Positions 1-64,000 of a stretch of 64,000 nt of DNA are shown here, piece after piece. The stretch's first letter is position 1. Every line of letters begins with the position of its first letter. The DNA lies in the NCBI GenBank assembly GCA_017478965.1, contig JAFVCV010000045.1:1-64000 (forward strand). Reading direction: 5' to 3'. This stretch comes from Ruminococcus sp. (lineage in GTDB: Bacteria; Bacillota; Clostridia; Oscillospirales; Ruminococcaceae). Both the position numbers and the translations under genes were made by a program. A model generated the notes under the pieces. The model worked only from the letters and a program-made list of their open reading frames with translations, had not been told where the DNA came from and did not search any database.

Positions 1-383
1 AAGGTCTCTTTATCCGCAAGAGTGACATAGAAATACGGACCGCTGTCATAAGTCCAATGATCCGAAGCCGGGATATATTCAGCGCCCCTTGCCAGCAATA
101 TATCATTGGCAGCGGTCTTTGAGCTGTCAATGGGATCAGGAACAGGTATAGCCTCCCAGCCCTCGGGTACGAATACTGTAAACTCACCCACATCGCAGGC
201 GGTGTTCGAGGTGCTCCGGGGACCCTCAGGCTCCTCCGGCTCCTCAGTTTCTGAAAGGGCGGCGCTGCTCTTAGCATCGGGTTTGGTATCTGTGTCAGTA
301 TTGCCGTCCTCAGTGCCGCAGCCTGCGGCTGTCAGTACCAGTGCGGAAATAACAGCTGCAAATACTATCTTTTTTGTTTTCAT
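1..383 (-). CDS. Lipoprotein of unknown function (5' part; runs off the left edge)
   Basis: Read on the minus strand from an ATG at 383, preceded by the RBS AAAGGAG. The product opens with a short positive N-terminus and a hydrophobic stretch ending in LTAAGC, a lipobox, so the mature protein should be lipid-anchored at Cys22 on the outer face of the membrane. A linker rich in Glu, Pro and Ser (about residues 30-55) precedes a folded region containing FTVFVPEGWEAIPVPD, a motif like those of small Firmicutes lipoproteins with a beta-rich domain. The 3' end lies outside the window, so full length and function are unknown. No neighbour informs its role; the gene upstream is broken. I do not recognise a named family. 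Confidence 0.8.
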   Translation of the reverse strand, partial: MKTKKIVFAAVISALVLTAAGCGTEDGNTDTDTKPDAKSSAALSETEEPEEPEGPRSTSNTACDVGEFTVFVPEGWEAIPVPDPIDSSKTAANDILLARGAEYIPASDHWTYDSGPYFYVTLADKET

Positions 384-393
384 ATGCAGTTCT

Positions 394-455
394 CCTTTAC
401 AAATTATTATTATTTGTTGTTCTAAGCCTACCATACCGGGGTCGATTTGTAAAGG
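394..455. promoter_or_regulatory. 11-bp inverted repeat around the lipoprotein promoter
   Basis: CCTTTACAAAT at 394-404 is the exact inverse complement of ATTTGTAAAGG at 445-455. On the minus strand one arm covers the -35 region and the other covers the RBS, so the pair could be an operator or an mRNA structure that masks the RBS. Function is inferred. Confidence 0.4.
425..453 (-). promoter_or_regulatory. Candidate promoter of the partial lipoprotein gene
   Basis: On the minus strand TTTACA (448-453) is followed after 17 bp by TAGGCT (425-430). The -35 is good, the -10 is weak. Confidence 0.4.
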
Positions 456-486
456 TAGGGAAACCCCGCCTATGCCGAAAAAAGGC

Positions 487-519
487 ACAAAAAAAGCCCC
501 TCTTCTTTTGAAGAGGGGC
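487..519 (-). terminator. Rho-independent terminator downstream of the broken luxR-type gene
   Basis: A perfect 10-bp stem (496-505 with 510-519) with a TTTT loop is followed on the minus strand by a run of seven U residues. It lies 30 nt after the stop of the minus-strand regulator gene. Confidence 0.9.
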
Positions 520-548
520 CGGTGGACCGCTTATCTTTTCTCAGCCGC

Positions 549-1921
549 TTAGCGTCCGTTCATGGTCCTGTGATAAAGGTCCATAAGGCCTGAGCGGGTG
601 TAGGCGCCGGTCTTTTTATACAGTGAGGTCACGTATTTTTGCAGTGCCTTGACAGTTATTGACAGACGCTCGCTGATAGCGGTCTGCTTGTCCTCAGTGA
701 GCACCAGCTCACGCAGAACGTCTGTTTCTCTCGGGGTCAGCGCATACTGCGCCCTGATCTGTTCAAGAGTGCTCTCTGAGGTCAGAAGAAACGGGACCTC
801 CTGCTGTCTGGAAACAGTGCCAAGGTCAAAGGCCCCGCTGACTGTCATCAGCACTATGAGCACGGCAAGACCGGCAAGGTCCAGGGCCAGTACCAGCGCA
901 GCCGGGAGCCTGGAGATCTGTATCCCGGCCATGACAAGGACCATAAAGCTGTCCAGCACTCTGCCCATCGAGGCCCACAGTGCCGGAGCCTTCGTACTGT
1001 GAGCGAGCCGCCAGAAGGTCAGGTCATAGTATGAGACAGATGCGGCTATAGCGCAGTAAAACAGGCACATATTCAGCCGATATGCACCTGCGCTGTCTAT
1101 CAGCACAGAATTTAGCATAGCGGCCAGTGCAATGCACAGCGCCGCCAGCGGTACCAGTCTTCCCTGCTGTTTGTCTCCGATAAAGGCGAACAGCAGATAG
1201 CAAGGGACGAGCATAAGGCGTGGCCAGCTATAGACGTTGTAGTCGGTGTAGCCTGTCTGTATCTGTAAGTGGTGGATATAGCCGTTGTAAAAGCTGGTGA
1301 AAAACAGGAAGGCCGCTGTTATGAGACAGGCGAACAGCAGGCTCCTTCGATGGGCCGGTCCGGCGTTATCCTGCACTATATCAGGGAGTTCTGAGCGCAG
1401 GATAAGGGCCGTAAAAACAAGTGCAGCCAGCAAAAAACAGGCAGTAACGGCGTTTCGCCCCATTGTATCTGAACAACGAACTGCAGCGCCGCAGCCGCAG
1501 CGCAGCCTATCCCCATACCTCGGGCGGTCTTTTCGCCTGCGGCCGTTTCCCGGCTCATGCGGTGATAGACCGCTCCGCCCAGATACCCCAGACAGGGCAT
1601 GACGGCAAATGTGACAGACAGATAGAAGAGCGAACCCTTACCTGCCACCGCCATCACTTAGGAGCCTGCAAAAAGGACAGCCAGGATGATCCCCCCGGCG
1701 AATTTGCGGACACGTTCTCTGCGGATAAAGCGCTCACCGGCGGCGTATGCCCAGAAGCCGAGAATCACCGCTGCCTGCAAGCCGTAATAGACCAGCTCCC
1801 GCCGTGCGCTGGAAAGCCAGCCCTCTCCGGCACGGTTCCCGAGCCCCAGTAAAGTGAACTGCAAAAACATAAAGGCGCCGAACAGAGCCGCTGTGATATT
1901 CTTTTTAATGATCTGTTCCAT
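549..1921 (-). pseudogene. Broken LuxR-family transcriptional regulator with an N-terminal membrane domain
   Basis: Three consecutive minus-strand pieces make up one gene of about 457 codons. Piece one (1921-1658) encodes two membrane helices and ends at an in-frame TAA (1660-1658). Piece two continues directly in the same frame with more helices. Near 1465-1480 the sensible reading moves to another frame, which continues as 549-1463 with further helices and a C-terminal LuxR-type HTH (LTPRETDVLRELVLTEDKQT followed by an SITVKALQKYVTSLYKKTG-like recognition helix). Membrane-LuxR proteins of about 450-500 aa with 10-12 helices are a known family in gut Firmicutes and Actinobacteria. No RBS precedes the ATG at 1463. 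One stop plus one frameshift makes decay the simplest reading; sequencing error would be the alternative. The C-terminal HTH piece alone might still be made. Confidence 0.8.
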
Positions 1922-2012
1922 ATCAGCATTCTTAAAAAATCATTCGCAAAAAATTATCATAAAAGTCAAAAAATGCCACTCTCATTCTATCACATCAAGC
2001 CGCCAATGTCAA

Positions 2013-2418
2013 GTGTCCTAAGGCCGGACGGGCCGTGTCCGCCTATTATCGGTGTGAGATAAAGAAAAGTTTTATTTGACGGCGGGGCGTTACGCTGCGG
2101 CTGGATGCCCTCGGCCGGGTCCTGAGTCCGGACGGGCCGTGTCCGCCTATTATCGGTGTGAGATAAAGAAAAGTTTTATTTGACGGAGGGGCGTTGCGCT
2201 GCGGCTGGATGCCCTCGGCCGTGTCCTGAGTCCGGACGGGCTGTGTCCGCCTATTATCGGTGTGAGATAAAGAAAAGTTTTGTTTGACGGCGGGGCGTTA
2301 CGCAGCGGCTAGATGCCCTCGGCCATGTCCTGAGTCCGGACGGGCCGTGTCTGCCTATTATCGGTGTGAGATAAAGAAAAGTTTTGTTTGACGGCGGGGC
2401 GTTGCGCTGCGGCTTGAT
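2013..2418. repeat. 104-bp tandem repeat, 3.9 copies
   Basis: The anchor GCCTATTATCGGTGTGAG starts at 2041, 2145, 2249 and 2353, so the period is exactly 104 bp. Copies differ at only a few positions, for example TTTTATTTGACGG or TTTTGTTTGACGG. Each unit can form two small hairpins (CGGAC...GTCCG and TTATC...GATAA). It fills most of the gap 1922-2617 between the broken regulator and xylB. No credible coding frame crosses it. Confidence 0.95.
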
Positions 2419-2444
2419 ATGGGGATAGGCCCTGGAGGATCACG

Positions 2445-2485
2445 GCGTTTTTTCTCCCCTGACGAAGGTGGAGGAGAAAAAACGC
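2445..2485. other. 13-bp perfect inverted repeat upstream of xylB
   Basis: GCGTTTTTTCTCC (2445-2457) and GGAGAAAAAACGC (2473-2485) are exact inverse complements separated by 15 nt. It sits 32 bp upstream of the xylB -35 box. Either it is an operator or the remains of a terminator; neither strand has a clear U-run after the stem. Confidence 0.6.
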
Positions 2486-2516
2486 AAGAATTGGGTAGTT
2501 TTAAGCAAAGGGGGGG

Positions 2517-2545
2517 TTGAAATGATCTGAGAAATAGTGTATCAT
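2517..2545 (+). promoter_or_regulatory. Promoter of xylB
   Basis: TTGAAA (2517-2522), a 17-bp spacer and TATCAT (2540-2545) fit a sigma-A promoter about 65 bp upstream of the RBS. Confidence 0.7.
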
Positions 2546-2617
2546 AGTATGTAGGCGGCAAGCATATTGCCTTTCGTATGAAAATCAAAGATCTTAAATA
2601 AAAGGAGAATGAGAACT

Positions 2618-4141
2618 ATGGCATATGTTATCGGAGTAGACTGCGGGACCAGCGGTACAAAAACGGTGCTGTTCGATGAGATGGGCACAGTGGTGGCCTC
2701 GAAGACCATCGAGTATCCCATGTATCAGCCTAAAAACGGCTATGCAGAGCAGGAGCCGGCAGACTGGGCGAACGCAATGGTAAATACCATCAAGGCCGTT
2801 ATGGCGCAGAGCGGCGTGAAGAAGGACGATGTCAAGGGCATAGGCATTTCCGGGCAGATGCACGGACTTGTTATGCTGGACAAGGATAATAATGTTATCA
2901 GGCCTTCTATAATATGGTGCGATCAGAGGACCGCTGACCAGGTGGCCTGGATGAACGAGAACGTGGGCGAGAAGAAGCTCATCGAGATCACTGCGAACCC
3001 TGCCCTCACCGGCTGGACAGCCGCTAAGATACTGTGGGTAAGGGATAACGAGCCTGAGAATTTTGAGAAGGTGGCCCATATACTGCTGCCTAAGGACTAT
3101 CTGAGGTTCGTGCTCACCCATGAGTACGCTACTGAGGTCAGCGACGCTTCGGGTATGCAGCTGCTGGACGTGCCTAACAGGAAGTGGTCTGACGAACTGC
3201 TGAGCGCTTTCGGCATCGAGAAGAGCTGGCTTGGCAAGGTCCACGAGAGCTGTGAGGTAACTGGCGGGCTGACAAAGGAAATGGCCGAGGAGCTGGGGCT
3301 TAATGAGGGTACCATCGTTGTGGGCGGCGCCGGCGACAACGCTGCTGCTGCTATCGGCACAGGCGTCTGCGAGGACGGAAAGGCCTTCACCACCATCGGT
3401 ACCTCCGGCGTGGTCTTCGCCCACACTTCAAATATCTCCATCGACCCCAAGGGCAGAGTACATACCTGCTGCGCCGCCGTTCCGGGCAGCTGGCACGTTA
3501 TGGGCGTTACCCAGGGCGCAGGACTTTCGCTGAAGTGGTTCAGGGACAATTTCTGCAATGCCGAGAAGGAGACTGCAAGGGGAATGGGCGTTGACGAATA
3601 CTATCTCATGGACAAGGCCGCAGAGGCTGTGCCTGTGGGGGCTAACAGACTGCTCTATCTGCCCTATCTGATGGGCGAGAGGACCCCTCACCTTGACCCT
3701 AACGCAAGAGGCGTGTTCTTCGGACTTTCCGCTATGCACCAGAAGAGGGATATGCTGAGGGCCGTTATGGAGGGCGTTTCCTACTCTCTGAGAGACTGCG
3801 TAGAGGTGTTCAGAGAGATGGATATAAATGTAAGCGATATGATGGCCTGCGGCGGCGGCGGAAGCTCACCGCTGTGGAGGTCCATGCTGGCTGACCTTTA
3901 TAACTGCCCCGTAAAGACTGCATCCTCCAAGGAAGGCCCCGCTCTGGGCGTGGCCCTGCTGTCGATGGTGGGCGCAGGGATCTATTCCAGCGTTCCCGAA
4001 GCCTGCAAGGCTGTGGTGAAGACCGACAAGATACAGGAGCCGGACGCTGCGAAGGTGCCTGAGTATGAGAAATACTATCAGCTTTACAGAGAGATCTATC
4101 CCGCTCTGAAGGCTGAGTTTGCCAAGCTTTCCAGACTCTGA
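2618..4141 (+). CDS. xylB: Xylulokinase
   Basis: A 507-aa FGGY-family sugar kinase, the usual length for XylB. It phosphorylates D-xylulose with ATP to xylulose 5-phosphate, feeding xylose into the pentose phosphate pathway in the cytoplasm. The N-terminal ATPase motif GVDCGTSGTKT, the substrate-loop sequence GISGQMHGLV followed by WCDQRT, the GGAGDNAA motif with the likely catalytic Asp near residue 240, and the late GGGGSSPLWRSMLADL motif are all present. The upstream in-frame ATG at 2609 is only 1 nt from the RBS AAAGGAG, so ATG 2618 is preferred. It appears monocistronic, with its own promoter and strong terminator. No xylose isomerase or transporter adjoins it. MHGL favours xylulokinase over glycerol- or gluconate-type members. 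Confidence 0.93.
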   Translation: MAYVIGVDCGTSGTKTVLFDEMGTVVASKTIEYPMYQPKNGYAEQEPADWANAMVNTIKAVMAQSGVKKDDVKGIGISGQMHGLVMLDKDNNVIRPSIIWCDQRTADQVAWMNENVGEKKLIEITANPALTGWTAAKILWVRDNEPENFEKVAHILLPKDYLRFVLTHEYATEVSDASGMQLLDVPNRKWSDELLSAFGIEKSWLGKVHESCEVTGGLTKEMAEELGLNEGTIVVGGAGDNAAAAIGTGVCEDGKAFTTIGTSGVVFAHTSNISIDPKGRVHTCCAAVPGSWHVMGVTQGAGLSLKWFRDNFCNAEKETARGMGVDEYYLMDKAAEAVPVGANRLLYLPYLMGERTPHLDPNARGVFFGLSAMHQKRDMLRAVMEGVSYSLRDCVEVFREMDINVSDMMACGGGGSSPLWRSMLADLYNCPVKTASSKEGPALGVALLSMVGAGIYSSVPEACKAVVKTDKIQEPDAAKVPEYEKYYQLYREIYPALKAEFAKLSRL

Positions 4142-4153
4142 TAAATAGCTTTT

Positions 4154-4186
4154 GCCCCCGGCAGGGACTTCCTGCCGGGGGCCTTT
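4154..4186 (+). terminator. Terminator of xylB
   Basis: A perfect 12-bp GC-rich stem (4154-4165 with 4171-4182), 5-nt loop, then CTTT. It starts 12 nt after the stop codon. Confidence 0.85.
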
Positions 4187-4305
4187 CGTGCCTGAGGCTT
4201 TTTCGGCGGCAGGAATATTTTCCCCATTTTCCGGCAATGATAAGTATGTAAGCGATTTTTACTATATGAAAGTCGCAAATGATGAAAATTTGGCTAAAAA
4301 GGTAC

Positions 4306-4334
4306 TTGCAAAGAGTATCAAAATATGGTATGAT
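4306..4334 (+). promoter_or_regulatory. Promoter of the SGNH hydrolase / MBOAT unit
   Basis: TTGCAA (4306-4311), exactly 17 bp, TATGAT (4329-4334). The start codon follows at 4389. Confidence 0.85.
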
Positions 4335-4388
4335 AGACTTATTATAATATGCCGAAAAATACGACTTCGGCAGAAGGAAAGGCTGAAC

Positions 4389-5297
4389 ATGGAGTATAAG
4401 ACCGCTGTGCAGAGAAAGAGCCGGGTGCGCTTTCAGCAGAACTTTGTCACCTCACTTTGTCTGAGCTGTATGATATTCACCGTGGTGTGGAGCGTTTATG
4501 CAGCTGTCAGTGAGAAGAACAGGAGGGCTGAGCTGGCTACGGCTGACAATAATTCAAGAGCTGAGACAAGCGTCAGCAGCGCCGCTGAGGACGATAGCGC
4601 AAGCATGGCCGGGGACGCTGCATCGGAGCAGGACATGGGCGGGGATATGAGCGCTGCCGGCTCCGGGGAGCAGGACGGAGATAACGGTGACTGGGATGGA
4701 GAGCACCCCTACACCCACCCGCAGGATACCGCTGACGATCTGTCGGACGCTGTTTTCATAGGCGATTCCAGGACGGTGGGAATGATGAACAGCACCGATA
4801 AGCCAAGGGCAGATTTCCTGTGTGCAGTGGGACTGAACATCAGCTCGGTCCTGGAGTCCTACGACATAAGCATGGGCGACGGGACCACCGGGACTCTTGA
4901 ACAGGCTCTCAGCAGAAGGCAGTACGGCAGGGTGATGATAAGCTTTGGCACCAACGAGATGGGCTGGCCGTATACGGAGACCTTCAAGGAGGCGTATTCA
5001 GAGCTGATAAGCGTGGTGAAGAGGACGCAGCCCTCGGCGCAGATCTATCTCATAGGCATACTTCCCCTGACAAGGTCCAAGGACTACGAGGGGGACGATG
5101 TGAACAACTATAATGCACAGAGGTTCACTGAGGCGATAAGAGAGGTGGCCGCTGAAGAGGGGGTCAATTTTCTTGACTGCTCAGAAGCCGTGGCGGACAG
5201 CGAGGGCTATCTGCCGGAGGAGGCCTCCAGCGACGGTATCCATATGAATGCTGACTACTGTCTCTACTGGCAGAATTATATAATCGACCACACCTGA
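4389..5297 (+). CDS. SGNH/GDSL-family hydrolase, membrane-anchored
   Basis: A 302-aa protein with one N-terminal membrane anchor (about residues 17-38), a low-complexity Ala/Ser/Asp/Gly linker (about 45-110), and an extracellular SGNH hydrolase domain. Catalytic blocks are visible: FIGDSRTVG with the nucleophile Ser, SFGTNEMG as block III, and DGIHMN as the Asp-His block V. Such enzymes add or remove O-acetyl groups on glycans. Start ATG 4389 is chosen because AAGGAAAGG lies just upstream and the anchor begins there; a longer frame has no RBS. It is followed by a DUF4358-like lipoprotein and an MBOAT acyltransferase, a combination suggesting shared work on O-acylation of a cell-envelope polymer. 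The substrate is not evident. Confidence 0.85.
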   Translation: MEYKTAVQRKSRVRFQQNFVTSLCLSCMIFTVVWSVYAAVSEKNRRAELATADNNSRAETSVSSAAEDDSASMAGDAASEQDMGGDMSAAGSGEQDGDNGDWDGEHPYTHPQDTADDLSDAVFIGDSRTVGMMNSTDKPRADFLCAVGLNISSVLESYDISMGDGTTGTLEQALSRRQYGRVMISFGTNEMGWPYTETFKEAYSELISVVKRTQPSAQIYLIGILPLTRSKDYEGDDVNNYNAQRFTEAIREVAAEEGVNFLDCSEAVADSEGYLPEEASSDGIHMNADYCLYWQNYIIDHT

Positions 5298-5351
5298 GCC
5301 GGGAACTGAGAATATTTGACATTACCAAGATAAGGAAAGGGAATGGGTAAA

Positions 5352-5858
5352 ATGAAGATAAGAAAGACTGTTTGTGTACTGCTGGCCGCTCTGGCCGTTT
5401 GCTGCTCCTTTGCAGCCTGCGGAGGAAATGACGATGGGGGAAGCAGCGATAAGAGCACTGCCGCTGTGCAGCAGGACAGCGTCAAGGACGCCGGCGCAGT
5501 AGCCGATGAGATAAAGAACGCTGTGGAGTTCGAGGACGACCTGGTCGAGTTTGACAGCGCCAAGATCGCCAAGATACTTGGCATCGAGGAGAGCAGCTAT
5601 AAAAAGGCAAAGGTCTACGCCAGCTCTTCCGGGGCGACTCCTGAGGAGATAGCCTGCTTTGACGCAGCGGATAAGGACAGCGCCAGCGCAATAAAGTCTG
5701 CCCTTGACAGCAGGCTGGAGAACCAGAAGAAGACCTTCACAGACTACAAGCCTGAGCAGAAGCCAAAGCTTGACAGCGCAGTGGTAAAGGTCAAGGGAGA
5801 GAGCGTTTATTATATTGTTTCCGGTGACAGTGCAAAGGCTGAGGAGATAATAGGATAA
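5352..5858 (+). CDS. DUF4358-like lipoprotein
   Basis: A 168-aa protein with a signal sequence and lipobox SFAAC (Cys about residue 22), so likely an extracellular lipoprotein. The rest is a small mixed domain with an internal EEIACFDAAD motif and a conserved-looking end VKVKGESVYYIVSGD. Small lipoproteins of this kind (DUF4358, by recall of the family) commonly sit between SGNH hydrolases and MBOAT genes in Firmicutes. ATG 5352 is preferred to the in-frame ATG 5343, which lies too close to the RBS AAGGAAAGGG. It is 54 nt after the hydrolase gene and 18 nt before the acyltransferase gene. Function is unknown; a role as accessory factor in envelope acylation is inferred from context only. Confidence 0.75.
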   Translation: MKIRKTVCVLLAALAVCCSFAACGGNDDGGSSDKSTAAVQQDSVKDAGAVADEIKNAVEFEDDLVEFDSAKIAKILGIEESSYKKAKVYASSSGATPEEIACFDAADKDSASAIKSALDSRLENQKKTFTDYKPEQKPKLDSAVVKVKGESVYYIVSGDSAKAEEIIG

Positions 5859-5876
5859 GGCCGGGGACAGGAAGAT

Positions 5877-7352
5877 ATGCTGTTTTCAAGTACCGTTTTT
5901 CTCTTTGCGTTTCTGCCCGCAGTGCTGATAACATATTATATAGTACCCCGTGTGTGCCGCAATGCTGTCCTTTTCGTGTTCAGCCTGGTGTTTTACGCAT
6001 GGGGCGAGCCTGTTTATGTGATACTCATGCTGATGTCAACGGCGGTGGCCTATATCACCGGGCTGCTGGCTGACAGGAAAAGACGGGAGGAAAAGGGGAA
6101 GACCGGCAAGGGGGTGCCGAGAGGGGCGCTCATTTTTGCAGTGGTCTGGAACATCGGGCTGCTGCTGTTCTTCAAATATACCAATTTCTTCATCGGCATA
6201 GCCGACAGCATTACCGGCGGGGACCTGAAGACCGATATCATTAACGGCCTTAACAGCACTCTCGGCACCAATATCACTGCCTGGGAGCTGACGCTTCCTA
6301 TAGGGATATCGTTCTACAGCTTTCAGACCCTTTCCTATGTCATAGACGTTTACAGGGGAAATGTGGAGAGCCAGCGCAATTTTTTAGACCTTGCTACATA
6401 TGTGGCACTGTTCCCGCAGCTCATAGCCGGGCCTATCGTAAGATATATAGATATCGCCGGGCAGCTGAGAAAAAGGCATGAGAGCCTGGAGAAATTTGCC
6501 GAGGGCGTAAAGCGGTTCTGCGTGGGGCTGGGCAAAAAGGTGATCTTAGCCAACGCCATAGGAGAGCTTTACGATACGATATCGGCAGCGCCCCAGAGCG
6601 AGCTGAGCATCTGCGGGGCATGGCTGGGGATAATCGCCTTCACATTCCAGATATATTTCGACTTTTCGGGCTATTCTGACATGGCCATCGGGCTTGGGAA
6701 GATGTTCGGGTTCGATTTTCTGGAGAATTTCAACTATCCCTATATCTCCGACTCCATCACCGAGTTCTGGAGAAGGTGGCATATCTCCCTTTCCAGCTGG
6801 TTTAGGGACTATGTGTATATCCCCCTGGGGGGCAACCGCCGGGGCAAGGGCAGACAGATGGTGAACATCATGGTGGTCTGGTTTTTGACAGGGTTCTGGC
6901 ACGGAGCCAACTGGAACTTCATGATGTGGGGAGTATATTTCGGCGTGATACTCCTTATGGAGAAGAGCTTTCTGCTCAGTGCTCTGAAAAAAGCCCCCAG
7001 GGCAGTCAGGCATATCTATGCGCTGCTGCTGATAGTAATAGGATGGGGCATTTTCGCCTATGAGGACACAGGGGCGCTGATACAGAACCTTAAAAACCTG
7101 TTTGGTCTGGGGGGACTGCCCCTGGGCAACAGGCAGACCCTGTTCTGGTTCGGGCAGAACTGGCTGCTGTTTATTATCCTTATCATTGCATCGACCCCGC
7201 TGATGAAAAAGGCAGGGGAGAAGATCAGAAAGGCGGCGCCGGAGCTTTACAGCACCGTGGCCGAGCCGGCGATGTGTGCAGGGCTGCTGATAGTGTCGTC
7301 GGCCTATCTGGCAGGGAATTCGTTCAATCCGTTCATGTATTTCAGGTTCTGA
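5877..7352 (+). CDS. MBOAT-family O-acyltransferase (AlgI/DltB-like)
   Basis: A 491-aa polytopic membrane protein with about ten or more helices. The family signature is clear: PIGISFYSFQTLSYVIDVYRG, YFDFSGYSDMAIGLGKMFGF, WRRWHISLSSWFRDYVYIPL, and GFWHGANWNF with the catalytic His. Members such as AlgI, DltB and PatA move acyl groups across or onto the outer membrane leaflet for alginate, teichoic acid or peptidoglycan modification. There are no dlt genes nearby. The partner SGNH hydrolase two genes upstream could complete the transfer outside the cell, as AlgX/AlgJ do for AlgI; that is inference. It is the last gene of the unit, 27 nt before ricT, so read-through into ricT is likely. Confidence 0.92.
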   Translation: MLFSSTVFLFAFLPAVLITYYIVPRVCRNAVLFVFSLVFYAWGEPVYVILMLMSTAVAYITGLLADRKRREEKGKTGKGVPRGALIFAVVWNIGLLLFFKYTNFFIGIADSITGGDLKTDIINGLNSTLGTNITAWELTLPIGISFYSFQTLSYVIDVYRGNVESQRNFLDLATYVALFPQLIAGPIVRYIDIAGQLRKRHESLEKFAEGVKRFCVGLGKKVILANAIGELYDTISAAPQSELSICGAWLGIIAFTFQIYFDFSGYSDMAIGLGKMFGFDFLENFNYPYISDSITEFWRRWHISLSSWFRDYVYIPLGGNRRGKGRQMVNIMVVWFLTGFWHGANWNFMMWGVYFGVILLMEKSFLLSALKKAPRAVRHIYALLLIVIGWGIFAYEDTGALIQNLKNLFGLGGLPLGNRQTLFWFGQNWLLFIILIIASTPLMKKAGEKIRKAAPELYSTVAEPAMCAGLLIVSSAYLAGNSFNPFMYFRF

Positions 7353-7379
7353 GGGACCTGAGGGAAGAAAGGAAAGCAT

Positions 7380-8243
7380 ATGCTAAAGATCATTGGTGTG
7401 CGCTTTAAGAGCGTGGGAAAGATATATTATTTCGACCCGGCCGGCAAAGAGGTCAGCGTGGGCGACAGCGTTATCGTAGAGACCGCCCGGGGCGTTGAAT
7501 GCGGCGAGGTGGTGATGACGGACAGGGAGATCGACGAGACTAAGTTCAACAATCCCATAAAGCCCATCATCAGAAGGGCCACTGAGCAGGACATGAGGAC
7601 CATTGAGAAGAACAGGCAGAGGGAGAAGGACGCCTTCGAGGTCTGCCGGCAGAAGATAGAGTCTCACAAGCTTAAAATGGACCTTATCGACGTGGAATGT
7701 ACCTTTGACAACAACAAGATACTTTTCTATTTTACCGCCGAGAACAGGGTGGATTTCAGAGAGCTGGTAAAGGACCTGGCATCGGTGTTCAGGACCAGGA
7801 TAGAGCTCAGGCAGATAGGCGTCAGGGACGAGGCGAAGATGCTGGGGGGACTTGGCATCTGCGGACAGCCATTCTGCTGCTCGAGATTTCTGGGAGACTT
7901 TCAGCCGGTGTCCATAAAGATGGCAAAGGAGCAGGGACTGTCCCTGAACCCCACCAAGATCTCCGGCTGCTGCGGCAGGCTGATGTGCTGTCTGAAATAC
8001 GAGCAGGACAGCTATGAGGACCTGCTCAAACATACGCCCAAGACCGGGGCCATAGTCAAGACCAGCGAGGGCAGGGGCGTTGTGGAGGAAGTGAACCTTC
8101 TCACCGGCAGGCTGAGAGTCAAGCTGGATAAGACGGGGAACGTGATAACCGTTAACAAGAGCGTGGTGGAGGTCATAAAGGACGGCGCCATCAAGGTGGA
8201 CCGCAATGAACTCAAGGCGCTCAAAGCACTGGAGGGGAAGTAG
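7380..8243 (+). CDS. ricT: PSP1-domain protein RicT (YaaT-like)
   Basis: A 287-aa cytoplasmic protein with the PSP1 domain of RicT/YaaT. Characteristic are RQIGVRDEAKMLGGLGICG, the cysteine-rich GICGQPFCCSRFL, and SGCCGRLMCCLKYE. In Bacillus subtilis RicT works with RicA and RicF as an iron-sulfur-bearing complex that helps RNase Y mature mRNAs, and influences the phosphorelay, competence and biofilm. The clustered Cys pairs agree with Fe-S binding. Length matches B. subtilis (about 275 aa). ATG follows GGAAAG by 5 nt. In many Firmicutes ricT lies beside holB; here it is followed after 1 nt by a phospholipase-C-like gene, which suggests co-expression with that gene instead. Confidence 0.9.
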   Translation: MLKIIGVRFKSVGKIYYFDPAGKEVSVGDSVIVETARGVECGEVVMTDREIDETKFNNPIKPIIRRATEQDMRTIEKNRQREKDAFEVCRQKIESHKLKMDLIDVECTFDNNKILFYFTAENRVDFRELVKDLASVFRTRIELRQIGVRDEAKMLGGLGICGQPFCCSRFLGDFQPVSIKMAKEQGLSLNPTKISGCCGRLMCCLKYEQDSYEDLLKHTPKTGAIVKTSEGRGVVEEVNLLTGRLRVKLDKTGNVITVNKSVVEVIKDGAIKVDRNELKALKALEGK

Positions 8244-8244
8244 G

Positions 8245-8871
8245 ATGCCGTCATCACCTGTACATCTGGAGCTGGCTCTCATCATGGCTGAGGAGCTGGG
8301 CGTGAGGAACAAGGGAGACTTCCTGCTGGGTTCCATATCTCCGGACTGTGTGAACTACGGCATGGAGCAGGCCAGCGAAGAGGTCCGCTACGCCGCACAT
8401 ATCAGGGACCGGGATTATGACCGCTGGAAGGCGATGCTGAGGGAGTTTTACAAAAAGGAGCTGCCGGAGTCTGAGGGAAGTGAGGATTTTCTGCGGGGCT
8501 ATCTTTTCCACTGCTGGTGCGACATTGCCTGGGACGAGGCCGTGCAGCCGGAGCTTTTTGAGTTCCTGGGGACCCTTGGCTACGGTTATGACGACATGAC
8601 AGGGCAGAAGTGGAGGGAGCTTTACAGGTTCAACGGCGTGGTGATGGGAGCGCCGGAGTATCAGGAGTGCCGCAGACTCTGCGCAAAGGGCCGCCCCAGG
8701 GCTATCGCCGGATGCAGCGAGGAGCTTATCTTAAAATTCAGGGACTATGTGATAAACGATTACAGAGACAAGGTGCTTGATGAAAAGCCCCTGTTTTTAA
8801 GCGGCGGTCATATCCTGAAGACCGTGAGACAGATGAGGGCAATGGGCTACGATAAGGAACTGTCTCTATAG
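8245..8871 (+). CDS. Zinc-dependent phospholipase C-like protein
   Basis: A 208-aa protein without signal peptide. It resembles the zinc-dependent phospholipase C family (PF00882-type, by recall): an N-terminal SPVHLELALIMAEEL, then SISPDCVNYG, HIRDRDYDRW, and a central YLFHCWCDIAWDE with His and Asp placed as metal ligands. Related small Firmicutes proteins are annotated as hydrolases of unknown substrate. ATG 8245 is chosen because the RBS GGAGGGG lies 7 nt upstream and it starts one base after the ricT stop; a longer frame reaching back into ricT is less likely. The lack of a secretion signal argues against a secreted toxin-like enzyme. It ends the plus-strand unit at a strong terminator. 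Confidence 0.75.
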   Translation: MPSSPVHLELALIMAEELGVRNKGDFLLGSISPDCVNYGMEQASEEVRYAAHIRDRDYDRWKAMLREFYKKELPESEGSEDFLRGYLFHCWCDIAWDEAVQPELFEFLGTLGYGYDDMTGQKWRELYRFNGVVMGAPEYQECRRLCAKGRPRAIAGCSEELILKFRDYVINDYRDKVLDEKPLFLSGGHILKTVRQMRAMGYDKELSL

Positions 8872-8880
8872 ACACAGACC

Positions 8881-8918
8881 GGCCCCGGAGCATTGATGGG
8901 AATGCTCCGGGGCCTTTT
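8881..8918 (+). terminator. Strong terminator after the ricT unit
   Basis: A perfect 14-bp stem (8881-8894 with 8901-8914), 6-nt loop and TTTT. It lies between convergent genes; the minus-strand side lacks a U-run. Confidence 0.95.
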
Positions 8919-8928
8919 ATTTGCGCTC

Positions 8929-9441
8929 TTAGTCCTCTTCTTTTTTTTCGGTGTGCTTTATGAGCTTTACTGCGCCGGCTATGCCCATTATCAGGGTGAT
9001 GACCAGGGCGATGACCAGAATGCCCCAGTTAAGGTACTGGGACCTGATATACATAGCCATGGTGCTGGAACCCACCAGCCTTGATACCATCTCCTGGGAG
9101 CCGTAGACCGACACCAGCATAACTGCCACGAACCTCAGGTTCAGCAGACATACCACCAGGTCGGCACTGTAAAGCACCGCCATGCCAAGAGCTGAAAGCA
9201 CGTCCTCCCTGCGGTAGGCCTCCACGGCGCATTTGAGGGTTATTATGCAGCACAGCACAAATATCGTATAGAACACGGTCAGAACTGTGGCTATGGGCTT
9301 ATCGTTGTTGTTGCCCGCCACGGTGAGGACGGACCCCACACCCAGTGCGAACAGCAGCGATGCTGCCCCGCTTATGACCGCCCATTTTCGGAAACGTCTG
9401 TCATAAGGCCCTAATTCCGGCTTTTTTATCCTTATCGGCAT
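8929..9441 (-). CDS. Four-helix membrane protein of unknown function
   Basis: A 170-aa protein with four predicted membrane segments (about residues 19-42, 48-70, 82-112 and 137-160), a positively charged N-terminus and a charged tail HTEKKEED. I recognise no family motif. It starts 1 nt after the stop of the CNNM/HlyC gene, so translation is coupled and the two are one operon. A helper role for the transporter is possible but only suggested by context. Confidence 0.8.
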   Translation of the reverse strand: MPIRIKKPELGPYDRRFRKWAVISGAASLLFALGVGSVLTVAGNNNDKPIATVLTVFYTIFVLCCIITLKCAVEAYRREDVLSALGMAVLYSADLVVCLLNLRFVAVMLVSVYGSQEMVSRLVGSSTMAMYIRSQYLNWGILVIALVITLIMGIAGAVKLIKHTEKKEED

Positions 9442-9442
9442 A

Positions 9443-10696
9443 TCATTTGTCCTCCATTTCTCTTTCCTCTGTGAGCTTTATCCTGATACGGTCGATCTTC
9501 TGCTCGTCCCGCATCTTTATCTCCATCTCAAATGGCGGCGAAAAGACCCGCTCGCCCTCCTCCGGTATCCTGTCCAGCAGCTCCATGACCCAGCCGCCCA
9601 TGGATAACCTTTCCGTCTCTATGGCGCTGCCGTCCATATCGAACCTTTCCAGAAAGTCCGATACGGAAAGCTCGGCGCTGATGTCACATTCGTTTTCGCC
9701 GAGCCTTACGAAGGAGGTGTCCTCCTCATCGCTCTCATCGTAGATCTCCCCCACCAGCTCTTCGATTATGTCCTCTAAGGTGCAGATGCCTGCGGTGCCG
9801 CCGTACTGGTCCACCACCACTGCCATGTGGACCTTTTCCTTCTGCATTATCCTGAGAGCCTCTGAGATCTTCCGGTTCTCGGTAAGGTAGATGGGTTCGT
9901 TTATTATCCTGCGTATGTCTTTCTTTTTCTTTGACACATACATCTCGAAGAAGTCGCTCTGATGGATAACGCCGATGATATGGTCAAGGTCCTTCTCATA
10001 GACCGGCAGTCTTGAATACCGGGTCTTCAAAAACAGGTCCTTTATCTCCTCTATGCTCTCCCCGGCCTCTGCTGCGGCCACCCTCACTCTCGGAACCAAG
10101 ATCTTCTCGATGGCGATCTCGTCGAATTCCAGGGCGGACCTTACCAGATCGCTCTCCTGCTCCTCTAAAACGCCCTCGTCCTCTATCTCGTCAATGATGT
10201 ATTTGAGCTCCTCCTCGGTGACGCTGGGTGCGTCCTTCCCGGAGCCGACCATCTTCATGACCAGCTTTTTGATGCCGCTGAATATCCATATCAGCGGGGT
10301 TATAATGAACATAAAGGCTGAAAGCGGCGCCGCCATGAAGACGGAGAACCGCTCTGAGTTCTCCTTGGCTAAACTCTTTGGCAGTATCTCGCCGAAGATC
10401 AGCACCAGCACTGTCATCACGGCGGTGGCTATCCCCACGCTCCCCGAGCCGAAACGCTCAGTGAAAAATACCGTGGCTAAGGCCGATGAAAGTATATTCA
10501 CCACATTGTTGCCTATGAGGATAGCCGTCAGTGCCTTGTCGAAATCCTCACAGATCTTCAGGGCTTTGCCGGCGCTGCGGCTGCCCTCTTCTGCCATTTT
10601 TTTCAGCCTTATCCTGTTGCAGGAGGAAAAGGCCGTTTCAGTAGCTGAGCAAAGTGCTGACAAGACCAGCAGCAATGCTATTAGCGCTGCATCCAT
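9443..10696 (-). CDS. CNNM/HlyC-CorC family transporter (DUF21, CBS pair, CorC domain)
   Basis: A 417-aa membrane protein with the standard architecture. An N-terminal DUF21 transmembrane region (about 1-185) contains [13 protein letters not shown] and [14 protein letters not shown] pair of CBS domains (about 200-320) contains [19 protein letters not shown] and [22 protein letters not shown]-terminal CorC_HlyC domain (about 335-410) contains the [17 protein letters not shown] element. Bacterial homologues (YhdP, MpfA, CorB) export Mg2+ or related divalent ions, controlled by ATP binding to the CBS pair. Despite the old name hemolysin C, a toxin role is not supported. It is the first gene of a two-gene minus-strand operon with a clear promoter at 10747-10775, divergent from gtrA. 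Confidence 0.93.
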
Positions 10697-10746
10697 TAAT
10701 GCTCCTCCAATATACCGGCACAGCTGTACCGGTCAGATATACGAAT

Positions 10747-10775
10747 ATCATACCATATAAAAGCAATAATTGCAA
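10747..10775 (-). promoter_or_regulatory. Promoter of the CNNM/HlyC operon
   Basis: On the minus strand TTGCAA (10770-10775), 17 bp, TATGAT (10747-10752), with TATATGG before the -10 box. Confidence 0.85.
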
Positions 10776-10795
10776 GGACTTTCGAGGAATTTTTA

Positions 10796-10824
10796 TTGAC
10801 TTGGGGGAAACGATGTAGTATAAT
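10796..10824 (+). promoter_or_regulatory. Promoter of the gtrA-family gene
   Basis: TTGACT (10796-10801), 17 bp, TATAAT (10819-10824). The two divergent -35 boxes are only 20 bp apart. Confidence 0.9.
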
Positions 10825-10885
10825 CTTATCTGGAAGGCCCTGACAAAGGGCCACGCACTCTTTTTCAGGAAAGGAAAAGCACGGA

Positions 10886-11422
10886 ATGGAAAACAAAAAG
10901 CAAGAGGACCGGATGGATATTTTTGACAGGATAATGGCCGCAGGGCCGCTGAAAAAGCTGGAGCCATTCTACAAAAAGAACAAGGAGATACTGCTCTACC
11001 TGTTCTTCGGAGGGATGACCACGGTGGTGGGGCTGATCTTCTATATCCTGCCCGCAAGGATAATGGATCTTCAGGACAGGACCCTTCTGGGGCTGACCGT
11101 CGACATGAATACTCAGGTGTCAAACATCATCTCCTGGATATGCGCAGTTTCCTTCGCCTATGTGACCAACAGGATATGGGTCTTCTCGGAAAAAGCCCAC
11201 GGCCGGCGGGGGATAGTCACGGAATGTCTGTCATTTTTTGGGGGGAGACTTCTGACGCTCATCATTGAAAATATCCTGCTGAACATCTGCACCACCGCCA
11301 TCGGTCTTAACGATGTGCTCGCCAAGGTGCTGGTGTCTGTTGTGACGATAATACTCAATTATGTCATAAGCAAACTTTTCATTTTCAGGGCCAGGGGCGA
11401 AGAGGGCAAAAATGAACAGTAA
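10886..11422 (+). CDS. GtrA-family membrane protein
   Basis: A 178-aa protein with four membrane helices and the GtrA pattern: YLFFGGMTTVVGLIFYIL in helix 1, NIISWICAVSFAYVTNRIWVF across helix 2, and NYVISKLFIF in the last helix. GtrA proteins are thought to help flip or transfer lipid-linked sugars for O-antigen, teichoic acid or arabinogalactan glycosylation. No glycosyltransferase is adjacent, so the substrate is unknown. The start ATG 10886 follows AGGAAAGG. It has its own promoter, and no convincing terminator was found in the following 280 bp. Confidence 0.85.
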   Translation: MENKKQEDRMDIFDRIMAAGPLKKLEPFYKKNKEILLYLFFGGMTTVVGLIFYILPARIMDLQDRTLLGLTVDMNTQVSNIISWICAVSFAYVTNRIWVFSEKAHGRRGIVTECLSFFGGRLLTLIIENILLNICTTAIGLNDVLAKVLVSVVTIILNYVISKLFIFRARGEEGKNEQ

Positions 11423-11611
11423 ATGTCTTTGCAATGTGCATATTGTGATATGACCGGAGCCTGACCACAAGATGTATGGTGGGTATCTGAAAAATTAACT
11501 TTGGTAAAATATTATTATTTGATTTTAGACCCGTGTCCCGAAAAATACGTAAAATATGGGGCGAATGAACAGCGGTCAGAAATGATATAAAAATATGAAA
11601 CTTGGAAAAGC

Positions 11612-11636
11612 GTGAAGAGAAAGCGTTTTCGTTCAC
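11612..11636. promoter_or_regulatory. Imperfect dyad with a cre-like core upstream of the Tad promoter
   Basis: Arms GTGAA and TTCAC surround GAAAGCGTTTTC, which resembles the CcpA cre consensus except at the leading T. It ends 67 bp upstream of the Tad -35 box. Function is speculative. Confidence 0.3.
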
Positions 11637-11668
11637 TGCTGCGCAGGCATTGGGGCCTTGCCAAAAAG

Positions 11669-11704
11669 TTTGAAAAAAATATTATAATATTTGAAAAAAA
11701 TATT
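11669..11704. repeat. Direct repeat TTTGAAAAAAATATT, two copies 21 bp apart
   Basis: Exact 15-bp copies at 11669-11683 and 11690-11704. The second touches the -35 box (11703-11708). The 21-bp period is two helical turns, as expected for an UP-element or a tandem activator/repressor site. Confidence 0.6.
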
Positions 11705-11731
11705 GACAAATAAGTGAAACTTTGCTATAAT
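11703..11731 (+). promoter_or_regulatory. Consensus promoter of the Tad/phospho-signalling unit
   Basis: TTGACA (11703-11708), exactly 17 bp, TATAAT (11726-11731): a perfect sigma-A promoter. It is the only strong promoter seen ahead of the 27-kb unit. Confidence 0.93.
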
Positions 11732-11837
11732 TAAGTTGAAATAGGGCGGTATATGGTGTACTGGCGGTATTTGAGAACGTCCGGGCCGGCTGTGCAGAAA
11801 CTGCATTGGCCGATACTGTAACTGTTATAGCATGGTG

Positions 11838-11870
11838 ACAGGATAGTAACAGGATAGTAACAGGATAGTA
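11838..11870. repeat. Three perfect tandem copies of ACAGGATAGTA
   Basis: 11-nt units at 11838-11848, 11849-11859 and 11860-11870 in the Tad leader. They could be an RNA-binding protein site or slippage-prone sequence. Confidence 0.8.
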
Positions 11871-11964
11871 TTTGTATGGACGGGAATGGGATATGTTAAA
11901 TGTCCCCGGAGATATCCGCTGATATGGAAAGGTCCCTGAGGCCTCTGGCCGGACGGGACGGAGC

Positions 11965-11984
11965 GGCCCGGCATGGGCCTTTTT
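11965..11984 (+). terminator. Terminator-like hairpin in the Tad leader (possible attenuator)
   Basis: GGCCC (11965-11969), loop of 5, GGGCC (11975-11979), then TTTTT. Upstream GGCC- and GGAC-containing segments (11940-11960) could form competing stems. Confidence 0.45.
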
Positions 11985-12037
11985 GTCATTATGATATCCC
12001 CATCGCATGAGCTTATATTTTAAGGAGTATTCGGGAA

Positions 12038-13132
12038 ATGAAAATAAAGATAGCGATCCTTGACAGGGATTCAAATTATCTATCAAGAATGGTGTCTGCC
12101 TTTGCGGCAAGGTATTCGGAAAAGATCGAGCTGTATTCGTTCACAGACCTTGAACAGGCCTATGCCTGCCTGAGGGAGTCCAAGATAGATGTTTTCCTGG
12201 CATCGACGGATTTTGACATCGACACGGGAAGGATACCGCCGAGATGTATCTTTGCATATTTTGTGGAAAATTCCGATATCGAGACTTTCAAGGACCAGAG
12301 AGCCATATCAAAGTTCCAGAAGGCTGACCTTATTTATAAGCAGATCCTGGGACTTTACGCTGAGATATCCAGTCTGGTCACGGGCGTTAGACTGAAGAGC
12401 GACAATGCGGCTATGATCTACGCTTTCATGCCGGCCAGCGGCGGTGTCGGCAGCTCTACCGTAGCTGCGGCTTTTGCAAGGAATCAGGCTATGCAGGGCA
12501 GGAAGACCCTGTATTTCAACTTTGAACTCTACGGCTGTGCCGACCTGTTTTTCAGCGGCGAGGGACAGTCTACGCTGAGCGATATAATCTATACCCTTAA
12601 CAGCAAGAAGACCAATCTGGGGATCAAGCTGGAAAGCTCAGTCAAGCAGGATCAGTGCGGCGTGTATTTCTACAGCAGCCCGGAGATCGCTCTTGATATG
12701 ATGGAGCTGGGGGATAAGGATAAGCTGAGGATACTTAATGAGATAACCAGCACTGCCGATTACCAGGTCATCGTTCTTGATCTGGACTTCGACCTCGGCA
12801 AGGAAAGGCTGGACCTGCTGAAGCTTGTGGACGGCATAGTGTTCGTCTCCGACGGCTCGCAGATCTCCAGGGTCAAGACCGCAAGGGTCAGCAATGCGCT
12901 GAAGGCTGTTGAGGAGCAGACTGAGATCTGGCTCACCAGCAAGTCCTATATCCTTTATAATAAGTTCAGCAGCAAGACTTCACAGGCGCTCAATTCGCTG
13001 GAATGGAAGTTCTTGGGCGGCGTGCCTAAGTATGAGGGCGCTGCTACTCAGCAGATCGTGGCGCAGATAGCCGGCATGGACGTCTTTGCGAACCTCCAGA
13101 AGGTAGAGGAAGCCGAGCCTGCGGCCTACTGA
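12038..13132 (+). CDS. TadZ/CpaE-like ATPase-fold protein
   Basis: A 364-aa protein in two parts: an N-terminal receiver-like region (about 1-110, starting MKIKIAILDRDSNYLSRM) without clear phospho-acceptor chemistry, and a MinD/ParA-like domain (about 125-350). The P-loop PASGGVGSST (132-141) lacks both lysines of the deviant Walker A (KGGxGKT), as in atypical TadZ proteins, so ATP hydrolysis is doubtful. TadZ/CpaE proteins place the pilus machine at its site in the cell. It is the first gene of the Tad unit, with AAGGAG before the start codon and the cpaF-type ATPase gene 57 nt downstream. Confidence 0.85.
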   Translation: MKIKIAILDRDSNYLSRMVSAFAARYSEKIELYSFTDLEQAYACLRESKIDVFLASTDFDIDTGRIPPRCIFAYFVENSDIETFKDQRAISKFQKADLIYKQILGLYAEISSLVTGVRLKSDNAAMIYAFMPASGGVGSSTVAAAFARNQAMQGRKTLYFNFELYGCADLFFSGEGQSTLSDIIYTLNSKKTNLGIKLESSVKQDQCGVYFYSSPEIALDMMELGDKDKLRILNEITSTADYQVIVLDLDFDLGKERLDLLKLVDGIVFVSDGSQISRVKTARVSNALKAVEEQTEIWLTSKSYILYNKFSSKTSQALNSLEWKFLGGVPKYEGAATQQIVAQIAGMDVFANLQKVEEAEPAAY

Positions 13133-13189
13133 GCGGGCGGTACATAAAAGAAGTTTCTTACGGACAGATAACAGGGGTAAGTTTACAGT

Positions 13190-14428
13190 ATGAATTTCGA
13201 GAGAGAACAGCAGGTAATAGGCGAGATAAAAAAGTATATAACCGAAAATCTTCCCCTCAATCAGCTTTCTGATGAGGACCTGGAGGTAAAGGTCGAGGAG
13301 ATCACAGCGAAGATACTGGAGGGCGAGTACTGCACCATAAGGCAGAGGGTCTCCATAGTCGAGCAGGTGTTCAGCTCGATCAGAGGTTTCGGACTGCTGG
13401 ACGCTATAATGAACGACGATACCATAACCGAGGTCATGATAAACGGACCTGACAATATTTTTATAGAGCAGAGCGGCCGTCTTTTCAAGATGGACAAGCA
13501 CTTTGAGAGCACAAGAAGGCTGGAGGATATAATCCAGAGGATAGTGGGCCTGGCGGGACGTGAAGTAACGCAGGCCAACCCCATATGCGATACCAGACTT
13601 CCTGACGGCTCCCGTGTGAACGTGGTGCTACCGCCTGTGGCTCTGTGCGGGCCTACGGTAACTATACGTAAGTTCTCGAAAGAGCCTATGACCATAGAAA
13701 GACTTATCAAGTACGGCTCCATCACAAGGGAGATCGCTGATAAGCTGGAACTTCTGGTAAGAGCAAAGTATAACATTTTCATCTGCGGCGGTACCGGTTC
13801 CGGAAAGACGACGTTCCTGAATGCACTTTCCAACTACATACCCAAAGACGAACGTGTTATCACCATAGAAGACTCTGCGGAGCTGCAGATAGTCGGCGTC
13901 GCCAACCTGGTAAGGCTGGAGACCAGAAACGCTAACGCCGCCGGCGTGGGCGCTATAACCATAAGAGATCTGATAAAGTCATCTCTTCGTATGAGACCTG
14001 AGAGAATAGTGGTCGGCGAGGTCAGAGGCGGTGAGGCTCTGGATATGCTGCAGGCCATGAATACGGGCCACGACGGTTCCCTTTCTACAGGCCACGCAAA
14101 CAGTACACATGATATGCTGAGCCGTCTGGAGACTATGGTGCTCCAGGGCGCTGAGGGCCTTCCTCTGGAGGCTATAAGACAGCAGATCGCATCGGCAGTG
14201 GACATCATAGTCCATCTGTCAAGACTGAGAGACAAGAGCAGAAAGACTATGGAGATAACCGAAGTCATCGGTTACAAGGACGGGCAGATACAGCTCAATC
14301 CTCTCTACGTCTTTGAGGAGGACGAAAAGAGCACAGTCGAGAAGGTCTCCGGCTCGCTGAACAGGACCAAAAATCCCATGGTCAAGGTCTTCAAGCTCCA
14401 GCTCTCGGGCATAAAGGTCGATATCTGA
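13190..14428 (+). CDS. cpaF: CpaF/TadA secretion ATPase
   Basis: A 412-aa hexameric ATPase that powers Flp pilus assembly from the cytoplasmic face. The Walker A CGGTGSGKTTF (GGTGSGKT at residues 200-207), the Asp box ITIEDSAELQ, and the Walker B region RPERIVVGEVRGGEALDML followed by the His box STGHANS are all intact. The N-terminal region with IMNDDTITEVMINGPDNIF is typical of CpaF-type rather than PilB-type ATPases. The RBS (AGGGG) lies 13 nt before the ATG, a long spacing. It sits in the order tadZ-cpaF-tadB-tadC seen in Gram-positive Tad clusters. Confidence 0.96.
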   Translation: MNFEREQQVIGEIKKYITENLPLNQLSDEDLEVKVEEITAKILEGEYCTIRQRVSIVEQVFSSIRGFGLLDAIMNDDTITEVMINGPDNIFIEQSGRLFKMDKHFESTRRLEDIIQRIVGLAGREVTQANPICDTRLPDGSRVNVVLPPVALCGPTVTIRKFSKEPMTIERLIKYGSITREIADKLELLVRAKYNIFICGGTGSGKTTFLNALSNYIPKDERVITIEDSAELQIVGVANLVRLETRNANAAGVGAITIRDLIKSSLRMRPERIVVGEVRGGEALDMLQAMNTGHDGSLSTGHANSTHDMLSRLETMVLQGAEGLPLEAIRQQIASAVDIIVHLSRLRDKSRKTMEITEVIGYKDGQIQLNPLYVFEEDEKSTVEKVSGSLNRTKNPMVKVFKLQLSGIKVDI

Positions 14429-14497
14429 GACCGGCAGACCTTGTTTCGGACAAGTCTGATAATTTTCCGCAAAATCCATTGAGAAAGGTGAATACAG

Positions 14498-15379
14498 TTG
14501 GCCAAGAAGGAAAAGGAAAAAAAGAGCAAAAAGAAAAATAAGGAAGAGCTTGAACCGCAGTATTACCTTTCGGCTACCAATATGCAGACGCTCAATTATA
14601 AGGTCTATTATATGAGCAAGCTGGAAAAGGTGCTTTACTTTGTTTTAGTATTCATCGTTGGTGCGGCTGTGGCATATCTGTTCTACGGCGGCATCGGCAA
14701 AGATGCTTACGGCAGGCCTACTACTCTTACGCACATCATCGACTGCACGGTCATGGGCGTTGTGGGGACGGTGGCCGGCAAGAAGTTCCTGCCTATCAGG
14801 ACAAAGCAGATAATCAAGGCCAGGGGCAAGAAACTCAACAGCCAGTTCAGAGATATGCTTGAGTCCCTTACGACTTCGCTGAACTCAGGTAAGAACGTTA
14901 CCGGCGCTTTCCAGTCGGTCTACGATGATATGAGACTTCAGTATGACGATACAGCGTTCATCATCAAGGAGCTGGAGATCATACTTTCAGGCATGGCCAA
15001 CAATATCGACCTCGAGGATATGCTGGAGGACTTCGGCAAGAGGAGCGGCAATCCCGATATCATGAGCTTTGCGAGCGTGTTCAAGATAAGCTACCGCAAG
15101 GGCGCTAATGTCAAGGATACCATAAGAAATACTTATGAGATACTCAGCGACAAAATGGCTATCGCTGAGGAGATCGAGACTATGGTAACGGGTAATAAGA
15201 ACGATCAGAACATAATGACAGTTATGCCTGTGGCTCTTATCGGCGTTATCAAGATGATGAGCCCCGAATTTGCAGCTAACTTCGTTACGTTTTCGGGCAT
15301 TATCGCCACGACCCTGGGCGTTGTGATGTTCGTTGCGGCTTACTATATCGGACAGAGCATACTTGACATCAAGGTATGA
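14498..15379 (+). CDS. tadB: TadB-like inner-membrane platform protein
   Basis: A 293-aa protein with a very basic N-terminus (residues 1-16 almost all Lys/Glu), two early helices (about 45-66 and 82-98), and a type II secretion F domain (GspF fold) with LESLTTSLNSGKNVTGAF and a pair of C-terminal helices. TadB and TadC form the platform on which CpaF acts. The start is TTG at 14498, which begins MAKKEKEKKS and is preceded by AAAGGTG; no closer ATG fits. Its shorter length than proteobacterial TadB (about 320 aa) is usual for Firmicutes. Confidence 0.88.
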   Translation: MAKKEKEKKSKKKNKEELEPQYYLSATNMQTLNYKVYYMSKLEKVLYFVLVFIVGAAVAYLFYGGIGKDAYGRPTTLTHIIDCTVMGVVGTVAGKKFLPIRTKQIIKARGKKLNSQFRDMLESLTTSLNSGKNVTGAFQSVYDDMRLQYDDTAFIIKELEIILSGMANNIDLEDMLEDFGKRSGNPDIMSFASVFKISYRKGANVKDTIRNTYEILSDKMAIAEEIETMVTGNKNDQNIMTVMPVALIGVIKMMSPEFAANFVTFSGIIATTLGVVMFVAAYYIGQSILDIKV

Positions 15380-15436
15380 GTAAGGATGCGGGTCCGGGGC
15401 AGGAAATGTCAAATGGTTTTGTATGGAGGGTAATAA

Positions 15437-16306
15437 ATGCTTTCTGCTAAAGATGTGGTAATGCTTATCATAGCAGGCGCACTGCTTGTACTCTGGCTCA
15501 TAATATACGCCAGGGGCTATAAAAAGGCAAATTTCTTTGACTCTCTCAGCGAGAAGGAATTTCCTCTGAAGGAGATCTACTTCATCGGGATGGAGATCAT
15601 GGATACAATGAAGTATACATATAAGAACAAGAGAGACAGAAAGCTCAGAAGAGAGCTGGAGGTCCTCTACGGTCCTAAGTATGTTGACTATTATATGAGA
15701 GTCTCCTATGCGCAGAAGGTCACGTTCGCATTTACGATTTTCGTGTTTGCGTTCATAATGTACGGCCTGGCAGACGATATACTTATTACTGTGGTGTTCG
15801 TGGTGTTTGCGGCTGTGGCGTATTATTATTTCGATACCCTGGCCCAGACCAAGATACAGAAACGCTCGGAGGAGCTGCTCTCAGATTTTTCAGAGGTAAT
15901 ATCCAAGCTTGCACTGCTGAGCAATGCAGGCATGATATTCAGGGAAGCCTGGATCGATACATCGAAAGCAGGCGAAGGCGTTATCTATGACGAGATGCGC
16001 CGGTCGGTGGACGAGATGAACAACGGTGTTTCTGAGGTCGATGCTATATTCAACTTCGGCTCCAGATGTATGGTACCTGAGATCAAAAAGTTTGCGTCTA
16101 CCGTAATACAGGGCCTTGTAAAAGGCAACAGCGAGCTGACAGCCATGCTGCAGACCCAGAGCCAGGAGGTATGGGAGGCCAAGAGGCAGCAGATAAGGCG
16201 TCAGGGCGAAAAGGCCGCCAGTAAACTCATGCTCCCTATGATGATGATGTTCGGCGGCATCTTGATAATGGTTATAGTCCCTATTTTCACGAATATGGGA
16301 ATGTAA
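15437..16306 (+). CDS. tadC: TadC-like inner-membrane platform protein
   Basis: A 289-aa protein with an N-terminal helix (about 5-22), two central helices (about 95-135), a GspF-like cytoplasmic domain (LLSDFSEVISKLALLSNAGM, FREAWIDTS) and a C-terminal helix in MMMMFGGILIMVIVPIF. It is the second platform subunit for Flp pilus export, following tadB by 57 nt. RBS GGAGGG precedes ATG 15437. The core motif KLALLSNAGMIF fits TadC better than TadB. Confidence 0.88.
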   Translation: MLSAKDVVMLIIAGALLVLWLIIYARGYKKANFFDSLSEKEFPLKEIYFIGMEIMDTMKYTYKNKRDRKLRRELEVLYGPKYVDYYMRVSYAQKVTFAFTIFVFAFIMYGLADDILITVVFVVFAAVAYYYFDTLAQTKIQKRSEELLSDFSEVISKLALLSNAGMIFREAWIDTSKAGEGVIYDEMRRSVDEMNNGVSEVDAIFNFGSRCMVPEIKKFASTVIQGLVKGNSELTAMLQTQSQEVWEAKRQQIRRQGEKAASKLMLPMMMMFGGILIMVIVPIFTNMGM

Positions 16307-16335
16307 CAAATAAATTGAGGAAGGGGGAAAAAGAC

Positions 16336-16551
16336 ATGAGCAAGCTTAATGAACTGTCTATCAAGGCATACGTTAAGATGATCAATGCAATGGTTAACGA
16401 ACAGGGTGAGGTTAACATCGTTGCTACCGTTCTTCTGATCGGTATCGCAGTTATCCTGGCCATATTCTTCAAGGATCAGATCTCTGACCTTCTGAAGAGC
16501 CTGTTCAACCAGATCAAGAACAACGCAAACGGCGTAATGACTCCTGTATAA
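16336..16551 (+). CDS. Flp-type major pilin (Flp1-like)
   Basis: A 71-aa protein: a short charged leader (about 1-26), the hydrophobic stretch NIVATVLLIGIAVILAIFF, and a short amphipathic tail. A Gly-Glu pair in NEQGEVN precedes the helix, where prepilin peptidase is expected to cut. This is the layout of Flp1-family type IVb pilins, which polymerise into the pilus fibre. ATG 16336 is preferred to the in-frame TTG at 16315 because AGGAAGGGGG lies upstream of it. A very stable hairpin downstream probably protects the message or limits read-through, so that pilin exceeds the other subunits. Confidence 0.85.
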   Translation: MSKLNELSIKAYVKMINAMVNEQGEVNIVATVLLIGIAVILAIFFKDQISDLLKSLFNQIKNNANGVMTPV

Positions 16552-16604
16552 TAACAGCTGAAATTACAGATTTGCAGGCTCAGGTCGAATGACCCACACA
16601 AAGA

Positions 16605-16663
16605 AAGTAAGTCTAATATGTGCGTGAAAACGCACATTTAGACTTGCTTATTTGTGCTTTTTG
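16605..16663 (+). terminator. Long hairpin after the flp pilin gene (partial terminator or stabiliser)
   Basis: Arms 16605-16625 and 16630-16649 pair over about 20 bp with one bulged T (16617) and a GAAA loop. A T-rich stretch with TTTTT follows a few bases later. It lies in the 189-nt gap between flp and the tadE-like gene, the largest gap in this unit. Confidence 0.75.
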
Positions 16664-16740
16664 AGGAAAAACAAAAAATGCCTGAAAAATGGCGTTATGT
16701 GGCTAAATAATAATGCTGAATAATGATTTGAGGTGAAAAT

Positions 16741-17415
16741 GTGGACAATAGGGATGAAAAGAAGAAAAAGAACAGCGGCGAATCCGGTATGATGATAGTA
16801 GAAGCGACGATAGTATTCCCGGTCATGTTTATAATCATATTCCTTCTCATATTCATGGGCAACGGCTATTATCAGAAATCAAGGATCGAGGCGTTTGTCA
16901 ATGCGGCAGCCATAGAGGGCGCTGCAAGGTGTGTTGACCCGATGCTCAGTCATATAGAAGAGAATGGGTCAGTGCCGGATTTCGGAACAGTGGACAATGA
17001 GCCGTACAGATATGTTTTTGGCGGCATGGATACTATAGAGGAGAACATCAACACCTATTTTAAAGATAAGGTCGCAGGACTGAACAGCGGTTTCTTCAAC
17101 GGTATGCAGCCTATTTATAACCCATCGACAAATATTGGTGTGGAGTTCAACAAATCCTTTATTGCCTCTTCATTCGATGTTAACTTTGATTACAAGATAA
17201 GGATGCCTATCAGGCTTCTGGGAGAATCTGACAATCTGCATATGTTCGTATCTCTGCACAATGAGATACCGGTAATGGATTCACCGGATTTCATTCAGAA
17301 CACTGACATGGTAGAGGATTATCTGGAAAGATTTGGCATTGCTGATGATATCCATAATGCTCTTAACAAGATCACAGAGATGAGCAGTAAAGCCAGAGAA
17401 TGGTTCAATAGATAA
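16741..17415 (+). CDS. TadE-like pseudopilin
   Basis: A 224-aa protein with a lysine-rich N-terminus, the TadE-type motif SGMMIVEATIVFPVMFIII leading into one membrane helix (about 17-40), and an extracytoplasmic domain. TadE/TadF proteins are minor pseudopilins, cut by the same peptidase as Flp, and needed for fibre assembly. GTG 16741 is the start, 5 nt after GAGGTG; an ATG two bases earlier is in another frame and soon stops. It is followed after 14 nt by a much larger pseudopilin-like gene. Confidence 0.82.
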   Translation: MDNRDEKKKKNSGESGMMIVEATIVFPVMFIIIFLLIFMGNGYYQKSRIEAFVNAAAIEGAARCVDPMLSHIEENGSVPDFGTVDNEPYRYVFGGMDTIEENINTYFKDKVAGLNSGFFNGMQPIYNPSTNIGVEFNKSFIASSFDVNFDYKIRMPIRLLGESDNLHMFVSLHNEIPVMDSPDFIQNTDMVEDYLERFGIADDIHNALNKITEMSSKAREWFNR

Positions 17416-17429
17416 ATTGAGGAGGCGGA

Positions 17430-20400
17430 ATGATGAAAAAAGGCAAAGAGGTGCGCAAGCGGAAGACCCGTCATGAACGGGTAAAGGGCGCCGTATCTGT
17501 TTTTCTGGTCATAATACTGGTACCCGTTCTGCTTTTGACAAGTCTGTTTGTAGACACATCGAGAGTCAAGCTCAGCAGGGACGTTGCAGAATCGGCCTCT
17601 GACCTGGCACTCAACTCACTGATGACCAATTATGATGCTGATCTGAATGAATGGTATGGCATGGTTGCGTCTTGTCAGAATATCGACGATTACTATGCAC
17701 TTTCAGCTCAGTACTTCCTGAGGATGCTGTCTTCGCAGGACCTCAGCACTGATGAAGTTATGCTGCTGTCGGACTATTATGCAGCAGCGACTCAGAATGG
17801 TGCTATATATAACCAGCTGAATGCTTTCCTGGGCGACCTTGATGATCCGGTGGATAATGCCACTGACCTTCTGAAGGTGGATCCTCAGACTCCTGACGAT
17901 CAGATAATCAAGGCAGTTGATAATGGTACCCTGGGTAATGCTACTATGGTAAGGAACCAGGTAGTTGAGTTCATGAAGTACCGTGGCCCAATAGCCATTA
18001 CCGAGACCATACTTGCCAGGTTCGGTCTGGAGGCTGAAAGCGGCGGACTGAGCAACACTCAGGAGGCAAATGTGAACGAGCCGCTGGTAGAGTCCAAGGA
18101 GAAGTTCTATAAGACTGAAGGCGAGTTTATCTCAAAGTGCTATCATACTTATAAGGCTATCAGAAAGTATTCTGATATCAGCCCTAAGGTCGATGATCTC
18201 AAGGCTGACCTGGATAAGCTGGGCAACTATAAAGACGACTATAAGTATTACCATGAGAATACAATAAGGTATCTTTACGATACTAATACCCTCATGAAGA
18301 ACTACATTCCTGCATCTACATCTGATGTCGGGACTCTCAAATCCGGCAGTTACAGCCTTGCGAGCTGCGGTGATACTTACACCAATAAAGATGGTGATGT
18401 GTACCAGATCAGCAAGAGCACTTTAGAGTCACAGATCGATAATCTGAAAAATGCCATCGTGGATTTTGAAAATGAGATGAATAACATCAACGGGAACAGT
18501 GACGTCATCAATGTAGGTAATGATCCCCATGATACGACTACCTCTGACAAGACCAACACTATCCGTTGGTGGAAAAAGGCTGATGGAGTCAGGTCAAGTA
18601 ATTTCGGCAGTATCCAGTCTCTCGGCGATGAGATGATGAAAAGGTACGCTATCTCCAAAACGGGCTGGGAAGATGCTACGCCCATGGACGAAAACGCTAC
18701 CGATTATAAGGATAATGTAAACAACGCAGAAGATGCTGAAGAAAATCCCGGCGAAAGATGGACCATCGGAGAGACAAAGTATACTTATACTGAGCTTTGG
18801 TCTAAGGCCGAAGGTCTTTACGGTCAGTACCTGGACGGTTCACTTGACACAGGAACTGCTTACGGCAAACTTGCTAGTGAGCTGAAGAGCGTAAGCTCTG
18901 ACTATGCAGGCGATATAGATGAGGGCAAGTGGAAGAGAAATATCGACGGCACAGACAGAACAGTCTCTGAGGGCATGGCTTATATCTCGGGACAGGTCAA
19001 CAGCAAGGTCTCGACTCTTAACGATCTTATCACTAAGATATCTGTTCCGATCAACGGCGATGGAGACAAGGTAGTAAAGATCACTGAGCTGGCAACTCTG
19101 GCCGGACAGTATCATGATGACTGTAATGCTTGGAGCACCCAGGCTAATGCTGATGACAATAGCATGCACCTGAGTGACCAGTCAGAGCTTAACAACAGGA
19201 CCGAAAATGATCTTATCAATGAAGTAACAAGTGAAAACTGTACTGCCCTGTCAAACAGGCTCAGCAATATCAAGACTATACTGGAGTCAGTAAAGGGCAA
19301 GTACGACAATACAAAGTACAACGGCACCAGCATAGGCAGCATAAGCACTAAGGACCAGTTCACTACAGCTATGGGCTCTCTTTCCATACCTGAGAAGAAC
19401 GGTGAGCTGGACAGCTATATAGAAACCAAGTTCACTGAATTCTATCAGCCGGACTCTGTTTCCTATCCAGATCATATTGACGATGCAGACTATAATACAT
19501 ATCTTAACGTAACTGATAGTTCTGTTGGTGAGGATATAATACCGCATCTGTATTATTATATGCACCAGAAGTTCAAAAATATAGATTCAGAAGCAGACAG
19601 TGCGATAGATAAGGCAGAAAGCGAACAGGACGCTGCGCAGAGTGCGGCTGACCAGAAAGAGAGCGAGGCCAAGGAAGGCGAGGACAATACGCCTTCATCT
19701 CGATTTGGACTTGATACTCTGAGCGGGGACAAGGACATCAATGATGGCAGTAAGAAATTCAACGGGGCAACTGCGATAGAAGGAATAATCGAGTTCGTTA
19801 CAATGCTTTGCGACGGCGATTTCGACAGTCTTGCCAGAAATTACAGAGATGCTATCCTTACCACAGCATACATAAGGGAAAATCTCACTTTCTCAACATA
19901 TGAGAAGGAAGGAAAGTACAATCTCCTTGAAGATAAGTCCGGGATGAATTTCCTTAACTGTAACAATACTCCTAACAAGTATTACAAGGACCCCGATATG
20001 CTGGGAGATTCTTCAGCAGCTGATCCTTCCACAAACAAGGGTAAGTGGGTCAGCACAGACCTTACGGATACCTACAATAAGACCATGACGAACCATATGA
20101 AGAGTGCAGATAATAACTACGTCTTCAACGGTGAGATGGAGTATATTTTGTATGGTAAAGGCAATAAGTCCAATATGAACAGTGCAATCGGACAGATATT
20201 TACTATAAGATATGCACTCAATCTTGTGTCAGGATTTGCATTGTTCTGGAGTCCTACAAAAACGACAACGGGAGCGGTAATAAATGGAATTGCAGAAATT
20301 ATCCAGGATGCAACATTGGGCATTATTCCAGCGCCTGTTACTAAGGTAATACTTATACCGATACTGACAGTATTTGAGACTGCGATAGATATGGCAAAGC

Positions 20401-20867
20401 TCAAGGCTGGTTTCCCTGTAAAGCTCTATAAGGCTGAAGAAGGTGATTGGGTCATCTCCCTTTCAGGAGGTTCCAGTCTTGGAGATGCAATGAGTGAGAT
20501 GGGCGAACAGGACGGAGAAGGTTCCACAGTGGTCGATGAAGGACTCTTCTACAGCGATTATATCACCCTGTTTACTCTTATCGGTCTGTCGGAAAGCAGC
20601 ACTGCTAAGGCGATGTATGAACGACTGGCGGAAGTGATCGAGTGTAATATGGACCTTGTCATTAACGGTCATGACGCATCGAAAGTATCCAGCAGCGGAG
20701 GATATGCGCTGAAAAAGAGCGTTGTTTACTTCAAACTGGAAGCAGAGATACAGGTAAGGCCTCTGTTGGTGACGCTGCCGATATTTAATGGCTACAGCGG
20801 TACCGAAGCCGCATCGGATACAGACTGGAGGACCTATAAGATCAGCGCAGTAAGAGGATATTCCTGA
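17430..20867 (+). CDS. Large TadG/DUF5702-like pilus-associated protein
   Basis: A 1145-aa protein with a basic N-terminus and one membrane helix (GAVSVFLVIILVPVLLLTSL, about residues 20-42) followed by VDTSRVKLSRDVAESASDLA. That is the pattern of TadG-like proteins, whose external part begins as a helix packing against the pilin. The remainder is mostly helical and polar: coiled-coil-like stretches, an acidic Ala/Glu/Lys region near residues 715-760, and a hydrophobic patch near 925-990. Proteins of this size and place in Firmicutes Tad clusters are recorded as DUF5702 (by recall). No von Willebrand A domain, found in many proteobacterial TadG proteins, was recognised. A role as tip or scaffold of the pilus is inferred. 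Confidence 0.75.
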   Translation: MMKKGKEVRKRKTRHERVKGAVSVFLVIILVPVLLLTSLFVDTSRVKLSRDVAESASDLALNSLMTNYDADLNEWYGMVASCQNIDDYYALSAQYFLRMLSSQDLSTDEVMLLSDYYAAATQNGAIYNQLNAFLGDLDDPVDNATDLLKVDPQTPDDQIIKAVDNGTLGNATMVRNQVVEFMKYRGPIAITETILARFGLEAESGGLSNTQEANVNEPLVESKEKFYKTEGEFISKCYHTYKAIRKYSDISPKVDDLKADLDKLGNYKDDYKYYHENTIRYLYDTNTLMKNYIPASTSDVGTLKSGSYSLASCGDTYTNKDGDVYQISKSTLESQIDNLKNAIVDFENEMNNINGNSDVINVGNDPHDTTTSDKTNTIRWWKKADGVRSSNFGSIQSLGDEMMKRYAISKTGWEDATPMDENATDYKDNVNNAEDAEENPGERWTIGETKYTYTELWSKAEGLYGQYLDGSLDTGTAYGKLASELKSVSSDYAGDIDEGKWKRNIDGTDRTVSEGMAYISGQVNSKVSTLNDLITKISVPINGDGDKVVKITELATLAGQYHDDCNAWSTQANADDNSMHLSDQSELNNRTENDLINEVTSENCTALSNRLSNIKTILESVKGKYDNTKYNGTSIGSISTKDQFTTAMGSLSIPEKNGELDSYIETKFTEFYQPDSVSYPDHIDDADYNTYLNVTDSSVGEDIIPHLYYYMHQKFKNIDSEADSAIDKAESEQDAAQSAADQKESEAKEGEDNTPSSRFGLDTLSGDKDINDGSKKFNGATAIEGIIEFVTMLCDGDFDSLARNYRDAILTTAYIRENLTFSTYEKEGKYNLLEDKSGMNFLNCNNTPNKYYKDPDMLGDSSAADPSTNKGKWVSTDLTDTYNKTMTNHMKSADNNYVFNGEMEYILYGKGNKSNMNSAIGQIFTIRYALNLVSGFALFWSPTKTTTGAVINGIAEIIQDATLGIIPAPVTKVILIPILTVFETAIDMAKLKAGFPVKLYKAEEGDWVISLSGGSSLGDAMSEMGEQDGEGSTVVDEGLFYSDYITLFTLIGLSESSTAKAMYERLAEVIECNMDLVINGHDASKVSSSGGYALKKSVVYFKLEAEIQVRPLLVTLPIFNGYSGTEAASDTDWRTYKISAVRGYS

Positions 20868-20911
20868 TATACAAATTTGACCATGGCAAAAAGGAAAGGC
20901 AGAATTAGAAA

Positions 20912-21616
20912 ATGAAAGCAAATAAAAGAATAATGGCTGCAGCCGCTGCTCTGCTCATGATGCTCACGATGGCATCATGCGGCAGCGGCTCAGATAAGGA
21001 CGACGGAAAGAGCAACAGCAACGCAGCTGCGGCAAATAATGACGAAGGTAAGGGTTCAGACGAGGCAAAGTCCTCCAGGCAGGTCACTGCCGATGAGGTC
21101 AGGGGCCATGCTGAAACACCGGCAAGCGATCTGGAGTATTCAGAATTTGATGACGGTGTGCTTATCAACGGTTACAATGGCAGTGATGATATAGTTGTTA
21201 TCCCTGCTGAGATCAACGGCAAGGCTGTTACCAGAATAGAATCGTATTTTCTTAGAAACAACACTAACGTACTTGGTCTGAAGCTGCCAGCATCGGTCAA
21301 GGAAATACCCGACAGCGGACTGAGCGGACAGAAGTCGATACAGGTTTTGGTTGCAGAAGGAGTCGAGAAAGTCGGTGAGAGTGCTTTTGTAACTCTGCCT
21401 GAACTCAGGATAGTTGATTTTGGAAATTCTCTTCAGAGTGTGCAACCCAATAATTTCATCAACTGCGGAAATCTTGAGTCTATACATCTTCCTGCATCAT
21501 ACACAGGGGATATCTTAGTTAACTATATCGGCAATAAAGTTACTATTATAGGCGAGAAGGGCAGCGTTGCGGAGACTTTTGCTAATGAGAACGGTCTGAA
21601 ATTTGAAGAGGGCTGA
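20912..21616 (+). CDS. BspA-type leucine-rich-repeat lipoprotein
   Basis: A 234-aa lipoprotein with signal sequence and lipobox LTMASC (Cys about residue 23), a low-complexity Asn/Ser/Asp/Lys linker (about 25-65), and an LRR_5/BspA-type region (about 75-230). Repeat lines read IVVIPAEINGKAVTRIES, LGLKLPASVKEIPDSGLS, IQVLVAEGVEKVGESAF and LESIHLPAS. Such repeats are found in surface proteins of gut and oral bacteria that bind host or bacterial partners. It lies inside the pilus unit, 44 nt after the large pseudopilin and 32 nt before the second TadE-like gene, so it probably acts at the pilus base or as a co-expressed adhesin. Confidence 0.82.
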   Translation: MKANKRIMAAAAALLMMLTMASCGSGSDKDDGKSNSNAAAANNDEGKGSDEAKSSRQVTADEVRGHAETPASDLEYSEFDDGVLINGYNGSDDIVVIPAEINGKAVTRIESYFLRNNTNVLGLKLPASVKEIPDSGLSGQKSIQVLVAEGVEKVGESAFVTLPELRIVDFGNSLQSVQPNNFINCGNLESIHLPASYTGDILVNYIGNKVTIIGEKGSVAETFANENGLKFEEG

Positions 21617-21648
21617 CCGATAATTTAAATGTAAATTGAGGTATGAGT

Positions 21649-22893
21649 ATGAAAGACAAAAAAGAAAGAGGTGCTATCGTCGTTGAGGCGACCATAAGCT
21701 TTACTACGTTCATATTCGCAATATTGACAGTCATGCTTATCATCGAGCTTGCCTATGCGCAGGCTAAGATAGGTACTGCGCTGGATTACGCATCGAAGCA
21801 GATGTCGCAGTACTGCTATCTCTATTTTAAGATCGGCGCTGATGAGTGGGACTCAAATCTTTCCAGCGGTACGGCAAATGCAGAGGAGCTGGCTCATTCA
21901 ACTGTGGACGGTTATGCCAGTTTGGTCAACGGTCTGTCGGATACAACGGAGGATATACAGCAGTTTGATTTTGACGGAGTTATGGAAAACGTCCGTAACG
22001 GATCGCAGACGATAGAAGACCTTTATAATAATATCTCCAGTCAGATATCGCAGGATCCACAAGGTTTTGCACTAAGTATGGGTCAGCTAGCTGTTTCAGA
22101 ATTCAAGGAAGAGGCCAAGGTGATCTTTGCCCGAACTCTGGCTAAGACGTTCATGAAGAAGAACCTGAAAGCTTACGAAGGACAGGACGTTGAGTCTTTC
22201 CTTGCTAATATGCACGTTAAACGTAAGGAAGGGGAGACCAGGTTTGACAGCCTTAGCTTTGACGGGACCTATATGCTCCCGCACGGGTCAAATTCCATCC
22301 AGCTGGTATGTACCTATGAGCTGGAGGTGCTGAAATTCCTTAATCTGGATTATAGCTTTAAAATAACTCAGGTGGCAAGGACTGCGGCATGGGGTAACGG
22401 TATCTCACAGATTAATGAGCAGAGTATCTGGGATACGCTCGGACCTCTTGACAGAGGCAGGTATATTGTTGCTGACAAGAAGGAGGCTTATCCTTATACA
22501 GCATATAATGCCGGATTTGATGCTTTGGAAGGAAACACATTCATATCTATAATCAGTATCGATAACATAACCTATAGCAGTTATGGAGATCCTGCTAATG
22601 TTCAGAGGGCTATCAACAATACTTACACTAAGATGTATGATAAAGTGAGCGGTCTTTCAAATGAAGTGACTGTTTATGACAGCTCCGGAAACAGAACGAC
22701 GGTTGAGTCTGACCCATCGTCAAGACAATACAGAATGGTCGTAGTTATTCCTGACGGAGCAGATGAGAGCGTTATAAACCAGGGAATAAGCCAGTTCCAG
22801 AGCCAGCATCCTGAATGTGCTGTAAGACTTGTTCATGGTTATGGCACACCAACTTCCAACAGCAGCTCTGGCGCAAGCTCCGAGGCGGCGTAA
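21649..22893 (+). CDS. Second TadE-like pseudopilin, long form
   Basis: A 414-aa protein with the motif RGAIVVEATISFTTFIFAIL running into one membrane helix (about 8-35), then a large external region ending in a Ser/Gly/Ala-rich tail. The VEATISF motif matches the TadE-type processing region; the Glu corresponds to the Glu5 used in type IV pilin assembly. Its length is about twice that of common TadE proteins. ATG 21649 is preferred to the ATG two codons earlier, which is 1 nt from GAGG. It is followed by a 125-nt gap with a strong hairpin before the prepilin peptidase gene. Confidence 0.8.
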   Translation: MKDKKERGAIVVEATISFTTFIFAILTVMLIIELAYAQAKIGTALDYASKQMSQYCYLYFKIGADEWDSNLSSGTANAEELAHSTVDGYASLVNGLSDTTEDIQQFDFDGVMENVRNGSQTIEDLYNNISSQISQDPQGFALSMGQLAVSEFKEEAKVIFARTLAKTFMKKNLKAYEGQDVESFLANMHVKRKEGETRFDSLSFDGTYMLPHGSNSIQLVCTYELEVLKFLNLDYSFKITQVARTAAWGNGISQINEQSIWDTLGPLDRGRYIVADKKEAYPYTAYNAGFDALEGNTFISIISIDNITYSSYGDPANVQRAINNTYTKMYDKVSGLSNEVTVYDSSGNRTTVESDPSSRQYRMVVVIPDGADESVINQGISQFQSQHPECAVRLVHGYGTPTSNSSSGASSEAA

Positions 22894-22943
22894 ACCCGGA
22901 GAGGAAAACTGTGGGCCTTTGGTCCGGAAAAATGAAAAAGCTT

Positions 22944-22976
22944 ATTATTATCCCCGCCTATGGCGGGGATAGTAAT
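22944..22976 (+). other. Strong intra-operon RNA hairpin without U-run
   Basis: Arms 22944-22958 and 22962-22976 pair over 15 bp (one G-U) around a TAT loop, with the core TCCCCGCC/GGCGGGGA. No T tract follows, so an mRNA processing or stability element is likelier than a terminator. It ends 42 nt before the prepilin peptidase start. Confidence 0.7.
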
Positions 22977-23018
22977 AGAGTTTATATGAAGTTCAGAAGG
23001 AATATATGAGGTAAAAAT

Positions 23019-23831
23019 ATGCTTGGAACCATGTTATATGCACTGCTAATAAATTCGGGCTCAGCAGGGCTTTTATACTATATCGTCAGGAAAAAGCCGT
23101 ATTTTGTCTTTGAAGACGGCAAGGCTGATGACGGTGATAGCGGGGAGCATGAAGAAGGAAAGGCAGAAGAGGTATCGGATGAGTCTGAAGAGAAGTCGGA
23201 GGAATTGTCTGAGAACAAAGATGACGATGATGATGACGATAATGACGATGAGGACACTTCAGAGGACAGAGTAGGAAGAGCATCATTAAAGGAAGTCATC
23301 ATTTTCGGTGCCCTTGCCCTTTGCTTTAATCTGGTCCTTGCTTATTTTTTGTGTAGGCACTATCCTGGAAATTATGTATTCTGCGGTAAGACACTGGCCA
23401 TTTTCTCTATTTTATGGCCGGCGGCTTTTGTTGATTTTAAGGTATACCGTATACCAAATGAGCTGGTTTTGTACGGCCTTGGCCTCAGGGCGGCTGTATT
23501 TATCTACCAGTTGATCTTTGACTTCTCTCATCTCAGAGAAACGATGGTCGAGGATATCGGCGCCGGTGCTATCCTGCTGGTAGCATCGCTCATATGTGTT
23601 TTTATAATGAGAAATTCGATCGGTGCAGGAGATATAAAGCTCTTTGTTGTCATTGGGTTGTGTCTGGGATTGAGCAATATTTTCAGTGCGGTCTTTTTCT
23701 CGTTAGTTGCATCTTTCTTTGTTGCTCTGTTCGTGCTTATAACTAAAAGAAAGAGCCGCAAGGATACTATCCCCTTTGGCCCCGCCATTGCCATTGGGAC
23801 CTATACTTCGATAATTCTTACTTTGTTCTGA
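23019..23831 (+). CDS. Prepilin peptidase (A24 family, TadV/CpaA-like) with an acidic insert
   Basis: A 270-aa membrane aspartyl protease. The two catalytic Asp motifs are present: VDFKVYRIPNELV (Asp139) and GAGDIKLF (Asp205), each at the start of a cytoplasmic segment after a helix. It cleaves the leaders of Flp and TadE-type pilins. Like other TadV/CpaA enzymes it lacks the N-terminal methyltransferase domain of PilD. Unusual is an acidic, low-complexity stretch between the first helix and the rest (about residues 32-85), including a run DDDDDDDNDDED. That stretch would lie beside the membrane and may bind cations or a basic partner. Confidence 0.9.
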   Translation: MLGTMLYALLINSGSAGLLYYIVRKKPYFVFEDGKADDGDSGEHEEGKAEEVSDESEEKSEELSENKDDDDDDDNDDEDTSEDRVGRASLKEVIIFGALALCFNLVLAYFLCRHYPGNYVFCGKTLAIFSILWPAAFVDFKVYRIPNELVLYGLGLRAAVFIYQLIFDFSHLRETMVEDIGAGAILLVASLICVFIMRNSIGAGDIKLFVVIGLCLGLSNIFSAVFFSLVASFFVALFVLITKRKSRKDTIPFGPAIAIGTYTSIILTLF

Positions 23832-23843
23832 GGTGTTTTATAT

Positions 23844-25151
23844 ATGAATAGTTATAAGTTGATCTTCCCTATTGTTATGATAGTCGCTATGATCGGCGGG
23901 ATATTTAATCTGATGAATGCCAGAAAAAAAGAGGTTCAGCAGATAAATGATTCGTTGCAAACTGCCAGAAGCTATGTAGATCAAAAGCTGTATGACAAGG
24001 CGATCGATGAGTATGTGAATGTGATCGACTTGGCACCTACCCTGGAAAACTATAAGGAATTTGCAGAGTTCTATTTCAGCATAGAGAAATATGGGTCGGC
24101 CATAAGTTTAGGCAGTGATATGACAACTCTGTTTCCTGACAATAAGGAGGGCTATGAGTTCTGTTTAAGAGGGTACATGGCCAGAGATGAATACAGTTCT
24201 GCGTTTGAGCTGTATAGGAAATATGCTAATATATGCAAGGAAAACTCTGAATATATTGAAACTACGATAGATAGCCTCAAATATGAATATACGGATGTTA
24301 ATAGTTATGAGATAATAGGTTTCTTTAACAACGGAGTTGCTCCGATGTGCAAAAAGAATCTGTGGGGGTATATCAGTACCAGTGGTTCAGTGTACATATC
24401 TCCTTATTTTAATAAGGTGACACCTATGGTAAGTGAACTGGCTGCTGCTATAGAGGAAGGCGGCCACCCGTGCATCATAAACAGTGATGGTATCAAGGTG
24501 GACAATATCGAGGGAGTAGAAAGTGCTCTGGATATCAGCCTGGTCTATGATGATAAGGTCGCTGTTCTTACTGAGGACGGCTGGGGCTATTATGACGTTC
24601 ACAAGGGCAAGCTCATAGATGGGTTCGAGGTAGCTTCGGCGATGATAGGCGATAAGGCTGCTGTTAAGAAGGGCGGCCAGTGGTACGTTGTCAAGTCCGA
24701 CGGGTCAATAGACCTGAACGGTGATTTTGAAGAGATAAAGATCGACGAAAAGGGAGTTTATACCAGAAACGACAGACTCTTTGTCAAAGAGGACAGGAAG
24801 TATTATATGATAGACGGCAGCGGTAAAAAGATCACCGAGGATGCTTATGAGGACTGCAAGCTGTTCTCAGATGATACTCCCGCAGCGGTCAAGAAAGACG
24901 GCAAATGGGGATTTGTGGATACGGAAGGCACTATGGTCGTTGAGCCTAAGTATGAGGACGCCAGGAGCTTTTCAAACGGTTATGCAGCCGTTAAGCTCAA
25001 CGGCAAGTGGGGTTATATAACCCTGGACGGGTATGATCTTTGCATTGACTATACCTTCGCTGACGCCAGGGATTTCAATTCGGCTGGTTCAACTGTTGTT
25101 AGCTATTCCGGCGGCGACTGGACCCTGATAATGTTCTACAGGTTCCTGTAA
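23844..25151 (+). CDS. Membrane-anchored TPR and WG-repeat protein
   Basis: A 435-aa protein with an N-terminal membrane anchor (about 4-22), a helical TPR-like region (about 30-150, SYVDQKLYDKAIDEYVNVID) and a C-terminal set of WG (KWG) repeats. Clear repeat units are LWGYISTSGSVYISPYF, GWGYYDVHKGKLIDGF, KWGFVDTEGTMVVEPKYE and KWGYITLDG. WG repeats form beta-propeller-like or solenoid structures of mostly unknown ligand, common in Firmicutes surface proteins. It lies between the prepilin peptidase (12 nt upstream) and the FHA gene (44 nt downstream), the junction between the pilus and signalling halves. A scaffold or sensor role is inferred. Confidence 0.8.
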   Translation: MNSYKLIFPIVMIVAMIGGIFNLMNARKKEVQQINDSLQTARSYVDQKLYDKAIDEYVNVIDLAPTLENYKEFAEFYFSIEKYGSAISLGSDMTTLFPDNKEGYEFCLRGYMARDEYSSAFELYRKYANICKENSEYIETTIDSLKYEYTDVNSYEIIGFFNNGVAPMCKKNLWGYISTSGSVYISPYFNKVTPMVSELAAAIEEGGHPCIINSDGIKVDNIEGVESALDISLVYDDKVAVLTEDGWGYYDVHKGKLIDGFEVASAMIGDKAAVKKGGQWYVVKSDGSIDLNGDFEEIKIDEKGVYTRNDRLFVKEDRKYYMIDGSGKKITEDAYEDCKLFSDDTPAAVKKDGKWGFVDTEGTMVVEPKYEDARSFSNGYAAVKLNGKWGYITLDGYDLCIDYTFADARDFNSAGSTVVSYSGGDWTLIMFYRFL

Positions 25152-25195
25152 GACAAAGTATTTCGGAGCAATATTAATTTTACGGAGGAAAATGT

Positions 25196-26815
25196 ATGTT
25201 TTCGTATGAAACACAAGGGACGAACACATATCTCGTTTATGAGATACTTGAGGATACCAAGCTGGATTCACTGACCCTTGGTATGCTTATCAACAACAAG
25301 ATCAAGGGTTTTGTGCCGATCTTTTATACTCAGATCAACGACAGGAAGCTGCTGAAGTACAATGTTACCGCCAAGATCCCTTGCAGCCAGTATTTTGCAG
25401 GCACCGTGAACAAGAAACAGATGCTGGGCGTTTTCAAGAGTATTCTTGCGGCAGCTATATCTGCTGAGGAGTATATGATCGAGGTGGACTCGCTGTTCTT
25501 TGACCTTGATTATATATTCGTCAATGTTTCGTCAAGCTCCGCAGAAGTGGTATGCCTGCCTATCATGATCTCAAACGGGATAAGCCTGGTGAACTTCTTT
25601 AAGAACATCGTTTTTTCTACTCAGTATAACCAGAATGAGAACTGCGACTATGTGGCGCAGATAATCAGCTATCTGAACTCCAAGTCCGGGTTCCAGATCG
25701 GGGAGTTCTATGACCTTATATGTCAGCTTGACGGGGATAAGCCCAAGGCGCAGGAAAAGCCGGCGCCCCAGCAGGCAGCACAGCCTGCGGCGCAGGTCCA
25801 GCCCCAGGCGCCGTCAATGTACAGCCAGACTAATCAGGCTGTTCAGCCCGCAAGGAGCAATGTTCAGCCCATGCAGCCTACCAATCAGGTCCAGGGCGGC
25901 TCTCAGGCAGGCATGGTAAATAATATGAATAATACGAATATGGGGAATATGCAGCCTAACAGGCCTGCAATGCCGCCCCAGCAGCCTCCTGTTCAGCAGC
26001 CGGCAGCTCAGCCTGTACAGCAGCCTGAGGAGCAGGGGGACAAGATCTCCTTCATGGCGCTGATGATGCACTATAATAAGGAGAACAAGGAAAAGTATAA
26101 GAAACAGAAGGAGCTGGAGAAGGAAAGGAAGAATTCCGGCCAGGGCGCTGCAGCTCCGGCGGCAGGGTTCGCTATACCGGGCGTTCCGGAGGCAGGACCT
26201 CAGAGCGTTTCCGGCAAGGGACCTTCGCAGCCGGTCAATATCCAGAAGCCGCCCCAGCCTTCACAGCCCGCCGGGGGAAATATGTATGCTCAGGTGAAAC
26301 CTCAGCAGCAGAGTATCCCTCAGCAGCAGGCAATGCCCCAGCAGCAGGTCATGCCGCCGCAGCAGAACTTCAGCCAGCCTGCGCCGCAGAGCTTTAGTCA
26401 GCCCATGCAGCCCCAGGCCCCGGCAGGCGGGTTCGGAGACACTACCGTTCTTAACCAGCCTAAGTCCGCTGCACCTGATACGACCATACTCAGCGAGTAT
26501 AATAAGCAGACCGGTGCGGCCCTGCCTTATCTTATCAGGAAGAAGAACAACGATAAGGTCGTTATCAACAAGAACCTTATCCGTATGGGGAAGGAAAGAA
26601 GCTATGTGGATTATTTCATTCCCGACAACACCGCAGTCAGCAGGGCACACGCCAATATCGTGAGCAGGGACGGCTCTGTTTACGTGGTGGATACCAATTC
26701 GACCAATCATACCTATGTCAACGATCAGATCATTCAGAGCAATGTTGAGATAAAGCTCAATGACGGTGATGAGGTCAGACTTGCTAACGAGGTGTTTACT
26801 TTCCACACAGTTTAA
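25196..26815 (+). CDS. DUF6382-like and FHA-domain protein with TT(V/I)L phospho-motifs
   Basis: A 539-aa cytoplasmic protein in three parts. The N-terminal globular region (1 to about 185) resembles DUF6382, a domain often joined to FHA in Firmicutes. A Pro/Gln-rich linker follows (about 190-410). The C-terminal FHA domain (about 445-539) has IRMGKERSYVDY, AVSRAHANIV and NSTNHTYVN, with the phosphothreonine-binding Arg, Ser, His and Asn residues in place. Just before the FHA domain lie DTTVL (415-419) and DTTIL (428-432). This resembles GarA and OdhI, where a threonine in an ETT motif beside the FHA domain is phosphorylated by a PknB-type kinase and bound by the same FHA domain as an intramolecular switch. 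The kinase and phosphatase genes follow directly. Confidence 0.88.
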   Translation: MFSYETQGTNTYLVYEILEDTKLDSLTLGMLINNKIKGFVPIFYTQINDRKLLKYNVTAKIPCSQYFAGTVNKKQMLGVFKSILAAAISAEEYMIEVDSLFFDLDYIFVNVSSSSAEVVCLPIMISNGISLVNFFKNIVFSTQYNQNENCDYVAQIISYLNSKSGFQIGEFYDLICQLDGDKPKAQEKPAPQQAAQPAAQVQPQAPSMYSQTNQAVQPARSNVQPMQPTNQVQGGSQAGMVNNMNNTNMGNMQPNRPAMPPQQPPVQQPAAQPVQQPEEQGDKISFMALMMHYNKENKEKYKKQKELEKERKNSGQGAAAPAAGFAIPGVPEAGPQSVSGKGPSQPVNIQKPPQPSQPAGGNMYAQVKPQQQSIPQQQAMPQQQVMPPQQNFSQPAPQSFSQPMQPQAPAGGFGDTTVLNQPKSAAPDTTILSEYNKQTGAALPYLIRKKNNDKVVINKNLIRMGKERSYVDYFIPDNTAVSRAHANIVSRDGSVYVVDTNSTNHTYVNDQIIQSNVEIKLNDGDEVRLANEVFTFHTV

Positions 26816-26848
26816 GTTGAACGAAAAAAACTGTAACGAGGTATTGTT

Positions 26849-27616
26849 ATGAATTTTTTGATTTCGGGCAGCACCGATATAGGGCTGGTAAAGCATACCA
26901 ATCAGGACAGTCTGAATGTCAGGGTCTACTCCTCCGGAGAGAGCAGGGTGGTCCTGGCGGTGCTGTGCGACGGCATGGGCGGACTGGAATGCGGTGAGAT
27001 AGCCAGCGCCAGCGTTATAAAGGCCTTCTGCAAGTGGGGCGAGGAGCGCCTGCCTTACTATGTGGCTTATGGGGTGCCGGAGGACGAGCTGAGGGCCGAG
27101 TGGGACTCGATCATCAACGAGATGAACCTGAAGATCAAAAGCTACGGTGCAGGCCGGGGGATAAACCTTGGCACCACACTGACGGCGATACTTCTTACTG
27201 ACAATAAATACGTTGTTGTCAACGTGGGGGACTCCAGGACCTATGAGATATATGACAGCGTAAGGTGCATTACGCAGGACCAGACTCTGGTAGCTATGGA
27301 GGTCCGCAACGGCATAATAACTGAGGAGCAGGCTAAGACAGATCCGAGAAGGAGCGTGCTTTTGCAGTGCATAGGCGCATCAGACAGCGTCAAGCCGGAT
27401 TTCTTCGTCGGGCAGACCAGAGAAAATGCGGTCTATATGCTATGCAGCGACGGTTTCAGGCACGAGATAAGCGAATATGAGATATACAGCGCCTTCAATC
27501 CTGACAATATGCTGTCGGCAGACGCCATGAGACAGAACGAATTGCAGCTGATAGAACTGAACAAGCAGAGAAGCGAGAGAGACAATATTTCCGTTATAAC
27601 GGTAAGGACATATTGA
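26849..27616 (+). CDS. PP2C-family Ser/Thr phosphatase (Stp/PrpC-like)
   Basis: A 255-aa metal-dependent phosphatase. Visible motifs are HTNQDSLNV (metal-ligand Asp20), LCDGMGGLECGE (Asp41-Gly42), NVGDSRTYEI, LCSDGFRHEI and RDNISVITV, all placed as in bacterial PP2C enzymes. It removes phosphate from Ser/Thr of proteins modified by the neighbouring kinase. The spacing between DGMGG and the rest is normal and no transmembrane segment is present, so it is cytoplasmic. It starts 33 nt after the FHA gene and ends 15 nt before the kinase gene, the classical phosphatase-kinase pair seen as stp-prkC. The final TVRTY is the exact C-terminus. Confidence 0.93.
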   Translation: MNFLISGSTDIGLVKHTNQDSLNVRVYSSGESRVVLAVLCDGMGGLECGEIASASVIKAFCKWGEERLPYYVAYGVPEDELRAEWDSIINEMNLKIKSYGAGRGINLGTTLTAILLTDNKYVVVNVGDSRTYEIYDSVRCITQDQTLVAMEVRNGIITEEQAKTDPRRSVLLQCIGASDSVKPDFFVGQTRENAVYMLCSDGFRHEISEYEIYSAFNPDNMLSADAMRQNELQLIELNKQRSERDNISVITVRTY

Positions 27617-27631
27617 TCTTGGGGGGAAAAT

Positions 27632-29335
27632 ATGATTGAGATAGGCTCGCTGGTCGATGATAAGTACAGAGTCCTGAGAGAGATCGGCCACGGGGGAATG
27701 AGCACTGTCTATCTTGCCATCAACGAAAAGGCCAACAAGACCTGGGCGATAAAAGAGGTAAGAAAGACCGGCGTCATGGATTTCGAGCAGGTGACACAGG
27801 GACTGATAGTGGAGACTGAGCTGCTGAAAAAGCTCAACCACCCTAACCTGCCCAGCATCATAGACGTTATAGAGAACGAGGACAGCTTGCTGATCGTTAT
27901 GGACTACATAGAAGGCAAGCCCTTGTCTAAAATACTTGAAGAATACGGCGCACAGCCCCAGGAGCTGGTGATAGGCTGGGCCAAGCAGCTCTGTGATGTG
28001 CTGGGTTATCTGCATACCAGGAACCCGAAGATCATATACAGAGACTTAAAGCCCGCCAATATCATGCTCAAGCCTAACGGGGGCAACGGGCAGAACGATA
28101 TTACGCTGATAGACTTCGGCGCAGCCCGTGAGTTCAAAGAAAAGAACCTGGCAGATACTACGTGCCTGGGTACTATAGGCTATGCCGCACCGGAGCAGTT
28201 CGGCGGCATGGGACAGACTACGGAAAGGACGGATATCTTCTGCCTTGGCAGGACCCTTTACCAGCTGGTAACAGGCTGCGACGCCAGCGAGCTGGAATAC
28301 GGCAAGCCGATCACAGAGATAGATCCTTCGCTTTCCAGCGGCCTGGAAAAAATATTGCAGAAGTGTACACAGCGTGACCCTCAGGACAGGTATCAGTCCT
28401 GTGAGGAGCTGTTGTATGACTTTGAAAACTACAAGACCATAGACGATGCCTACAGGAAAAAGCAAAAGGGCAAGCTGGCGGCGTTCATCACCATGATATG
28501 CTGCTCGGTGCTTTTTCTGGCGGGCGGTTTCGTCCTGAGGGAACTGGCTAAGAGGAACGCTTCCTCTCAGTACGATGTTCTCATCGACCAGGCTGAGACT
28601 GAGGTCGATTACGGTGAAAAGGCAGATATCTACACACAGTGTATAAATATACCCCAGAAAGCCGGGGATAAGAGGGCATACTTAGCCCTTATTCAGGTCT
28701 ATAAGGAGAATGACCAGGTCTTCACTAAGGATGAGGCCGACAATCTGGTCAAGGTAGTGAAGAACAATGAGGAGGAGCTGAAGAAGGATCCGGCAGGGTA
28801 TGCTGAGATATGTTTCGAGATAGGTAAGCTCTACTGGTATTACTACGACGACCCCAATGACCTGACCAAGAGGACCAGCTCGGTGAAATGGTTCGAGGAC
28901 GCTATCGAGTCCGGGGACGAGAGCAGCATACAGATAGGTATGGCAAACGTTTATTCCAGAATAGGCAAGTTCTATTCCGATATTTCCATAAGCGCCATCG
29001 AGGCCAATGACAGAGGCAAGTATAAGCCCTATGTGAACGACCTCAACGAGCTTCTCGACACGGTGGCAGTGGACGAGAACGAGAGCGATATAGTAAGGCT
29101 GGAGCTTTTGAAGCTCACGGCGGACGCTCTTGTGACCTATCCCACCAAGTTCAAGACCGACGGCGTGGAAAAAAAGCAGCTGACCGATATGTGTGATAAG
29201 ATAGAGGATATCAGCAAGACTATCGACCCCACTACTGACCAGACGCAGGAGCTTTACGATAAAGTAGTAAGCAACCTGACCAATGCGAGAAACAGTATCG
29301 AGATCGCTTTCTCCACAAAGCAGAGGGGGGAATGA
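27632..29335 (+). CDS. Transmembrane Ser/Thr protein kinase with an external TPR-like region
   Basis: A 567-aa protein. The kinase domain (about 12-270) has the Gly loop GHGGMSTVYL, Lys41 in WAIKEV, the catalytic loop IYRDLKPANIM (Asp138; Tyr replaces the usual His), and DFG at 161-163 in LIDFGAAREF, then LGTIGYAAPEQFGG. One membrane helix (about 283-304) follows. The C-terminal external region (about 305-567) is helical and TPR-like, with no PASTA repeats, unlike PrkC/PknB. So the sensed signal is probably a protein rather than muropeptide. Targets are likely the FHA protein upstream and the TTVL protein whose ATG lies 1 nt after this stop codon. All catalytic residues are present, so activity is expected. 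Confidence 0.93.
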   Translation: MIEIGSLVDDKYRVLREIGHGGMSTVYLAINEKANKTWAIKEVRKTGVMDFEQVTQGLIVETELLKKLNHPNLPSIIDVIENEDSLLIVMDYIEGKPLSKILEEYGAQPQELVIGWAKQLCDVLGYLHTRNPKIIYRDLKPANIMLKPNGGNGQNDITLIDFGAAREFKEKNLADTTCLGTIGYAAPEQFGGMGQTTERTDIFCLGRTLYQLVTGCDASELEYGKPITEIDPSLSSGLEKILQKCTQRDPQDRYQSCEELLYDFENYKTIDDAYRKKQKGKLAAFITMICCSVLFLAGGFVLRELAKRNASSQYDVLIDQAETEVDYGEKADIYTQCINIPQKAGDKRAYLALIQVYKENDQVFTKDEADNLVKVVKNNEEELKKDPAGYAEICFEIGKLYWYYYDDPNDLTKRTSSVKWFEDAIESGDESSIQIGMANVYSRIGKFYSDISISAIEANDRGKYKPYVNDLNELLDTVAVDENESDIVRLELLKLTADALVTYPTKFKTDGVEKKQLTDMCDKIEDISKTIDPTTDQTQELYDKVVSNLTNARNSIEIAFSTKQRGE

Positions 29336-29336
29336 T

Positions 29337-29867
29337 ATGTCGATAGGATTACAGGAAACACTTTCGATAGTGGCTTTCATACTGGCCGGCTTATTCTTTC
29401 TGACGGCGATAGTGCTGTTCTTCGTGCTGAGGATACCCAATGTGGTGGGCTATCTCACCGGCGCCAACAGACAGAAGGCCATAGATTCCATCAGGAACAA
29501 GAACGTCAACAAGCATGACCTTGACAGCGGCGAGCTTGCGGCTTACGGCACCGTCAGCGGGAACCTGAGCATGACCCAGAAGGTAAGCACCGCAAGACTG
29601 AATGATCTTAACGGTAAGGCCGGTGAGCTGACGACGGTACTGAATGAAGGAAATGCGACCACAGTGCTCTCTCAGACCGCCGGGGCGACCACGGTCCTTG
29701 GAGACAGCGGCGCCACTACAGTTCTGCCGCAGCAGAGCTTTGTACCGGACAGCGGGACGGTGCTTGGCAGCGGAACGGCTCTGGATATGAGCCAGATGAC
29801 AGGCATACAGCCTTTTACGGTGGAGTTTGAGATAAACTATACCGACAGTAAAGAGATAATAGAGTAA
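29337..29867 (+). CDS. Membrane protein with four TTVL motifs
   Basis: A 176-aa protein with one N-terminal membrane helix (about 9-32), a basic juxtamembrane segment, and a cytoplasmic tail. The tail holds TTVL at residues 99-102, 108-111, 118-121 and 127-130, about every nine residues, and a related SGTVL at 139-143. The TTVL core is the same as the DTTVL beside the FHA domain three genes upstream. My inference is that these threonines are kinase targets and docking sites for FHA domains, making this a multivalent membrane recruiter. No named family was recognised. Start ATG 29337 has GAGGGGGG just upstream and lies 1 nt after the kinase stop codon, so it is translationally coupled. Confidence 0.8.
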   Translation: MSIGLQETLSIVAFILAGLFFLTAIVLFFVLRIPNVVGYLTGANRQKAIDSIRNKNVNKHDLDSGELAAYGTVSGNLSMTQKVSTARLNDLNGKAGELTTVLNEGNATTVLSQTAGATTVLGDSGATTVLPQQSFVPDSGTVLGSGTALDMSQMTGIQPFTVEFEINYTDSKEIIE

Positions 29868-29882
29868 GATAGAGGGATAAAA

Positions 29883-30122
29883 ATGAGCAGGACCAGAGTG
29901 CTGATGATATTGCAGATAGTTTTTGCAGTGCTGCTGCTGATATCTGTGATACTGATGAAGAGAGCGAGTATGCTCCGGCTGGCCACCGGCTCGGGTCTGC
30001 CGCTGATACTTAATGGTACAGCGTTCTGGGCAGGACTTATAGGGACTGTCACAGTGGCAGTTTTAAGGATAAAGAAAAAGGCGGACAAGGACAAAACGAC
30101 ATCTCACGGAAGGAAGAGGTAA
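29883..30122 (+). CDS. Small two-helix membrane protein
   Basis: A 79-aa protein with two membrane segments (about 6-24 and 38-60) and a basic C-terminal tail (RIKKKADKDK...). It has a good RBS (AGAGGG) and is tightly placed, 15 nt after the TTVL protein and 3 nt before the giant gene, which supports it as a real gene. No family recognised. It might aid insertion or anchoring of the giant protein, but this is only suggested by position. Confidence 0.75.
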   Translation: MSRTRVLMILQIVFAVLLLISVILMKRASMLRLATGSGLPLILNGTAFWAGLIGTVTVAVLRIKKKADKDKTTSHGRKR

Positions 30123-30125
30123 GCA

Positions 30126-33100
30126 ATGAGGAACGAAAAAAGACTCTCCCAGAGAATAACTTCATTCATGCTGGCAATGCTGATGTTCTTATTCACATTT
30201 GCTGATATGCCAGTCGTTTCAGCAGAGCCTGAAGAGGAAGAAGCGACGGTCAAGTCACTTGTAGTCGTTGTCAGGGACACTGACGGCAATGCTATAAGTG
30301 ATGCTGATGTTAAGGTGAAAACAGCCTCTGTCGGTGAAATGAGCGCAGCTTCTAACAGCAGCGGCGAGGCTGAGTTCAGCGAGTTTTTCTCTGACACAGT
30401 GATAGATGATATCACTGTAGAGTACGAGGTGAGCTGCTCGGGATATCTGACCAATAAGGGGTCGGTGGACGTCAATGCGATAAAGGACTCCGGCAAGCTG
30501 AACAAGGTACTGCTCAAAGAAGGCTCTGAGAACGAGATAACTCTGGATTATCTGGGTATCAGCGGCACGACTGTGACCTATAATGAAGGTGTTCAGTCGC
30601 TTGTGAAACTGGACCCGGAAAAGACCTCAGAAAGGTCAGGCTATGATCTCAAGTATAGAGTAAATATGTCTGAAGAAGAAAACGAGGCAAAGGCAAAAGA
30701 TGCCAGTGATGGCTTTTATAATGTTACAGTTAATGTTTATGAGAAAGACACTTCCACGCTTATTAAGGCTCTGGAACTCTATTCTGTCATAGAGAAAAGG
30801 TCTGTACAGCTCATGTTCAGCAATTCTGAAATAGACGAAAAGGTCGATGATCCTCAGGACTATACTATCAATAATAAGGTCTCCGATACCGGAGTGACTG
30901 GAGTCGAATATTCCATAGTTGAAGATACATGTGCTGTGGATGCGGTCATAGACAGCGGCACAGGTGAGCTTACTTTTAAGAGCGAGGGTTCAGTGGTCGT
31001 CAAGGCAGAGGCCGCTGATACTACCAACTACAAGTATGAGCCGGCGTATTATACAGCTACTGTAAACAAGAAGAATGATTCAGAAAATGAAGTGTTTGAA
31101 AAACACAGTTTCAGTATACTTTTGAAGCACGGTGACGAATCTAAGAGCTTTGGCGTTGCTTTTTCTAACTCAGGAAATAAAGACATCACTATCGAAATTG
31201 ATAATGAAGATGTGGTAAAGAATAATTCATTGTCCGGAGAGAAGTACTATTTTCAATTCCTTGCTGTAGGCCCTGGAAAGGCTACTGTCAAAGCTTACTC
31301 TGGATCAGAGCTGCTGGATAGCTTTGAAGTCAATGTAACGAAACAGTATAATCTGGAGTTCAGCGATGAACTTAAAGACTTGACTGTCGGTGATACGGTC
31401 GATGTATTGAAGAACGTTCCTGCTGCGATAGCAGATGATCTTAAATACGAAGTGGGCAGCGGGTGCAATATAGAAAACGGCAAGTTAAGATGCACTTCTC
31501 CCGGAAACTATACTGTCACCGTATCGCTGAAGGATAGCGCAAGCGAATTCTACGTAGTTGAACCTATAAAGAAGAACTTTACTGTGACCGGCGGCGCTCT
31601 GGGCGCAAGCATAGAGGGCGGAAATAAGATCTCACTGCCGCTCAGTGTTTCTGATAGAGAGATCACCCTTATCGCAGAAAGCTCCAATGGAGTCAGCGGC
31701 ATAGGTATCAGTGCAGGCACTGTGACAAGTGACGTCTGCATGGCTGACGGTTCCGAGGCTCCTGCCGGTGCGCAGCTGGTAGAGGCAAGCGGTAATAAAC
31801 TCATTGTGAAGGCCGGTATGTTCGGTACTGCGTATATCCCGGTCACTTTCAGCAAGAGCGGGTATTCAGATGAGACAGCAACGCTGGTTTTGTCTGTAGT
31901 GATGAAGGAAGAGTCAGGGCTTTATACAGTCACGTTGGAAAATGATGACAACAATACCCAAGTGGGCAGGTCGGCAACTATAAAGGCCAAAGAAAGCAGC
32001 TCGAAAGTTGGCTTTAGTTACCATGAAGGTTCATTCAAAGATCAGCTTTCATATTCCAACGAAGGTAAGTGTACCAACAGAGTATATGTGCAGAAAGAAA
32101 GCGGCGAGATAGTACTCAGTGACAAGTGTAATTTTGCCATAGATACTACCGGACCTAAAGCTACTAAAATGTCGAGTGCTGTTTCTGGCATAGAAGTTGG
32201 TGGAGATTTAGAAGCAGGTTACACTTTTACACCTCAGAACAGCGACGACGAAGTTTCTCCCGTAAAAGCAAAAATATTTGCAGATGACATTGGTACATAC
32301 ACTTCAGGGATAAAGAGGTTTGTTATTGAGAAGAAGGGTGAAGACAGTTCATATTCCTACTGGTCCGATGCTACTGATCTATCGGGATCGGGGGATACGT
32401 ATCAGGCATTTGTAACTGTTAACGAAGAAGGCGAGTATAGAGTTTATGCTGTCGATAAAGCTGGTAATAAGAGCAATGCTATAAAATTCACAGCAAAAAT
32501 AGACGGACAAAAGCCTACAGTAGTAATAAGCAAGATAGATGACGATACAGTCCAGGTCCAGGTGACTGATAATAACCTTGATGTAAGCAGTTTTGAAGGT
32601 ACGATAACCAAGAAGGTATATGACGGTACAGAAGATGGTGGGGATATAGAAACCACTATTGCTTTCAGCACGCTTACTTCTGACGGTTCAAATGTATATA
32701 CTGCGTCGGCATCATTGACAGGCCCCGGCATATATCATATACAGGCGAGCTGTAAGGATGATAACGGTAACCCGGGCAGCGATTCTAAGGAATACGTTAT
32801 CTCAGATGAATTTGATGCCGCTGACGGTTCAGCCAGTGTTAAAGGCTCAGAGATAACAGATTATACGTATAAAAATACCGAATACCCTGATTATGACACC
32901 TGGCCATATTATAAGGGTTTAGTAAAACTCAATATCAATCTGAAAAAGTTCGTTGATGTTGGTAAGATCTCTATAGAGGTAAATGTTTACGATCAGAAGG
33001 GCATACCCAGTGGAGAGGAAAGCACCTATTATCTTGGCAGCTCTCTGAAGACCAATGACGAGGCAAGATCAAAGAACACGATACCGCGCAGAGAAAGATG

Positions 33101-36100
33101 GAAAACTACTGTCGTAGACGATGCAATAACCGAGCTAGTGGGTACTGGCGTTGTCGAGTTCCAGAAAGACGGATATTATGTTATCAAAGTTAAGTACGAT
33201 GACGTTGTTTTCGATACTGTAAAATTCTGTGTTGACAACAATTCTGAGCTGACATCAGACAATAAGAGCGAGTTCATCTCCTATGAGTTTGTAGAGCCGA
33301 GGATCACAGACGTAGTTCTGAACAACCTTACCTTCGGTCTGTATAAACCTACCGTAAATGCAAAGGTATATGTAAGAGACGATATCACAGATGTCCAGAG
33401 GATCGGCTATTATTTAACTGATGTTGACGGGAATGATCTTACAACGGAGGAAACGGTAGATGTTTCAGGGTATCAGCATAAGACCAGGGAAATAACCTAC
33501 GACGGAAAGACCTACACCGTTTACTATAAGGAGATCGATATCAGCTTTGAACCCGGCACCTTTGTGGGCAAGCTGGTAGTAAAGGCTTATGACGGCGCAG
33601 GAAATGATATAAGCACCAATGTTTGCGAGAATTTTACTTCGGCTTCTGAGGATAAGAAACTTGACGGTTTAGCTGTTGATAAGGATGAACCGGTGATAAG
33701 TTTCACGCATTATGCTGACGAACATCTGGAATTTGACAGCTACGTGACAAGTTATAAAGAGTATAATTTCAGGATCATAGACAATCTTTTTGATCAGAGT
33801 GATAATGCGGAACAGATCATAAGGGATCATCTTGAACTGACACTAAATGACGGTGCGTTTTTGTATTCGTCGCATAATATCGATGAGAATGATAGGTCGA
33901 AGGTGATCATCACCAAGGAAAGCGATACTGAGTACAGTGTAAAGTATATATATGACGAATATGGTTACAGCAAGCTGACAGCTAAATACACAGACCTTGC
34001 CGGAAACTCTGTCAGCAGTATGCAAAAAAAGTATATCGTTGATGCATATGCGAAATATGAGAGCAAGGTTAGTGGTAACGTACTGGAGGGCAGCTCTGAG
34101 AATACTTACATCGGTGATGTGCAGTATTATTTCAGGTCAGGTTCCTGCATTAGTACAGACCTTCTGACTGCAAAAGTAACTGTTACGGATGTTAACGGCA
34201 ATTCCGTTATCGGCGAAGAGGACAGCGATACTTTCAAGGCTTATAATGAGAAACTGAACGATTATATCCACGATAATAACAACTGGAATACCGGGCTGAC
34301 TGAGATAACTATCAAGGATATGTTCACTTATGAAGGCCGGTATGATGTGAGGATCTCATACAAGACGGGCAAGAGCACAAGCAAAGAAGTTTCCAGTGCG
34401 CAGTTTATTGTTGACAGTAAGAAACCTATAGATCTGTCACTGAAGGTAAAGGATATCACGGTATCCGAGACCTTTGATCTGACAGAGCTTGATCCTAAGA
34501 ATTTCGTATTCTTCAAGAACATCGCTTATGTTGCCATCAGTGCTTTTGATAAGACCTCAGGTATCGACCGTGTCGAGTATGTGCGTGTTGATGCAGTGAC
34601 CGGCGATAAGTATAACGGCACTTTCAGGCCAGGGGACAGTGGCGTTTCTGTCACAGACGGCGTTCTGACCTGTGACCTGGATGTTCCCCCCAACTATAGG
34701 GGCGATGTGGTCATCAAGGTCTTTGACAAGGCCGGTAATTATGAGAGTGCAAGTCTGTCGGGTATGTCGGAAAATCAGACCCTGGTTGTAGATGACAAGG
34801 AACCTGATATCAACGTGGAATACGAGAACGAGCCTGAGGAGTTCGGTCAAGGCAGCGTTCACTACTTCAACGGCAAGCGTACTGCTACTATCACTATAGC
34901 AGAGAAAAACTACTTCAATGACGATAGGATCACCGTCAAGGTGGGCAAGAGGTATCATAGTGATGAGGAGTACATTTATAAGGAATATCCACTCGAACTG
35001 GATAGCACTGACAAAAAGGACCCAAAATATACCTGCAAAATCGAATTTACTGAGGATGCAGAGTACAGTCTCGAAATAAAGGCTGCAGACTACTCCGGTA
35101 ACAGCAGCAGCTATGAGAAAGAGTTCATCATTGATACTGTTGAACCGGTATTTACTGTTGAGTACGACAATAACGATGTTTACAGCGAGGGCGAAGAGGC
35201 TTTCGTCAATGCAGGCCACAGCGGTGAGACTTATGAGAATAAGTATTACAAGGCTGACAGGACCGCAACATTCACTCTGGTGGAGCGCTATCCAGTATTC
35301 ACCAGGATCGTGGATGATAAGTACTATCTGAATACGGATATACTTGTCAGGACCGACGGCACTCAGTCATTTGCAGCTCAGAACATCGAGCTTGAATTTA
35401 CTAAGACCGGCGCAGACACCTACACAGCAACTTATGAGTTCAAGGCTGATGAGACTGCACTTACCAGAGATTTCAAGGACTTCAAGGCAGCCATCAAGGA
35501 CACCACAGACCATGCTGCCGAGATAACCGACACATTCACTGTTGATAAGAAGGCTCCTGAGATCGATATAGTCTTCGACAACAACGAAGGCCGTGACGGA
35601 ACAGAGTTCTACAAAGGAGACCGTAAGGCTACCATGTCTATTGACGAGGCTAACTTCGATGCTGACGACGTGGTGCTCGTAATCAGGAAGAACGATAAGG
35701 CCATCGAGAAGGACCTGAAGTGGAAGGACGGCCCGGAGACTAACGGCAATCACCATGTGATGACCTATGATTTCAAGGACGATGCAGACTATGACATAAG
35801 CTTAGACTACACCGACCAGGCAGGAAACGCAGGCGTAAGTAAGGACACCAGCTTCACGGTGGACAAGACAGCTCCTGTTATAAAGGTTTCCTACGACAAC
35901 AACTCTGTTCTCAACGGTAAGTATTTCAAGGCGGACAGAACTGCCACCATTGAGATAACCGAGCATAACTTTGATCTGGATAAGCTGGAAGATGTGGTCA
36001 TCACCGTGACACTTGACGGTACGGAAGACAGCAGATTTGCAGATATTGTCCATGACAGAACAAAGTGGACCAGTGACGGCGATGTTCACACTGTCAAGAT

Positions 36101-39068
36101 CACTTATGATGAGAACGTTGACTATACCTTTGATATCAGCTATACCGACCTTGCAAACAACAAAAACAACGGCGTAGATTACGGCGGCTCTGCTGCACCT
36201 ACGATTTTCACTGTCGATAAGATAGACCCTGTCATCAAGATCTCCTATGATAACAACTCCGTTCAGAACGGTAAGTATTTCAAGGAGAACAGGACCGCTA
36301 CCATCGAGATAACCGAGCATAACTTCAATACTGATATCCAGGATGCTGTTATCAGAGTTACCAGAGGCGGTGCTGAGGACAGCAGATTTAGATCACTTGT
36401 GGACAGCAAGGGCAACTGGACCAATTCAGGCGACACTCATACCATCGTTATCCCCTACACAGAGGATGCAGATTATGAGTTCAGATTCAGCTATACTGAC
36501 CTGGCAGGCAACGGCAACAGCGGTATAGATTACGGCAGCTCCGCTGCACCTGAGGAGTTCACTATAGATAAGGTGGCTCCTACAGGCTCGGTAAGTATAG
36601 GCACATGGGGACCCTGGAACGCTTATAATACAAGCTACAACTACAGCAGATGGTCCCGTGATCCCGTCAATGTACAGATCACCAATGCTGACTCCCTCAG
36701 CGGCGTGTTCAAGGCTGAGTATTTCAGAGCCTTTGAGGTTTACACTGAGGCACAGCTGAGAAACGTTACTAACTGGAGCGCATTGAAGACAGGCACAGAC
36801 AATTTCAGCGTTTCTCCTAACGAGAAATTCATCGTTTACGCACACTTTGTAGATATGGCAGGCAATGAGCTCTACATCTCCTCCAACGGAGTCATTGTGG
36901 ACAACGCAGAGCCTGTGGTGGAGAAGGAGGCCCCGGAGATAACCCTCAGGACCAGAGGCTCCGCAAATGATATCTATAATCAGGACGTGAATGTTGACGT
37001 GGTCGTTATCGACACGGTAACAGCAGGCAATACTTACTCAGGTCTGAAAAGCGTGACCTACGAGGTCACCAACATGGGCAAGACCACTCAGAGCGGCGAA
37101 CTGTTCACATTCAGCAGAACAGACGCAGGCTTTGACGACCTGGTACAGAGGTTCGAGCGCAACTCGGCCATCAGAGTAAACTCTGCACAGAACAACAGCA
37201 ACGAAGTTGAAGTAAAGGTAACTGCTGTGGATAACGCAGGCAACACTTCTTCTAAGGTATTGCAGCTGAAAATAGACGTTACGGCTCCTAGGATAAACGT
37301 TTCCTATGACAATAATGACGTTCAGAACGGCAAGTACTTCAAGAATGAAAGAACTGCTACTATTCAGGTAACTGAGAGAAACTTCAGCGGCAGCGACGTC
37401 AAGCTCAGTGTGGAAACTGTGGGCGGCGTGGTACCTCAGCTTTCAAGCTGGAGCAGGTCCGGCGGAGGAGGAAACGGCGACAGCACAGTATGGACTGCCA
37501 CCCTGACTTACGCTGCGGACGGCGACTACACCTTCGATATAAGCTGCAACGATACTGCCGGCAACCCCAGCGGTGACGCTCAGTTCGCACAGAACACTGC
37601 CGCAGGCAAGGAGTTCACTGTCGATAAGACGCTGCCTATATTCGAGATAAGCTACGACAACAACGACTACAGGAACTCGAACTATTATAAGGCAACAAGA
37701 GAAGCTGAGCTCACCATAAGAGAGCACAACTTCAACGACAGTAAGGTAGTTATCACCCAGAGGTCCACTCTGGACGGCAAGGAGATAGCTGATCCCGCAG
37801 TCAGCAAGTGGGAAAAGGACGGCGACGATACTTATAAGGCTACTATCAAGTATGATAAGGACGGCCACTATGAGTTCGGCATCACCTATACCGACGAGGC
37901 AGGCAACGAGATCGAGAAGTATGCAGGAGACGATTTCCATATCGACCTGACTACTCCGGCTGTTTCTATCGGCGATGTTAAGGCTAAGAAGTCCTATAAC
38001 GGCAAGATAGCACCCAGCGTAAGCTTCAGTGATATCAACTACGATGCCGGCGGAGTTACTTTAGTTCTTACCGGCGCTAATTCCGGACAGGTATTCACCC
38101 TGACCGGCAGGAATATCAACGGCAGCGACAATATAAACGGCGCTGTGGCTGATGCGAACAACGGCACTGTGTTCACCTTCAACAACTTCAAGGAGATAAA
38201 GGCCGTTGACGATATCTATACACTGACTGCTGTCATCACCGATCTTGCAGGCAACACCAATACCGCAAGCGTGGTGTTCTCAGTTAACAGGTTCGGTTCG
38301 ACCTATGAGTTCAGTGAGGATATCGAGAAGATAAACAACAAGTTCACCAAGGATCCTCAGGATATCGTGATAACCGAGATCAACGGCACTGAGCTGAAGA
38401 ACATAGATATCACGGTATTCAAGAACAATGAGACTATCGTGCTCAAGGAAGGCTCTGATTACTCCATCGAGAAGAAGGGCGGCGACGGTGAGTGGTATGA
38501 GTACAAGTATACCATTTACAAGAAGAACTTTGAAGACGACGGCGTCTACAGGATCTCCGTTCATTCGGAGGACGAGGCGGGCAATGTTTCCGAGAACACT
38601 CTTGACAACAAGAACAAGGAAATAACCTTTGCAGTAGACAACACACCGCCTGACATCATCGTGACGAACCTTGAGGACGGCAAGACTTACCCTGTAACAA
38701 ACATGACGGTTCGCATGAGCGTGGCTGATAATATCCAGCTCAAGAACGTTGTGGTATATCTCGACGGCGAAGAGTACAAGAAGTGGGGTTCGGCTGAGAT
38801 CGAGAGAATGCTCTCGGCCAACGAGGACTTCCTGTTCGATATCCCCGGAACATCGAATTCTGCTCACGTTGTAAGGATCATCGGTACCGATAATGCCGGC
38901 AACGCAAGAGAGATAGAGATCAAGGATTTCTACGTAACGACCAACTTCTGGATCAGATTTTACACTAACAAGCCGCTGTTCTTCGGCGTGCTTGGCGGTC
39001 TGGCAGTTCTGATCGGCCTGGTGATCTTCCTGATAATCTTCAGGAAGAAAGATAAGGACAAGAGGTAA
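30126..39068 (+). CDS. Giant Ig-like repeat surface protein, C-terminally membrane anchored
   Basis: A 2980-aa secreted protein. An N-terminal signal sequence (cut near VVSAEPEEEEA, residue 36) is followed by a CarboxypepD_reg-like segment (VVVRDTDGNAISDADVKV), cadherin/Ig-like domains (TNYKYEPAYYTATV, Big-type), and many domains closing with AGN...FTVDKTAPVI-like joints. Seven copies of a unit reading YDNN...GKYFK..RTATI.ITE.NF occupy about residues 1563-2600. The C-terminus has a helix (about 2943-2968) and a basic tail RKKDKDKR; there is no LPxTG or NPxT-like sortase signal, so it is anchored by the membrane helix. It is the last gene of the 27-kb unit. A long adhesin or stalk reaching past the peptidoglycan, controlled by the adjacent kinase set, is inferred. 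Confidence 0.85.
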   Translation: MRNEKRLSQRITSFMLAMLMFLFTFADMPVVSAEPEEEEATVKSLVVVVRDTDGNAISDADVKVKTASVGEMSAASNSSGEAEFSEFFSDTVIDDITVEYEVSCSGYLTNKGSVDVNAIKDSGKLNKVLLKEGSENEITLDYLGISGTTVTYNEGVQSLVKLDPEKTSERSGYDLKYRVNMSEEENEAKAKDASDGFYNVTVNVYEKDTSTLIKALELYSVIEKRSVQLMFSNSEIDEKVDDPQDYTINNKVSDTGVTGVEYSIVEDTCAVDAVIDSGTGELTFKSEGSVVVKAEAADTTNYKYEPAYYTATVNKKNDSENEVFEKHSFSILLKHGDESKSFGVAFSNSGNKDITIEIDNEDVVKNNSLSGEKYYFQFLAVGPGKATVKAYSGSELLDSFEVNVTKQYNLEFSDELKDLTVGDTVDVLKNVPAAIADDLKYEVGSGCNIENGKLRCTSPGNYTVTVSLKDSASEFYVVEPIKKNFTVTGGALGASIEGGNKISLPLSVSDREITLIAESSNGVSGIGISAGTVTSDVCMADGSEAPAGAQLVEASGNKLIVKAGMFGTAYIPVTFSKSGYSDETATLVLSVVMKEESGLYTVTLENDDNNTQVGRSATIKAKESSSKVGFSYHEGSFKDQLSYSNEGKCTNRVYVQKESGEIVLSDKCNFAIDTTGPKATKMSSAVSGIEVGGDLEAGYTFTPQNSDDEVSPVKAKIFADDIGTYTSGIKRFVIEKKGEDSSYSYWSDATDLSGSGDTYQAFVTVNEEGEYRVYAVDKAGNKSNAIKFTAKIDGQKPTVVISKIDDDTVQVQVTDNNLDVSSFEGTITKKVYDGTEDGGDIETTIAFSTLTSDGSNVYTASASLTGPGIYHIQASCKDDNGNPGSDSKEYVISDEFDAADGSASVKGSEITDYTYKNTEYPDYDTWPYYKGLVKLNINLKKFVDVGKISIEVNVYDQKGIPSGEESTYYLGSSLKTNDEARSKNTIPRRERWKTTVVDDAITELVGTGVVEFQKDGYYVIKVKYDDVVFDTVKFCVDNNSELTSDNKSEFISYEFVEPRITDVVLNNLTFGLYKPTVNAKVYVRDDITDVQRIGYYLTDVDGNDLTTEETVDVSGYQHKTREITYDGKTYTVYYKEIDISFEPGTFVGKLVVKAYDGAGNDISTNVCENFTSASEDKKLDGLAVDKDEPVISFTHYADEHLEFDSYVTSYKEYNFRIIDNLFDQSDNAEQIIRDHLELTLNDGAFLYSSHNIDENDRSKVIITKESDTEYSVKYIYDEYGYSKLTAKYTDLAGNSVSSMQKKYIVDAYAKYESKVSGNVLEGSSENTYIGDVQYYFRSGSCISTDLLTAKVTVTDVNGNSVIGEEDSDTFKAYNEKLNDYIHDNNNWNTGLTEITIKDMFTYEGRYDVRISYKTGKSTSKEVSSAQFIVDSKKPIDLSLKVKDITVSETFDLTELDPKNFVFFKNIAYVAISAFDKTSGIDRVEYVRVDAVTGDKYNGTFRPGDSGVSVTDGVLTCDLDVPPNYRGDVVIKVFDKAGNYESASLSGMSENQTLVVDDKEPDINVEYENEPEEFGQGSVHYFNGKRTATITIAEKNYFNDDRITVKVGKRYHSDEEYIYKEYPLELDSTDKKDPKYTCKIEFTEDAEYSLEIKAADYSGNSSSYEKEFIIDTVEPVFTVEYDNNDVYSEGEEAFVNAGHSGETYENKYYKADRTATFTLVERYPVFTRIVDDKYYLNTDILVRTDGTQSFAAQNIELEFTKTGADTYTATYEFKADETALTRDFKDFKAAIKDTTDHAAEITDTFTVDKKAPEIDIVFDNNEGRDGTEFYKGDRKATMSIDEANFDADDVVLVIRKNDKAIEKDLKWKDGPETNGNHHVMTYDFKDDADYDISLDYTDQAGNAGVSKDTSFTVDKTAPVIKVSYDNNSVLNGKYFKADRTATIEITEHNFDLDKLEDVVITVTLDGTEDSRFADIVHDRTKWTSDGDVHTVKITYDENVDYTFDISYTDLANNKNNGVDYGGSAAPTIFTVDKIDPVIKISYDNNSVQNGKYFKENRTATIEITEHNFNTDIQDAVIRVTRGGAEDSRFRSLVDSKGNWTNSGDTHTIVIPYTEDADYEFRFSYTDLAGNGNSGIDYGSSAAPEEFTIDKVAPTGSVSIGTWGPWNAYNTSYNYSRWSRDPVNVQITNADSLSGVFKAEYFRAFEVYTEAQLRNVTNWSALKTGTDNFSVSPNEKFIVYAHFVDMAGNELYISSNGVIVDNAEPVVEKEAPEITLRTRGSANDIYNQDVNVDVVVIDTVTAGNTYSGLKSVTYEVTNMGKTTQSGELFTFSRTDAGFDDLVQRFERNSAIRVNSAQNNSNEVEVKVTAVDNAGNTSSKVLQLKIDVTAPRINVSYDNNDVQNGKYFKNERTATIQVTERNFSGSDVKLSVETVGGVVPQLSSWSRSGGGGNGDSTVWTATLTYAADGDYTFDISCNDTAGNPSGDAQFAQNTAAGKEFTVDKTLPIFEISYDNNDYRNSNYYKATREAELTIREHNFNDSKVVITQRSTLDGKEIADPAVSKWEKDGDDTYKATIKYDKDGHYEFGITYTDEAGNEIEKYAGDDFHIDLTTPAVSIGDVKAKKSYNGKIAPSVSFSDINYDAGGVTLVLTGANSGQVFTLTGRNINGSDNINGAVADANNGTVFTFNNFKEIKAVDDIYTLTAVITDLAGNTNTASVVFSVNRFGSTYEFSEDIEKINNKFTKDPQDIVITEINGTELKNIDITVFKNNETIVLKEGSDYSIEKKGGDGEWYEYKYTIYKKNFEDDGVYRISVHSEDEAGNVSENTLDNKNKEITFAVDNTPPDIIVTNLEDGKTYPVTNMTVRMSVADNIQLKNVVVYLDGEEYKKWGSAEIERMLSANEDFLFDIPGTSNSAHVVRIIGTDNAGNAREIEIKDFYVTTNFWIRFYTNKPLFFGVLGGLAVLIGLVIFLIIFRKKDKDKR
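34815..37900 (+). repeat. Seven coding repeats (YDNN-GKYFK-RTATI unit) in the giant gene
   Basis: Unit starts lie near 34815, 35157, 35571, 35886, 36240, 37299 and 37647. Spacing is about 315-415 bp except for a wider gap between copies five and six, which holds a distinct Trp/Tyr-rich domain. Copies four and five are the most alike, implying recent duplication. Confidence 0.8.
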
Positions 39069-39079
39069 TAAACAAAAAT

Positions 39080-39112
39080 AAGGCGGATGATGATGATTCA
39101 TCGTCCGCTTTA
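39080..39112 (+). terminator. Terminator of the Tad/signalling unit
   Basis: An 11-bp stem (39083-39093 with 39098-39108, one G-U), TGAT loop, then a short T-rich tail, 15 nt after the giant gene. Confidence 0.75.
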
Positions 39113-39174
39113 TTGGTGTTGGGGAGAGATATACACATAAATACTGGGAATGAAAAAATGTACTGAGGTGTGAG

Positions 39175-40608
39175 ATGGAAAAAAAATTCAGGATAGGCAC
39201 ATTGATGGCCTTTGTATTCGTTTTTGCAGTCCAGTTCCTTATGATGATATTCAGGGAGATCGGATCGCTGGATGAACTATGGATATTTAATATGGGACTG
39301 AATGTATCAAGGGGTCTGACACCCTACTCTCAGGTCAGCATAATAACCTTCCCCCTTTCTCAGTTACTTTCGGCGGGGTTCATTAAGATATTTGGAGAAT
39401 ATCTGATCGTTATCAGAGTGATAGGGCTTATTCTAGCTTTCGCAGACATGATAATGTTATATTTTATAATGAGAAAGATCGGTATAGCAGAGGGGGCCGC
39501 TGCACCTTCGATAGCTGTAATAGGGTGCCTTACTTCGCCATGTATGAGTTACGATTATAATTTCCTTATTCTTACCATGGTGCTTGGCGTAGTTCTTTTG
39601 CAGCTGAACGCCGTTGAAAGCGGCACATTCGCTTTGGCAATATGGTCTTCAGTATTGGGCTGCTGCTGTTTTTTCTGCAAGCAGACCGTAGGCGCTATTG
39701 TGTGGCTGGCAGTGTTTATTGTAAATATGAGGATATTCAATAAAAAGAAACAGAGGGTAAAACTGTTATGGATAAACCTTGCCATGGGAGTATTAAGCTT
39801 AGGAGCAATGATCGGCTATTTCAGCTATAAGGGGGCGATAAATGATCTGATAAGGTATACAGTGACGGGAGTGGGTGAGTTTGACAACCATATCAGCGTG
39901 CTTGAATTTGCAGGTACTATGACTGGGGCTATTGTTATTGGTCTAAGCATGATCGCTGCGGTCATGGCAGTTTGTGACGTCGCTAAGAATAAAACAGTGT
40001 CTCTAAAGATACTGCTCTGCTACTGGGCAGCATTAACTGTGTTGATGTTTCCTATAGCGGATGTGGTCCATTCTGTACAGAGCTTTATACTTATGTCAGC
40101 TATTATCGTTAAAGTCCTACAAAAAAAGATGGCAGTCAGTGATAATTCAACTTTGTCGGTAACTGCGGTGGGTATAATAAGTCTTATCATGGCGCTGATG
40201 ATCCAGGAGCCATGGAAGATCCAGTTCTCGCAGTTAAAACACTATGAGCTGATACCTACAGAAAGCAGTTTTGAAAACAGCGTTGCTATAGTAGATGACA
40301 GTATAAAGCAGCTGAAGGGCCGGACGGCGATCGCTGATGCGTCAGCAGCCGCTTTTCTGATACCGTTAGATATCTACAATAAGGACCTGGATATGCTTTT
40401 AAAAGGTAACGTTGGAGGAAAAGCAGATGAGATGATGAAAGGCTGTATAGACAGCTACGATCATATACTGATAGCAAAGGATGAAGTCGAACCAAACTGG
40501 CAGTTCCCAAAAGAAATAAAGTCAATTGTCAGGGAGCACGGCATCAAGTCGGGGGAGATCGGTAATTTTGAGATATATGAAATAAGAAAGGGGACACAAG
40601 TGAAATGA
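39175..40608 (+). CDS. Polytopic membrane protein, GT-C glycosyltransferase-like
   Basis: A 477-aa protein with about ten membrane helices and a soluble C-terminal tail (about 370-477). After helix 1 an acidic motif REIGSLDELWIFNMG lies in the first external loop, as the DE/DD motif does in GT-C enzymes (PMT, ArnT) that move sugars from lipid carriers. The first half also has GLTPYSQVSIITFPLSQLL, a common GT-C pattern. Exact acceptor and sugar unknown. Its stop overlaps the start of the next gene by 4 nt, so the two are coupled. It follows the Tad terminator by 62 nt; a role in glycosylating the giant surface protein or pilin is possible but unproven. Confidence 0.7.
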   Translation: MEKKFRIGTLMAFVFVFAVQFLMMIFREIGSLDELWIFNMGLNVSRGLTPYSQVSIITFPLSQLLSAGFIKIFGEYLIVIRVIGLILAFADMIMLYFIMRKIGIAEGAAAPSIAVIGCLTSPCMSYDYNFLILTMVLGVVLLQLNAVESGTFALAIWSSVLGCCCFFCKQTVGAIVWLAVFIVNMRIFNKKKQRVKLLWINLAMGVLSLGAMIGYFSYKGAINDLIRYTVTGVGEFDNHISVLEFAGTMTGAIVIGLSMIAAVMAVCDVAKNKTVSLKILLCYWAALTVLMFPIADVVHSVQSFILMSAIIVKVLQKKMAVSDNSTLSVTAVGIISLIMALMIQEPWKIQFSQLKHYELIPTESSFENSVAIVDDSIKQLKGRTAIADASAAAFLIPLDIYNKDLDMLLKGNVGGKADEMMKGCIDSYDHILIAKDEVEPNWQFPKEIKSIVREHGIKSGEIGNFEIYEIRKGTQVK

Positions 40609-42095
40609 GCAGTCTGACAAAAAAGACCATTTTTACATTTTCGTTCATGTTCATGCTGAGCCTTTTGCTGGTATTCTACGGCAGCCACATCAGCGGCAAC
40701 GATTTCTGGTGGCACGTCAAGGTGGGGCAATGGGTGGTGGAGCACAGATCGGTGCCTGACCACGATATTTTTTCCTGGGTCGGTATGATGGATAATATTG
40801 AATGGACCCCGCATGAGTGGCTTTCGGACGTTATTTTTTACCTTATCTTAAAGGCCGGCGGGGAGCTGGGAGTGTTTATGTTCTCCTTAGGCTCCGGTAT
40901 CCTGATGTGCGGGCTGATGGCCTGGAAGATGAGAAAAAGGCTGGAAGAGAGCATGGGATTGACCTGCCTTTTCCTGGCGCTTTTTACTGTGCAGGTGACT
41001 ATGTTCTTCTACGGGCGCCCACATCTTTTCAGCAATTTCCTGCTGTTCGGGGAAATGTATCTGCTTTACAGGTTCAGGGATCATGAGGACTTCAAGGGCA
41101 TCTACGGGGTGCCGGTCATAGCGGCGCTGTGGAGCAATCTTCACGGCGGGTCGGCTAATCTGTCCTACATACTGCCAATTGTAATGCTTGCCGGGGGACT
41201 TAAAGAATTCAGTTTCGGACGGGTGGAGTCGGTCAAGTTTACCAGAAGGCAGAGGATAACTCTGCTCTGCATAGCGGCAGCCTCGGCGGGAGCCATACTC
41301 ATAAACCCTGTGGGAATGGACGTGCTCATCTACCCCTACAAGAGCATGAACGACGATTTTATGCTCAGCGTGATCTCGGAATGGGCGTCGCCGGACGCCA
41401 AGCAGCTTGGTCAGCTGCTTTTCATGTTCCTTCCCGTATTCATTATTGTCAGCGGCATGATCTTTGGCAAGAAAAAGCTGAAACTGTCGGACGCACTTTT
41501 TATGCTGTTTTTCCTGGTGCTGTTTTTCAGGTCCATCAGGTTCTGCATTATTTTCTGCATAGCCGGGTCCTTCTTCGGAGGGGCGTACTTCATTCCCATA
41601 AAGAGCAAGGACATAAAGAAGGTCAGGGACGTGGTCATCGTCCTTGGCGTTGGCGGAGCCTTTGTGGCCGGGGCGCTGTGGTATTTCATAAGCGGGCTTA
41701 TGAAGAGCGACGGAAACTACATCGACAAGGTCCTGAGCGATGAGATGGTGAGCTTTGTGAAGGAGCACCCGGCACAGCGCATCTACAATGACTACGACCT
41801 GGGGGAGGCCCTTATCTACAACGACATAGAGGTCTTTGTTGACGCCAGGGCGGACCTTTTCGCACAGGAATATCTGCTGAGAGATGCGGTGGGTCTGCTT
41901 TATGTGCAGAAGTCCGAGGCAAAGCTCAACGAAGGGCAGAAGAGGGTCCTTGAGCCGGAGGATATCATCGGCAAATATGAGTTTGACGCTTTCCTGGTGG
42001 GAAAAAGTCGGGGGATATATTTCTACCTGAAAAATGACAGCCGTTTCCAGCTTGTGAAGGAGGACGAGAACAACGCCTACTTCATTACGAAATAG
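40605..42095 (+). CDS. Polytopic membrane protein, GT-C-like partner
   Basis: A 496-aa protein with about ten helices and a soluble C-terminal domain (about 375-496). The first external loop holds GNDFWWHVKVGQWVVEH and then IEWTPHEWLSDVIFYLIL, a pattern (D..WH, HEWL) seen in a widespread but uncharacterised bacterial membrane family that resembles GT-C enzymes. The C-terminal part (RIYNDYDLGEALIYNDIEVF) looks like a soluble domain of the same family. ATG 40605 overlaps the previous stop codon (ATGA). Together with the previous gene it forms a two-gene operon ending at a bidirectional terminator. Function is inferred only at the level of lipid-linked sugar transfer. Confidence 0.7.
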   Translation: MSSLTKKTIFTFSFMFMLSLLLVFYGSHISGNDFWWHVKVGQWVVEHRSVPDHDIFSWVGMMDNIEWTPHEWLSDVIFYLILKAGGELGVFMFSLGSGILMCGLMAWKMRKRLEESMGLTCLFLALFTVQVTMFFYGRPHLFSNFLLFGEMYLLYRFRDHEDFKGIYGVPVIAALWSNLHGGSANLSYILPIVMLAGGLKEFSFGRVESVKFTRRQRITLLCIAAASAGAILINPVGMDVLIYPYKSMNDDFMLSVISEWASPDAKQLGQLLFMFLPVFIIVSGMIFGKKKLKLSDALFMLFFLVLFFRSIRFCIIFCIAGSFFGGAYFIPIKSKDIKKVRDVVIVLGVGGAFVAGALWYFISGLMKSDGNYIDKVLSDEMVSFVKEHPAQRIYNDYDLGEALIYNDIEVFVDARADLFAQEYLLRDAVGLLYVQKSEAKLNEGQKRVLEPEDIIGKYEFDAFLVGKSRGIYFYLKNDSRFQLVKEDENNAYFITK

Positions 42096-42106
42096 GCGCC
42101 GGATAC

Positions 42107-42150
42107 CAAAAAAGGCCGCCCGGTCCGTGAGGACTGAGCGGCCTTGTTGT
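42107..42150. terminator. Bidirectional terminator between convergent genes
   Basis: Arms 42112-42119 and 42138-42145 (AAGGCCGC/GCGGCCTT) with an inner GGTCC...GGACT stem. An A-run on the left gives a U tract for the minus-strand M48 gene; the plus-strand side has a weaker TTGTTGT tail. Confidence 0.85.
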
Positions 42151-42154
42151 ATTA

Positions 42155-43525
42155 TCAGAAACGAAGGAACCCGGAGCCGGCTTTATCGGCCATGATATGA
42201 TATCTGATATCGACCACGGACTTCTTTCTGAACCATGTGCCCTTATCAAAACGGTCGTTATGGTCGATGGCGATGCGGGCGATGCCGCCCTCCTTGATGA
42301 GCAGACCCATTCTCAGGTCGGCCTGTTCGCTGAGGGTGAAATTCTCAAATCCCGCAGCCTTCAGCTCAGCGATAACGTCCTGATAAGGCTTTCCAAGATA
42401 GGAACTGCTGCTGTTCGGGACCTTGACCTCTCCGGGGTGGATAGCGGACTCTTCCTCATAGCTCAGGGGCATGAAATAGGTTATGACGATAGGCGCCTCG
42501 AAGAACACCCAGGTGCCGAAGGGGAAGTCTGTCTTTCCGTCAACGCTGACCATTACAACAGAATTCTCCTTAGTAAGTCCCGCCCTTTCAGTAACACGTT
42601 CGGAACGGATATTAGTAAAGCCGTTGGCAATGAACTCGTTTACTACAGCGTTAAGGTCCCTGTCAACATAGTGAGAGGAGGCCTGAACGGGGATATACCG
42701 ATGGTTCTCCATGCCGACGGAGTTTTCCTTGGCGAATTCAGCCAGATGCTTGAAATCATCGGTTTTGGCCCACTCGTAGCACTCCAATGCCCTGACGGCG
42801 TTGAGAGGGTGGTTCATGCGGTTGAACATGAGAAATTCCATCGTTTTGTTGAACTTGGAGCTTTCCATCATTTTCCTGTAGCTTAGAGCCTGGGCCATGA
42901 AGGCCTTTTTATTGGGCTCCACAGGGATATTCTTATCAAAGCCCGCCAGGCGCATACAAACGTCCACCGTATTGCCGGCGCCGCCGTCGCAGACCGCAGC
43001 AGCTCTGTCGGCGGAATACTCACTGCACCTCATCCAGTAATAGAAGGCCATTTGCAGCGGCGTGGTGATAAGTGAGCTAAGGCCAAGCAGGTCGGTAGCA
43101 CCGTTGAGTATCATCTTCCCCATGGTGGTGTAAAGCACATGGTGGCAGGCGATATGTCCGCACTCATGGGCAAGGACCGTAGGGATAAGCTCTTCTGGGA
43201 CGGTGTTTATCAGTCCAGAGGTCATGACGATGAAAGGCTCCGTATCGCCGGAGGTATAAGCGTTGGCCACGGGGCTGAGAGCAACATAAAGCTCCGGCAC
43301 AGCAATACCGAGCTTTGAACAGATTGGAATGAGCATCTCACGGTACTTGGCCATCTGCTTGTCGCTTACCCTGACGAATGTAGACATATTCAGTATCTTA
43401 TACTGCTTTTCGTTCCAGATCTTCATAAAGGCCTTGAGCACCTGGGTAAAGCCAGGGATAGCCTGAAGAGCGCTCAGAGCGGAACGGTCTGAGTCGTGAA
43501 TGAACAGTTCGGGATCAATTGCCAT
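42155..43525 (-). CDS. M48-family metallopeptidase with two PASTA-like repeats
   Basis: A 456-aa protein with an M48 peptidase domain (about 45-260). The zinc motif is AHECGHIACHH (His120, Glu121, His124), with a further Glu-containing helix YSADRAAAV as third ligand site. The C-terminal half has two PASTA-like repeats, SHYVDRDLNAVVNEFIANGF and LGKPYQDVIAELKAAGFENF. There is no signal peptide or strong membrane helix, unlike HtpX or Ste24, so it appears cytoplasmic or peripherally bound. PASTA domains usually bind peptidoglycan outside the cell, which makes their presence in a leaderless protease odd. It is monocistronic, with its own promoter. Substrate unknown. Confidence 0.85.
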   Translation of the reverse strand: MAIDPELFIHDSDRSALSALQAIPGFTQVLKAFMKIWNEKQYKILNMSTFVRVSDKQMAKYREMLIPICSKLGIAVPELYVALSPVANAYTSGDTEPFIVMTSGLINTVPEELIPTVLAHECGHIACHHVLYTTMGKMILNGATDLLGLSSLITTPLQMAFYYWMRCSEYSADRAAAVCDGGAGNTVDVCMRLAGFDKNIPVEPNKKAFMAQALSYRKMMESSKFNKTMEFLMFNRMNHPLNAVRALECYEWAKTDDFKHLAEFAKENSVGMENHRYIPVQASSHYVDRDLNAVVNEFIANGFTNIRSERVTERAGLTKENSVVMVSVDGKTDFPFGTWVFFEAPIVITYFMPLSYEEESAIHPGEVKVPNSSSSYLGKPYQDVIAELKAAGFENFTLSEQADLRMGLLIKEGGIARIAIDHNDRFDKGTWFRKKSVVDIRYHIMADKAGSGFLRF

Positions 43526-43576
43526 TTTATCTCACCTCATTATTATTTCAGCTTTCCTGCCGGATAGTTTAAATCC

Positions 43577-43605
43577 ATTATACAATATCCCGCAGGATTT
43601 TGCAA
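43577..43605 (-). promoter_or_regulatory. Promoter of the M48-PASTA gene
   Basis: On the minus strand TTGCAA (43600-43605), 17 bp, TATAAT (43577-43582). Confidence 0.9.
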
Positions 43606-43740
43606 TAGTTTTTTTATAATTTATTTCAAGATAATTTGCAATTCGGCAGTGATGAGGAGATATCGGGCTATCGGAGAGGGGCAGAAGAAGTTACCGAGTT
43701 CCTGAATGGCTGGAAAATAGTTACCTGACCTCTGTCAAGC

Positions 43741-43769
43741 TTGCAAAAACTGCGGAAATATGTTATAAT
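43741..43769 (+). promoter_or_regulatory. Promoter of the cysteine desulfurase gene
   Basis: TTGCAA (43741-43746), 17 bp, TATAAT (43764-43769); start codon at 43811. Confidence 0.9.
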
Positions 43770-43810
43770 GAAGAGTACGGTATAATTCGAGAAAAGAGGT
43801 CGATGGGACG

Positions 43811-44956
43811 ATGGAAAAAATTGTTTATCTTGACAATGCGGCCACCACAGAGCCTTGCGACGAATGCAGAGCGGCGGTAGTAAGGGGGCTGGAGTGTTTC
43901 GGGAACCCCTCTTCACTTCACAGGCTGGGGGTCGATGCGGAACTGCTGGTGGAGGAGGCCAGGGAACAGATCGCAGAGAGCCTTGGGTGCGAAAGCGGCC
44001 AGGTGGTATTTACCTCAGGCGCCACGGAAAGCAGCAACACTGCCATTTTCGGGGCATATAAGTCTCAGGGGAAGAGAAAAAAAAGGATAATCACCACCAC
44101 GGTGGAGCACCCCGCCACCGCCAGACCCATCGACGAGCTGGAAAGGCTGGGCTGCGAGGTGGTGAGGATAGGGCCGGACGAGAACGGAGAGTTCCGGGCC
44201 GAGGACTTTATCAGTGAGGTGAACGAGGATACCTTTCTGGTGAGCATGATGATGGTAAATAATGAGGTGGGGGCTATTTTGCCGGTGGGGAAGGTCTTTA
44301 GCGCCATAAGGCGGAAATTTCCCAAAGGCGGGCCGCTTTTGCACTGCGACTGCGTTCAGGGGTATATGAAGCTGCCGGTCAGGGCGGCAGCTCTGGGGGC
44401 GGACCTTATATCCCTGAGCGGACATAAGATATGCGGACCTAAGGGCGTGGGAGCGCTCTATATCAGAAAGGGCCTGCACCTGCCGGCGCTGATGCTGGGA
44501 GGCGGACAGGAGAAAAACCGGCGCTCGGGTACGGAGAATGTGCCGCTTATCTGTGGGTTCGGCGCAGCTGTAAAGGCACTTGAAGGAACTGTTCCCCAAA
44601 GGCTGGAAAAGGCAAGGGAGCTGGAGAGCTATCTGCTCGAAAAATGCCGGGAGAACGGGGGGATCGTTCCCAACTACGCCGGGGAAAAGTCGCCCTACGT
44701 GGTGAGCCTTTCTGTGGAAAAGCTCAAAAGTGAGGTCCTTTTGCATTATCTGGAAAAACGGGGGATCTATGTATCAAGCGGTTCCGCCTGCTCCAAGGGG
44801 AAGAAGAGCGGAGTTCTGAACGAATTCAGAATACCTAAACAGAGGGCAGATACTACTCTGCGCATCAGTTTCGGGCCTAAGACTGCTAAGGAGGACATCG
44901 ACGCCCTGATAAGCGCCATAGCAGATGCGGAGCAGGAGCTGGCAAAGCTGGGCTGA
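43811..44956 (+). CDS. Cysteine desulfurase, NifS/IscS family (NifZ-like)
   Basis: A 381-aa PLP enzyme that converts cysteine to alanine and a protein-bound persulfide. Key residues are His100 in TTVEHPA, Asp180 in HCDCVQ, the PLP lysine Lys206 in SLSGHKICGPKGVG, and the active Cys327 in YVSSGSACSKG. The short loop around the Cys is of the IscS/NifS class I type. It is followed by thiI, which here lacks the rhodanese domain. In Bacillus subtilis the nifZ-thiI pair has the same arrangement: NifZ is the dedicated sulfur donor for ThiI in 4-thiouridine formation. By analogy this enzyme probably feeds ThiI rather than Fe-S assembly. Confidence 0.93.
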   Translation: MEKIVYLDNAATTEPCDECRAAVVRGLECFGNPSSLHRLGVDAELLVEEAREQIAESLGCESGQVVFTSGATESSNTAIFGAYKSQGKRKKRIITTTVEHPATARPIDELERLGCEVVRIGPDENGEFRAEDFISEVNEDTFLVSMMMVNNEVGAILPVGKVFSAIRRKFPKGGPLLHCDCVQGYMKLPVRAAALGADLISLSGHKICGPKGVGALYIRKGLHLPALMLGGGQEKNRRSGTENVPLICGFGAAVKALEGTVPQRLEKARELESYLLEKCRENGGIVPNYAGEKSPYVVSLSVEKLKSEVLLHYLEKRGIYVSSGSACSKGKKSGVLNEFRIPKQRADTTLRISFGPKTAKEDIDALISAIADAEQELAKLG

Positions 44957-45116
44957 TGGGGAGAAAATGACCGCAGGAAGTGGTAAAATAATACCCGGCT
45001 CACCTACAGAGCGAAGATACGGTCCATATGCAAAAACAAAAACAAGCTGGGGAAACAAAAGTTTTATACTATTATAATAGAGAGTAAAAATAATCATATT
45101 TTGACATTTTTTTTGA

Positions 45117-45146
45117 GCACTGCCGGGAATATTTCCGGCAGGGTGC
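45117..45146 (+). other. Hairpin in the thiI leader
   Basis: GCAC plus TGCCGG pairs with CCGGCA plus GTGC, with a small bulge and AATATT-containing loop, 36 nt before the thiI start. No U-run follows. A TATAAT box at 45073-45078 could give thiI its own promoter but its -35 is poor. Confidence 0.5.
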
Positions 45147-45181
45147 ATTTACGACAAATTTTTCAGTCAGGAGAGGTCATA

Positions 45182-46360
45182 ATGAAAGAAATAATACTGT
45201 GCAAGTACGGAGAGATAGCGCTTAAAGGTCTGAACAAAAGCACCTTTGAGAGCATGATGGTAAAGACCATAAAGCGCAGGCTCAGACCGGCGGGAGAGTT
45301 TAAGATCACAAGGTCCCAGTCCACACTTTATGTGGAGCCTCTGGGGGAAGAGCCGGACGTGGACCAGTTCACAGACAGGCTGACGAAGATCTTCGGTATC
45401 GTCAAGGTCTGCCGCAGCGGGGTCATTGAAAAGGACCTTGGGGAAATTTGCAGGCAGGCCCCCGAATATCTGGCAGAGCAGCTGGAGCAGGCCAGGACCT
45501 TCAAGGTCAACGCTAAGAGGAGCGACAAGGGGTTCCCCTACAAGTCGCCGGAGATCTGCACTGAGGTCGGCGGGGCCATTCTGGAAAGGTTCCCACATCT
45601 GGTCGTGGACGTTCATGAGCCGGACGTTATAGTCAATGTGGAGATACGTGAAACGGCGGCTTATGTCCACGGCAGACCCATTGATGGCGCCGGCGGGATA
45701 CCAGTGGGTTCCAGCGGCAGGGCGATGCTGCTTTTGTCAGGCGGGATAGATTCGCCGGTGGCAGGTTACATGATGGCCAGGAGAGGGGCGGTCATTCAGG
45801 CTGTCCACTTCGAGGCGCCGCCCTATACGTCTGACAGGGCCAGAATGAAGGTGGAAAAGCTGGCGGGACTTATCACGAAGTACTGCGGGGATATCAAGTT
45901 CTACTGCGTGCCTTTTACAGAGATCCAGATGAAGATAAGGGCCAACTGTCCGGAGGAGCTTTTCACCATCATAATGAGGAGACTCATGATGGAAATCGCA
46001 CAGAGACTGTGTGAGAAAGAGGGCGACGTTCAGGCGCTTGTCACCGGGGAAAGTCTGGGACAGGTAGCCAGTCAGACCATGTACGCCATGGTCTGCACTG
46101 ATGCGGCGTGCAGGATGCCGGTATTCAGGCCATGCGTGGGAATGGACAAGTCGGAGATAGTGGAGATCGCCCGGAAAATAGGGACTTTCGAGACTTCGAT
46201 ACTGCCTTATGAGGACTGCTGCACAGTGTTTACACCAAAGCACCCAAAGACCAGGCCCACATTAGCTGAGGTGGAGAAGGCGCAGGCCGGGTTCGATTTC
46301 GAGCCGTTTATACAGAAAGCCGTAGAGGATACGGAGATAACGGTCATCAAGGTATCCTGA
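45182..46360 (+). CDS. thiI: tRNA 4-thiouridine synthase ThiI
   Basis: A 392-aa enzyme with N-terminal ferredoxin-like and THUMP domains (1 to about 165; CKYGEIALKGLNKSTFE, FKVNAKRSDKGFPYKS) and a PP-loop ATPase domain (LLLSGGIDSPVAGYMMARRG, the SGGxDS motif). It adenylates U8 of tRNA and adds sulfur, and in many bacteria supplies sulfur for the thiamine thiazole. The C-terminal rhodanese domain of the Escherichia coli enzyme is absent, as in Bacillus; the length of about 400 aa fits that form. A PEDCCTVFTP-like Cys pair lies near the end (YEDCCTVFTPKHP). ATG 45182 follows CAGGAGAGG and begins the conserved MKEIILCKYGE. It pairs with the desulfurase upstream. Confidence 0.95.
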   Translation: MKEIILCKYGEIALKGLNKSTFESMMVKTIKRRLRPAGEFKITRSQSTLYVEPLGEEPDVDQFTDRLTKIFGIVKVCRSGVIEKDLGEICRQAPEYLAEQLEQARTFKVNAKRSDKGFPYKSPEICTEVGGAILERFPHLVVDVHEPDVIVNVEIRETAAYVHGRPIDGAGGIPVGSSGRAMLLLSGGIDSPVAGYMMARRGAVIQAVHFEAPPYTSDRARMKVEKLAGLITKYCGDIKFYCVPFTEIQMKIRANCPEELFTIIMRRLMMEIAQRLCEKEGDVQALVTGESLGQVASQTMYAMVCTDAACRMPVFRPCVGMDKSEIVEIARKIGTFETSILPYEDCCTVFTPKHPKTRPTLAEVEKAQAGFDFEPFIQKAVEDTEITVIKVS

Positions 46361-46850
46361 TCTGCCCGGGGCGGGATGCTCCTGAAAACAGGACCAGAGC
46401 AAGCGTTCAGGCAAACTGTACATAATAGCGGACTAATAACAGAGCTGAACAGGCGTACAGTTTTATTCCCTGTTGCCATATGGGAACGGGGTATTATGCA
46501 AAATGACGGCAGAGAGTGTTGAAAAATATTTGGTTACATAACGGTTACAGTGTTACCGTATCTTAAATTTTGAGTACTGTTTTTTGTACAAATTTGAGGG
46601 TAAAAAACAGGTCAGTTTGAACAAAAGGCACGTTTTTACGGCGGTTTTCGACACCAAAAAATGTAAGAAAATCAATAGTTTTTACTTGGTTTGGTAACAG
46701 TTCGGTAATAAATAAAGACCACCGAAAAGGTAAACTTTAGTTTGCGAAAACAGCTGAGTTAACAAAGCGTTCAAAAAGAGGTCTGAAAAATTGTATGATA
46801 CGACATAAAAGAGCCGATGGTTTAATGTTAATTTTGCGGAGAGTGACAAA
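46361..46850. other. 490-bp gap upstream of the cinA gene with GGTAAC-like repeats
   Basis: No credible gene. It holds a 9-bp inverted repeat (AAACTGTAC at 46413-46421, GTACAGTTT at 46455-46463), an imperfect dyad CGGTTACAGTGTTACCG (46542-46558), and GGTAACAGTTCGGTAA (46693-46708). The shared GGTAAC core suggests repeated binding sites for one regulator. A weak promoter ends the gap. Confidence 0.5.
46770..46799 (+). promoter_or_regulatory. Candidate promoter of the cinA C-domain gene
   Basis: TTCAAA (46770-46775), 18 bp, TATGAT (46794-46799); start codon GTG at 46851. Confidence 0.45.
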
Positions 46851-47363
46851 GTGGTAACAGAAAGTATTGACATTATTACAGAGAATGTAGTAAAATATAT
46901 GATAATGAGTGGGCATACTGTGTCTACAGCAGAGAGCTGTACGGGCGGTATGATAGCAGAAACGATCACAGGGGTATCCGGTGCGTCGGGCTGCTTTCCG
47001 GGCGGCGTATGCTGCTATACGGAAGAGATGAAGATGAAGATACTCGGAGTCAGACGGGAGACCCTTGAAAGGTACAGCGTCTATTCCGAAGAGACAGCCA
47101 GCGAGATGAGCGCCGGGGCCATGAGGCTCTTCGGCACCGACCATGCTTTTGGCATAACCGGCATAGCGGGACCCGGCGGGGTCAGCGAGGAAAAGCCGGC
47201 GGGCACAGTATATGTGTCGGTCAGGAGCGGGGACAGGGAGCTTGTCAGACAACTAAGGCTTTATGAAGAGTATGAGGACCTTACAAGAGAAAAGGTAAGA
47301 GAGCTGAGCACCCTGAAGGCTATGCAGATGATGGCAGAGCTTTGCGGGATATCAGAAAGCTGA
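46851..47363 (+). CDS. pncC: CinA C-terminal domain protein (nicotinamide-nucleotide amidase, PncC-like)
   Basis: A 170-aa stand-alone CinA_C domain, the usual length for PncC. It contains TAESCTGGMIAETITGVSGAS and the late FGITGIAGPGGVSEEKPAGTVYV motif. The enzyme deamidates NMN to nicotinate mononucleotide in NAD recycling. The N-terminal MoCF-like domain of full CinA is missing, as in E. coli PncC/YgaD. GTG 46851 is the start, 7 nt after GCGGAGAG. It is followed after 10 nt by sortase B, probably a shared transcript though the functions differ. Confidence 0.88.
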   Translation: MVTESIDIITENVVKYMIMSGHTVSTAESCTGGMIAETITGVSGASGCFPGGVCCYTEEMKMKILGVRRETLERYSVYSEETASEMSAGAMRLFGTDHAFGITGIAGPGGVSEEKPAGTVYVSVRSGDRELVRQLRLYEEYEDLTREKVRELSTLKAMQMMAELCGISES

Positions 47364-47373
47364 GGTCAGTATA

Positions 47374-48450
47374 ATGGCAATGTCAAATGAGACAATGAAT
47401 CTGACGGAGAGGGACACATCGAATTTCTTCGTGAGATTTATCAAATATTTTATCCCATGGAAAGGCGACGGGATAAGCGAAGTCATTAGGAAGCTGGTGT
47501 TCGTTTCCTCGATCGTGCTTTTTTCCATGTCGCTGAGCAGACTACAGGATTTCCTGGGGGCCGATGTTGAAGAACAGAAGTCTTATATGCAGGAGGTCGT
47601 GGTCAAGTACGAACCCAAGTTCGACGACAACATAACCTATGAGGTAAATAAGGGCAGCGACGATGTGGACGCTGCAAGCCCCGAGGCTATAGACAGGGAG
47701 AGGACCGTGCAGGAATGGGCCAAGGACCTGATAAAGCGCAACAGCGACGCCGTGGGGTGGATAAAGATACCGGGGTTCAACAACAGCGAGGGTAAGGAAT
47801 ATATAAACTTCCCGGTGCTGCAGGGACCGAACAACGAGTATTATCTGTACAAGGACCTGGATAAGAACTATTACGAATCGGGCAGCATTTATGCGGACGC
47901 CTGGTCGAAGATAGATGAGGAGGGTCAGAGCGACAACATCACTATCTTCGGACACCATATGAGATATGTGGGGACATCGTTCACGCACCTGGCTGAATAT
48001 AAGAAGGGCGTGGAGTTCCTGAAGAAATATCCGGTCATAGAGTTCAACTCTGTTTATGAGAACAATTGCAAGTATGCTATAATAAGCTGCTTTGTTGTAA
48101 ATGTAGATGAGAGCCAGGACGACGGAAATCTGTTCGTCTACATAGGCTACAGGAATTTTAACGACAGCGACTATACCTTCGAGACCTGGTATGATGAGAT
48201 AATGAAGAGGTCCTGGTACACCAGCAACGTTAAATGCACTGAGGACGATCATTATATCACCCTTTCCACCTGCTCCAATGAGACGGCGAACCTCAGATGG
48301 GTGATAGTGGCAAAGAAGCTTACGGCAGACGACAATATAGACCTGATAACCGAGTCCTATAAGGACAAGGCCGACAAGGACGTGTATTTCCCCAAATGCT
48401 GGCGTGACCTTTACGGCAACAACAAGAAGGATTTCGGCTGGGCATATTGA
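47374..48450 (+). CDS. srtB: Class B sortase
   Basis: A 358-aa membrane-bound transpeptidase. An N-terminal anchor lies at about residues 39-57, followed by an acidic stalk and the class B catalytic domain (about 115-316). The catalytic triad is His in FGHHMR (194), Cys300 in TLSTCS, and Arg308 in ANLRWV. Sequence such as VGWIKIPGF, INFPVLQG and YYLYKDLDKNYYESGSIY is typical of SrtB rather than SrtA. Family members attach heme-uptake proteins or pilins to peptidoglycan at NPxTN-like or related motifs. No protein with a sortase signal is encoded in this window, so its substrate lies elsewhere. Confidence 0.93.
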   Translation: MAMSNETMNLTERDTSNFFVRFIKYFIPWKGDGISEVIRKLVFVSSIVLFSMSLSRLQDFLGADVEEQKSYMQEVVVKYEPKFDDNITYEVNKGSDDVDAASPEAIDRERTVQEWAKDLIKRNSDAVGWIKIPGFNNSEGKEYINFPVLQGPNNEYYLYKDLDKNYYESGSIYADAWSKIDEEGQSDNITIFGHHMRYVGTSFTHLAEYKKGVEFLKKYPVIEFNSVYENNCKYAIISCFVVNVDESQDDGNLFVYIGYRNFNDSDYTFETWYDEIMKRSWYTSNVKCTEDDHYITLSTCSNETANLRWVIVAKKLTADDNIDLITESYKDKADKDVYFPKCWRDLYGNNKKDFGWAY

Positions 48451-48509
48451 TACTTGCGATTGCTCAAAAGCTCACCGGGGGCCGGACGGCCTGAGGTGAT
48501 AAAGAAGTT

Positions 48510-48554
48510 CCGCAGCCCCTCTCACAACTGCGGACAGACAGCCGGAAGGCTGTC
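48510..48554 (+). other. Two hairpins in the leader of the SH3-SleB gene
   Basis: CCGCAG...CTGCGG (about 48510-48533) and GACAGCC-GGAA-GGCTGTC (48537-48554). The second, with a stable GGAA loop, ends 21 nt before the start codon and could affect translation. Confidence 0.5.
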
Positions 48555-48575
48555 GGAAAGGTAATGTGATCAAAA

Positions 48576-49694
48576 ATGAAGCAGAAAAGATCCAGAGACG
48601 TCAAGGCTTCGGCCAAGCCGTCGGTAAGGAAAACAGGTGCAGTGCTTGGCGCAGGTGCCCTTTGCATTCTGACTGTCGGTACCATTAGTGTATGCGGACT
48701 CTTTGGTCAGAACAACAGCAAGATCACCGAGAACGACACAAGCAGTGAAACAATGGCTGCGGAAGTTACTACCACAACAACTACCGTATCGGAGAGAGAA
48801 CCTGAGACTGAGGATATCCATACCTCGCTTGATACAGTTGCCTGGAGAAAGGCGAGCATCAACGAGTACGAGATAGCTGAGGTATCAGCACCCAAGACAA
48901 CAACAGAAACAAGCAAGGCCGCAGAGACTGAGAAAGAAACTAAAAAGACCACCGTTTCTGAGGCTGGGACTAAGACAGAAACAAGTGCTGAGGAGAAGAA
49001 GACAGAGACCAAGACAACTACCAGAAGCACGGATCTTGAAAAGGTAACAGAGAAGACCTACTACGTTATATCGCCGGTGAACCTCAGGGCGGGCGCAAGC
49101 AGGAGCGATGCAGTCATAGATATGCTCGACAAGGGCGAAAGCGTCGTTGTTACAGCAGCCTCTAAGGACGGTGTATGGTTCGCAGTAAAGCACGGCGGCA
49201 CTGAGGGATATGCTACGGCTGAGTCCTTCACGGAAAAGAAACCTGAGGAAGAGACTGTTACCACTACCCCTAAGGTCAGCGAGGAAGTAAAGGCTGAGCC
49301 GGCAGGCGGCGTTATAAGCTATACCGCTGATGAATTTGAGATGCTCTGCTATGTATTGCAGAACGAGGTCGGCAACTGCTCAGAGGCCAGCAAGATCGCT
49401 GTGGCCAATGTCATCATCAACAGGGTCAAGTCCTCACAGTTCCCCAACAGCATCTCAGGCGTGCTCACTACACCGGGGCAGTTCGACGCTATCTATAATT
49501 ACTATTACGGCTATATGCCCCCCTCTCAGAACACAAGAGACTGCGCAGCGAGAGCTTTGGCAGGGGAGGACAATACCAACGGCGCTACCTATTATTACGC
49601 TCCGCAGTATTGCAGCGGTTCTACAGCAGCATGGTTCGAGTCACTGAACCTGTGCCTGGAGGTAGACGGACAGAGGTATTTTAAGAATTGGTAA
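48576..49694 (+). CDS. SH3 and SleB-type cell-wall hydrolase, membrane anchored
   Basis: A 372-aa protein with a basic N-terminus and membrane anchor (about 20-43), a Thr/Glu/Lys-rich stalk (about 50-155), a bacterial SH3 domain (about 160-222; YYVISPVNLRAGASRSDAVI) and a C-terminal SleB/Hydrolase_2 domain (about 255-372). The latter has EMLCYVLQNEVGNCSEASK with the catalytic Glu, IAVANVIINRVKSSQFPNSI and the FDAIYNYYYG motif. SleB-type enzymes are lytic transglycosylases that open spore cortex or vegetative wall. The SH3 domain here would bind peptidoglycan. It has its own terminator. A vegetative role is as likely as a germination one. Confidence 0.88.
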   Translation: MKQKRSRDVKASAKPSVRKTGAVLGAGALCILTVGTISVCGLFGQNNSKITENDTSSETMAAEVTTTTTTVSEREPETEDIHTSLDTVAWRKASINEYEIAEVSAPKTTTETSKAAETEKETKKTTVSEAGTKTETSAEEKKTETKTTTRSTDLEKVTEKTYYVISPVNLRAGASRSDAVIDMLDKGESVVVTAASKDGVWFAVKHGGTEGYATAESFTEKKPEEETVTTTPKVSEEVKAEPAGGVISYTADEFEMLCYVLQNEVGNCSEASKIAVANVIINRVKSSQFPNSISGVLTTPGQFDAIYNYYYGYMPPSQNTRDCAARALAGEDNTNGATYYYAPQYCSGSTAAWFESLNLCLEVDGQRYFKNW

Positions 49695-49746
49695 ATTTGC
49701 ATAGGAACAAAAAGCTTGTTTTGTGCACAATTTGGTAAGGCATACG

Positions 49747-49787
49747 AAAAGTCAGGACAGAGTATCAGAATGTCTTGACTTTTTTTA
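49747..49787 (+). terminator. Terminator of the SH3-SleB gene
   Basis: A 13-bp stem (49747-49759 with 49771-49783, one G-U), 11-nt loop, and a T run overlapping the end of the stem. Confidence 0.8.
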
Positions 49788-49872
49788 TTTATGGATTAAA
49801 CTATAATATTGGGGGCTTTTTTGCCCTTTTTACGAAGGATCATTCAGTAAGATTCAGGATTGGACAGAGAAG

Positions 49873-51390
49873 ATGGAAGAGATGAACCATGCTAAAAAGG
49901 CGGCGCTGAAACGGCTGCTGGTACATATAAGGATGTGGGTCCTGGGCGTGGCCGTTACTTTAGGCTGCGGAGGGCTGATGCTGACGGACAGCTCCTTCAA
50001 CGGCAAGAAAGAGGTAAGGACCGTCCCCACCGCCGGCTACGCTATGGCCGTGCAGGAAAGCACTACGCAGGAGGAGGAAGTCTCTCTTCAGGAACAGATA
50101 GACGAGTCCGCCGCCCGGGCGTTGAGACTGCTGCGGGGCGTGGCAGCTGCGCCGGTAAGGCTGCCGGTGAAGATGGAACTCAGCTTTGTGGAGTTCAAGA
50201 AGGCGCCTTTGAGCGAGTATGATATGTCGGTGGTGCAGACCTCTGCTAAGACTGTGAAGATAGGCGCAAACGGCATAACAGACCCCAATGACTTTACGGT
50301 GCCGTTCCCGGAGCAGGATACGCTGATATATCTGCCCGTAAGGCGGGAGCCTATGGAGCTTACCGACACCAGGAGCGTGGCTGATGAGTATTACAGGATA
50401 TATGACGAGAATTCAGGGTCCTATTACACAATGAACGCTCATGAACTGCTGTGCCTGATGGTCAATAATGAGATAGGCGACAGCTGGGATCAGGAGGCCA
50501 TAAAGGCACAGATAGTTGCGGCCTATTCTCACCTGAGGTTCAACCATGAGCACGGGCTGACGCCTACGGTGGGACTGAGATACGGCTATTCCTCTAAGCT
50601 GGAGGGTTGTGTGAACGCTGTTGAGGGGCAGGCAATGCTCTACGACGGACAGGTCATAAACGGAGTTTATTCGGCTTCCAGCGCAGGGTATTCCACCACG
50701 GCGAAGGATATCTGGAACGTGGATTATCCCTATCTGAAATGCGTTGAGAGCGAGGTGGATAAGCAGGCTCCCAACTTCGGGGAGGAGCGCAGCTTTTCCA
50801 AGGAACAGGTCAGGGCCATGCTGGAGGGCAGGTTCGGCATCACCCTTTCGGACGATGTTACGCAGTGGTTCACCATTACCAGGGCCTACAGTGTGGTCTA
50901 TATCGACACTGTTATGATCGACGGCAGGGACAGCTGCACGCTGACCGGCATTCAGCTTTGCAATATGATGGACCTGATGTCCAATGCTATAGATATAAAG
51001 TATAAGGACGGGACATTTACCTTCATTTCCTACGGCTGGGGCCACGGTGTGGGCATGAGCCAGTGGGGGGCAAAGTACCTGGCCGATGACGGATGGACCT
51101 ATGACCAGATACTGACCCACTACTATGTTGACGCTTATCTTGAGGTGACTTCGCCCTGCACTTCGGCCATGACCGGTGAGGAGGAAAGCGAGCCTGAGGA
51201 TGGGCCGCAGGATAACGATGAATACATCACCACTGAGCCGCCTGCCGTTTACAGCGAGCCGGTGACACAGGAGACTTACTACGAGCCGACTGTGACCACT
51301 GCGCCTGTGACGGAATATCCGGCCTATACGGACACGGAGAGCTATTACGGCGACTGGTCGGAGTACTATAACGACTACACGCAGTACTGA
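49873..51390 (+). CDS. SpoIID/LytB-domain protein
   Basis: A 505-aa protein with an N-terminal membrane segment (about 15-37), a linker, a SpoIID/LytB catalytic domain (about 195-425) and a Pro/Thr/Tyr/Glu-rich tail (about 430-505). The diagnostic motif FISYGWGHGVGMSQWGAKYL is present, with LMVNNEIGDSWDQEAIKAQIVA upstream. SpoIID is the lytic transglycosylase of the DMP engulfment complex; related LytB proteins modify other amidases. The long Tyr/Pro tail is absent from spoIID proper, so it may be a paralogue. It is 11 nt ahead of maf, in the same operon. The first ATG has a weak RBS; ATG 49882 is an alternative. Confidence 0.85.
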   Translation: MEEMNHAKKAALKRLLVHIRMWVLGVAVTLGCGGLMLTDSSFNGKKEVRTVPTAGYAMAVQESTTQEEEVSLQEQIDESAARALRLLRGVAAAPVRLPVKMELSFVEFKKAPLSEYDMSVVQTSAKTVKIGANGITDPNDFTVPFPEQDTLIYLPVRREPMELTDTRSVADEYYRIYDENSGSYYTMNAHELLCLMVNNEIGDSWDQEAIKAQIVAAYSHLRFNHEHGLTPTVGLRYGYSSKLEGCVNAVEGQAMLYDGQVINGVYSASSAGYSTTAKDIWNVDYPYLKCVESEVDKQAPNFGEERSFSKEQVRAMLEGRFGITLSDDVTQWFTITRAYSVVYIDTVMIDGRDSCTLTGIQLCNMMDLMSNAIDIKYKDGTFTFISYGWGHGVGMSQWGAKYLADDGWTYDQILTHYYVDAYLEVTSPCTSAMTGEEESEPEDGPQDNDEYITTEPPAVYSEPVTQETYYEPTVTTAPVTEYPAYTDTESYYGDWSEYYNDYTQY

Positions 51391-51401
51391 GGAGGATAAT
51401 T

Positions 51402-51989
51402 TTGAGATTAAACGAGCTGCTGAAGGAATATGATGTGATACTTGCATCGGCGTCACCCCGGAGGAAGGAGCTTATGCAGTTCATATGCCCGAATTTCAGG
51501 GTCATACCGGCGGACTGCGGAGAGGCGGTGCCGGAAGCGCTGAACCCGGCGGAGGTGGCAGGATTTCTGTCTTATCAGAAGTGCGAGTGCATCTCGCAGG
51601 TATACGGCAGCGCTGTGGTCATCGGCTGTGACACGGTGGTGCTCACGGAGGATAACGTTATCCTGGGCAAGCCCAAGAACGACGGGGACGCCGCAAGGAT
51701 GCTGAGAATGCTGTCTGGGAAGGTACACAGGGTGGACACCGGCGTGACCCTTTGCCACGGTGGTAAGACACAGACCTTCACGGTAAGCACCAGGGTGTGG
51801 TTCAGGGAGCTTGATGAGGAGACTATAGCGGACTACATCGCTACTGGGGAGCCTGCCGACAAGGCGGGGGCCTACGGCATACAGGGCAGAGGTTCATTGC
51901 TGGTGGAGAAGATAGAGGGCGATTTTTACAACGTTGTGGGAATGCCCATTTCTGAGATAGCAGTCAGGCTGAGAGATTTTCTCAGCTGA
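51402..51989 (+). CDS. maf: Maf-family nucleotide pyrophosphatase
   Basis: A 195-aa cytoplasmic enzyme with the Maf motifs ILASASPRRKELM, IGCDTVVLTEDNVILGKP, and GEPADKAGAYGIQGRG plus KIEGDFYNVVGMP. Maf proteins hydrolyse dTTP/UTP or modified nucleotides and affect septation. TTG 51402 is taken as the start: GGAGGA lies 5 nt upstream and the conserved region starts directly after. It follows the SpoIID gene by 11 nt and ends at a clear terminator. Length matches the family (about 190-200 aa). Confidence 0.95.
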   Translation: MRLNELLKEYDVILASASPRRKELMQFICPNFRVIPADCGEAVPEALNPAEVAGFLSYQKCECISQVYGSAVVIGCDTVVLTEDNVILGKPKNDGDAARMLRMLSGKVHRVDTGVTLCHGGKTQTFTVSTRVWFRELDEETIADYIATGEPADKAGAYGIQGRGSLLVEKIEGDFYNVVGMPISEIAVRLRDFLS

Positions 51990-52002
51990 AAAATAAGTGC
52001 GG

Positions 52003-52033
52003 GGTCCTGACCTTATCGGTCAGGGCCTTTTTT
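52003..52033 (+). terminator. Terminator after maf
   Basis: A 10-bp stem (52003-52012 with 52018-52027, one G-U), 5-nt loop and TTTTTT. Confidence 0.9.
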
Positions 52034-52034
52034 G

Positions 52035-52067
52035 TTTTGATAGTTTTGATAGTTTTGATAGTATAAT
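52035..52067 (+). repeat. Three tandem 9-nt repeats (TTTTGATAG) abutting a TATAAT box
   Basis: Units at 52035-52043, 52044-52052 and 52053-52061 are followed at 52062 by TATAAT. Each unit supplies a TTGATA that could act as -35 box, with spacers of 19 or 10 bp. This is probably the ypeB promoter. Confidence 0.55.
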
Positions 52068-52134
52068 TATCTGAAAAAGAGGAAAAATAAGGTCATCTAA
52101 GTGCGGATCTTTGTCCGCAGAAAGGAGCAGGTGA

Positions 52135-53478
52135 ATGAGGATAACGAAAAGAGGACTTATCAGGCTCACGGTGCTGCCTCTGGCGGCGGCGGCGGTCCTG
52201 GGGGTAAGAACGGCGCAGATGACCCAAGCGGCGCAGCAGAGCCAGAGGACGGTGGTGAACAACTACACAAGGGCTGTGGAGGAGCTGGCGCTTTCCTGCG
52301 AGGATCTTAGTTCTGTGCTGGAAAAGCAGCTTTACGCTGGCTCGGGGAAAATGCAGCAGAGTTTAGCAGTGGAGCTTTACCGTCAGGCAGGAACGGCCAA
52401 GGCGGCCCTTTCGCAGCTGCCTGTGGCGGAGCTGCAATTGCAGAACACCTATAAATTTCTTTCTCAGGTGGGAAACTACTCCATGTCACTGTCGGAAAAA
52501 CTGAACCGTGGTGAGAGCCTGAGCGAGGAGGAATATGAAAATATCAGAAAGCTGTATGATTTCTCAAAGGGCCTGAAAGACAAGATGTGGGACCTGGAGG
52601 GCGAGATAGCCGCCGGGGAGCTGAGCTTTCAGAAGGGGGCCGCAGAGCTGCTCGGAGGGACCGGGGACCCGCCCTACGTCACAGAGGGCTTTACGGACTT
52701 CGAGGGTAATTTTGACAGCTACCCAAAGCTTATCTACGACGGACCTTTCTCGGACAACATACTGGAGAGGGAGCCTTTGATGACCAAGGATGAAAAGCCG
52801 GTGGAGGAGGCCTTTGCCCTTAACAGAGCGGCGGGGGCCATGAGAGTCAGTCCCGGGGAGCTTTCTCAGACAGCCGAGGTCGGGGGGACCATGCCGGGCT
52901 GGCGGTTTAGCAGCGAGGACGGCGGGGTATTCTGTGAAGTCGCAAGGGACGGCGGCTTTATAAGCTATTTTCTGAACATGAGGACCGTTGACAAGCGCTC
53001 GCTGCAAAACAGCGCCGCCGTGGCCAAGGCGGAGGAATTCCTGGGTTATCTGGGGATACTTTCCATGGGGACCACCTATTTTGAGGTACAGAACAACGTG
53101 ATGACGGTGAATTTCTGCTATCTTGACAATGACCGGCGCATCTATCCGGACCTGGTAAAGGTCAGTGTGGCCATGGACAACGGCGATATTCTTGGTTATG
53201 ACGCCAGGGGTTTTCTGGTGAACCACACCGAAAGGACCTACCCGGAGGAGCTTTGTCCTCCGGAAAAGGCAGAAAAGGCTCTCAGCCCAAGGCTGCGGGT
53301 CAAAAAGCGGCGCCTGGCGGTCATTCCCACTGACGGGCTGAATGAAAAGCTCTGCTATGAGTTTACGTGCAGCGCTGACAGCGGCCGCAATGTTCTCATC
53401 TATATCAACGCTGTGACCGCCGAGGAGGAGGATATCCTTATCCTCAGCGAGACTGTCAACGGCATACTGGCCCAGTAA
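52135..53478 (+). CDS. ypeB: YpeB-like germination protein
   Basis: A 447-aa protein with an N-terminal membrane anchor (about 8-28), a helical N-terminal region (YTRAVEELALSCEDLSSVLEKQLY) and C-terminal PepSY-like domains (about 235-447). This is the architecture of YpeB, which is needed to place and protect SleB in the spore. Length agrees with Bacillus YpeB (about 450 aa). In Bacilli sleB and ypeB are adjacent; here the SleB-type gene is 2.4 kb upstream, separated by the spoIID-like and maf genes. The RBS AAAGGAG precedes ATG 52135. Its presence suggests a spore-forming ancestor or a current spore former. Confidence 0.85.
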   Translation: MRITKRGLIRLTVLPLAAAAVLGVRTAQMTQAAQQSQRTVVNNYTRAVEELALSCEDLSSVLEKQLYAGSGKMQQSLAVELYRQAGTAKAALSQLPVAELQLQNTYKFLSQVGNYSMSLSEKLNRGESLSEEEYENIRKLYDFSKGLKDKMWDLEGEIAAGELSFQKGAAELLGGTGDPPYVTEGFTDFEGNFDSYPKLIYDGPFSDNILEREPLMTKDEKPVEEAFALNRAAGAMRVSPGELSQTAEVGGTMPGWRFSSEDGGVFCEVARDGGFISYFLNMRTVDKRSLQNSAAVAKAEEFLGYLGILSMGTTYFEVQNNVMTVNFCYLDNDRRIYPDLVKVSVAMDNGDILGYDARGFLVNHTERTYPEELCPPEKAEKALSPRLRVKKRRLAVIPTDGLNEKLCYEFTCSADSGRNVLIYINAVTAEEEDILILSETVNGILAQ

Positions 53479-53498
53479 AAGATCTGTTCTAAAACGGA

Positions 53499-53533
53499 AA
53501 AACGCCTGTACTGTGCAGCAGTACAGGCGTTTT
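53499..53533. terminator. Bidirectional terminator between ypeB and the tautomerase gene
   Basis: A perfect 15-bp stem (53499-53513 with 53519-53533), 5-nt loop, A-run on one side and T-run on the other. Confidence 0.95.
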
Positions 53534-53540
53534 GTTTACC

Positions 53541-53882
53541 TTAGAAATTTGCTCCGTTCCAGCCCCAGTTCAATGTCTCGTCATACTTGACATATATCCT
53601 GGAGGGGCTGATGGAAAGCTGGTCGCCAAGGATATCCGATATCTTCCCGGTGAGCTTGGTGTAGGCGGCAGGATCGGCGCTGCCGTAGATGCTTACCTCC
53701 ACCATGGCGGCGGGGTCCTTGGTGCCCTTGAAATACAGTGTGTACTCAGGCTCGATGCCTACCATCAGCCAGCTCTCTGACTTTCCGGGTATTGCGGTGA
53801 TGGCCTGGCCCAGGGCGGACTTGATGGCCTCCTCCTTATCAGCGGGGACGGCGGTATTGGTCTTGATGTTGATGAATGGCAT
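53541..53882 (-). CDS. MIF/tautomerase-superfamily protein
   Basis: A 113-aa protein starting MPFINIKTN, with the catalytic proline at position 2 exposed after removal of Met. KSESWLMVGIEPEYTLYF and the ending YDETLNWGWNGANF match MIF-like tautomerases (phenylpyruvate/dopachrome tautomerase type) rather than the 60-aa 4-oxalocrotonate tautomerases. It has no signal peptide. It lies 16 nt after the nitroreductase gene and ends before a bidirectional terminator. Its physiological substrate in bacteria is unknown. Confidence 0.9.
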   Translation of the reverse strand: MPFINIKTNTAVPADKEEAIKSALGQAITAIPGKSESWLMVGIEPEYTLYFKGTKDPAAMVEVSIYGSADPAAYTKLTGKISDILGDQLSISPSRIYVKYDETLNWGWNGANF

Positions 53883-53898
53883 AGTTTATCCCTCCGTT

Positions 53899-54426
53899 TT
53901 ACTTGATATAATAAACATAGTTTTCTTTCCGTGGTTTTTCGGCAGGTCTTTCGCCCTTTGCGAAACCGATAACGCAGTGGCCGATGCCCTCGTAGTCCCC
54001 CTCGATCCCCAGGGAAGCGAGTATCTCCCTGCCCTCAGGGGTGGAGAATTCTTCCTTAGCCCGGTGTATCCAGCAGCTGCCAAGGCCCAGGTCGTTAGCG
54101 GCCAGCATAAGATTTCCCATAACAAGGCTGCCGTCGTAGACATAGGTGGGGGCGCTCCTGTCCGCCAGGACTATCAGGACCACCGGAGCGCCGTAGAATG
54201 GGTCGAAGTCGGGACCCTTTCCCATTATGGCGGCGTTCATGACGCTGAGCCTATCCCTCAGTTCTTTATTGGTAACGGCGATGATAACAGGGGACTGTCT
54301 GTTCATGCCGGTGGGGGCATAGGTACCGGCTTTGACGACCTCTTCTATAAGGGCCATATCCGGCATATCAGGCTCAAAGCTCCTGATGCTCCTGCGGCTT
54401 ATCATGTTTTCGATGGCTTTTCCCAT
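53899..54426 (-). CDS. Nitroreductase-family protein
   Basis: A 175-aa FMN-binding oxidoreductase with the N-terminal SRRSIRSFEPDMP and APTGMNRQSPVIIAV motif, a central DGSLVMGNLMLAANDLGLGSCWI motif, and IGFAKGERPAEKPRKENYV at the end. Such enzymes reduce nitro, quinone or flavin-like compounds using NAD(P)H. RBS AAAGGAGG precedes the ATG. It shares an orientation with the glycan operon upstream, with an 82-nt gap after the regulator gene, so it may be part of that transcript. The function in this context is not clear. Confidence 0.9.
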   Translation of the reverse strand: MGKAIENMISRRSIRSFEPDMPDMALIEEVVKAGTYAPTGMNRQSPVIIAVTNKELRDRLSVMNAAIMGKGPDFDPFYGAPVVLIVLADRSAPTYVYDGSLVMGNLMLAANDLGLGSCWIHRAKEEFSTPEGREILASLGIEGDYEGIGHCVIGFAKGERPAEKPRKENYVYYIK

Positions 54427-54508
54427 AAAAATACCTCCTTTGATCTATATCTGCAGCTGCGCAGATCTCTTGCAGCAACTGTCTCAAATACCTTTGCTGC
54501 GGTGCGTT

Positions 54509-55192
54509 TTACCGGGTCTGGTCCTTGTTATAGGCGTTGAAGATAAGTTCCTCCACGATGTCGTAGTGCTCGTCGATGGCCTTCATGCAGCGGTCCATAT
54601 CCTCGTTCAGCAAGCCGTTGACGATCTCGCTGTGAGCAATGTGCAGCTGCTCCATGACCTGAGGCGAGGCCAGGCTGATGGCCTTGTTTATCCATTCACG
54701 GTAGATGTTGGACAGCCCCTGCATAAGGGCCGTGAAGAACCTGTTCTCCGCCGCATAGATAAGCTCGTAGTGGAAAGCTCTGTCAGCGTCGGTCTGCTCC
54801 TTCTTGTTATTGCAGTGCTCAAGATCTTCCAGGGCAGTCTCTATCTTCTCCCGGCGTTCGTCAGAAAGGCCCATCTCGATGATGCTCCGGCAGACAGTCT
54901 TTTCCATATGCCGGCGAAACGAACAGATCTCACTGCGGTCGGTCTTATTGAGCATCAGCATAATGTCCATGACCCTTGCGAATGCCCCGGGCATATCTGC
55001 GGTGATGTAGTTCCCGGAGCCCTGGCGGCTCTCCACCAGGCCCAGTATCTCCAGGGTCCTCAGACTTTCTCTGGCAGAATTCCGGCTTATGCCAAGCTCC
55101 TCTGCGATGGCCCTTTCAGTGGGGAGCTTATCGCCCTCCTTCAGTTCCCCAGCGGCTATCTTCCTGTATATATACTCCACCGTTATGTCCAC
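54509..55192 (-). CDS. FadR-type GntR-family transcriptional regulator
   Basis: A 227-aa regulator. The N-terminal winged HTH (about 1-70) has KLPTERAIAEELGISRNSAR and the wing SRQGSGNYIT. The C-terminal all-helical FCD domain (about 80-220) has Asp/His positions expected to bind a metal and an organic acid, for example FHYELIYAAEN and IAHSEIVNGLL. FCD regulators often control sugar-acid or hexuronate genes. It starts 23 nt after the GH26 gene, so it is encoded in the same operon as the GH95 and GH26 enzymes and probably regulates them. The effector might be a product of that pathway. Confidence 0.9.
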   Translation of the reverse strand: MDITVEYIYRKIAAGELKEGDKLPTERAIAEELGISRNSARESLRTLEILGLVESRQGSGNYITADMPGAFARVMDIMLMLNKTDRSEICSFRRHMEKTVCRSIIEMGLSDERREKIETALEDLEHCNNKKEQTDADRAFHYELIYAAENRFFTALMQGLSNIYREWINKAISLASPQVMEQLHIAHSEIVNGLLNEDMDRCMKAIDEHYDIVEELIFNAYNKDQTR

Positions 55193-55215
55193 GGCGCTCC
55201 CTCCTCTGCGAAAGC

Positions 55216-56988
55216 TCAGGCCTTTGATGAATCATCTTCTGCGCTGCCTGAGCTGCTGCTGTCCGTACCTGAACTGCTGCTTTCTGTATCCGAACTGCTG
55301 TTCTCGTCGGCCTTTTTCAGCTCTTCAGCGGCGGAAATGAAGTCCGGCAGCTTGTCCAGGGTGACTGTCAGCTCGTTATTGTAAACTGTTATTATGTCGT
55401 TTAATGAATTGTGTTCTTCGTTCAGCCCGCCGTCTTCACCGACCACGAAGCTGCCGCCCCACTGGCCGATATAGGACCACATGGCCTTCTGGTCAGCGAT
55501 GCTCTGCATTTTCGGAAAACTGCCGCACTCGCTCATGGCGATAGGCTTATTCTGTGCTATGCTTTGCAGATATATGAGCGAGTTGACCTGGCCGTCCTTA
55601 TTGCCGCTGTAAACGTCCACAGAAAGCACGTCACAGCTGCTGTTCCCGACATACCAGCCCGCATTCTGGGCTGACCACACCCATATGAGGTTGTTGAGCC
55701 CGTGCATAACTGTCATGCGGTCATACATCAGTTTCCACAGCCACTTGTAGGACTCTTCATCGCAGCCCCACCAGTAGTAGCCGTTGCTGGCCTCCTGAAG
55801 GGGCCTCCAGATGACGGCTGCGCCCTCGTCCCTGAGGACCTTCAGCTGCTCGGCAGCCTTGTCGATGTCGTTTATTATCAGCGCACATTCTTCGGATATC
55901 TTTCCGTCCTTGCGAAGAGCCTCTATCTCCTTAGCGGTGAGGTTGGCTATATTCTCTTCTGTCACGGCCTTTGAAAGGTCGAAATCGGTGCTGTCGGAAT
56001 AAATGCTCTCGGTGTTCTCAGGGTCCGTGGGTGCGGTCCAGTTCCACATATAGCCCACTATGCCCCCCTGCCTGCTCCAGGCCACGGCCTCCTTTATCTC
56101 GGCGGAGGCGCTCTTCTGTTTCTCATCGTCGGCAGAAGTCACATACATCAGGTCCCCGAACCTTATAGCCGGCAGCTTGCCGGTGGTCTTGAGCATCAGC
56201 TGGCTCTCGTAATCGGTGCCGATGGTGTCATACTGTCCTAAAAGTATCCTGCTGCCGAAGCTGTCGCAGAGGTACTTATATAGGGCCCTGGCGTTATAAG
56301 CGCTGTCCTTGTTGGAAAGGGCCGGGTCCTTTAAGGTAAATGAAAGCTTTTCTATCTCATCGCTGGCGGTCACTTCGATATGGTCTATATCTATCCCTCC
56401 GTCCTCAGGGACCACAGAGATCTGATTGGCGCCCTTTTCCAGCAGGATATTTTTAAAGGTGAAGGCCTCGAAGAGCCCTGTGCCGGTGGAGGTGAACTCG
56501 CTTATCTTTTCACCGTTGACGGACAGGCCGTTTCTCACCACGCTGTCTGCTCCGGCGGTAAGGGTGATGTTATAGTACTGCTTTTCGGGGAGGTCGAAGG
56601 TGATGACCCAGTCGTTCTCCTCGGTCAGTCCGGTGACATAGCCGGTGCCTTTGAAACCCGTGCAGCTGTCGGCGGTGCCTGCAGTGCCGTTCAGCGAGCC
56701 GCTCTCGGCGTTATACTCCTTAGAAAATTCAGTATAGGCTATGGCTGAGGGCTTTATCTTTACCTCTTCATATGTAGGCGGGCCCTCCGGGGTAGGCGTT
56801 TCGATAATGACCGGCACTATCTCCTCCTCGGCAGTGACCTCCTCATCGCCAGTAGCGTCCTCGTCGGCGGTGGTAAGCTCCGCATTGGTTTTTATAAATG
56901 TATTCTCAGCTATCTCCACCCCGCAGCCAGCTGCGGCAAACGCCATTACCAGCGCAGCTATAAGGGCGCAGATCATTCTCATTTTCAT
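55216..56988 (-). CDS. GH26 mannanase-like lipoprotein with a CBM35-like domain
   Basis: A 590-aa lipoprotein: signal sequence and lipobox AAAGC (Cys22), an acidic linker, a CBM35/CBM6-like domain (about 80-205, YNAESGSLNGTAG) and a GH26 domain (about 220-560). The acid/base Glu is in WRPLQEASNG and the nucleophile Glu in AMSECGSFP. GH26 enzymes mainly cut beta-1,4-mannan. A Ser/Asp/Glu-rich tail follows. ATG 56988 overlaps the GH95 stop codon (TGATG), so translation is coupled; the TTG at 57018 lies in the previous gene and would weaken the signal peptide. The protein would act on the outer face and supply short sugars to the cell. Specificity (mannan or other) cannot be read off here. Confidence 0.92.
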   Translation of the reverse strand: MKMRMICALIAALVMAFAAAGCGVEIAENTFIKTNAELTTADEDATGDEEVTAEEEIVPVIIETPTPEGPPTYEEVKIKPSAIAYTEFSKEYNAESGSLNGTAGTADSCTGFKGTGYVTGLTEENDWVITFDLPEKQYYNITLTAGADSVVRNGLSVNGEKISEFTSTGTGLFEAFTFKNILLEKGANQISVVPEDGGIDIDHIEVTASDEIEKLSFTLKDPALSNKDSAYNARALYKYLCDSFGSRILLGQYDTIGTDYESQLMLKTTGKLPAIRFGDLMYVTSADDEKQKSASAEIKEAVAWSRQGGIVGYMWNWTAPTDPENTESIYSDSTDFDLSKAVTEENIANLTAKEIEALRKDGKISEECALIINDIDKAAEQLKVLRDEGAAVIWRPLQEASNGYYWWGCDEESYKWLWKLMYDRMTVMHGLNNLIWVWSAQNAGWYVGNSSCDVLSVDVYSGNKDGQVNSLIYLQSIAQNKPIAMSECGSFPKMQSIADQKAMWSYIGQWGGSFVVGEDGGLNEEHNSLNDIITVYNNELTVTLDKLPDFISAAEELKKADENSSSDTESSSSGTDSSSSGSAEDDSSKA

Positions 56989-59372
56989 CAGGTGATATCC
57001 CTCTTTTTCCAAAAACAATTTTTACCAGCTTGTTCAGCCCGCTTTTCTCTTTCTTCGGGCGTGGTCTCTATAAATCCACAGCGGCAGACTGCCCCTGCTT
57101 TCATGTATGTCCCTATCATGTTTTCGCCGATGATAACGGTCGTGTCCTTGTCGTTGTCGATCTTAAATCCCACTGACCTGACGTTTTCGGGGTAGACGAT
57201 GCGCATAACGCCAGCTTTGTGGGCGATGACCTGACATTCCTTCAGCAGGCCATTTTCCCATTTACAGCTGACCTCAAAGCCTCCCCTGGCTCTCAGTCCC
57301 CTGAACTCTCCGTTCTTCCACGAAGGGGGCAGCGCAGGCAGGAGGACCAGCTCCCCGCCGCCGCTCTGGAGAAGCGCCTCGGCTATGCCGGCGGTGCCGC
57401 CGAAATTTCCGTCTATCTGGAAAGGCGGGTGCATATCGAAAAGGTTATCCGAGGTGGACCCTGCAAGCAGGGCGGTGATGTTTTCTTCCACCTTCTGCCC
57501 GTCCCAGAGCCTTGCCCAGTGGTTTATTATCCATGCCCTTGACCAGCCTGTGTGGCCGCCGCCGTAGGACAGTCTTCTCTCTAAGGTAGCCCTGGCCGCT
57601 TTGGCAAGCAGGGGCGTTTTCCTCACGGAGATAAGGTCTCCGGGGTAAAGACCGAAGAGCTGGCTTATATGGCGGTGGCCCGGCTCGGCCTCGTCGTAGT
57701 CCTCGGCCCATTCCATTATCTGCCCGTACTTTCCGATCTCAGGCTTTGGCAGCTTATATTTCATCAGCCCGAGCTTTTTTCTGAACTCTTCATCGACGTC
57801 AAGTATCTCCGAGGCCTTCATGACAGCATCGAACAGCGAGAAAACAATCATACTGTCCATAGTCGGACCCATGCAGACTGAACCTTTGGCGCCGCTTTTG
57901 GTGATATATGTATTTTCCGGAGAGACTGATGGGCTGGTGATGAGCTGGCCCTTATGGTTCTCCGTCAAAAACTCCGTGAAGAAAACTGCGGCCTCCTTCA
58001 TGGTGGGGTATTTCTCCATCAGCAGGTCCTCATCCAGGGTGAAAAGATAATGCTCCCAGATATGCAGACACAGCCATGCGGCCCCCATGGGCCACTGTGT
58101 TCCGGGTATCCACAGGTCCTGAGGGGCTGTGTCGCCCCAGATGTCGGTATTATGGTGACAGACAAAGCCCTGGCAGCCGTACATCTCCTTAGCGGTGACT
58201 CTTCCGTTGGGACGCATACGCTCGATATGGTCAAGCAATGGCATATGCAGCTCCGGCAAAGCGCAGACCTCGGCTGGCCAGTAGTTCATCTCGGTATTGA
58301 TATTCACTGTGTATTTACAGCCCCAGGCGGGCCACATATCCTTGTTCCAGATGCCCTGGAGGTTAAGGGGCAGGGTACCCTCACGGCTGCCGGCTATCAT
58401 AAGATAGCGGCCAAAATCGAAGTACAGAGCGCAAAGAGCACTGTCCTTGCCGCCCTCCTTTATCTTAGCCAGTCTCTCATTGGTAGGCATGGCGCTGCTG
58501 CCGCCGCTGTCGTCCTGAAGGGTAAGGCTTACCCTGTCGAAATAGGTCCGGTAGTCAGCGATATGGTCCTCCATGATCTTATCAAAGCCCTTTTCGGCGG
58601 CACTTTCCACATCGAACCGGGCAGCTGCCCTGGGGTCCTGTGTGCGGAAGGTGGTATGGGCGCCGAGGAGCAATGTTACCCTGTCGCAGTCCTTAGTAAT
58701 GATAGAATTGCCGTAGGCTCTGACCTGTCCCCCCTCGCCTATGACCTTTATGTGGGCAGCAAAGCTTATCCCGTCCCGGCCGCCCTCGCCGCCGGCAAAA
58801 ACGATGTCGCTGCTGCTGACGGGGGAATTGCAGTCAAAATAATCATCTCTGCCGTCAATGGTTATCTTCACGCTGACGGAGGCTTTTTCTGATGCGCAGA
58901 TCCTCAGTGCCAGCACCTGGTCCGGGGCAGAGCAGATAAGCTCACGCTTATAATCGACGCCGTTTATGGAATACTCGGCGGTGCAGACTGCATCTCTGAG
59001 AGACAGGCTCCTGTGACTGTAGCCGCAGGTGCTTTCTTCATAGTGGCTTATATAAAGCTCCCCTAAGGGCATATAGTGGCGCTGGTTTATGGGTGTGCCG
59101 CAGAAGGCTTCGCTGACCAGCTTTTCGGCCTCGTCTATCTTCTCATCTCTGAGAAGGTCCCTCACCCTCTGTAGGTTTTCCAGGGCGGAGGGATTGTTGC
59201 GATTTCTGGGTCCCCCTGACCAGAGGGAGTCCTCATTGAGCTGTATGCGCTCGGTAAGCGGCTGGCCGAAGGACATACCGCCTATGCGGCCGTTGCCCAC
59301 CGGCAGAGCGTCGTTCCAGTCCTCAGCGGGGCGGTCATACCAGAGCGTTTTACTGTCAAAAACATATTTCAT
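56988..59372 (-). CDS. GH95 alpha-L-fucosidase (or alpha-L-galactosidase)
   Basis: A 794-aa glycoside hydrolase without a signal peptide. GH95 hallmarks are WNDALPVGNGRIGGMSFG, LPLNLQGIWNKDMWPAWG, NINTEMNYWPAEV, CHHNTDIWGD and GHTGWSRAWIINHWARL. Full length matches the family (about 750-800 aa). GH95 enzymes remove alpha-1,2-linked fucose, or galactose in the related subfamily, from host glycans, xyloglucan or plant polymers. It is apparently cytoplasmic, so it would act on imported oligosaccharides. It is first in an operon with a GH26 mannanase-like lipoprotein and a FadR-type regulator. A transporter for the substrate is not seen nearby. Confidence 0.93.
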   Translation of the reverse strand: MKYVFDSKTLWYDRPAEDWNDALPVGNGRIGGMSFGQPLTERIQLNEDSLWSGGPRNRNNPSALENLQRVRDLLRDEKIDEAEKLVSEAFCGTPINQRHYMPLGELYISHYEESTCGYSHRSLSLRDAVCTAEYSINGVDYKRELICSAPDQVLALRICASEKASVSVKITIDGRDDYFDCNSPVSSSDIVFAGGEGGRDGISFAAHIKVIGEGGQVRAYGNSIITKDCDRVTLLLGAHTTFRTQDPRAAARFDVESAAEKGFDKIMEDHIADYRTYFDRVSLTLQDDSGGSSAMPTNERLAKIKEGGKDSALCALYFDFGRYLMIAGSREGTLPLNLQGIWNKDMWPAWGCKYTVNINTEMNYWPAEVCALPELHMPLLDHIERMRPNGRVTAKEMYGCQGFVCHHNTDIWGDTAPQDLWIPGTQWPMGAAWLCLHIWEHYLFTLDEDLLMEKYPTMKEAAVFFTEFLTENHKGQLITSPSVSPENTYITKSGAKGSVCMGPTMDSMIVFSLFDAVMKASEILDVDEEFRKKLGLMKYKLPKPEIGKYGQIMEWAEDYDEAEPGHRHISQLFGLYPGDLISVRKTPLLAKAARATLERRLSYGGGHTGWSRAWIINHWARLWDGQKVEENITALLAGSTSDNLFDMHPPFQIDGNFGGTAGIAEALLQSGGGELVLLPALPPSWKNGEFRGLRARGGFEVSCKWENGLLKECQVIAHKAGVMRIVYPENVRSVGFKIDNDKDTTVIIGENMIGTYMKAGAVCRCGFIETTPEEREKRAEQAGKNCFWKKRDIT

Positions 59373-59411
59373 AAGCGGCCCTCCCTTAGGTCCAAAATGT
59401 CACACAATAAT

Positions 59412-59440
59412 ATAATACCATATATTTTGCCGAATTACAA
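59412..59440 (-). promoter_or_regulatory. Promoter of the GH95-GH26 operon
   Basis: On the minus strand TTGTAA (59435-59440), 17 bp, TATTAT (59412-59417), 40 bp upstream of the GH95 start. Confidence 0.8.
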
Positions 59441-59498
59441 GTCTTTGGCAGGATTTCACACTAATTACACCTAACTTTCATTTTTAGTCCCAGAACGC

Positions 59499-59534
59499 AA
59501 AAAGGCCGGCTGTGCATAATTTACACAGCCGGCC
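59499..59534 (-). terminator. Terminator of the Panacea-domain gene
   Basis: A perfect 11-bp stem (59504-59514 with 59524-59534), 9-nt loop and five U on the minus strand. Confidence 0.9.
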
Positions 59535-59551
59535 AGGTCCTGATCTTTTCC

Positions 59552-59995
59552 CTATCTGAAATATTTTTTGAGCTTTTCAGGTGTTATTATACGCCCGGGC
59601 ACGTTCAGTGCGTGTCTGTATGGGCGCTGGTCGTGGACGATATTGGACATCATGGAATTGGACCAGTCAAAGGTATAGTCCACCACCTCATAGAGCAGCT
59701 GAGCGTCCTCCGGGGTAGACGCCATCATCTTTCCGGGCTTTTTCGGCATCGGTATGGGGTCTATGCCATACTCTGCATACTTCCTGTGGACAGCCGGCAC
59801 CACCGGGCCGTTCTCCCTTGCCACCAGGTCGTCCACAAAGCACACCTCGTCGGTCTGCATAAGAAAATAGGCCTGGACAAAGTACAGGATATCATTGAGC
59901 CTGTTATTGGTAATAGGTTTCTTGTTCTTGTGATAAAACTTGATTATATAGTCACTTAACTCAAATACATCATATTTAATGTGACCCTCTGCCAT
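59552..59995 (-). CDS. Panacea (DUF4065) domain protein
   Basis: A 147-aa cytoplasmic protein resembling the Panacea/DUF4065 (GepA-like) domain: LSDYIIKFYHKNKKPITNNR, LNDILYFVQAYFLMQ, VARENGPVVPAVHRKYAEYG. Panacea domains are frequent antitoxins that neutralise many unrelated toxins. No toxin gene adjoins it on either side, since the flanking genes are GH95 and the 76-aa gene beside cheW. ATG 59995 is preferred to the GTG three codons upstream because GAGGG stands 8 nt before it. It may be an orphan antitoxin or serve a different role. Confidence 0.8.
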   Translation of the reverse strand: MAEGHIKYDVFELSDYIIKFYHKNKKPITNNRLNDILYFVQAYFLMQTDEVCFVDDLVARENGPVVPAVHRKYAEYGIDPIPMPKKPGKMMASTPEDAQLLYEVVDYTFDWSNSMMSNIVHDQRPYRHALNVPGRIITPEKLKKYFR

Positions 59996-60004
59996 AAAAT
60001 ACAC

Positions 60005-60168
60005 CCTCTCTGACCGCTGATCTGCTGATTTGATACTTAATATAGTTAAAACATCATTAAAAATAACATATAATTATCTATAATATAAATTTTAACACAT
60101 AGATAACAAATTGTCAAGTGCCTAAAGAAAACAATCATTAAATTTGTAAAAACATATACTTGTTTTAA
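60005..60168. other. AT-rich gap upstream of the Panacea gene
   Basis: Very AT-rich, with no frame of interest. On the minus strand TTGTTA (60104-60109), 18 bp, TATTAT (60080-60085) is a candidate promoter. Confidence 0.4.
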
Positions 60169-60185
60169 GTGCGTATCAGCGCACT
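60168..60185 (-). terminator. Weak terminator-like hairpin after the cheA-cheW unit
   Basis: AGTGCG and CGCACT pair over 6 bp, then TTAAAA on the minus strand, 14 nt past the stop of the small gene. Confidence 0.35.
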
Positions 60186-60198
60186 CAGCGGGGCAGCC

Positions 60199-60429
60199 TC
60201 AGTCCTCCGACAGGGCCGAGCGCAGCTCCTGAAGGAATTCTATATCCTGGGCGTCCAGCTTTATGCTGGCGTTGAGATGCTGTCCGGCGGAATTTGTTAC
60301 CTTGATGTCGATAACGCTGCCCTCGTCCATACCGTTAGCGGCGGCGGCCAGAAAAGCCGGTATCTTAGGGTGGTTTTCCCGAAACTGCTCCAACATTCCT
60401 CTGAGCTTTACCAATGCCATTGGGTTCAT
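60199..60429 (-). CDS. Small protein of unknown function in the cheA-cheW operon
   Basis: A 76-aa soluble protein, MNPMALVKLRGMLEQFRENH to QELRSALSED, with a helical N-terminus, two likely beta strands (VIDIKVTNS, LNASIKL) and a helical end. It lies 45 nt after cheW on the same strand with an upstream GGAGG. No family recognised. Its place at the end of a chemotaxis operon suggests a linked role, but nothing in the sequence shows one. Confidence 0.75.
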   Translation of the reverse strand: MNPMALVKLRGMLEQFRENHPKIPAFLAAAANGMDEGSVIDIKVTNSAGQHLNASIKLDAQDIEFLQELRSALSED

Positions 60430-60474
60430 ATTTTTTACCTCCGTATCTCGTTTATTTGGTCAGCTGTCCGGTCC

Positions 60475-60909
60475 TCAGATCCTGGCCAGCTTTTCCGGGT
60501 CCAGTATGGATATCCTCTGGGACCCCTCTTTCATTACAAAGCCGTAGACCATGCCGCCTTTTACCGGGGACAGCACCAGGTCCTCCGGCGAGATATTCTC
60601 CACGTCCGTTACTCGGTCAACCACTATCCCGCAGAGCATGGTATTGATCTCCACCACTATCATGCAGCTGCGTTCATCATAGTTCCCCTTCTCCATTCCC
60701 AGTCTGAGCCTCAGGTCCATGGCCGGTACGGCCTTGCCCCTGTGGTTTATTACCCCCAGCACATGGTCAGGGGCAGTAGGTATCTTTGTTATAGGGGGTA
60801 TCTCGATGATGTCGGCAGTATCAAGGATATAAAACCCGTATTTTTCCGAGCCGGCGCTGAAGGTCAGCAGCTGACCGCCGTTTTCTTTAAGCTCGTTAAG
60901 ATCAGCCAT
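60475..60909 (-). CDS. cheW: CheW chemotaxis coupling protein
   Basis: A 144-aa CheW-domain protein, typical in length. Hallmark regions are LLTFSAGSEKYGFYILD, HVLGVINHRGKAVPAMDLR and CGIVVDRVTDV, which form the two beta barrels that bind receptors and CheA. It overlaps the end of cheA by 8 nt, so the two are translationally coupled. CheW joins CheA to chemoreceptors. No receptor, cheY or cheB gene is in the window. Confidence 0.95.
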   Translation of the reverse strand: MADLNELKENGGQLLTFSAGSEKYGFYILDTADIIEIPPITKIPTAPDHVLGVINHRGKAVPAMDLRLRLGMEKGNYDERSCMIVVEINTMLCGIVVDRVTDVENISPEDLVLSPVKGGMVYGFVMKEGSQRISILDPEKLARI

Positions 60910-63361
60910 TAGCGCCGCCCTCCTCTTCGGTATGTTCTTCTCCTGCGATAACGGTGCCTATGTCAAGGGTCATGGTAATGGATCCGTCGCCAAGTATAGA
61001 GCAGCCGGCCAGGCCTTTTTCTTTCAGATGCAGTCCGTCCAGTAGCGGCGAGAAAGGTCTTACCACCACCTGCTGGTCGCATATCATATAGTCCGCCATA
61101 AGTACGGCCTCATGGCTGCCGTCCTTGCAGTATATGCAGATGGCGTTCTCAGGCTCTGTATACTCAGTCTCTATCTCAAGACGCTGCGAGAGCCTTATCA
61201 GAGGCAGGCACTTGTCCCTGAGGTAGACGAACTCGTTGCCCTCGGGGTCGGTGATATGGTTCTCCTTCTTGCAGGAGAATGCCTCCCTGACGGCGGCTGC
61301 GGGTATGGAAAGGCTGCTGCCGCCCACGCTGACACTGAGCACGTCGATAATGGACAGGGACAGGGGGATGCGGATAGTGAACGTGGAGCCCTTGCCGAGT
61401 TTTGAGTTGACGGTCAGCTTTCCGCCAACTTTCTCCAGGTTCTTCTTCACCACGTCCATTCCCACTCCACGGCCGCTGTACTGTGTCACCTCTTCGTTGG
61501 TGGAAAAACCGGGTGCAAGGACGAAATTGAATATCTCCTTGTCTGTATACTCGCCCTCGGGCTTGGTCAGCAGGCCGTTTTTCTTGGCCTTTGCCATTAT
61601 TTTTGAGGTGTCCATACCGGCGCCGTTGTCCTTGCAGGAGATGACGACCTCGTTGGACTGATAGCCGGCGCTGAGGGTAACGGTGGCGGGGCGGAGCTTG
61701 CCGGCCTTCTGCCGTTCCTCCGGAGTCTCGATGCCGTGGTCAACGGCATTTCTGACGATGTGCATAAGAGGGTCCCCAAGGATATCAATGATAGCCTTGT
61801 CCACCTCGGTGTCCTCCCCGACGAATATGAGCTTTGCGTCTTTTTTGAGGGTGGTGTTCATATCCCTTACCACTCTGTTCATTTTCTGAAAGGCGGTGGA
61901 TACGGGCACCATTCTCAGTGACATCACCACGTCCTGCAATTCGTCGGTGAGCTTTTTAAGGTCACGGGCGGATTTGTTGAACCGGTCCAGGTTGCCGGTA
62001 TGCTCTCTCAGGTCCGGCGAAGAGGTCACTGCCCCCTCTGTTATGACGATCTCCGACACCAGGTCCAGGAGACGGTCCAGCTTTTCCAGCCTTACCATCA
62101 GCATACTCTGCTCTTTTTTTGCCGCAGGCTTTTTATCGGCGGCCTTAGGCTTTTCTGCTGCCGGGGCTTTCTGAGCCTCGGTGGTTTTTTCTTCGGGCGC
62201 CCCGGCTTTTTCAGCCGGCTCATCTCCCGCCTTTTTCTCTTCTGCCCTGGGGGCGGGTCCTGGTGCGGCAGGTTTATTCGCCCTGGCAGCAGAAAGCTTT
62301 ATCTCCACGGCGGACTTTACGTTTATCCCCCCGGAAAGTATCCTTTCGGCTTCTGACTTGCTCTCGGCGGTGAACTTGACAAAAAGGCCGTTTTCAGATA
62401 TGATGCCGTCGGCGCTGTCATCGTCAAGGTCTGCCGGGACGGTAGCAAGGATCTCTGCGAAAGCTCCCAGCTTTTTTACCAGGACCATTGCCCTGGCGGA
62501 AGGCATAGCACAGCTCTCCAGATAAGTGACCTTGTAGATGAGCACGTCCTTGTTCTCGGAGCCGTCTATAAGACCGTCAGGCACCTCTGCGGGGGCCTGC
62601 GTCCCGTCCTTTTTTATCTCCTCCACATCCTCGACGTTCATGCCGCCGCTCAGGAGCTTTTCTGTCCGGTCCTTATCGTCTGTGATGAGCTTTATATAAA
62701 GTCCCTGTGACTTTATCACATCGTCCGCATTGTCGGCGTCCAGGTCCTCGGGCAAAGTCCGGCAGACCTCTGCGCAGGAGCCAAGCTTTCTTATGAGCAC
62801 CATAGCTCTTGCGGAGGGCATGGCGCAGCTGTCGCTGTAGGTGACTTTATAGGTCAGCATATCGCTGCTTTCCTTATCGTCAAAAAGGCCCTCAGGCAGG
62901 CCGCCGCTTTCCTGCTGTACGCCGGCCTTGTCTCCGCCGGCGCCCTTTAAAAAGTCAGCAAACTCATGCAGGTCCCAGATGAGCTCGGAAAAATTCGTCA
63001 GGGGAACATCGTCATCGCTCAGGTTCTCAAGCTCGTTTTTAAGGTTGTCGGAGCTTTTGAACAGCAGAGCATACATGGCGGGCTTGTCCATATTCACATA
63101 GGACTTGTCCCTGATTATGTAGAAGACGTCCTCCACTGCATGGGCCAGGGTGGACATATTGGAAAGCCCCATCATGGCGGCGGAGCCTTTGATGGTGTGC
63201 ATGGTCCTGAATATCTCGTTTATATCATCGTCCTCGATATCGGAGATGCTCTCGACCTGCTCGGTGCGCATGAGTATCTCGTCCAGGTTTTCCAGCAGCT
63301 CACCTGTCTCGAACATGAAGGTATCGAGCATGGACTCCATGCCCGGATCAAATTTTGCCAT
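60902..63361 (-). CDS. cheA: CheA histidine kinase with a duplicated middle domain
   Basis: An 819-aa chemotaxis kinase. HPt domain (1 to about 130) with His55 in FRTMHTIKGSA; two tandem similar domains (about 169-250 and 273-355), each with KVTY..SCAMPSARAMVL and LSGG.NV; an Ala/Pro/Lys/Glu linker; the dimerisation domain; the HATPase domain with IVRNAVDHGIE, SCKDNGAGMD and YSGRGVGMDVVK; and a CheW-like C-terminus (about 690-810). It autophosphorylates and passes the phosphate to response regulators. Two middle domains instead of a single P2 is unusual. ATG 63361 is chosen: GAAAGGGCGGTGAG precedes it and the HPt starts directly; a longer frame upstream has no support. It starts 31 nt after alr. 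Confidence 0.93.
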   Translation of the reverse strand: MAKFDPGMESMLDTFMFETGELLENLDEILMRTEQVESISDIEDDDINEIFRTMHTIKGSAAMMGLSNMSTLAHAVEDVFYIIRDKSYVNMDKPAMYALLFKSSDNLKNELENLSDDDVPLTNFSELIWDLHEFADFLKGAGGDKAGVQQESGGLPEGLFDDKESSDMLTYKVTYSDSCAMPSARAMVLIRKLGSCAEVCRTLPEDLDADNADDVIKSQGLYIKLITDDKDRTEKLLSGGMNVEDVEEIKKDGTQAPAEVPDGLIDGSENKDVLIYKVTYLESCAMPSARAMVLVKKLGAFAEILATVPADLDDDSADGIISENGLFVKFTAESKSEAERILSGGINVKSAVEIKLSAARANKPAAPGPAPRAEEKKAGDEPAEKAGAPEEKTTEAQKAPAAEKPKAADKKPAAKKEQSMLMVRLEKLDRLLDLVSEIVITEGAVTSSPDLREHTGNLDRFNKSARDLKKLTDELQDVVMSLRMVPVSTAFQKMNRVVRDMNTTLKKDAKLIFVGEDTEVDKAIIDILGDPLMHIVRNAVDHGIETPEERQKAGKLRPATVTLSAGYQSNEVVISCKDNGAGMDTSKIMAKAKKNGLLTKPEGEYTDKEIFNFVLAPGFSTNEEVTQYSGRGVGMDVVKKNLEKVGGKLTVNSKLGKGSTFTIRIPLSLSIIDVLSVSVGGSSLSIPAAAVREAFSCKKENHITDPEGNEFVYLRDKCLPLIRLSQRLEIETEYTEPENAICIYCKDGSHEAVLMADYMICDQQVVVRPFSPLLDGLHLKEKGLAGCSILGDGSITMTLDIGTVIAGEEHTEEEGGANG
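62297..62857 (-). repeat. Duplicated coding segment in cheA
   Basis: Two copies of about 82 codons, 62857-62612 and 62545-62297 on the minus strand, sharing SCAMPSARAMVL and LSGG motifs. They replace the single P2 (CheY-binding) domain of usual CheA. Confidence 0.8.
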
Positions 63362-63392
63362 TAAGCTCACCGCCCTTTCTGTGAAGCTGTGG

Positions 63393-64000
63393 TTATTTCG
63401 CTGTCCTGATAACTCTTGAGGAGATGCCGCAGGTGATCTCATAGCCGATGGTGCCGGTGAGCTTTGCGATATCGTCCGCCGTTATCTCATCGTTCATGAG
63501 TATCACTGTGTTCCCAGGCTTTACCTCCGGCACATCAGTGACGTCGCACATGAACTGGTCCATGCAGACCCTGCCGGTTATCCTGCACCTGTGGCCGCCT
63601 ATGATGACCTGTCCCTTATTGGAAAGCGCCCTTGGGTAGCCGTCCGCATAGCCTGCGGTGACGGTGGCGAGCTTTACTCTTCCGGGGGCGGTGTAGGTCC
63701 TGCCGTAGCTGACGGCGGTGCCTTTTTCCACGTATTTGACCTGAGAGACAACAGCCTTCAGGGTCATGACCGGCTTAGGCTCGAAGGGCAGGGGCTTTGC
63801 CGGGTCGGGATAAAGCCCGTAGAGGATTATGCCCAGTCTTGCCAGTGTGCTGCGCTCAGAGCAGCCGTAGGCTCCGCCGGCAGAATTGAGGATATGGGCG
63901 TGTTCAAGGCATATGCCCATTTCTTTCAGCCGGTCAAACACCTCAAAAAAGCGCCGGGTCTGCATACGGGTATAGCTGTCTTCGTCCTCAGTGATGCCGT
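63393..64000 (-). CDS. alr: Alanine racemase, C-terminal part (5' end beyond the window)
   Basis: The last 202 codons of a PLP-dependent alanine racemase that makes D-alanine for peptidoglycan. Seen are HILNSAGGAYGCSERSTLAR, ARLGIILYGLYPD, VSYGRTYTAPGRVKLATVTA with the catalytic Tyr that acts as the second base, and GRVCMDQFMCDVTDVPEVKPG. The coding frame runs off the right edge, so the PLP-lysine region is outside. It is upstream of cheA by 31 nt on the same strand, so cheA-cheW may depend on the alr promoter. Confidence 0.93.
   Translation of the reverse strand, partial: GITEDEDSYTRMQTRRFFEVFDRLKEMGICLEHAHILNSAGGAYGCSERSTLARLGIILYGLYPDPAKPLPFEPKPVMTLKAVVSQVKYVEKGTAVSYGRTYTAPGRVKLATVTAGYADGYPRALSNKGQVIIGGHRCRITGRVCMDQFMCDVTDVPEVKPGNTVILMNDEITADDIAKLTGTIGYEITCGISSRVIRTAK

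Follow-up and report, generated by a model that had tools for sequence, protein, structure and literature searches.

The locus analysed here raises the question of what holds together a Ser/Thr kinase, a phosphatase, an FHA protein and a single-TM membrane protein encoded side by side 3′ of the genes for a Tad pilus in a gut bacterium, Ruminococcus sp. Our analysis of the window, by which we mean the whole stretch of 64,000 nucleotides, suggests that these four proteins are apparently wired by a repeated threonine motif.

Gene order 3′ of the Tad genes

The Tad genes are followed by J, F, D, K, a small membrane protein and the Ig-like giant I, and the features are as follows:

12038..22893, + strand, Tad pilus genes (Pfam)
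at 20912, + strand, LRR lipoprotein within the Tad stretch (Pfam)
23019-23831, + strand, A24 prepilin peptidase, between the Tad genes and J (Pfam)
23844-25151, + strand, WG-repeat protein, between the Tad genes and J (Pfam)
25196..26815, + strand, J, with DUF6382 (residues 4-159), a Pro/Gln-rich linker and FHA (463-529) (Pfam); TseJ-like
26849..27616, + strand, F, PP2C-type Ser/Thr phosphatase (Pfam; phmmer to T7SSe-like loci); TseF-like
27632..29335, + strand, D, Hanks-type kinase (Pfam 160 bits; phmmer 3.5e-127); TseD-like
29337..29867, + strand, K, single-TM protein with four TTVL in its tail (phmmer to T7SSe-like K)
29883..30122, + strand, small membrane protein of 79 aa, H79 (phmmer 5.1e-10 to a protein of locus L103)
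30126..39068, + strand, I, 2980 aa, with bacterial Ig-like domains (Pfam Big_13 8.1e-16) and, at the C terminus, one TM helix; TseI-like

The Tad stretch encodes a TadZ-like protein, a CpaF-type ATPase, two T2SSF-type proteins, an Flp1-like protein, TadE, a Tad/DUF5702 protein and one further membrane protein, and Pfam gives no match above cut-off for the protein at 21643-22893. The Tad pilus set (TadZ, CpaF, TadB/C, Flp, TadE and A24 peptidase) is present by Pfam, with the first of the two T2SSF matches (21.0 bits vs 25.2) and the Tad match (22.1 vs 22.3) just under their cut-offs. The A24 peptidase and WG-repeat genes again adjoin J in many related loci.

The original prediction had named five features, namely an FHA domain with DTTVL and DTTIL ahead of it, a PP2C gene, a transmembrane kinase, a membrane protein starting 1 nt past the kinase stop, and four TTVL within it, and the reading frames, Pfam (for J, F and D) and the motif positions agree with all five. 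F scores 168.9 bits against NCBIfam Stp1, below the cut-off of 230. D has one TM helix near residue 284 and the activation loop DTTCLGT, while K has its TM helix at about residue 11-29 and matches no Pfam family. With the K start at ATG 29337, a single nucleotide (29336) separates K from the kinase stop; the ORF list puts the start further upstream, at 29283. The two genes abut in related loci as well: of 54 kinase-K pairs from the named loci, 47 have a gap between -11 and 17 nt. DUF6382 as an EssB-like pseudokinase was a reading that we did not keep: a profile search among solved structures brought up nothing credible as a relative (best E 0.42).

In three T7SSe-like loci (L100, L103 and L104), J, F, D, K and I of the window all have matches by sequence and in the same order, with zinc-ribbon genes inserted in L103 and L104. 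The phmmer values are 6.3e-39 to 3.4e-33 for J, 6.5e-12, 4.8e-10 and 8.6e-7 for K, and for I 7.1e-255 (L103_7) and 2.6e-90 and 3.9e-80 (L100 and L104). The small membrane protein is matched in one of the three, by a 161-aa membrane protein at the equivalent position in L103; in L100 and L104, the stretch from K to I yielded no such protein. The window module differs from T7SSe in its location 3′ of Tad genes and in its missing partners, as WXG100 (PF06013; TseA/A2) has 0 matches in the module's own assembly, which is 92.8% complete, and no EssC-like ATPase was found there. PF01580 (FtsK) gave one frame above cut-off in that assembly, of 906 aa on contig C15; the CpaF gene matched weakly. We therefore rejected T7SSe membership for this assembly; with no WXG100 found and one FtsK, the module seems to be independent of a T7SS and to work without one, next to Tad.

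A threonine motif shared by J and K

The motif occurs twice in J and four times in K:

26441..26452, + strand, J motif 1, TTVL of DTTVL, T416 (codons; alignment)
26480..26491, + strand, J motif 2, TTIL of DTTIL, T429 (codons; alignment)
29631..29726, + strand, four TTVL of K (starts 29631, 29658, 29688 and 29715; residues 99, 108, 118 and 127)

T416 and L419 of motif 1 and T429 and L432 of motif 2 are invariant across 11 aligned sequences. The two threonines lie 47 and 34 residues N-terminal of the Pfam FHA match (463), and 28 and 15 residues ahead of Pro444, where the alignment of the relatives resumes. When the 176-aa K was shuffled, 0 of 50,000 sequences reached its four TT[VI]L (maximum two); for the 539-aa J, 1 of 50,000 reached its two. 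Genome-wide, the codon pattern of the motif was found at 325 sites vs 436 for the reversed control; we therefore rejected the motif as a genome-wide feature, and its cluster in J and K is local.

Of the stretches fetched for related loci, 120 in number and including nine flanking pieces, 101 yielded a usable J; genes in fetched loci were labelled by loose in-house profiles in which TadB and TadC cross-match. The 63 non-redundant J+K loci are 74 entries less 11 near-duplicates; the named K loci number 54, three of them without a usable J. Across the 63 loci, J linkers contain 104 copies of T[TS][VI]L (mean 0.58 and maximum 3 over 300 shuffles) and K tails 85 (mean 1.28 and maximum 5 over 300 shuffles), and each of five scrambled orders of the motif letters occurs 0 or 1 times. 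This strict form is present in 55/63 J linkers and 42/63 K tails. The claim that FHA protein and membrane protein have a motif in common held up on the homologues, with T.[VILMFC][LI] in 62/63 J linkers and 61/63 K tails, and the motif is conserved well outside the window, in dozens of related genomes. In L043, K is without the motif and J has seven matches, two of them overlapping; L046 has NTVL in K and a J linker without the motif.

The consensus of J linkers and K tails is E-T-x-V-L. Matches to [ED]x[TVSAEM][VIL]L have Thr at x in 104/108 cases in J and 113/118 in K, and Ser in 0/108 and 0/118, even though J linkers are richer in Ser than in Thr. The +1 position tolerates many residues, most so in K, and +3 is Leu in 106/111 (J) and 119/128 (K). 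A first position held by Thr only, a variable +1 and Leu at +3 form the pattern expected from a phosphothreonine reader. TTVL as the core motif was right as to what the two proteins share, but not as to TTVL as such: the likely acceptor is the first Thr of T-x-[VIL]-L. Over the 63 loci, T.[VILMFC][LI] has 138 matches in J and 181 in K, and T[VILMFC][LI] has 119 and 125; as TTVL contains both T-x-V-L and T-V-L, its second Thr may be the acceptor instead.

Exactly two motifs stand within about 45 residues ahead of the FHA-profile start in 53/63 J. This number, like the seven matches of L043, is more than a one-to-one lock in cis needs, and could suggest that phospho-J molecules with two motifs and one FHA domain join head to tail into chains nucleated by K arrays, giving a scaffold rather than a shuttle, which we regard as quite unlikely.

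The FHA pocket and J proteins without a kinase

J is the one FHA match in the whole assembly, and its pocket has G465, S482, R483, H485 and N504, with Lys466 at the canonical Arg position. The pocket is largely kept among the 63 J, with G465, S482, H485 and N504 in 63/63, R483 in 61/63 and Lys or Arg at residue 466 in 61/63 (Lys for the canonical phosphate-binding Arg in 59/63), although the named loci were retrieved by the FHA patterns GKE[KR]SYVD and DTNSTNHT, so that some FHA residues are fixed by selection there.

Among 58 J proteins with no kinase within the fetched stretch, 50 have one motif ahead of the FHA domain and 4 have two. In 36/58 the pocket Ser is Gly, and all 36 keep the motif. 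The motif thus predates the module, and two readings draw on this. The motif could be a strand or docking peptide that works independently of phosphorylation and is no phosphosite, as the unphosphorylated DgcB tail also occupies the FHA cleft according to excerpts of PMC6733907. We consider this very unlikely, as Ser stands at position 0 in 0/226 cases, +1 is far freer, and kinase and phosphatase genes adjoin. The near-universal motif ahead of FHA, even in J without a neighbouring kinase or K, also agrees with a switch of the GarA/OdhI type only, in which J phosphorylated in its linker shuts its own FHA domain, and K is a separate substrate with its own reader and no J-K docking. GarA and OdhI are indeed among the FHA matches of J. 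The motifs of J and K are more similar than by random pairing (0/5000 random pairings reach the observed value), but compared with pairing to the K of the nearest relative, 30 go up, 27 down and 4 are equal (p = 0.32), i.e. no more than phylogeny gives; we do not claim co-variation, and this outcome fits the switch without docking. Against the latter stands that the assembly has a single scoring FHA domain to read a K array built on the Thr-only consensus of J, and we find this alternative unlikely.

A proposed docking switch for a cell-surface machine

The reading that we favor, and think reasonably probable from the sequence features described, is a docking switch that works through phosphothreonine under the control of a kinase and serves a machine of the cell surface. 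The membrane kinase D would phosphorylate the first Thr of E/D-T-x-V-L both in the K tail array and in the J linker, and the FHA domain of J would bind pT-x-V-L. Docking on the multi-copy array of K would recruit J, with any DUF6382 cargo, to the membrane, next to the giant surface protein and the Tad machine or, in other genomes, a T7SSe machine; J bound to its own linker would instead occupy itself or link up with further J. The PP2C phosphatase F would reset the switch. Against this reading stand the Lys at the canonical Arg position, the kinase-less J that bear the motif, the lack of J-K similarity above that with the nearest relative's K, and the exceptions L043 and L046. We infer the cytoplasmic side of the K tail, the phosphorylation, the binding, the direction of the switch and its effect on pilus or surface protein. 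The motif also resembles the activation loop of D itself (DTTCLGT), and [DE]T..[LIM]GT is found in 60 of 61 kinases, but Txx[LI]GT loops are common in Hanks kinases, so this resemblance is weak evidence.

More tentatively, E-T-x-V-L might be a portable phosphothreonine code across Clostridia, by which a kinase/phosphatase pair plugs the DUF6382-FHA adaptor into multivalent membrane platforms and the module drives a T7SS or Tad. The adaptor without K often has TM helices of its own, so K would, in a portable code, swap a built-in anchor for a switchable one. Platforms of this kind could be K and also zinc-ribbon membrane proteins in T7SSe-like loci. TM-bearing J and K were never together in the loci seen (52 TM-bearing J and 63 K in 142 rows); in a FastTree tree, however, both traits change seldom (TM 4, K 11) and none of the pair tests was significant, which is why we rejected mutual exclusion. 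J proteins with neither TM helix nor K in the stretch also speak against it, at 27/79 in classes A and B and 25/25 in the named loci, though some of these run out at a contig end.

Comparison with known systems

The original comparison with GarA and OdhI is apt, both being among the solved-structure FHA matches of J. In these proteins a phosphothreonine of the N-terminal part is bound by the protein's own FHA domain, under Ser/Thr kinases and a Ser/Thr phosphatase (excerpts of PMC2784874), and the Thr motifs of J (T416, T429) are likewise N-terminal to FHA. Unlike the two as described there, J has DUF6382, a second copy of the motif and an array-bearing membrane partner, and it scores 33.8 bits against the OdhI family model NF041660 (NCBIfam), below the cut-off of 200. 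The nearest solved FHA by sequence is that of Bdellovibrio DgcB (8.9e-7), whose ligand is pTSIV in the protein's own tail, the +3 Val sitting in a pocket; own-tail pThr ligand and hydrophobic +3 are points of likeness, whereas the output of DgcB is a GGDEF enzyme, and a membrane partner array was not found in the excerpts of PMC6733907. In the Agrobacterium T6SS, the kinase PpkA phosphorylates a Thr of the membrane protein TssL, the Fha protein binds and the machine is activated; TssL has one site, Thr14, whereas the module described here has arrays, carries the motif in its reader too and occurs with Tad or T7SSe (excerpts of PMC3953482).

The closest set of proteins is that of the predicted type VIIe secretion system (T7SSe). 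The main text of PMC11217815 describes TseJ (DUF6382 and FHA), TseF (PPM phosphatase), TseD (TM kinase), TseK/TseH (one TM segment plus an unstructured cytoplasmic region) and TseI (large Ig-like protein), and the likeness of the window proteins to these is by text description, K agreeing with both TseK and TseH. The same text considers that threonine phosphorylation may control some T7SS subtypes, and it leaves open whether the link of T7SSg/T7SSh with Tad is real. The proposal of an undescribed regulatory system thus falls for the protein set, which fits predicted T7SSe components by description; the motif ('TTVL') is absent from that main text. Literature searches found nothing on the control of such a surface machine in gut Clostridia. 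The component proteins are not new, and the docking motif is the specific, testable addition: it connects FHA protein and membrane partner in T7SSe-like and Tad settings alike, and supplies peptide, reader, kinase and eraser for in-vitro testing of a gut-Clostridia surface machine.

Gene order and relatives of the locus

The contig of the window measures 93 kb and belongs to a 2.69-Mb assembly. According to Pfam, a Tad pilus cluster (a TadZ-like protein, a CpaF-type ATPase, two T2SSF-type proteins, a Flp1-like protein, TadE and a Tad/DUF5702 protein) is followed by a prepilin peptidase, a WG-repeat protein and six further genes, all on the plus strand:

25196–26815, plus strand: J, DUF6382 and FHA domains
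26849–27616, plus strand: F, PP2C
27632–29335, plus strand: D, kinase with one TM helix
29337–29867, plus strand: K, 176 aa, one TM helix, four TTVL
29883–30122, plus strand: small membrane protein, 79 aa, between K and I
30126–39068, plus strand: I, 2980 aa, Ig-like, TM helix at the C-terminus

The intergenic gaps upstream of J, F, D, K, the small membrane protein and I are 44, 33, 15, 1, 15 and 3 nt. The letters were assigned after PMC11217815 by matching the descriptions in its available text, where the wording for TseK and that for TseH both suit K. A consensus scan gave a 17-pair stem-loop (22942–22978) downstream of the final Tad structural gene and ahead of the prepilin peptidase/WG/J–I part; it could be an internal attenuator. 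Inside the Tad cluster lies a BspA-type leucine-rich-repeat protein with a lipoprotein-type N-terminus (20912–21616).

Searches for DUF6382 gave hits in 24 of 197 family genomes, in 37 of 394 genomes drawn from the order and in 127 of 391 drawn from the class; the three draws overlap. From part of these genomes 120 stretches were fetched, nine of them flanking pieces; with the window, the 101 stretches holding a usable J were divided into class A (no kinase in the fetched stretch, n = 58), class B (kinase, no K, n = 21) and class C (K present, n = 23). A scan of named genomes gave 129 loci, of which the best 80 were kept (76 with J, 54 with K), and 74 pooled loci with both J and K were thinned to 63, namely the 23 of class C and 40 named ones. 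Among the best 80 of 129, the named relative closest to the window J, with 49% identity, belongs to a MAG of Ruminococcus sp.; by loose profiles, 38 of the 54 K loci carry at least two of CpaF, TadB and TadC in the stretch, and 48 carry any of CpaF, TadB, TadC, A24 and WG.

A threonine motif shared by J and K, and a similar loop in the kinase

The four TT[VI]L of K compare with a maximum of two in 50,000 shuffles, and the two of J were equalled once in as many; the codon pattern of the motif is not enriched genome-wide (325 vs 436 for the reversed control). Across the 63 loci, J linkers contain 104 copies of T[TS][VI]L (in 55 loci; shuffled mean 0.58) and K tails contain 85 (in 42 loci; shuffled mean 1.28), and five scrambled orders of its letters occur 0 or 1 times each. 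The wider T.[VILMFC][LI] is found in 62 J (138 sites, shuffled mean 14) and 61 K (181 sites, shuffled mean 22), with looser controls that are not empty: S.[VILMFC][LI] gives 8 in J and 15 in K, and T[VILMFC].[LI] 23 and 27. Copy number in K ranges from 0 to 6, with three copies in 25 loci, and near the FHA domain 53 of the 63 J have exactly two.

Because T416 and L419 of motif 1 and T429 and L432 of motif 2 are invariant in 11 aligned J, in linkers otherwise hardly alignable, while the second Thr is not, the core would most simply be T-x-V-L, in which +3 is Leu; in the 63 loci, T-V-L built on the second Thr comes close to it in frequency. Where the frame [ED]x[TVSAEM][VIL]L fits, Thr takes the x position 104 times out of 108 in J and 113 times out of 118 in K, and Ser never does, set against Ser and Thr totals of 1311 vs 947 in J linkers and 699 vs 797 in K tails. 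FHA domains are pThr-specific (available text of PMC3953482), so an FHA reader would be expected to select for Thr alone in this way.

Two loci depart from the pattern. In L043, K (5189–5617) has no TxxL and J (9035–10669) has seven matches, two of them overlapping. In L046, K (5496–6026) repeats NTVL four times, each repeat having one Thr only, the motif is absent from the J linker and the kinase lacks a T..LGT loop, perhaps a changed specificity. K tails also have an E-[VI]-[IV] ending in 40 of 63 loci and a TE[KR]-like box in 27 (e.g. window 29337–29867).

The activation loop of D reads [DE]T..[LIM]GT in 60 of 61 loops found and closely resembles the J and K motifs. PknB reportedly recruits GarA through activation-loop-mediated interactions, to go by the title of Villarino et al. 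2005 as cited in PMC2784874, and by analogy D could recruit its partner in the same way.

The FHA reader of J

In the 63 J, pocket residues G465, S482, H485 and N504 are kept throughout and R483 in 61, and at the position of the canonical pocket Arg 59 have Lys and 2 have Arg; some FHA residues were fixed by the search patterns in the 40 named loci, and the 23 of class C are unaffected. Of the 58 class A J, 36 have Gly in place of the pocket Ser. Since all 36 of these J still carry a motif, a single TxxL before the FHA domain appears from the sequences to be an older trait of the J family, and the features that come with the module are the second motif copy and the array in K, as judged from a class A to C contrast that is confounded with phylogeny. 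TM helices occur in the J linker in 49 of 58 class A loci (mostly L124–L182) and in no J accompanied by K (0/23, 0/51). Among solved FHA structures the best match for J is DgcB of Bdellovibrio, whose FHA domain takes the pTSIV site of its own tail as ligand, the +3 residue sitting in a pocket (available text of PMC6733907).

T7SSe-like relatives

Three loci from related genomes (L100, L103 and L104), taken as T7SSe-like after the available text of PMC11217815, have the identical J-F-D-K-I order, with zinc-ribbon genes inserted downstream of J in L103 and L104. The window J, F, D, K and I match their proteins with phmmer E-values of 8.6e-7 to 7.1e-255; the 79-aa protein is matched in L103 only. 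By Pfam, FtsK/SpoIIIE is clear in L100 (2e-32), weak in L104, where the stretch end cuts the gene, and not found in the cut piece of the L103 gene; FHA is at or near cut-off in all three proteins at this position, and YukD is present in L100 and L103, the two loci tested. A WXG100 gene lies within L100 and, for L103 and L104, elsewhere on the same contig. Because 16 of the 23 class C genomes, the window's included, yielded no WXG100 protein, the module seems not to be bound to T7SS.

All three loci also encode a second, shorter DUF6382-FHA protein (L100 3278–5388, L103 15653–17644, L104 2344–4329), adjoining a protein that matches our own CpaE/TadZ profile. Zinc-ribbon membrane proteins, the ribbon at the N-terminus, lie at L103 3036–3695 and L104 13305–14114, 14131–15300 and 15488–17206, with the Thr motif of J and K (GETSLL, GTTVLNQ, EETTVLD) shortly after the ribbon; of three scanned with Pfam, the ribbon is above cut-off in L103 3036–3695 and L104 13305–14114 and just under it in L104 14131–15300. 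Such proteins could be additional clients of the J FHA domain.

A proposed docking switch

The simplest reading, which we hold to be somewhat the likelier one, is that D, F, J and K form a pThr docking switch. D would phosphorylate the Thr motif, F would erase the phosphorylation, and the FHA domain of J would read pT-x-V-L either on the membrane array of K or on its own linker, with contact between one J and another as a further possibility. In the open-licence PMC literature, DUF6382 and T7SSe are each treated in PMC11217815 alone, which is also the only paper found on FHA domains alongside the Tad pilus and a threonine kinase, or alongside Tad pili and Clostridia, as far as its available text goes; nothing was found in that literature on TTVL with FHA and phosphorylation, or on a Tad pilus and a threonine kinase in connection with Ruminococcus. 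For the two proposed modes of docking, on K and on the J linker itself, there are precedents: docking on a membrane protein in PpkA-TssL-Fha of the Agrobacterium T6SS, and a protein binding its own tail in GarA/OdhI and DgcB.
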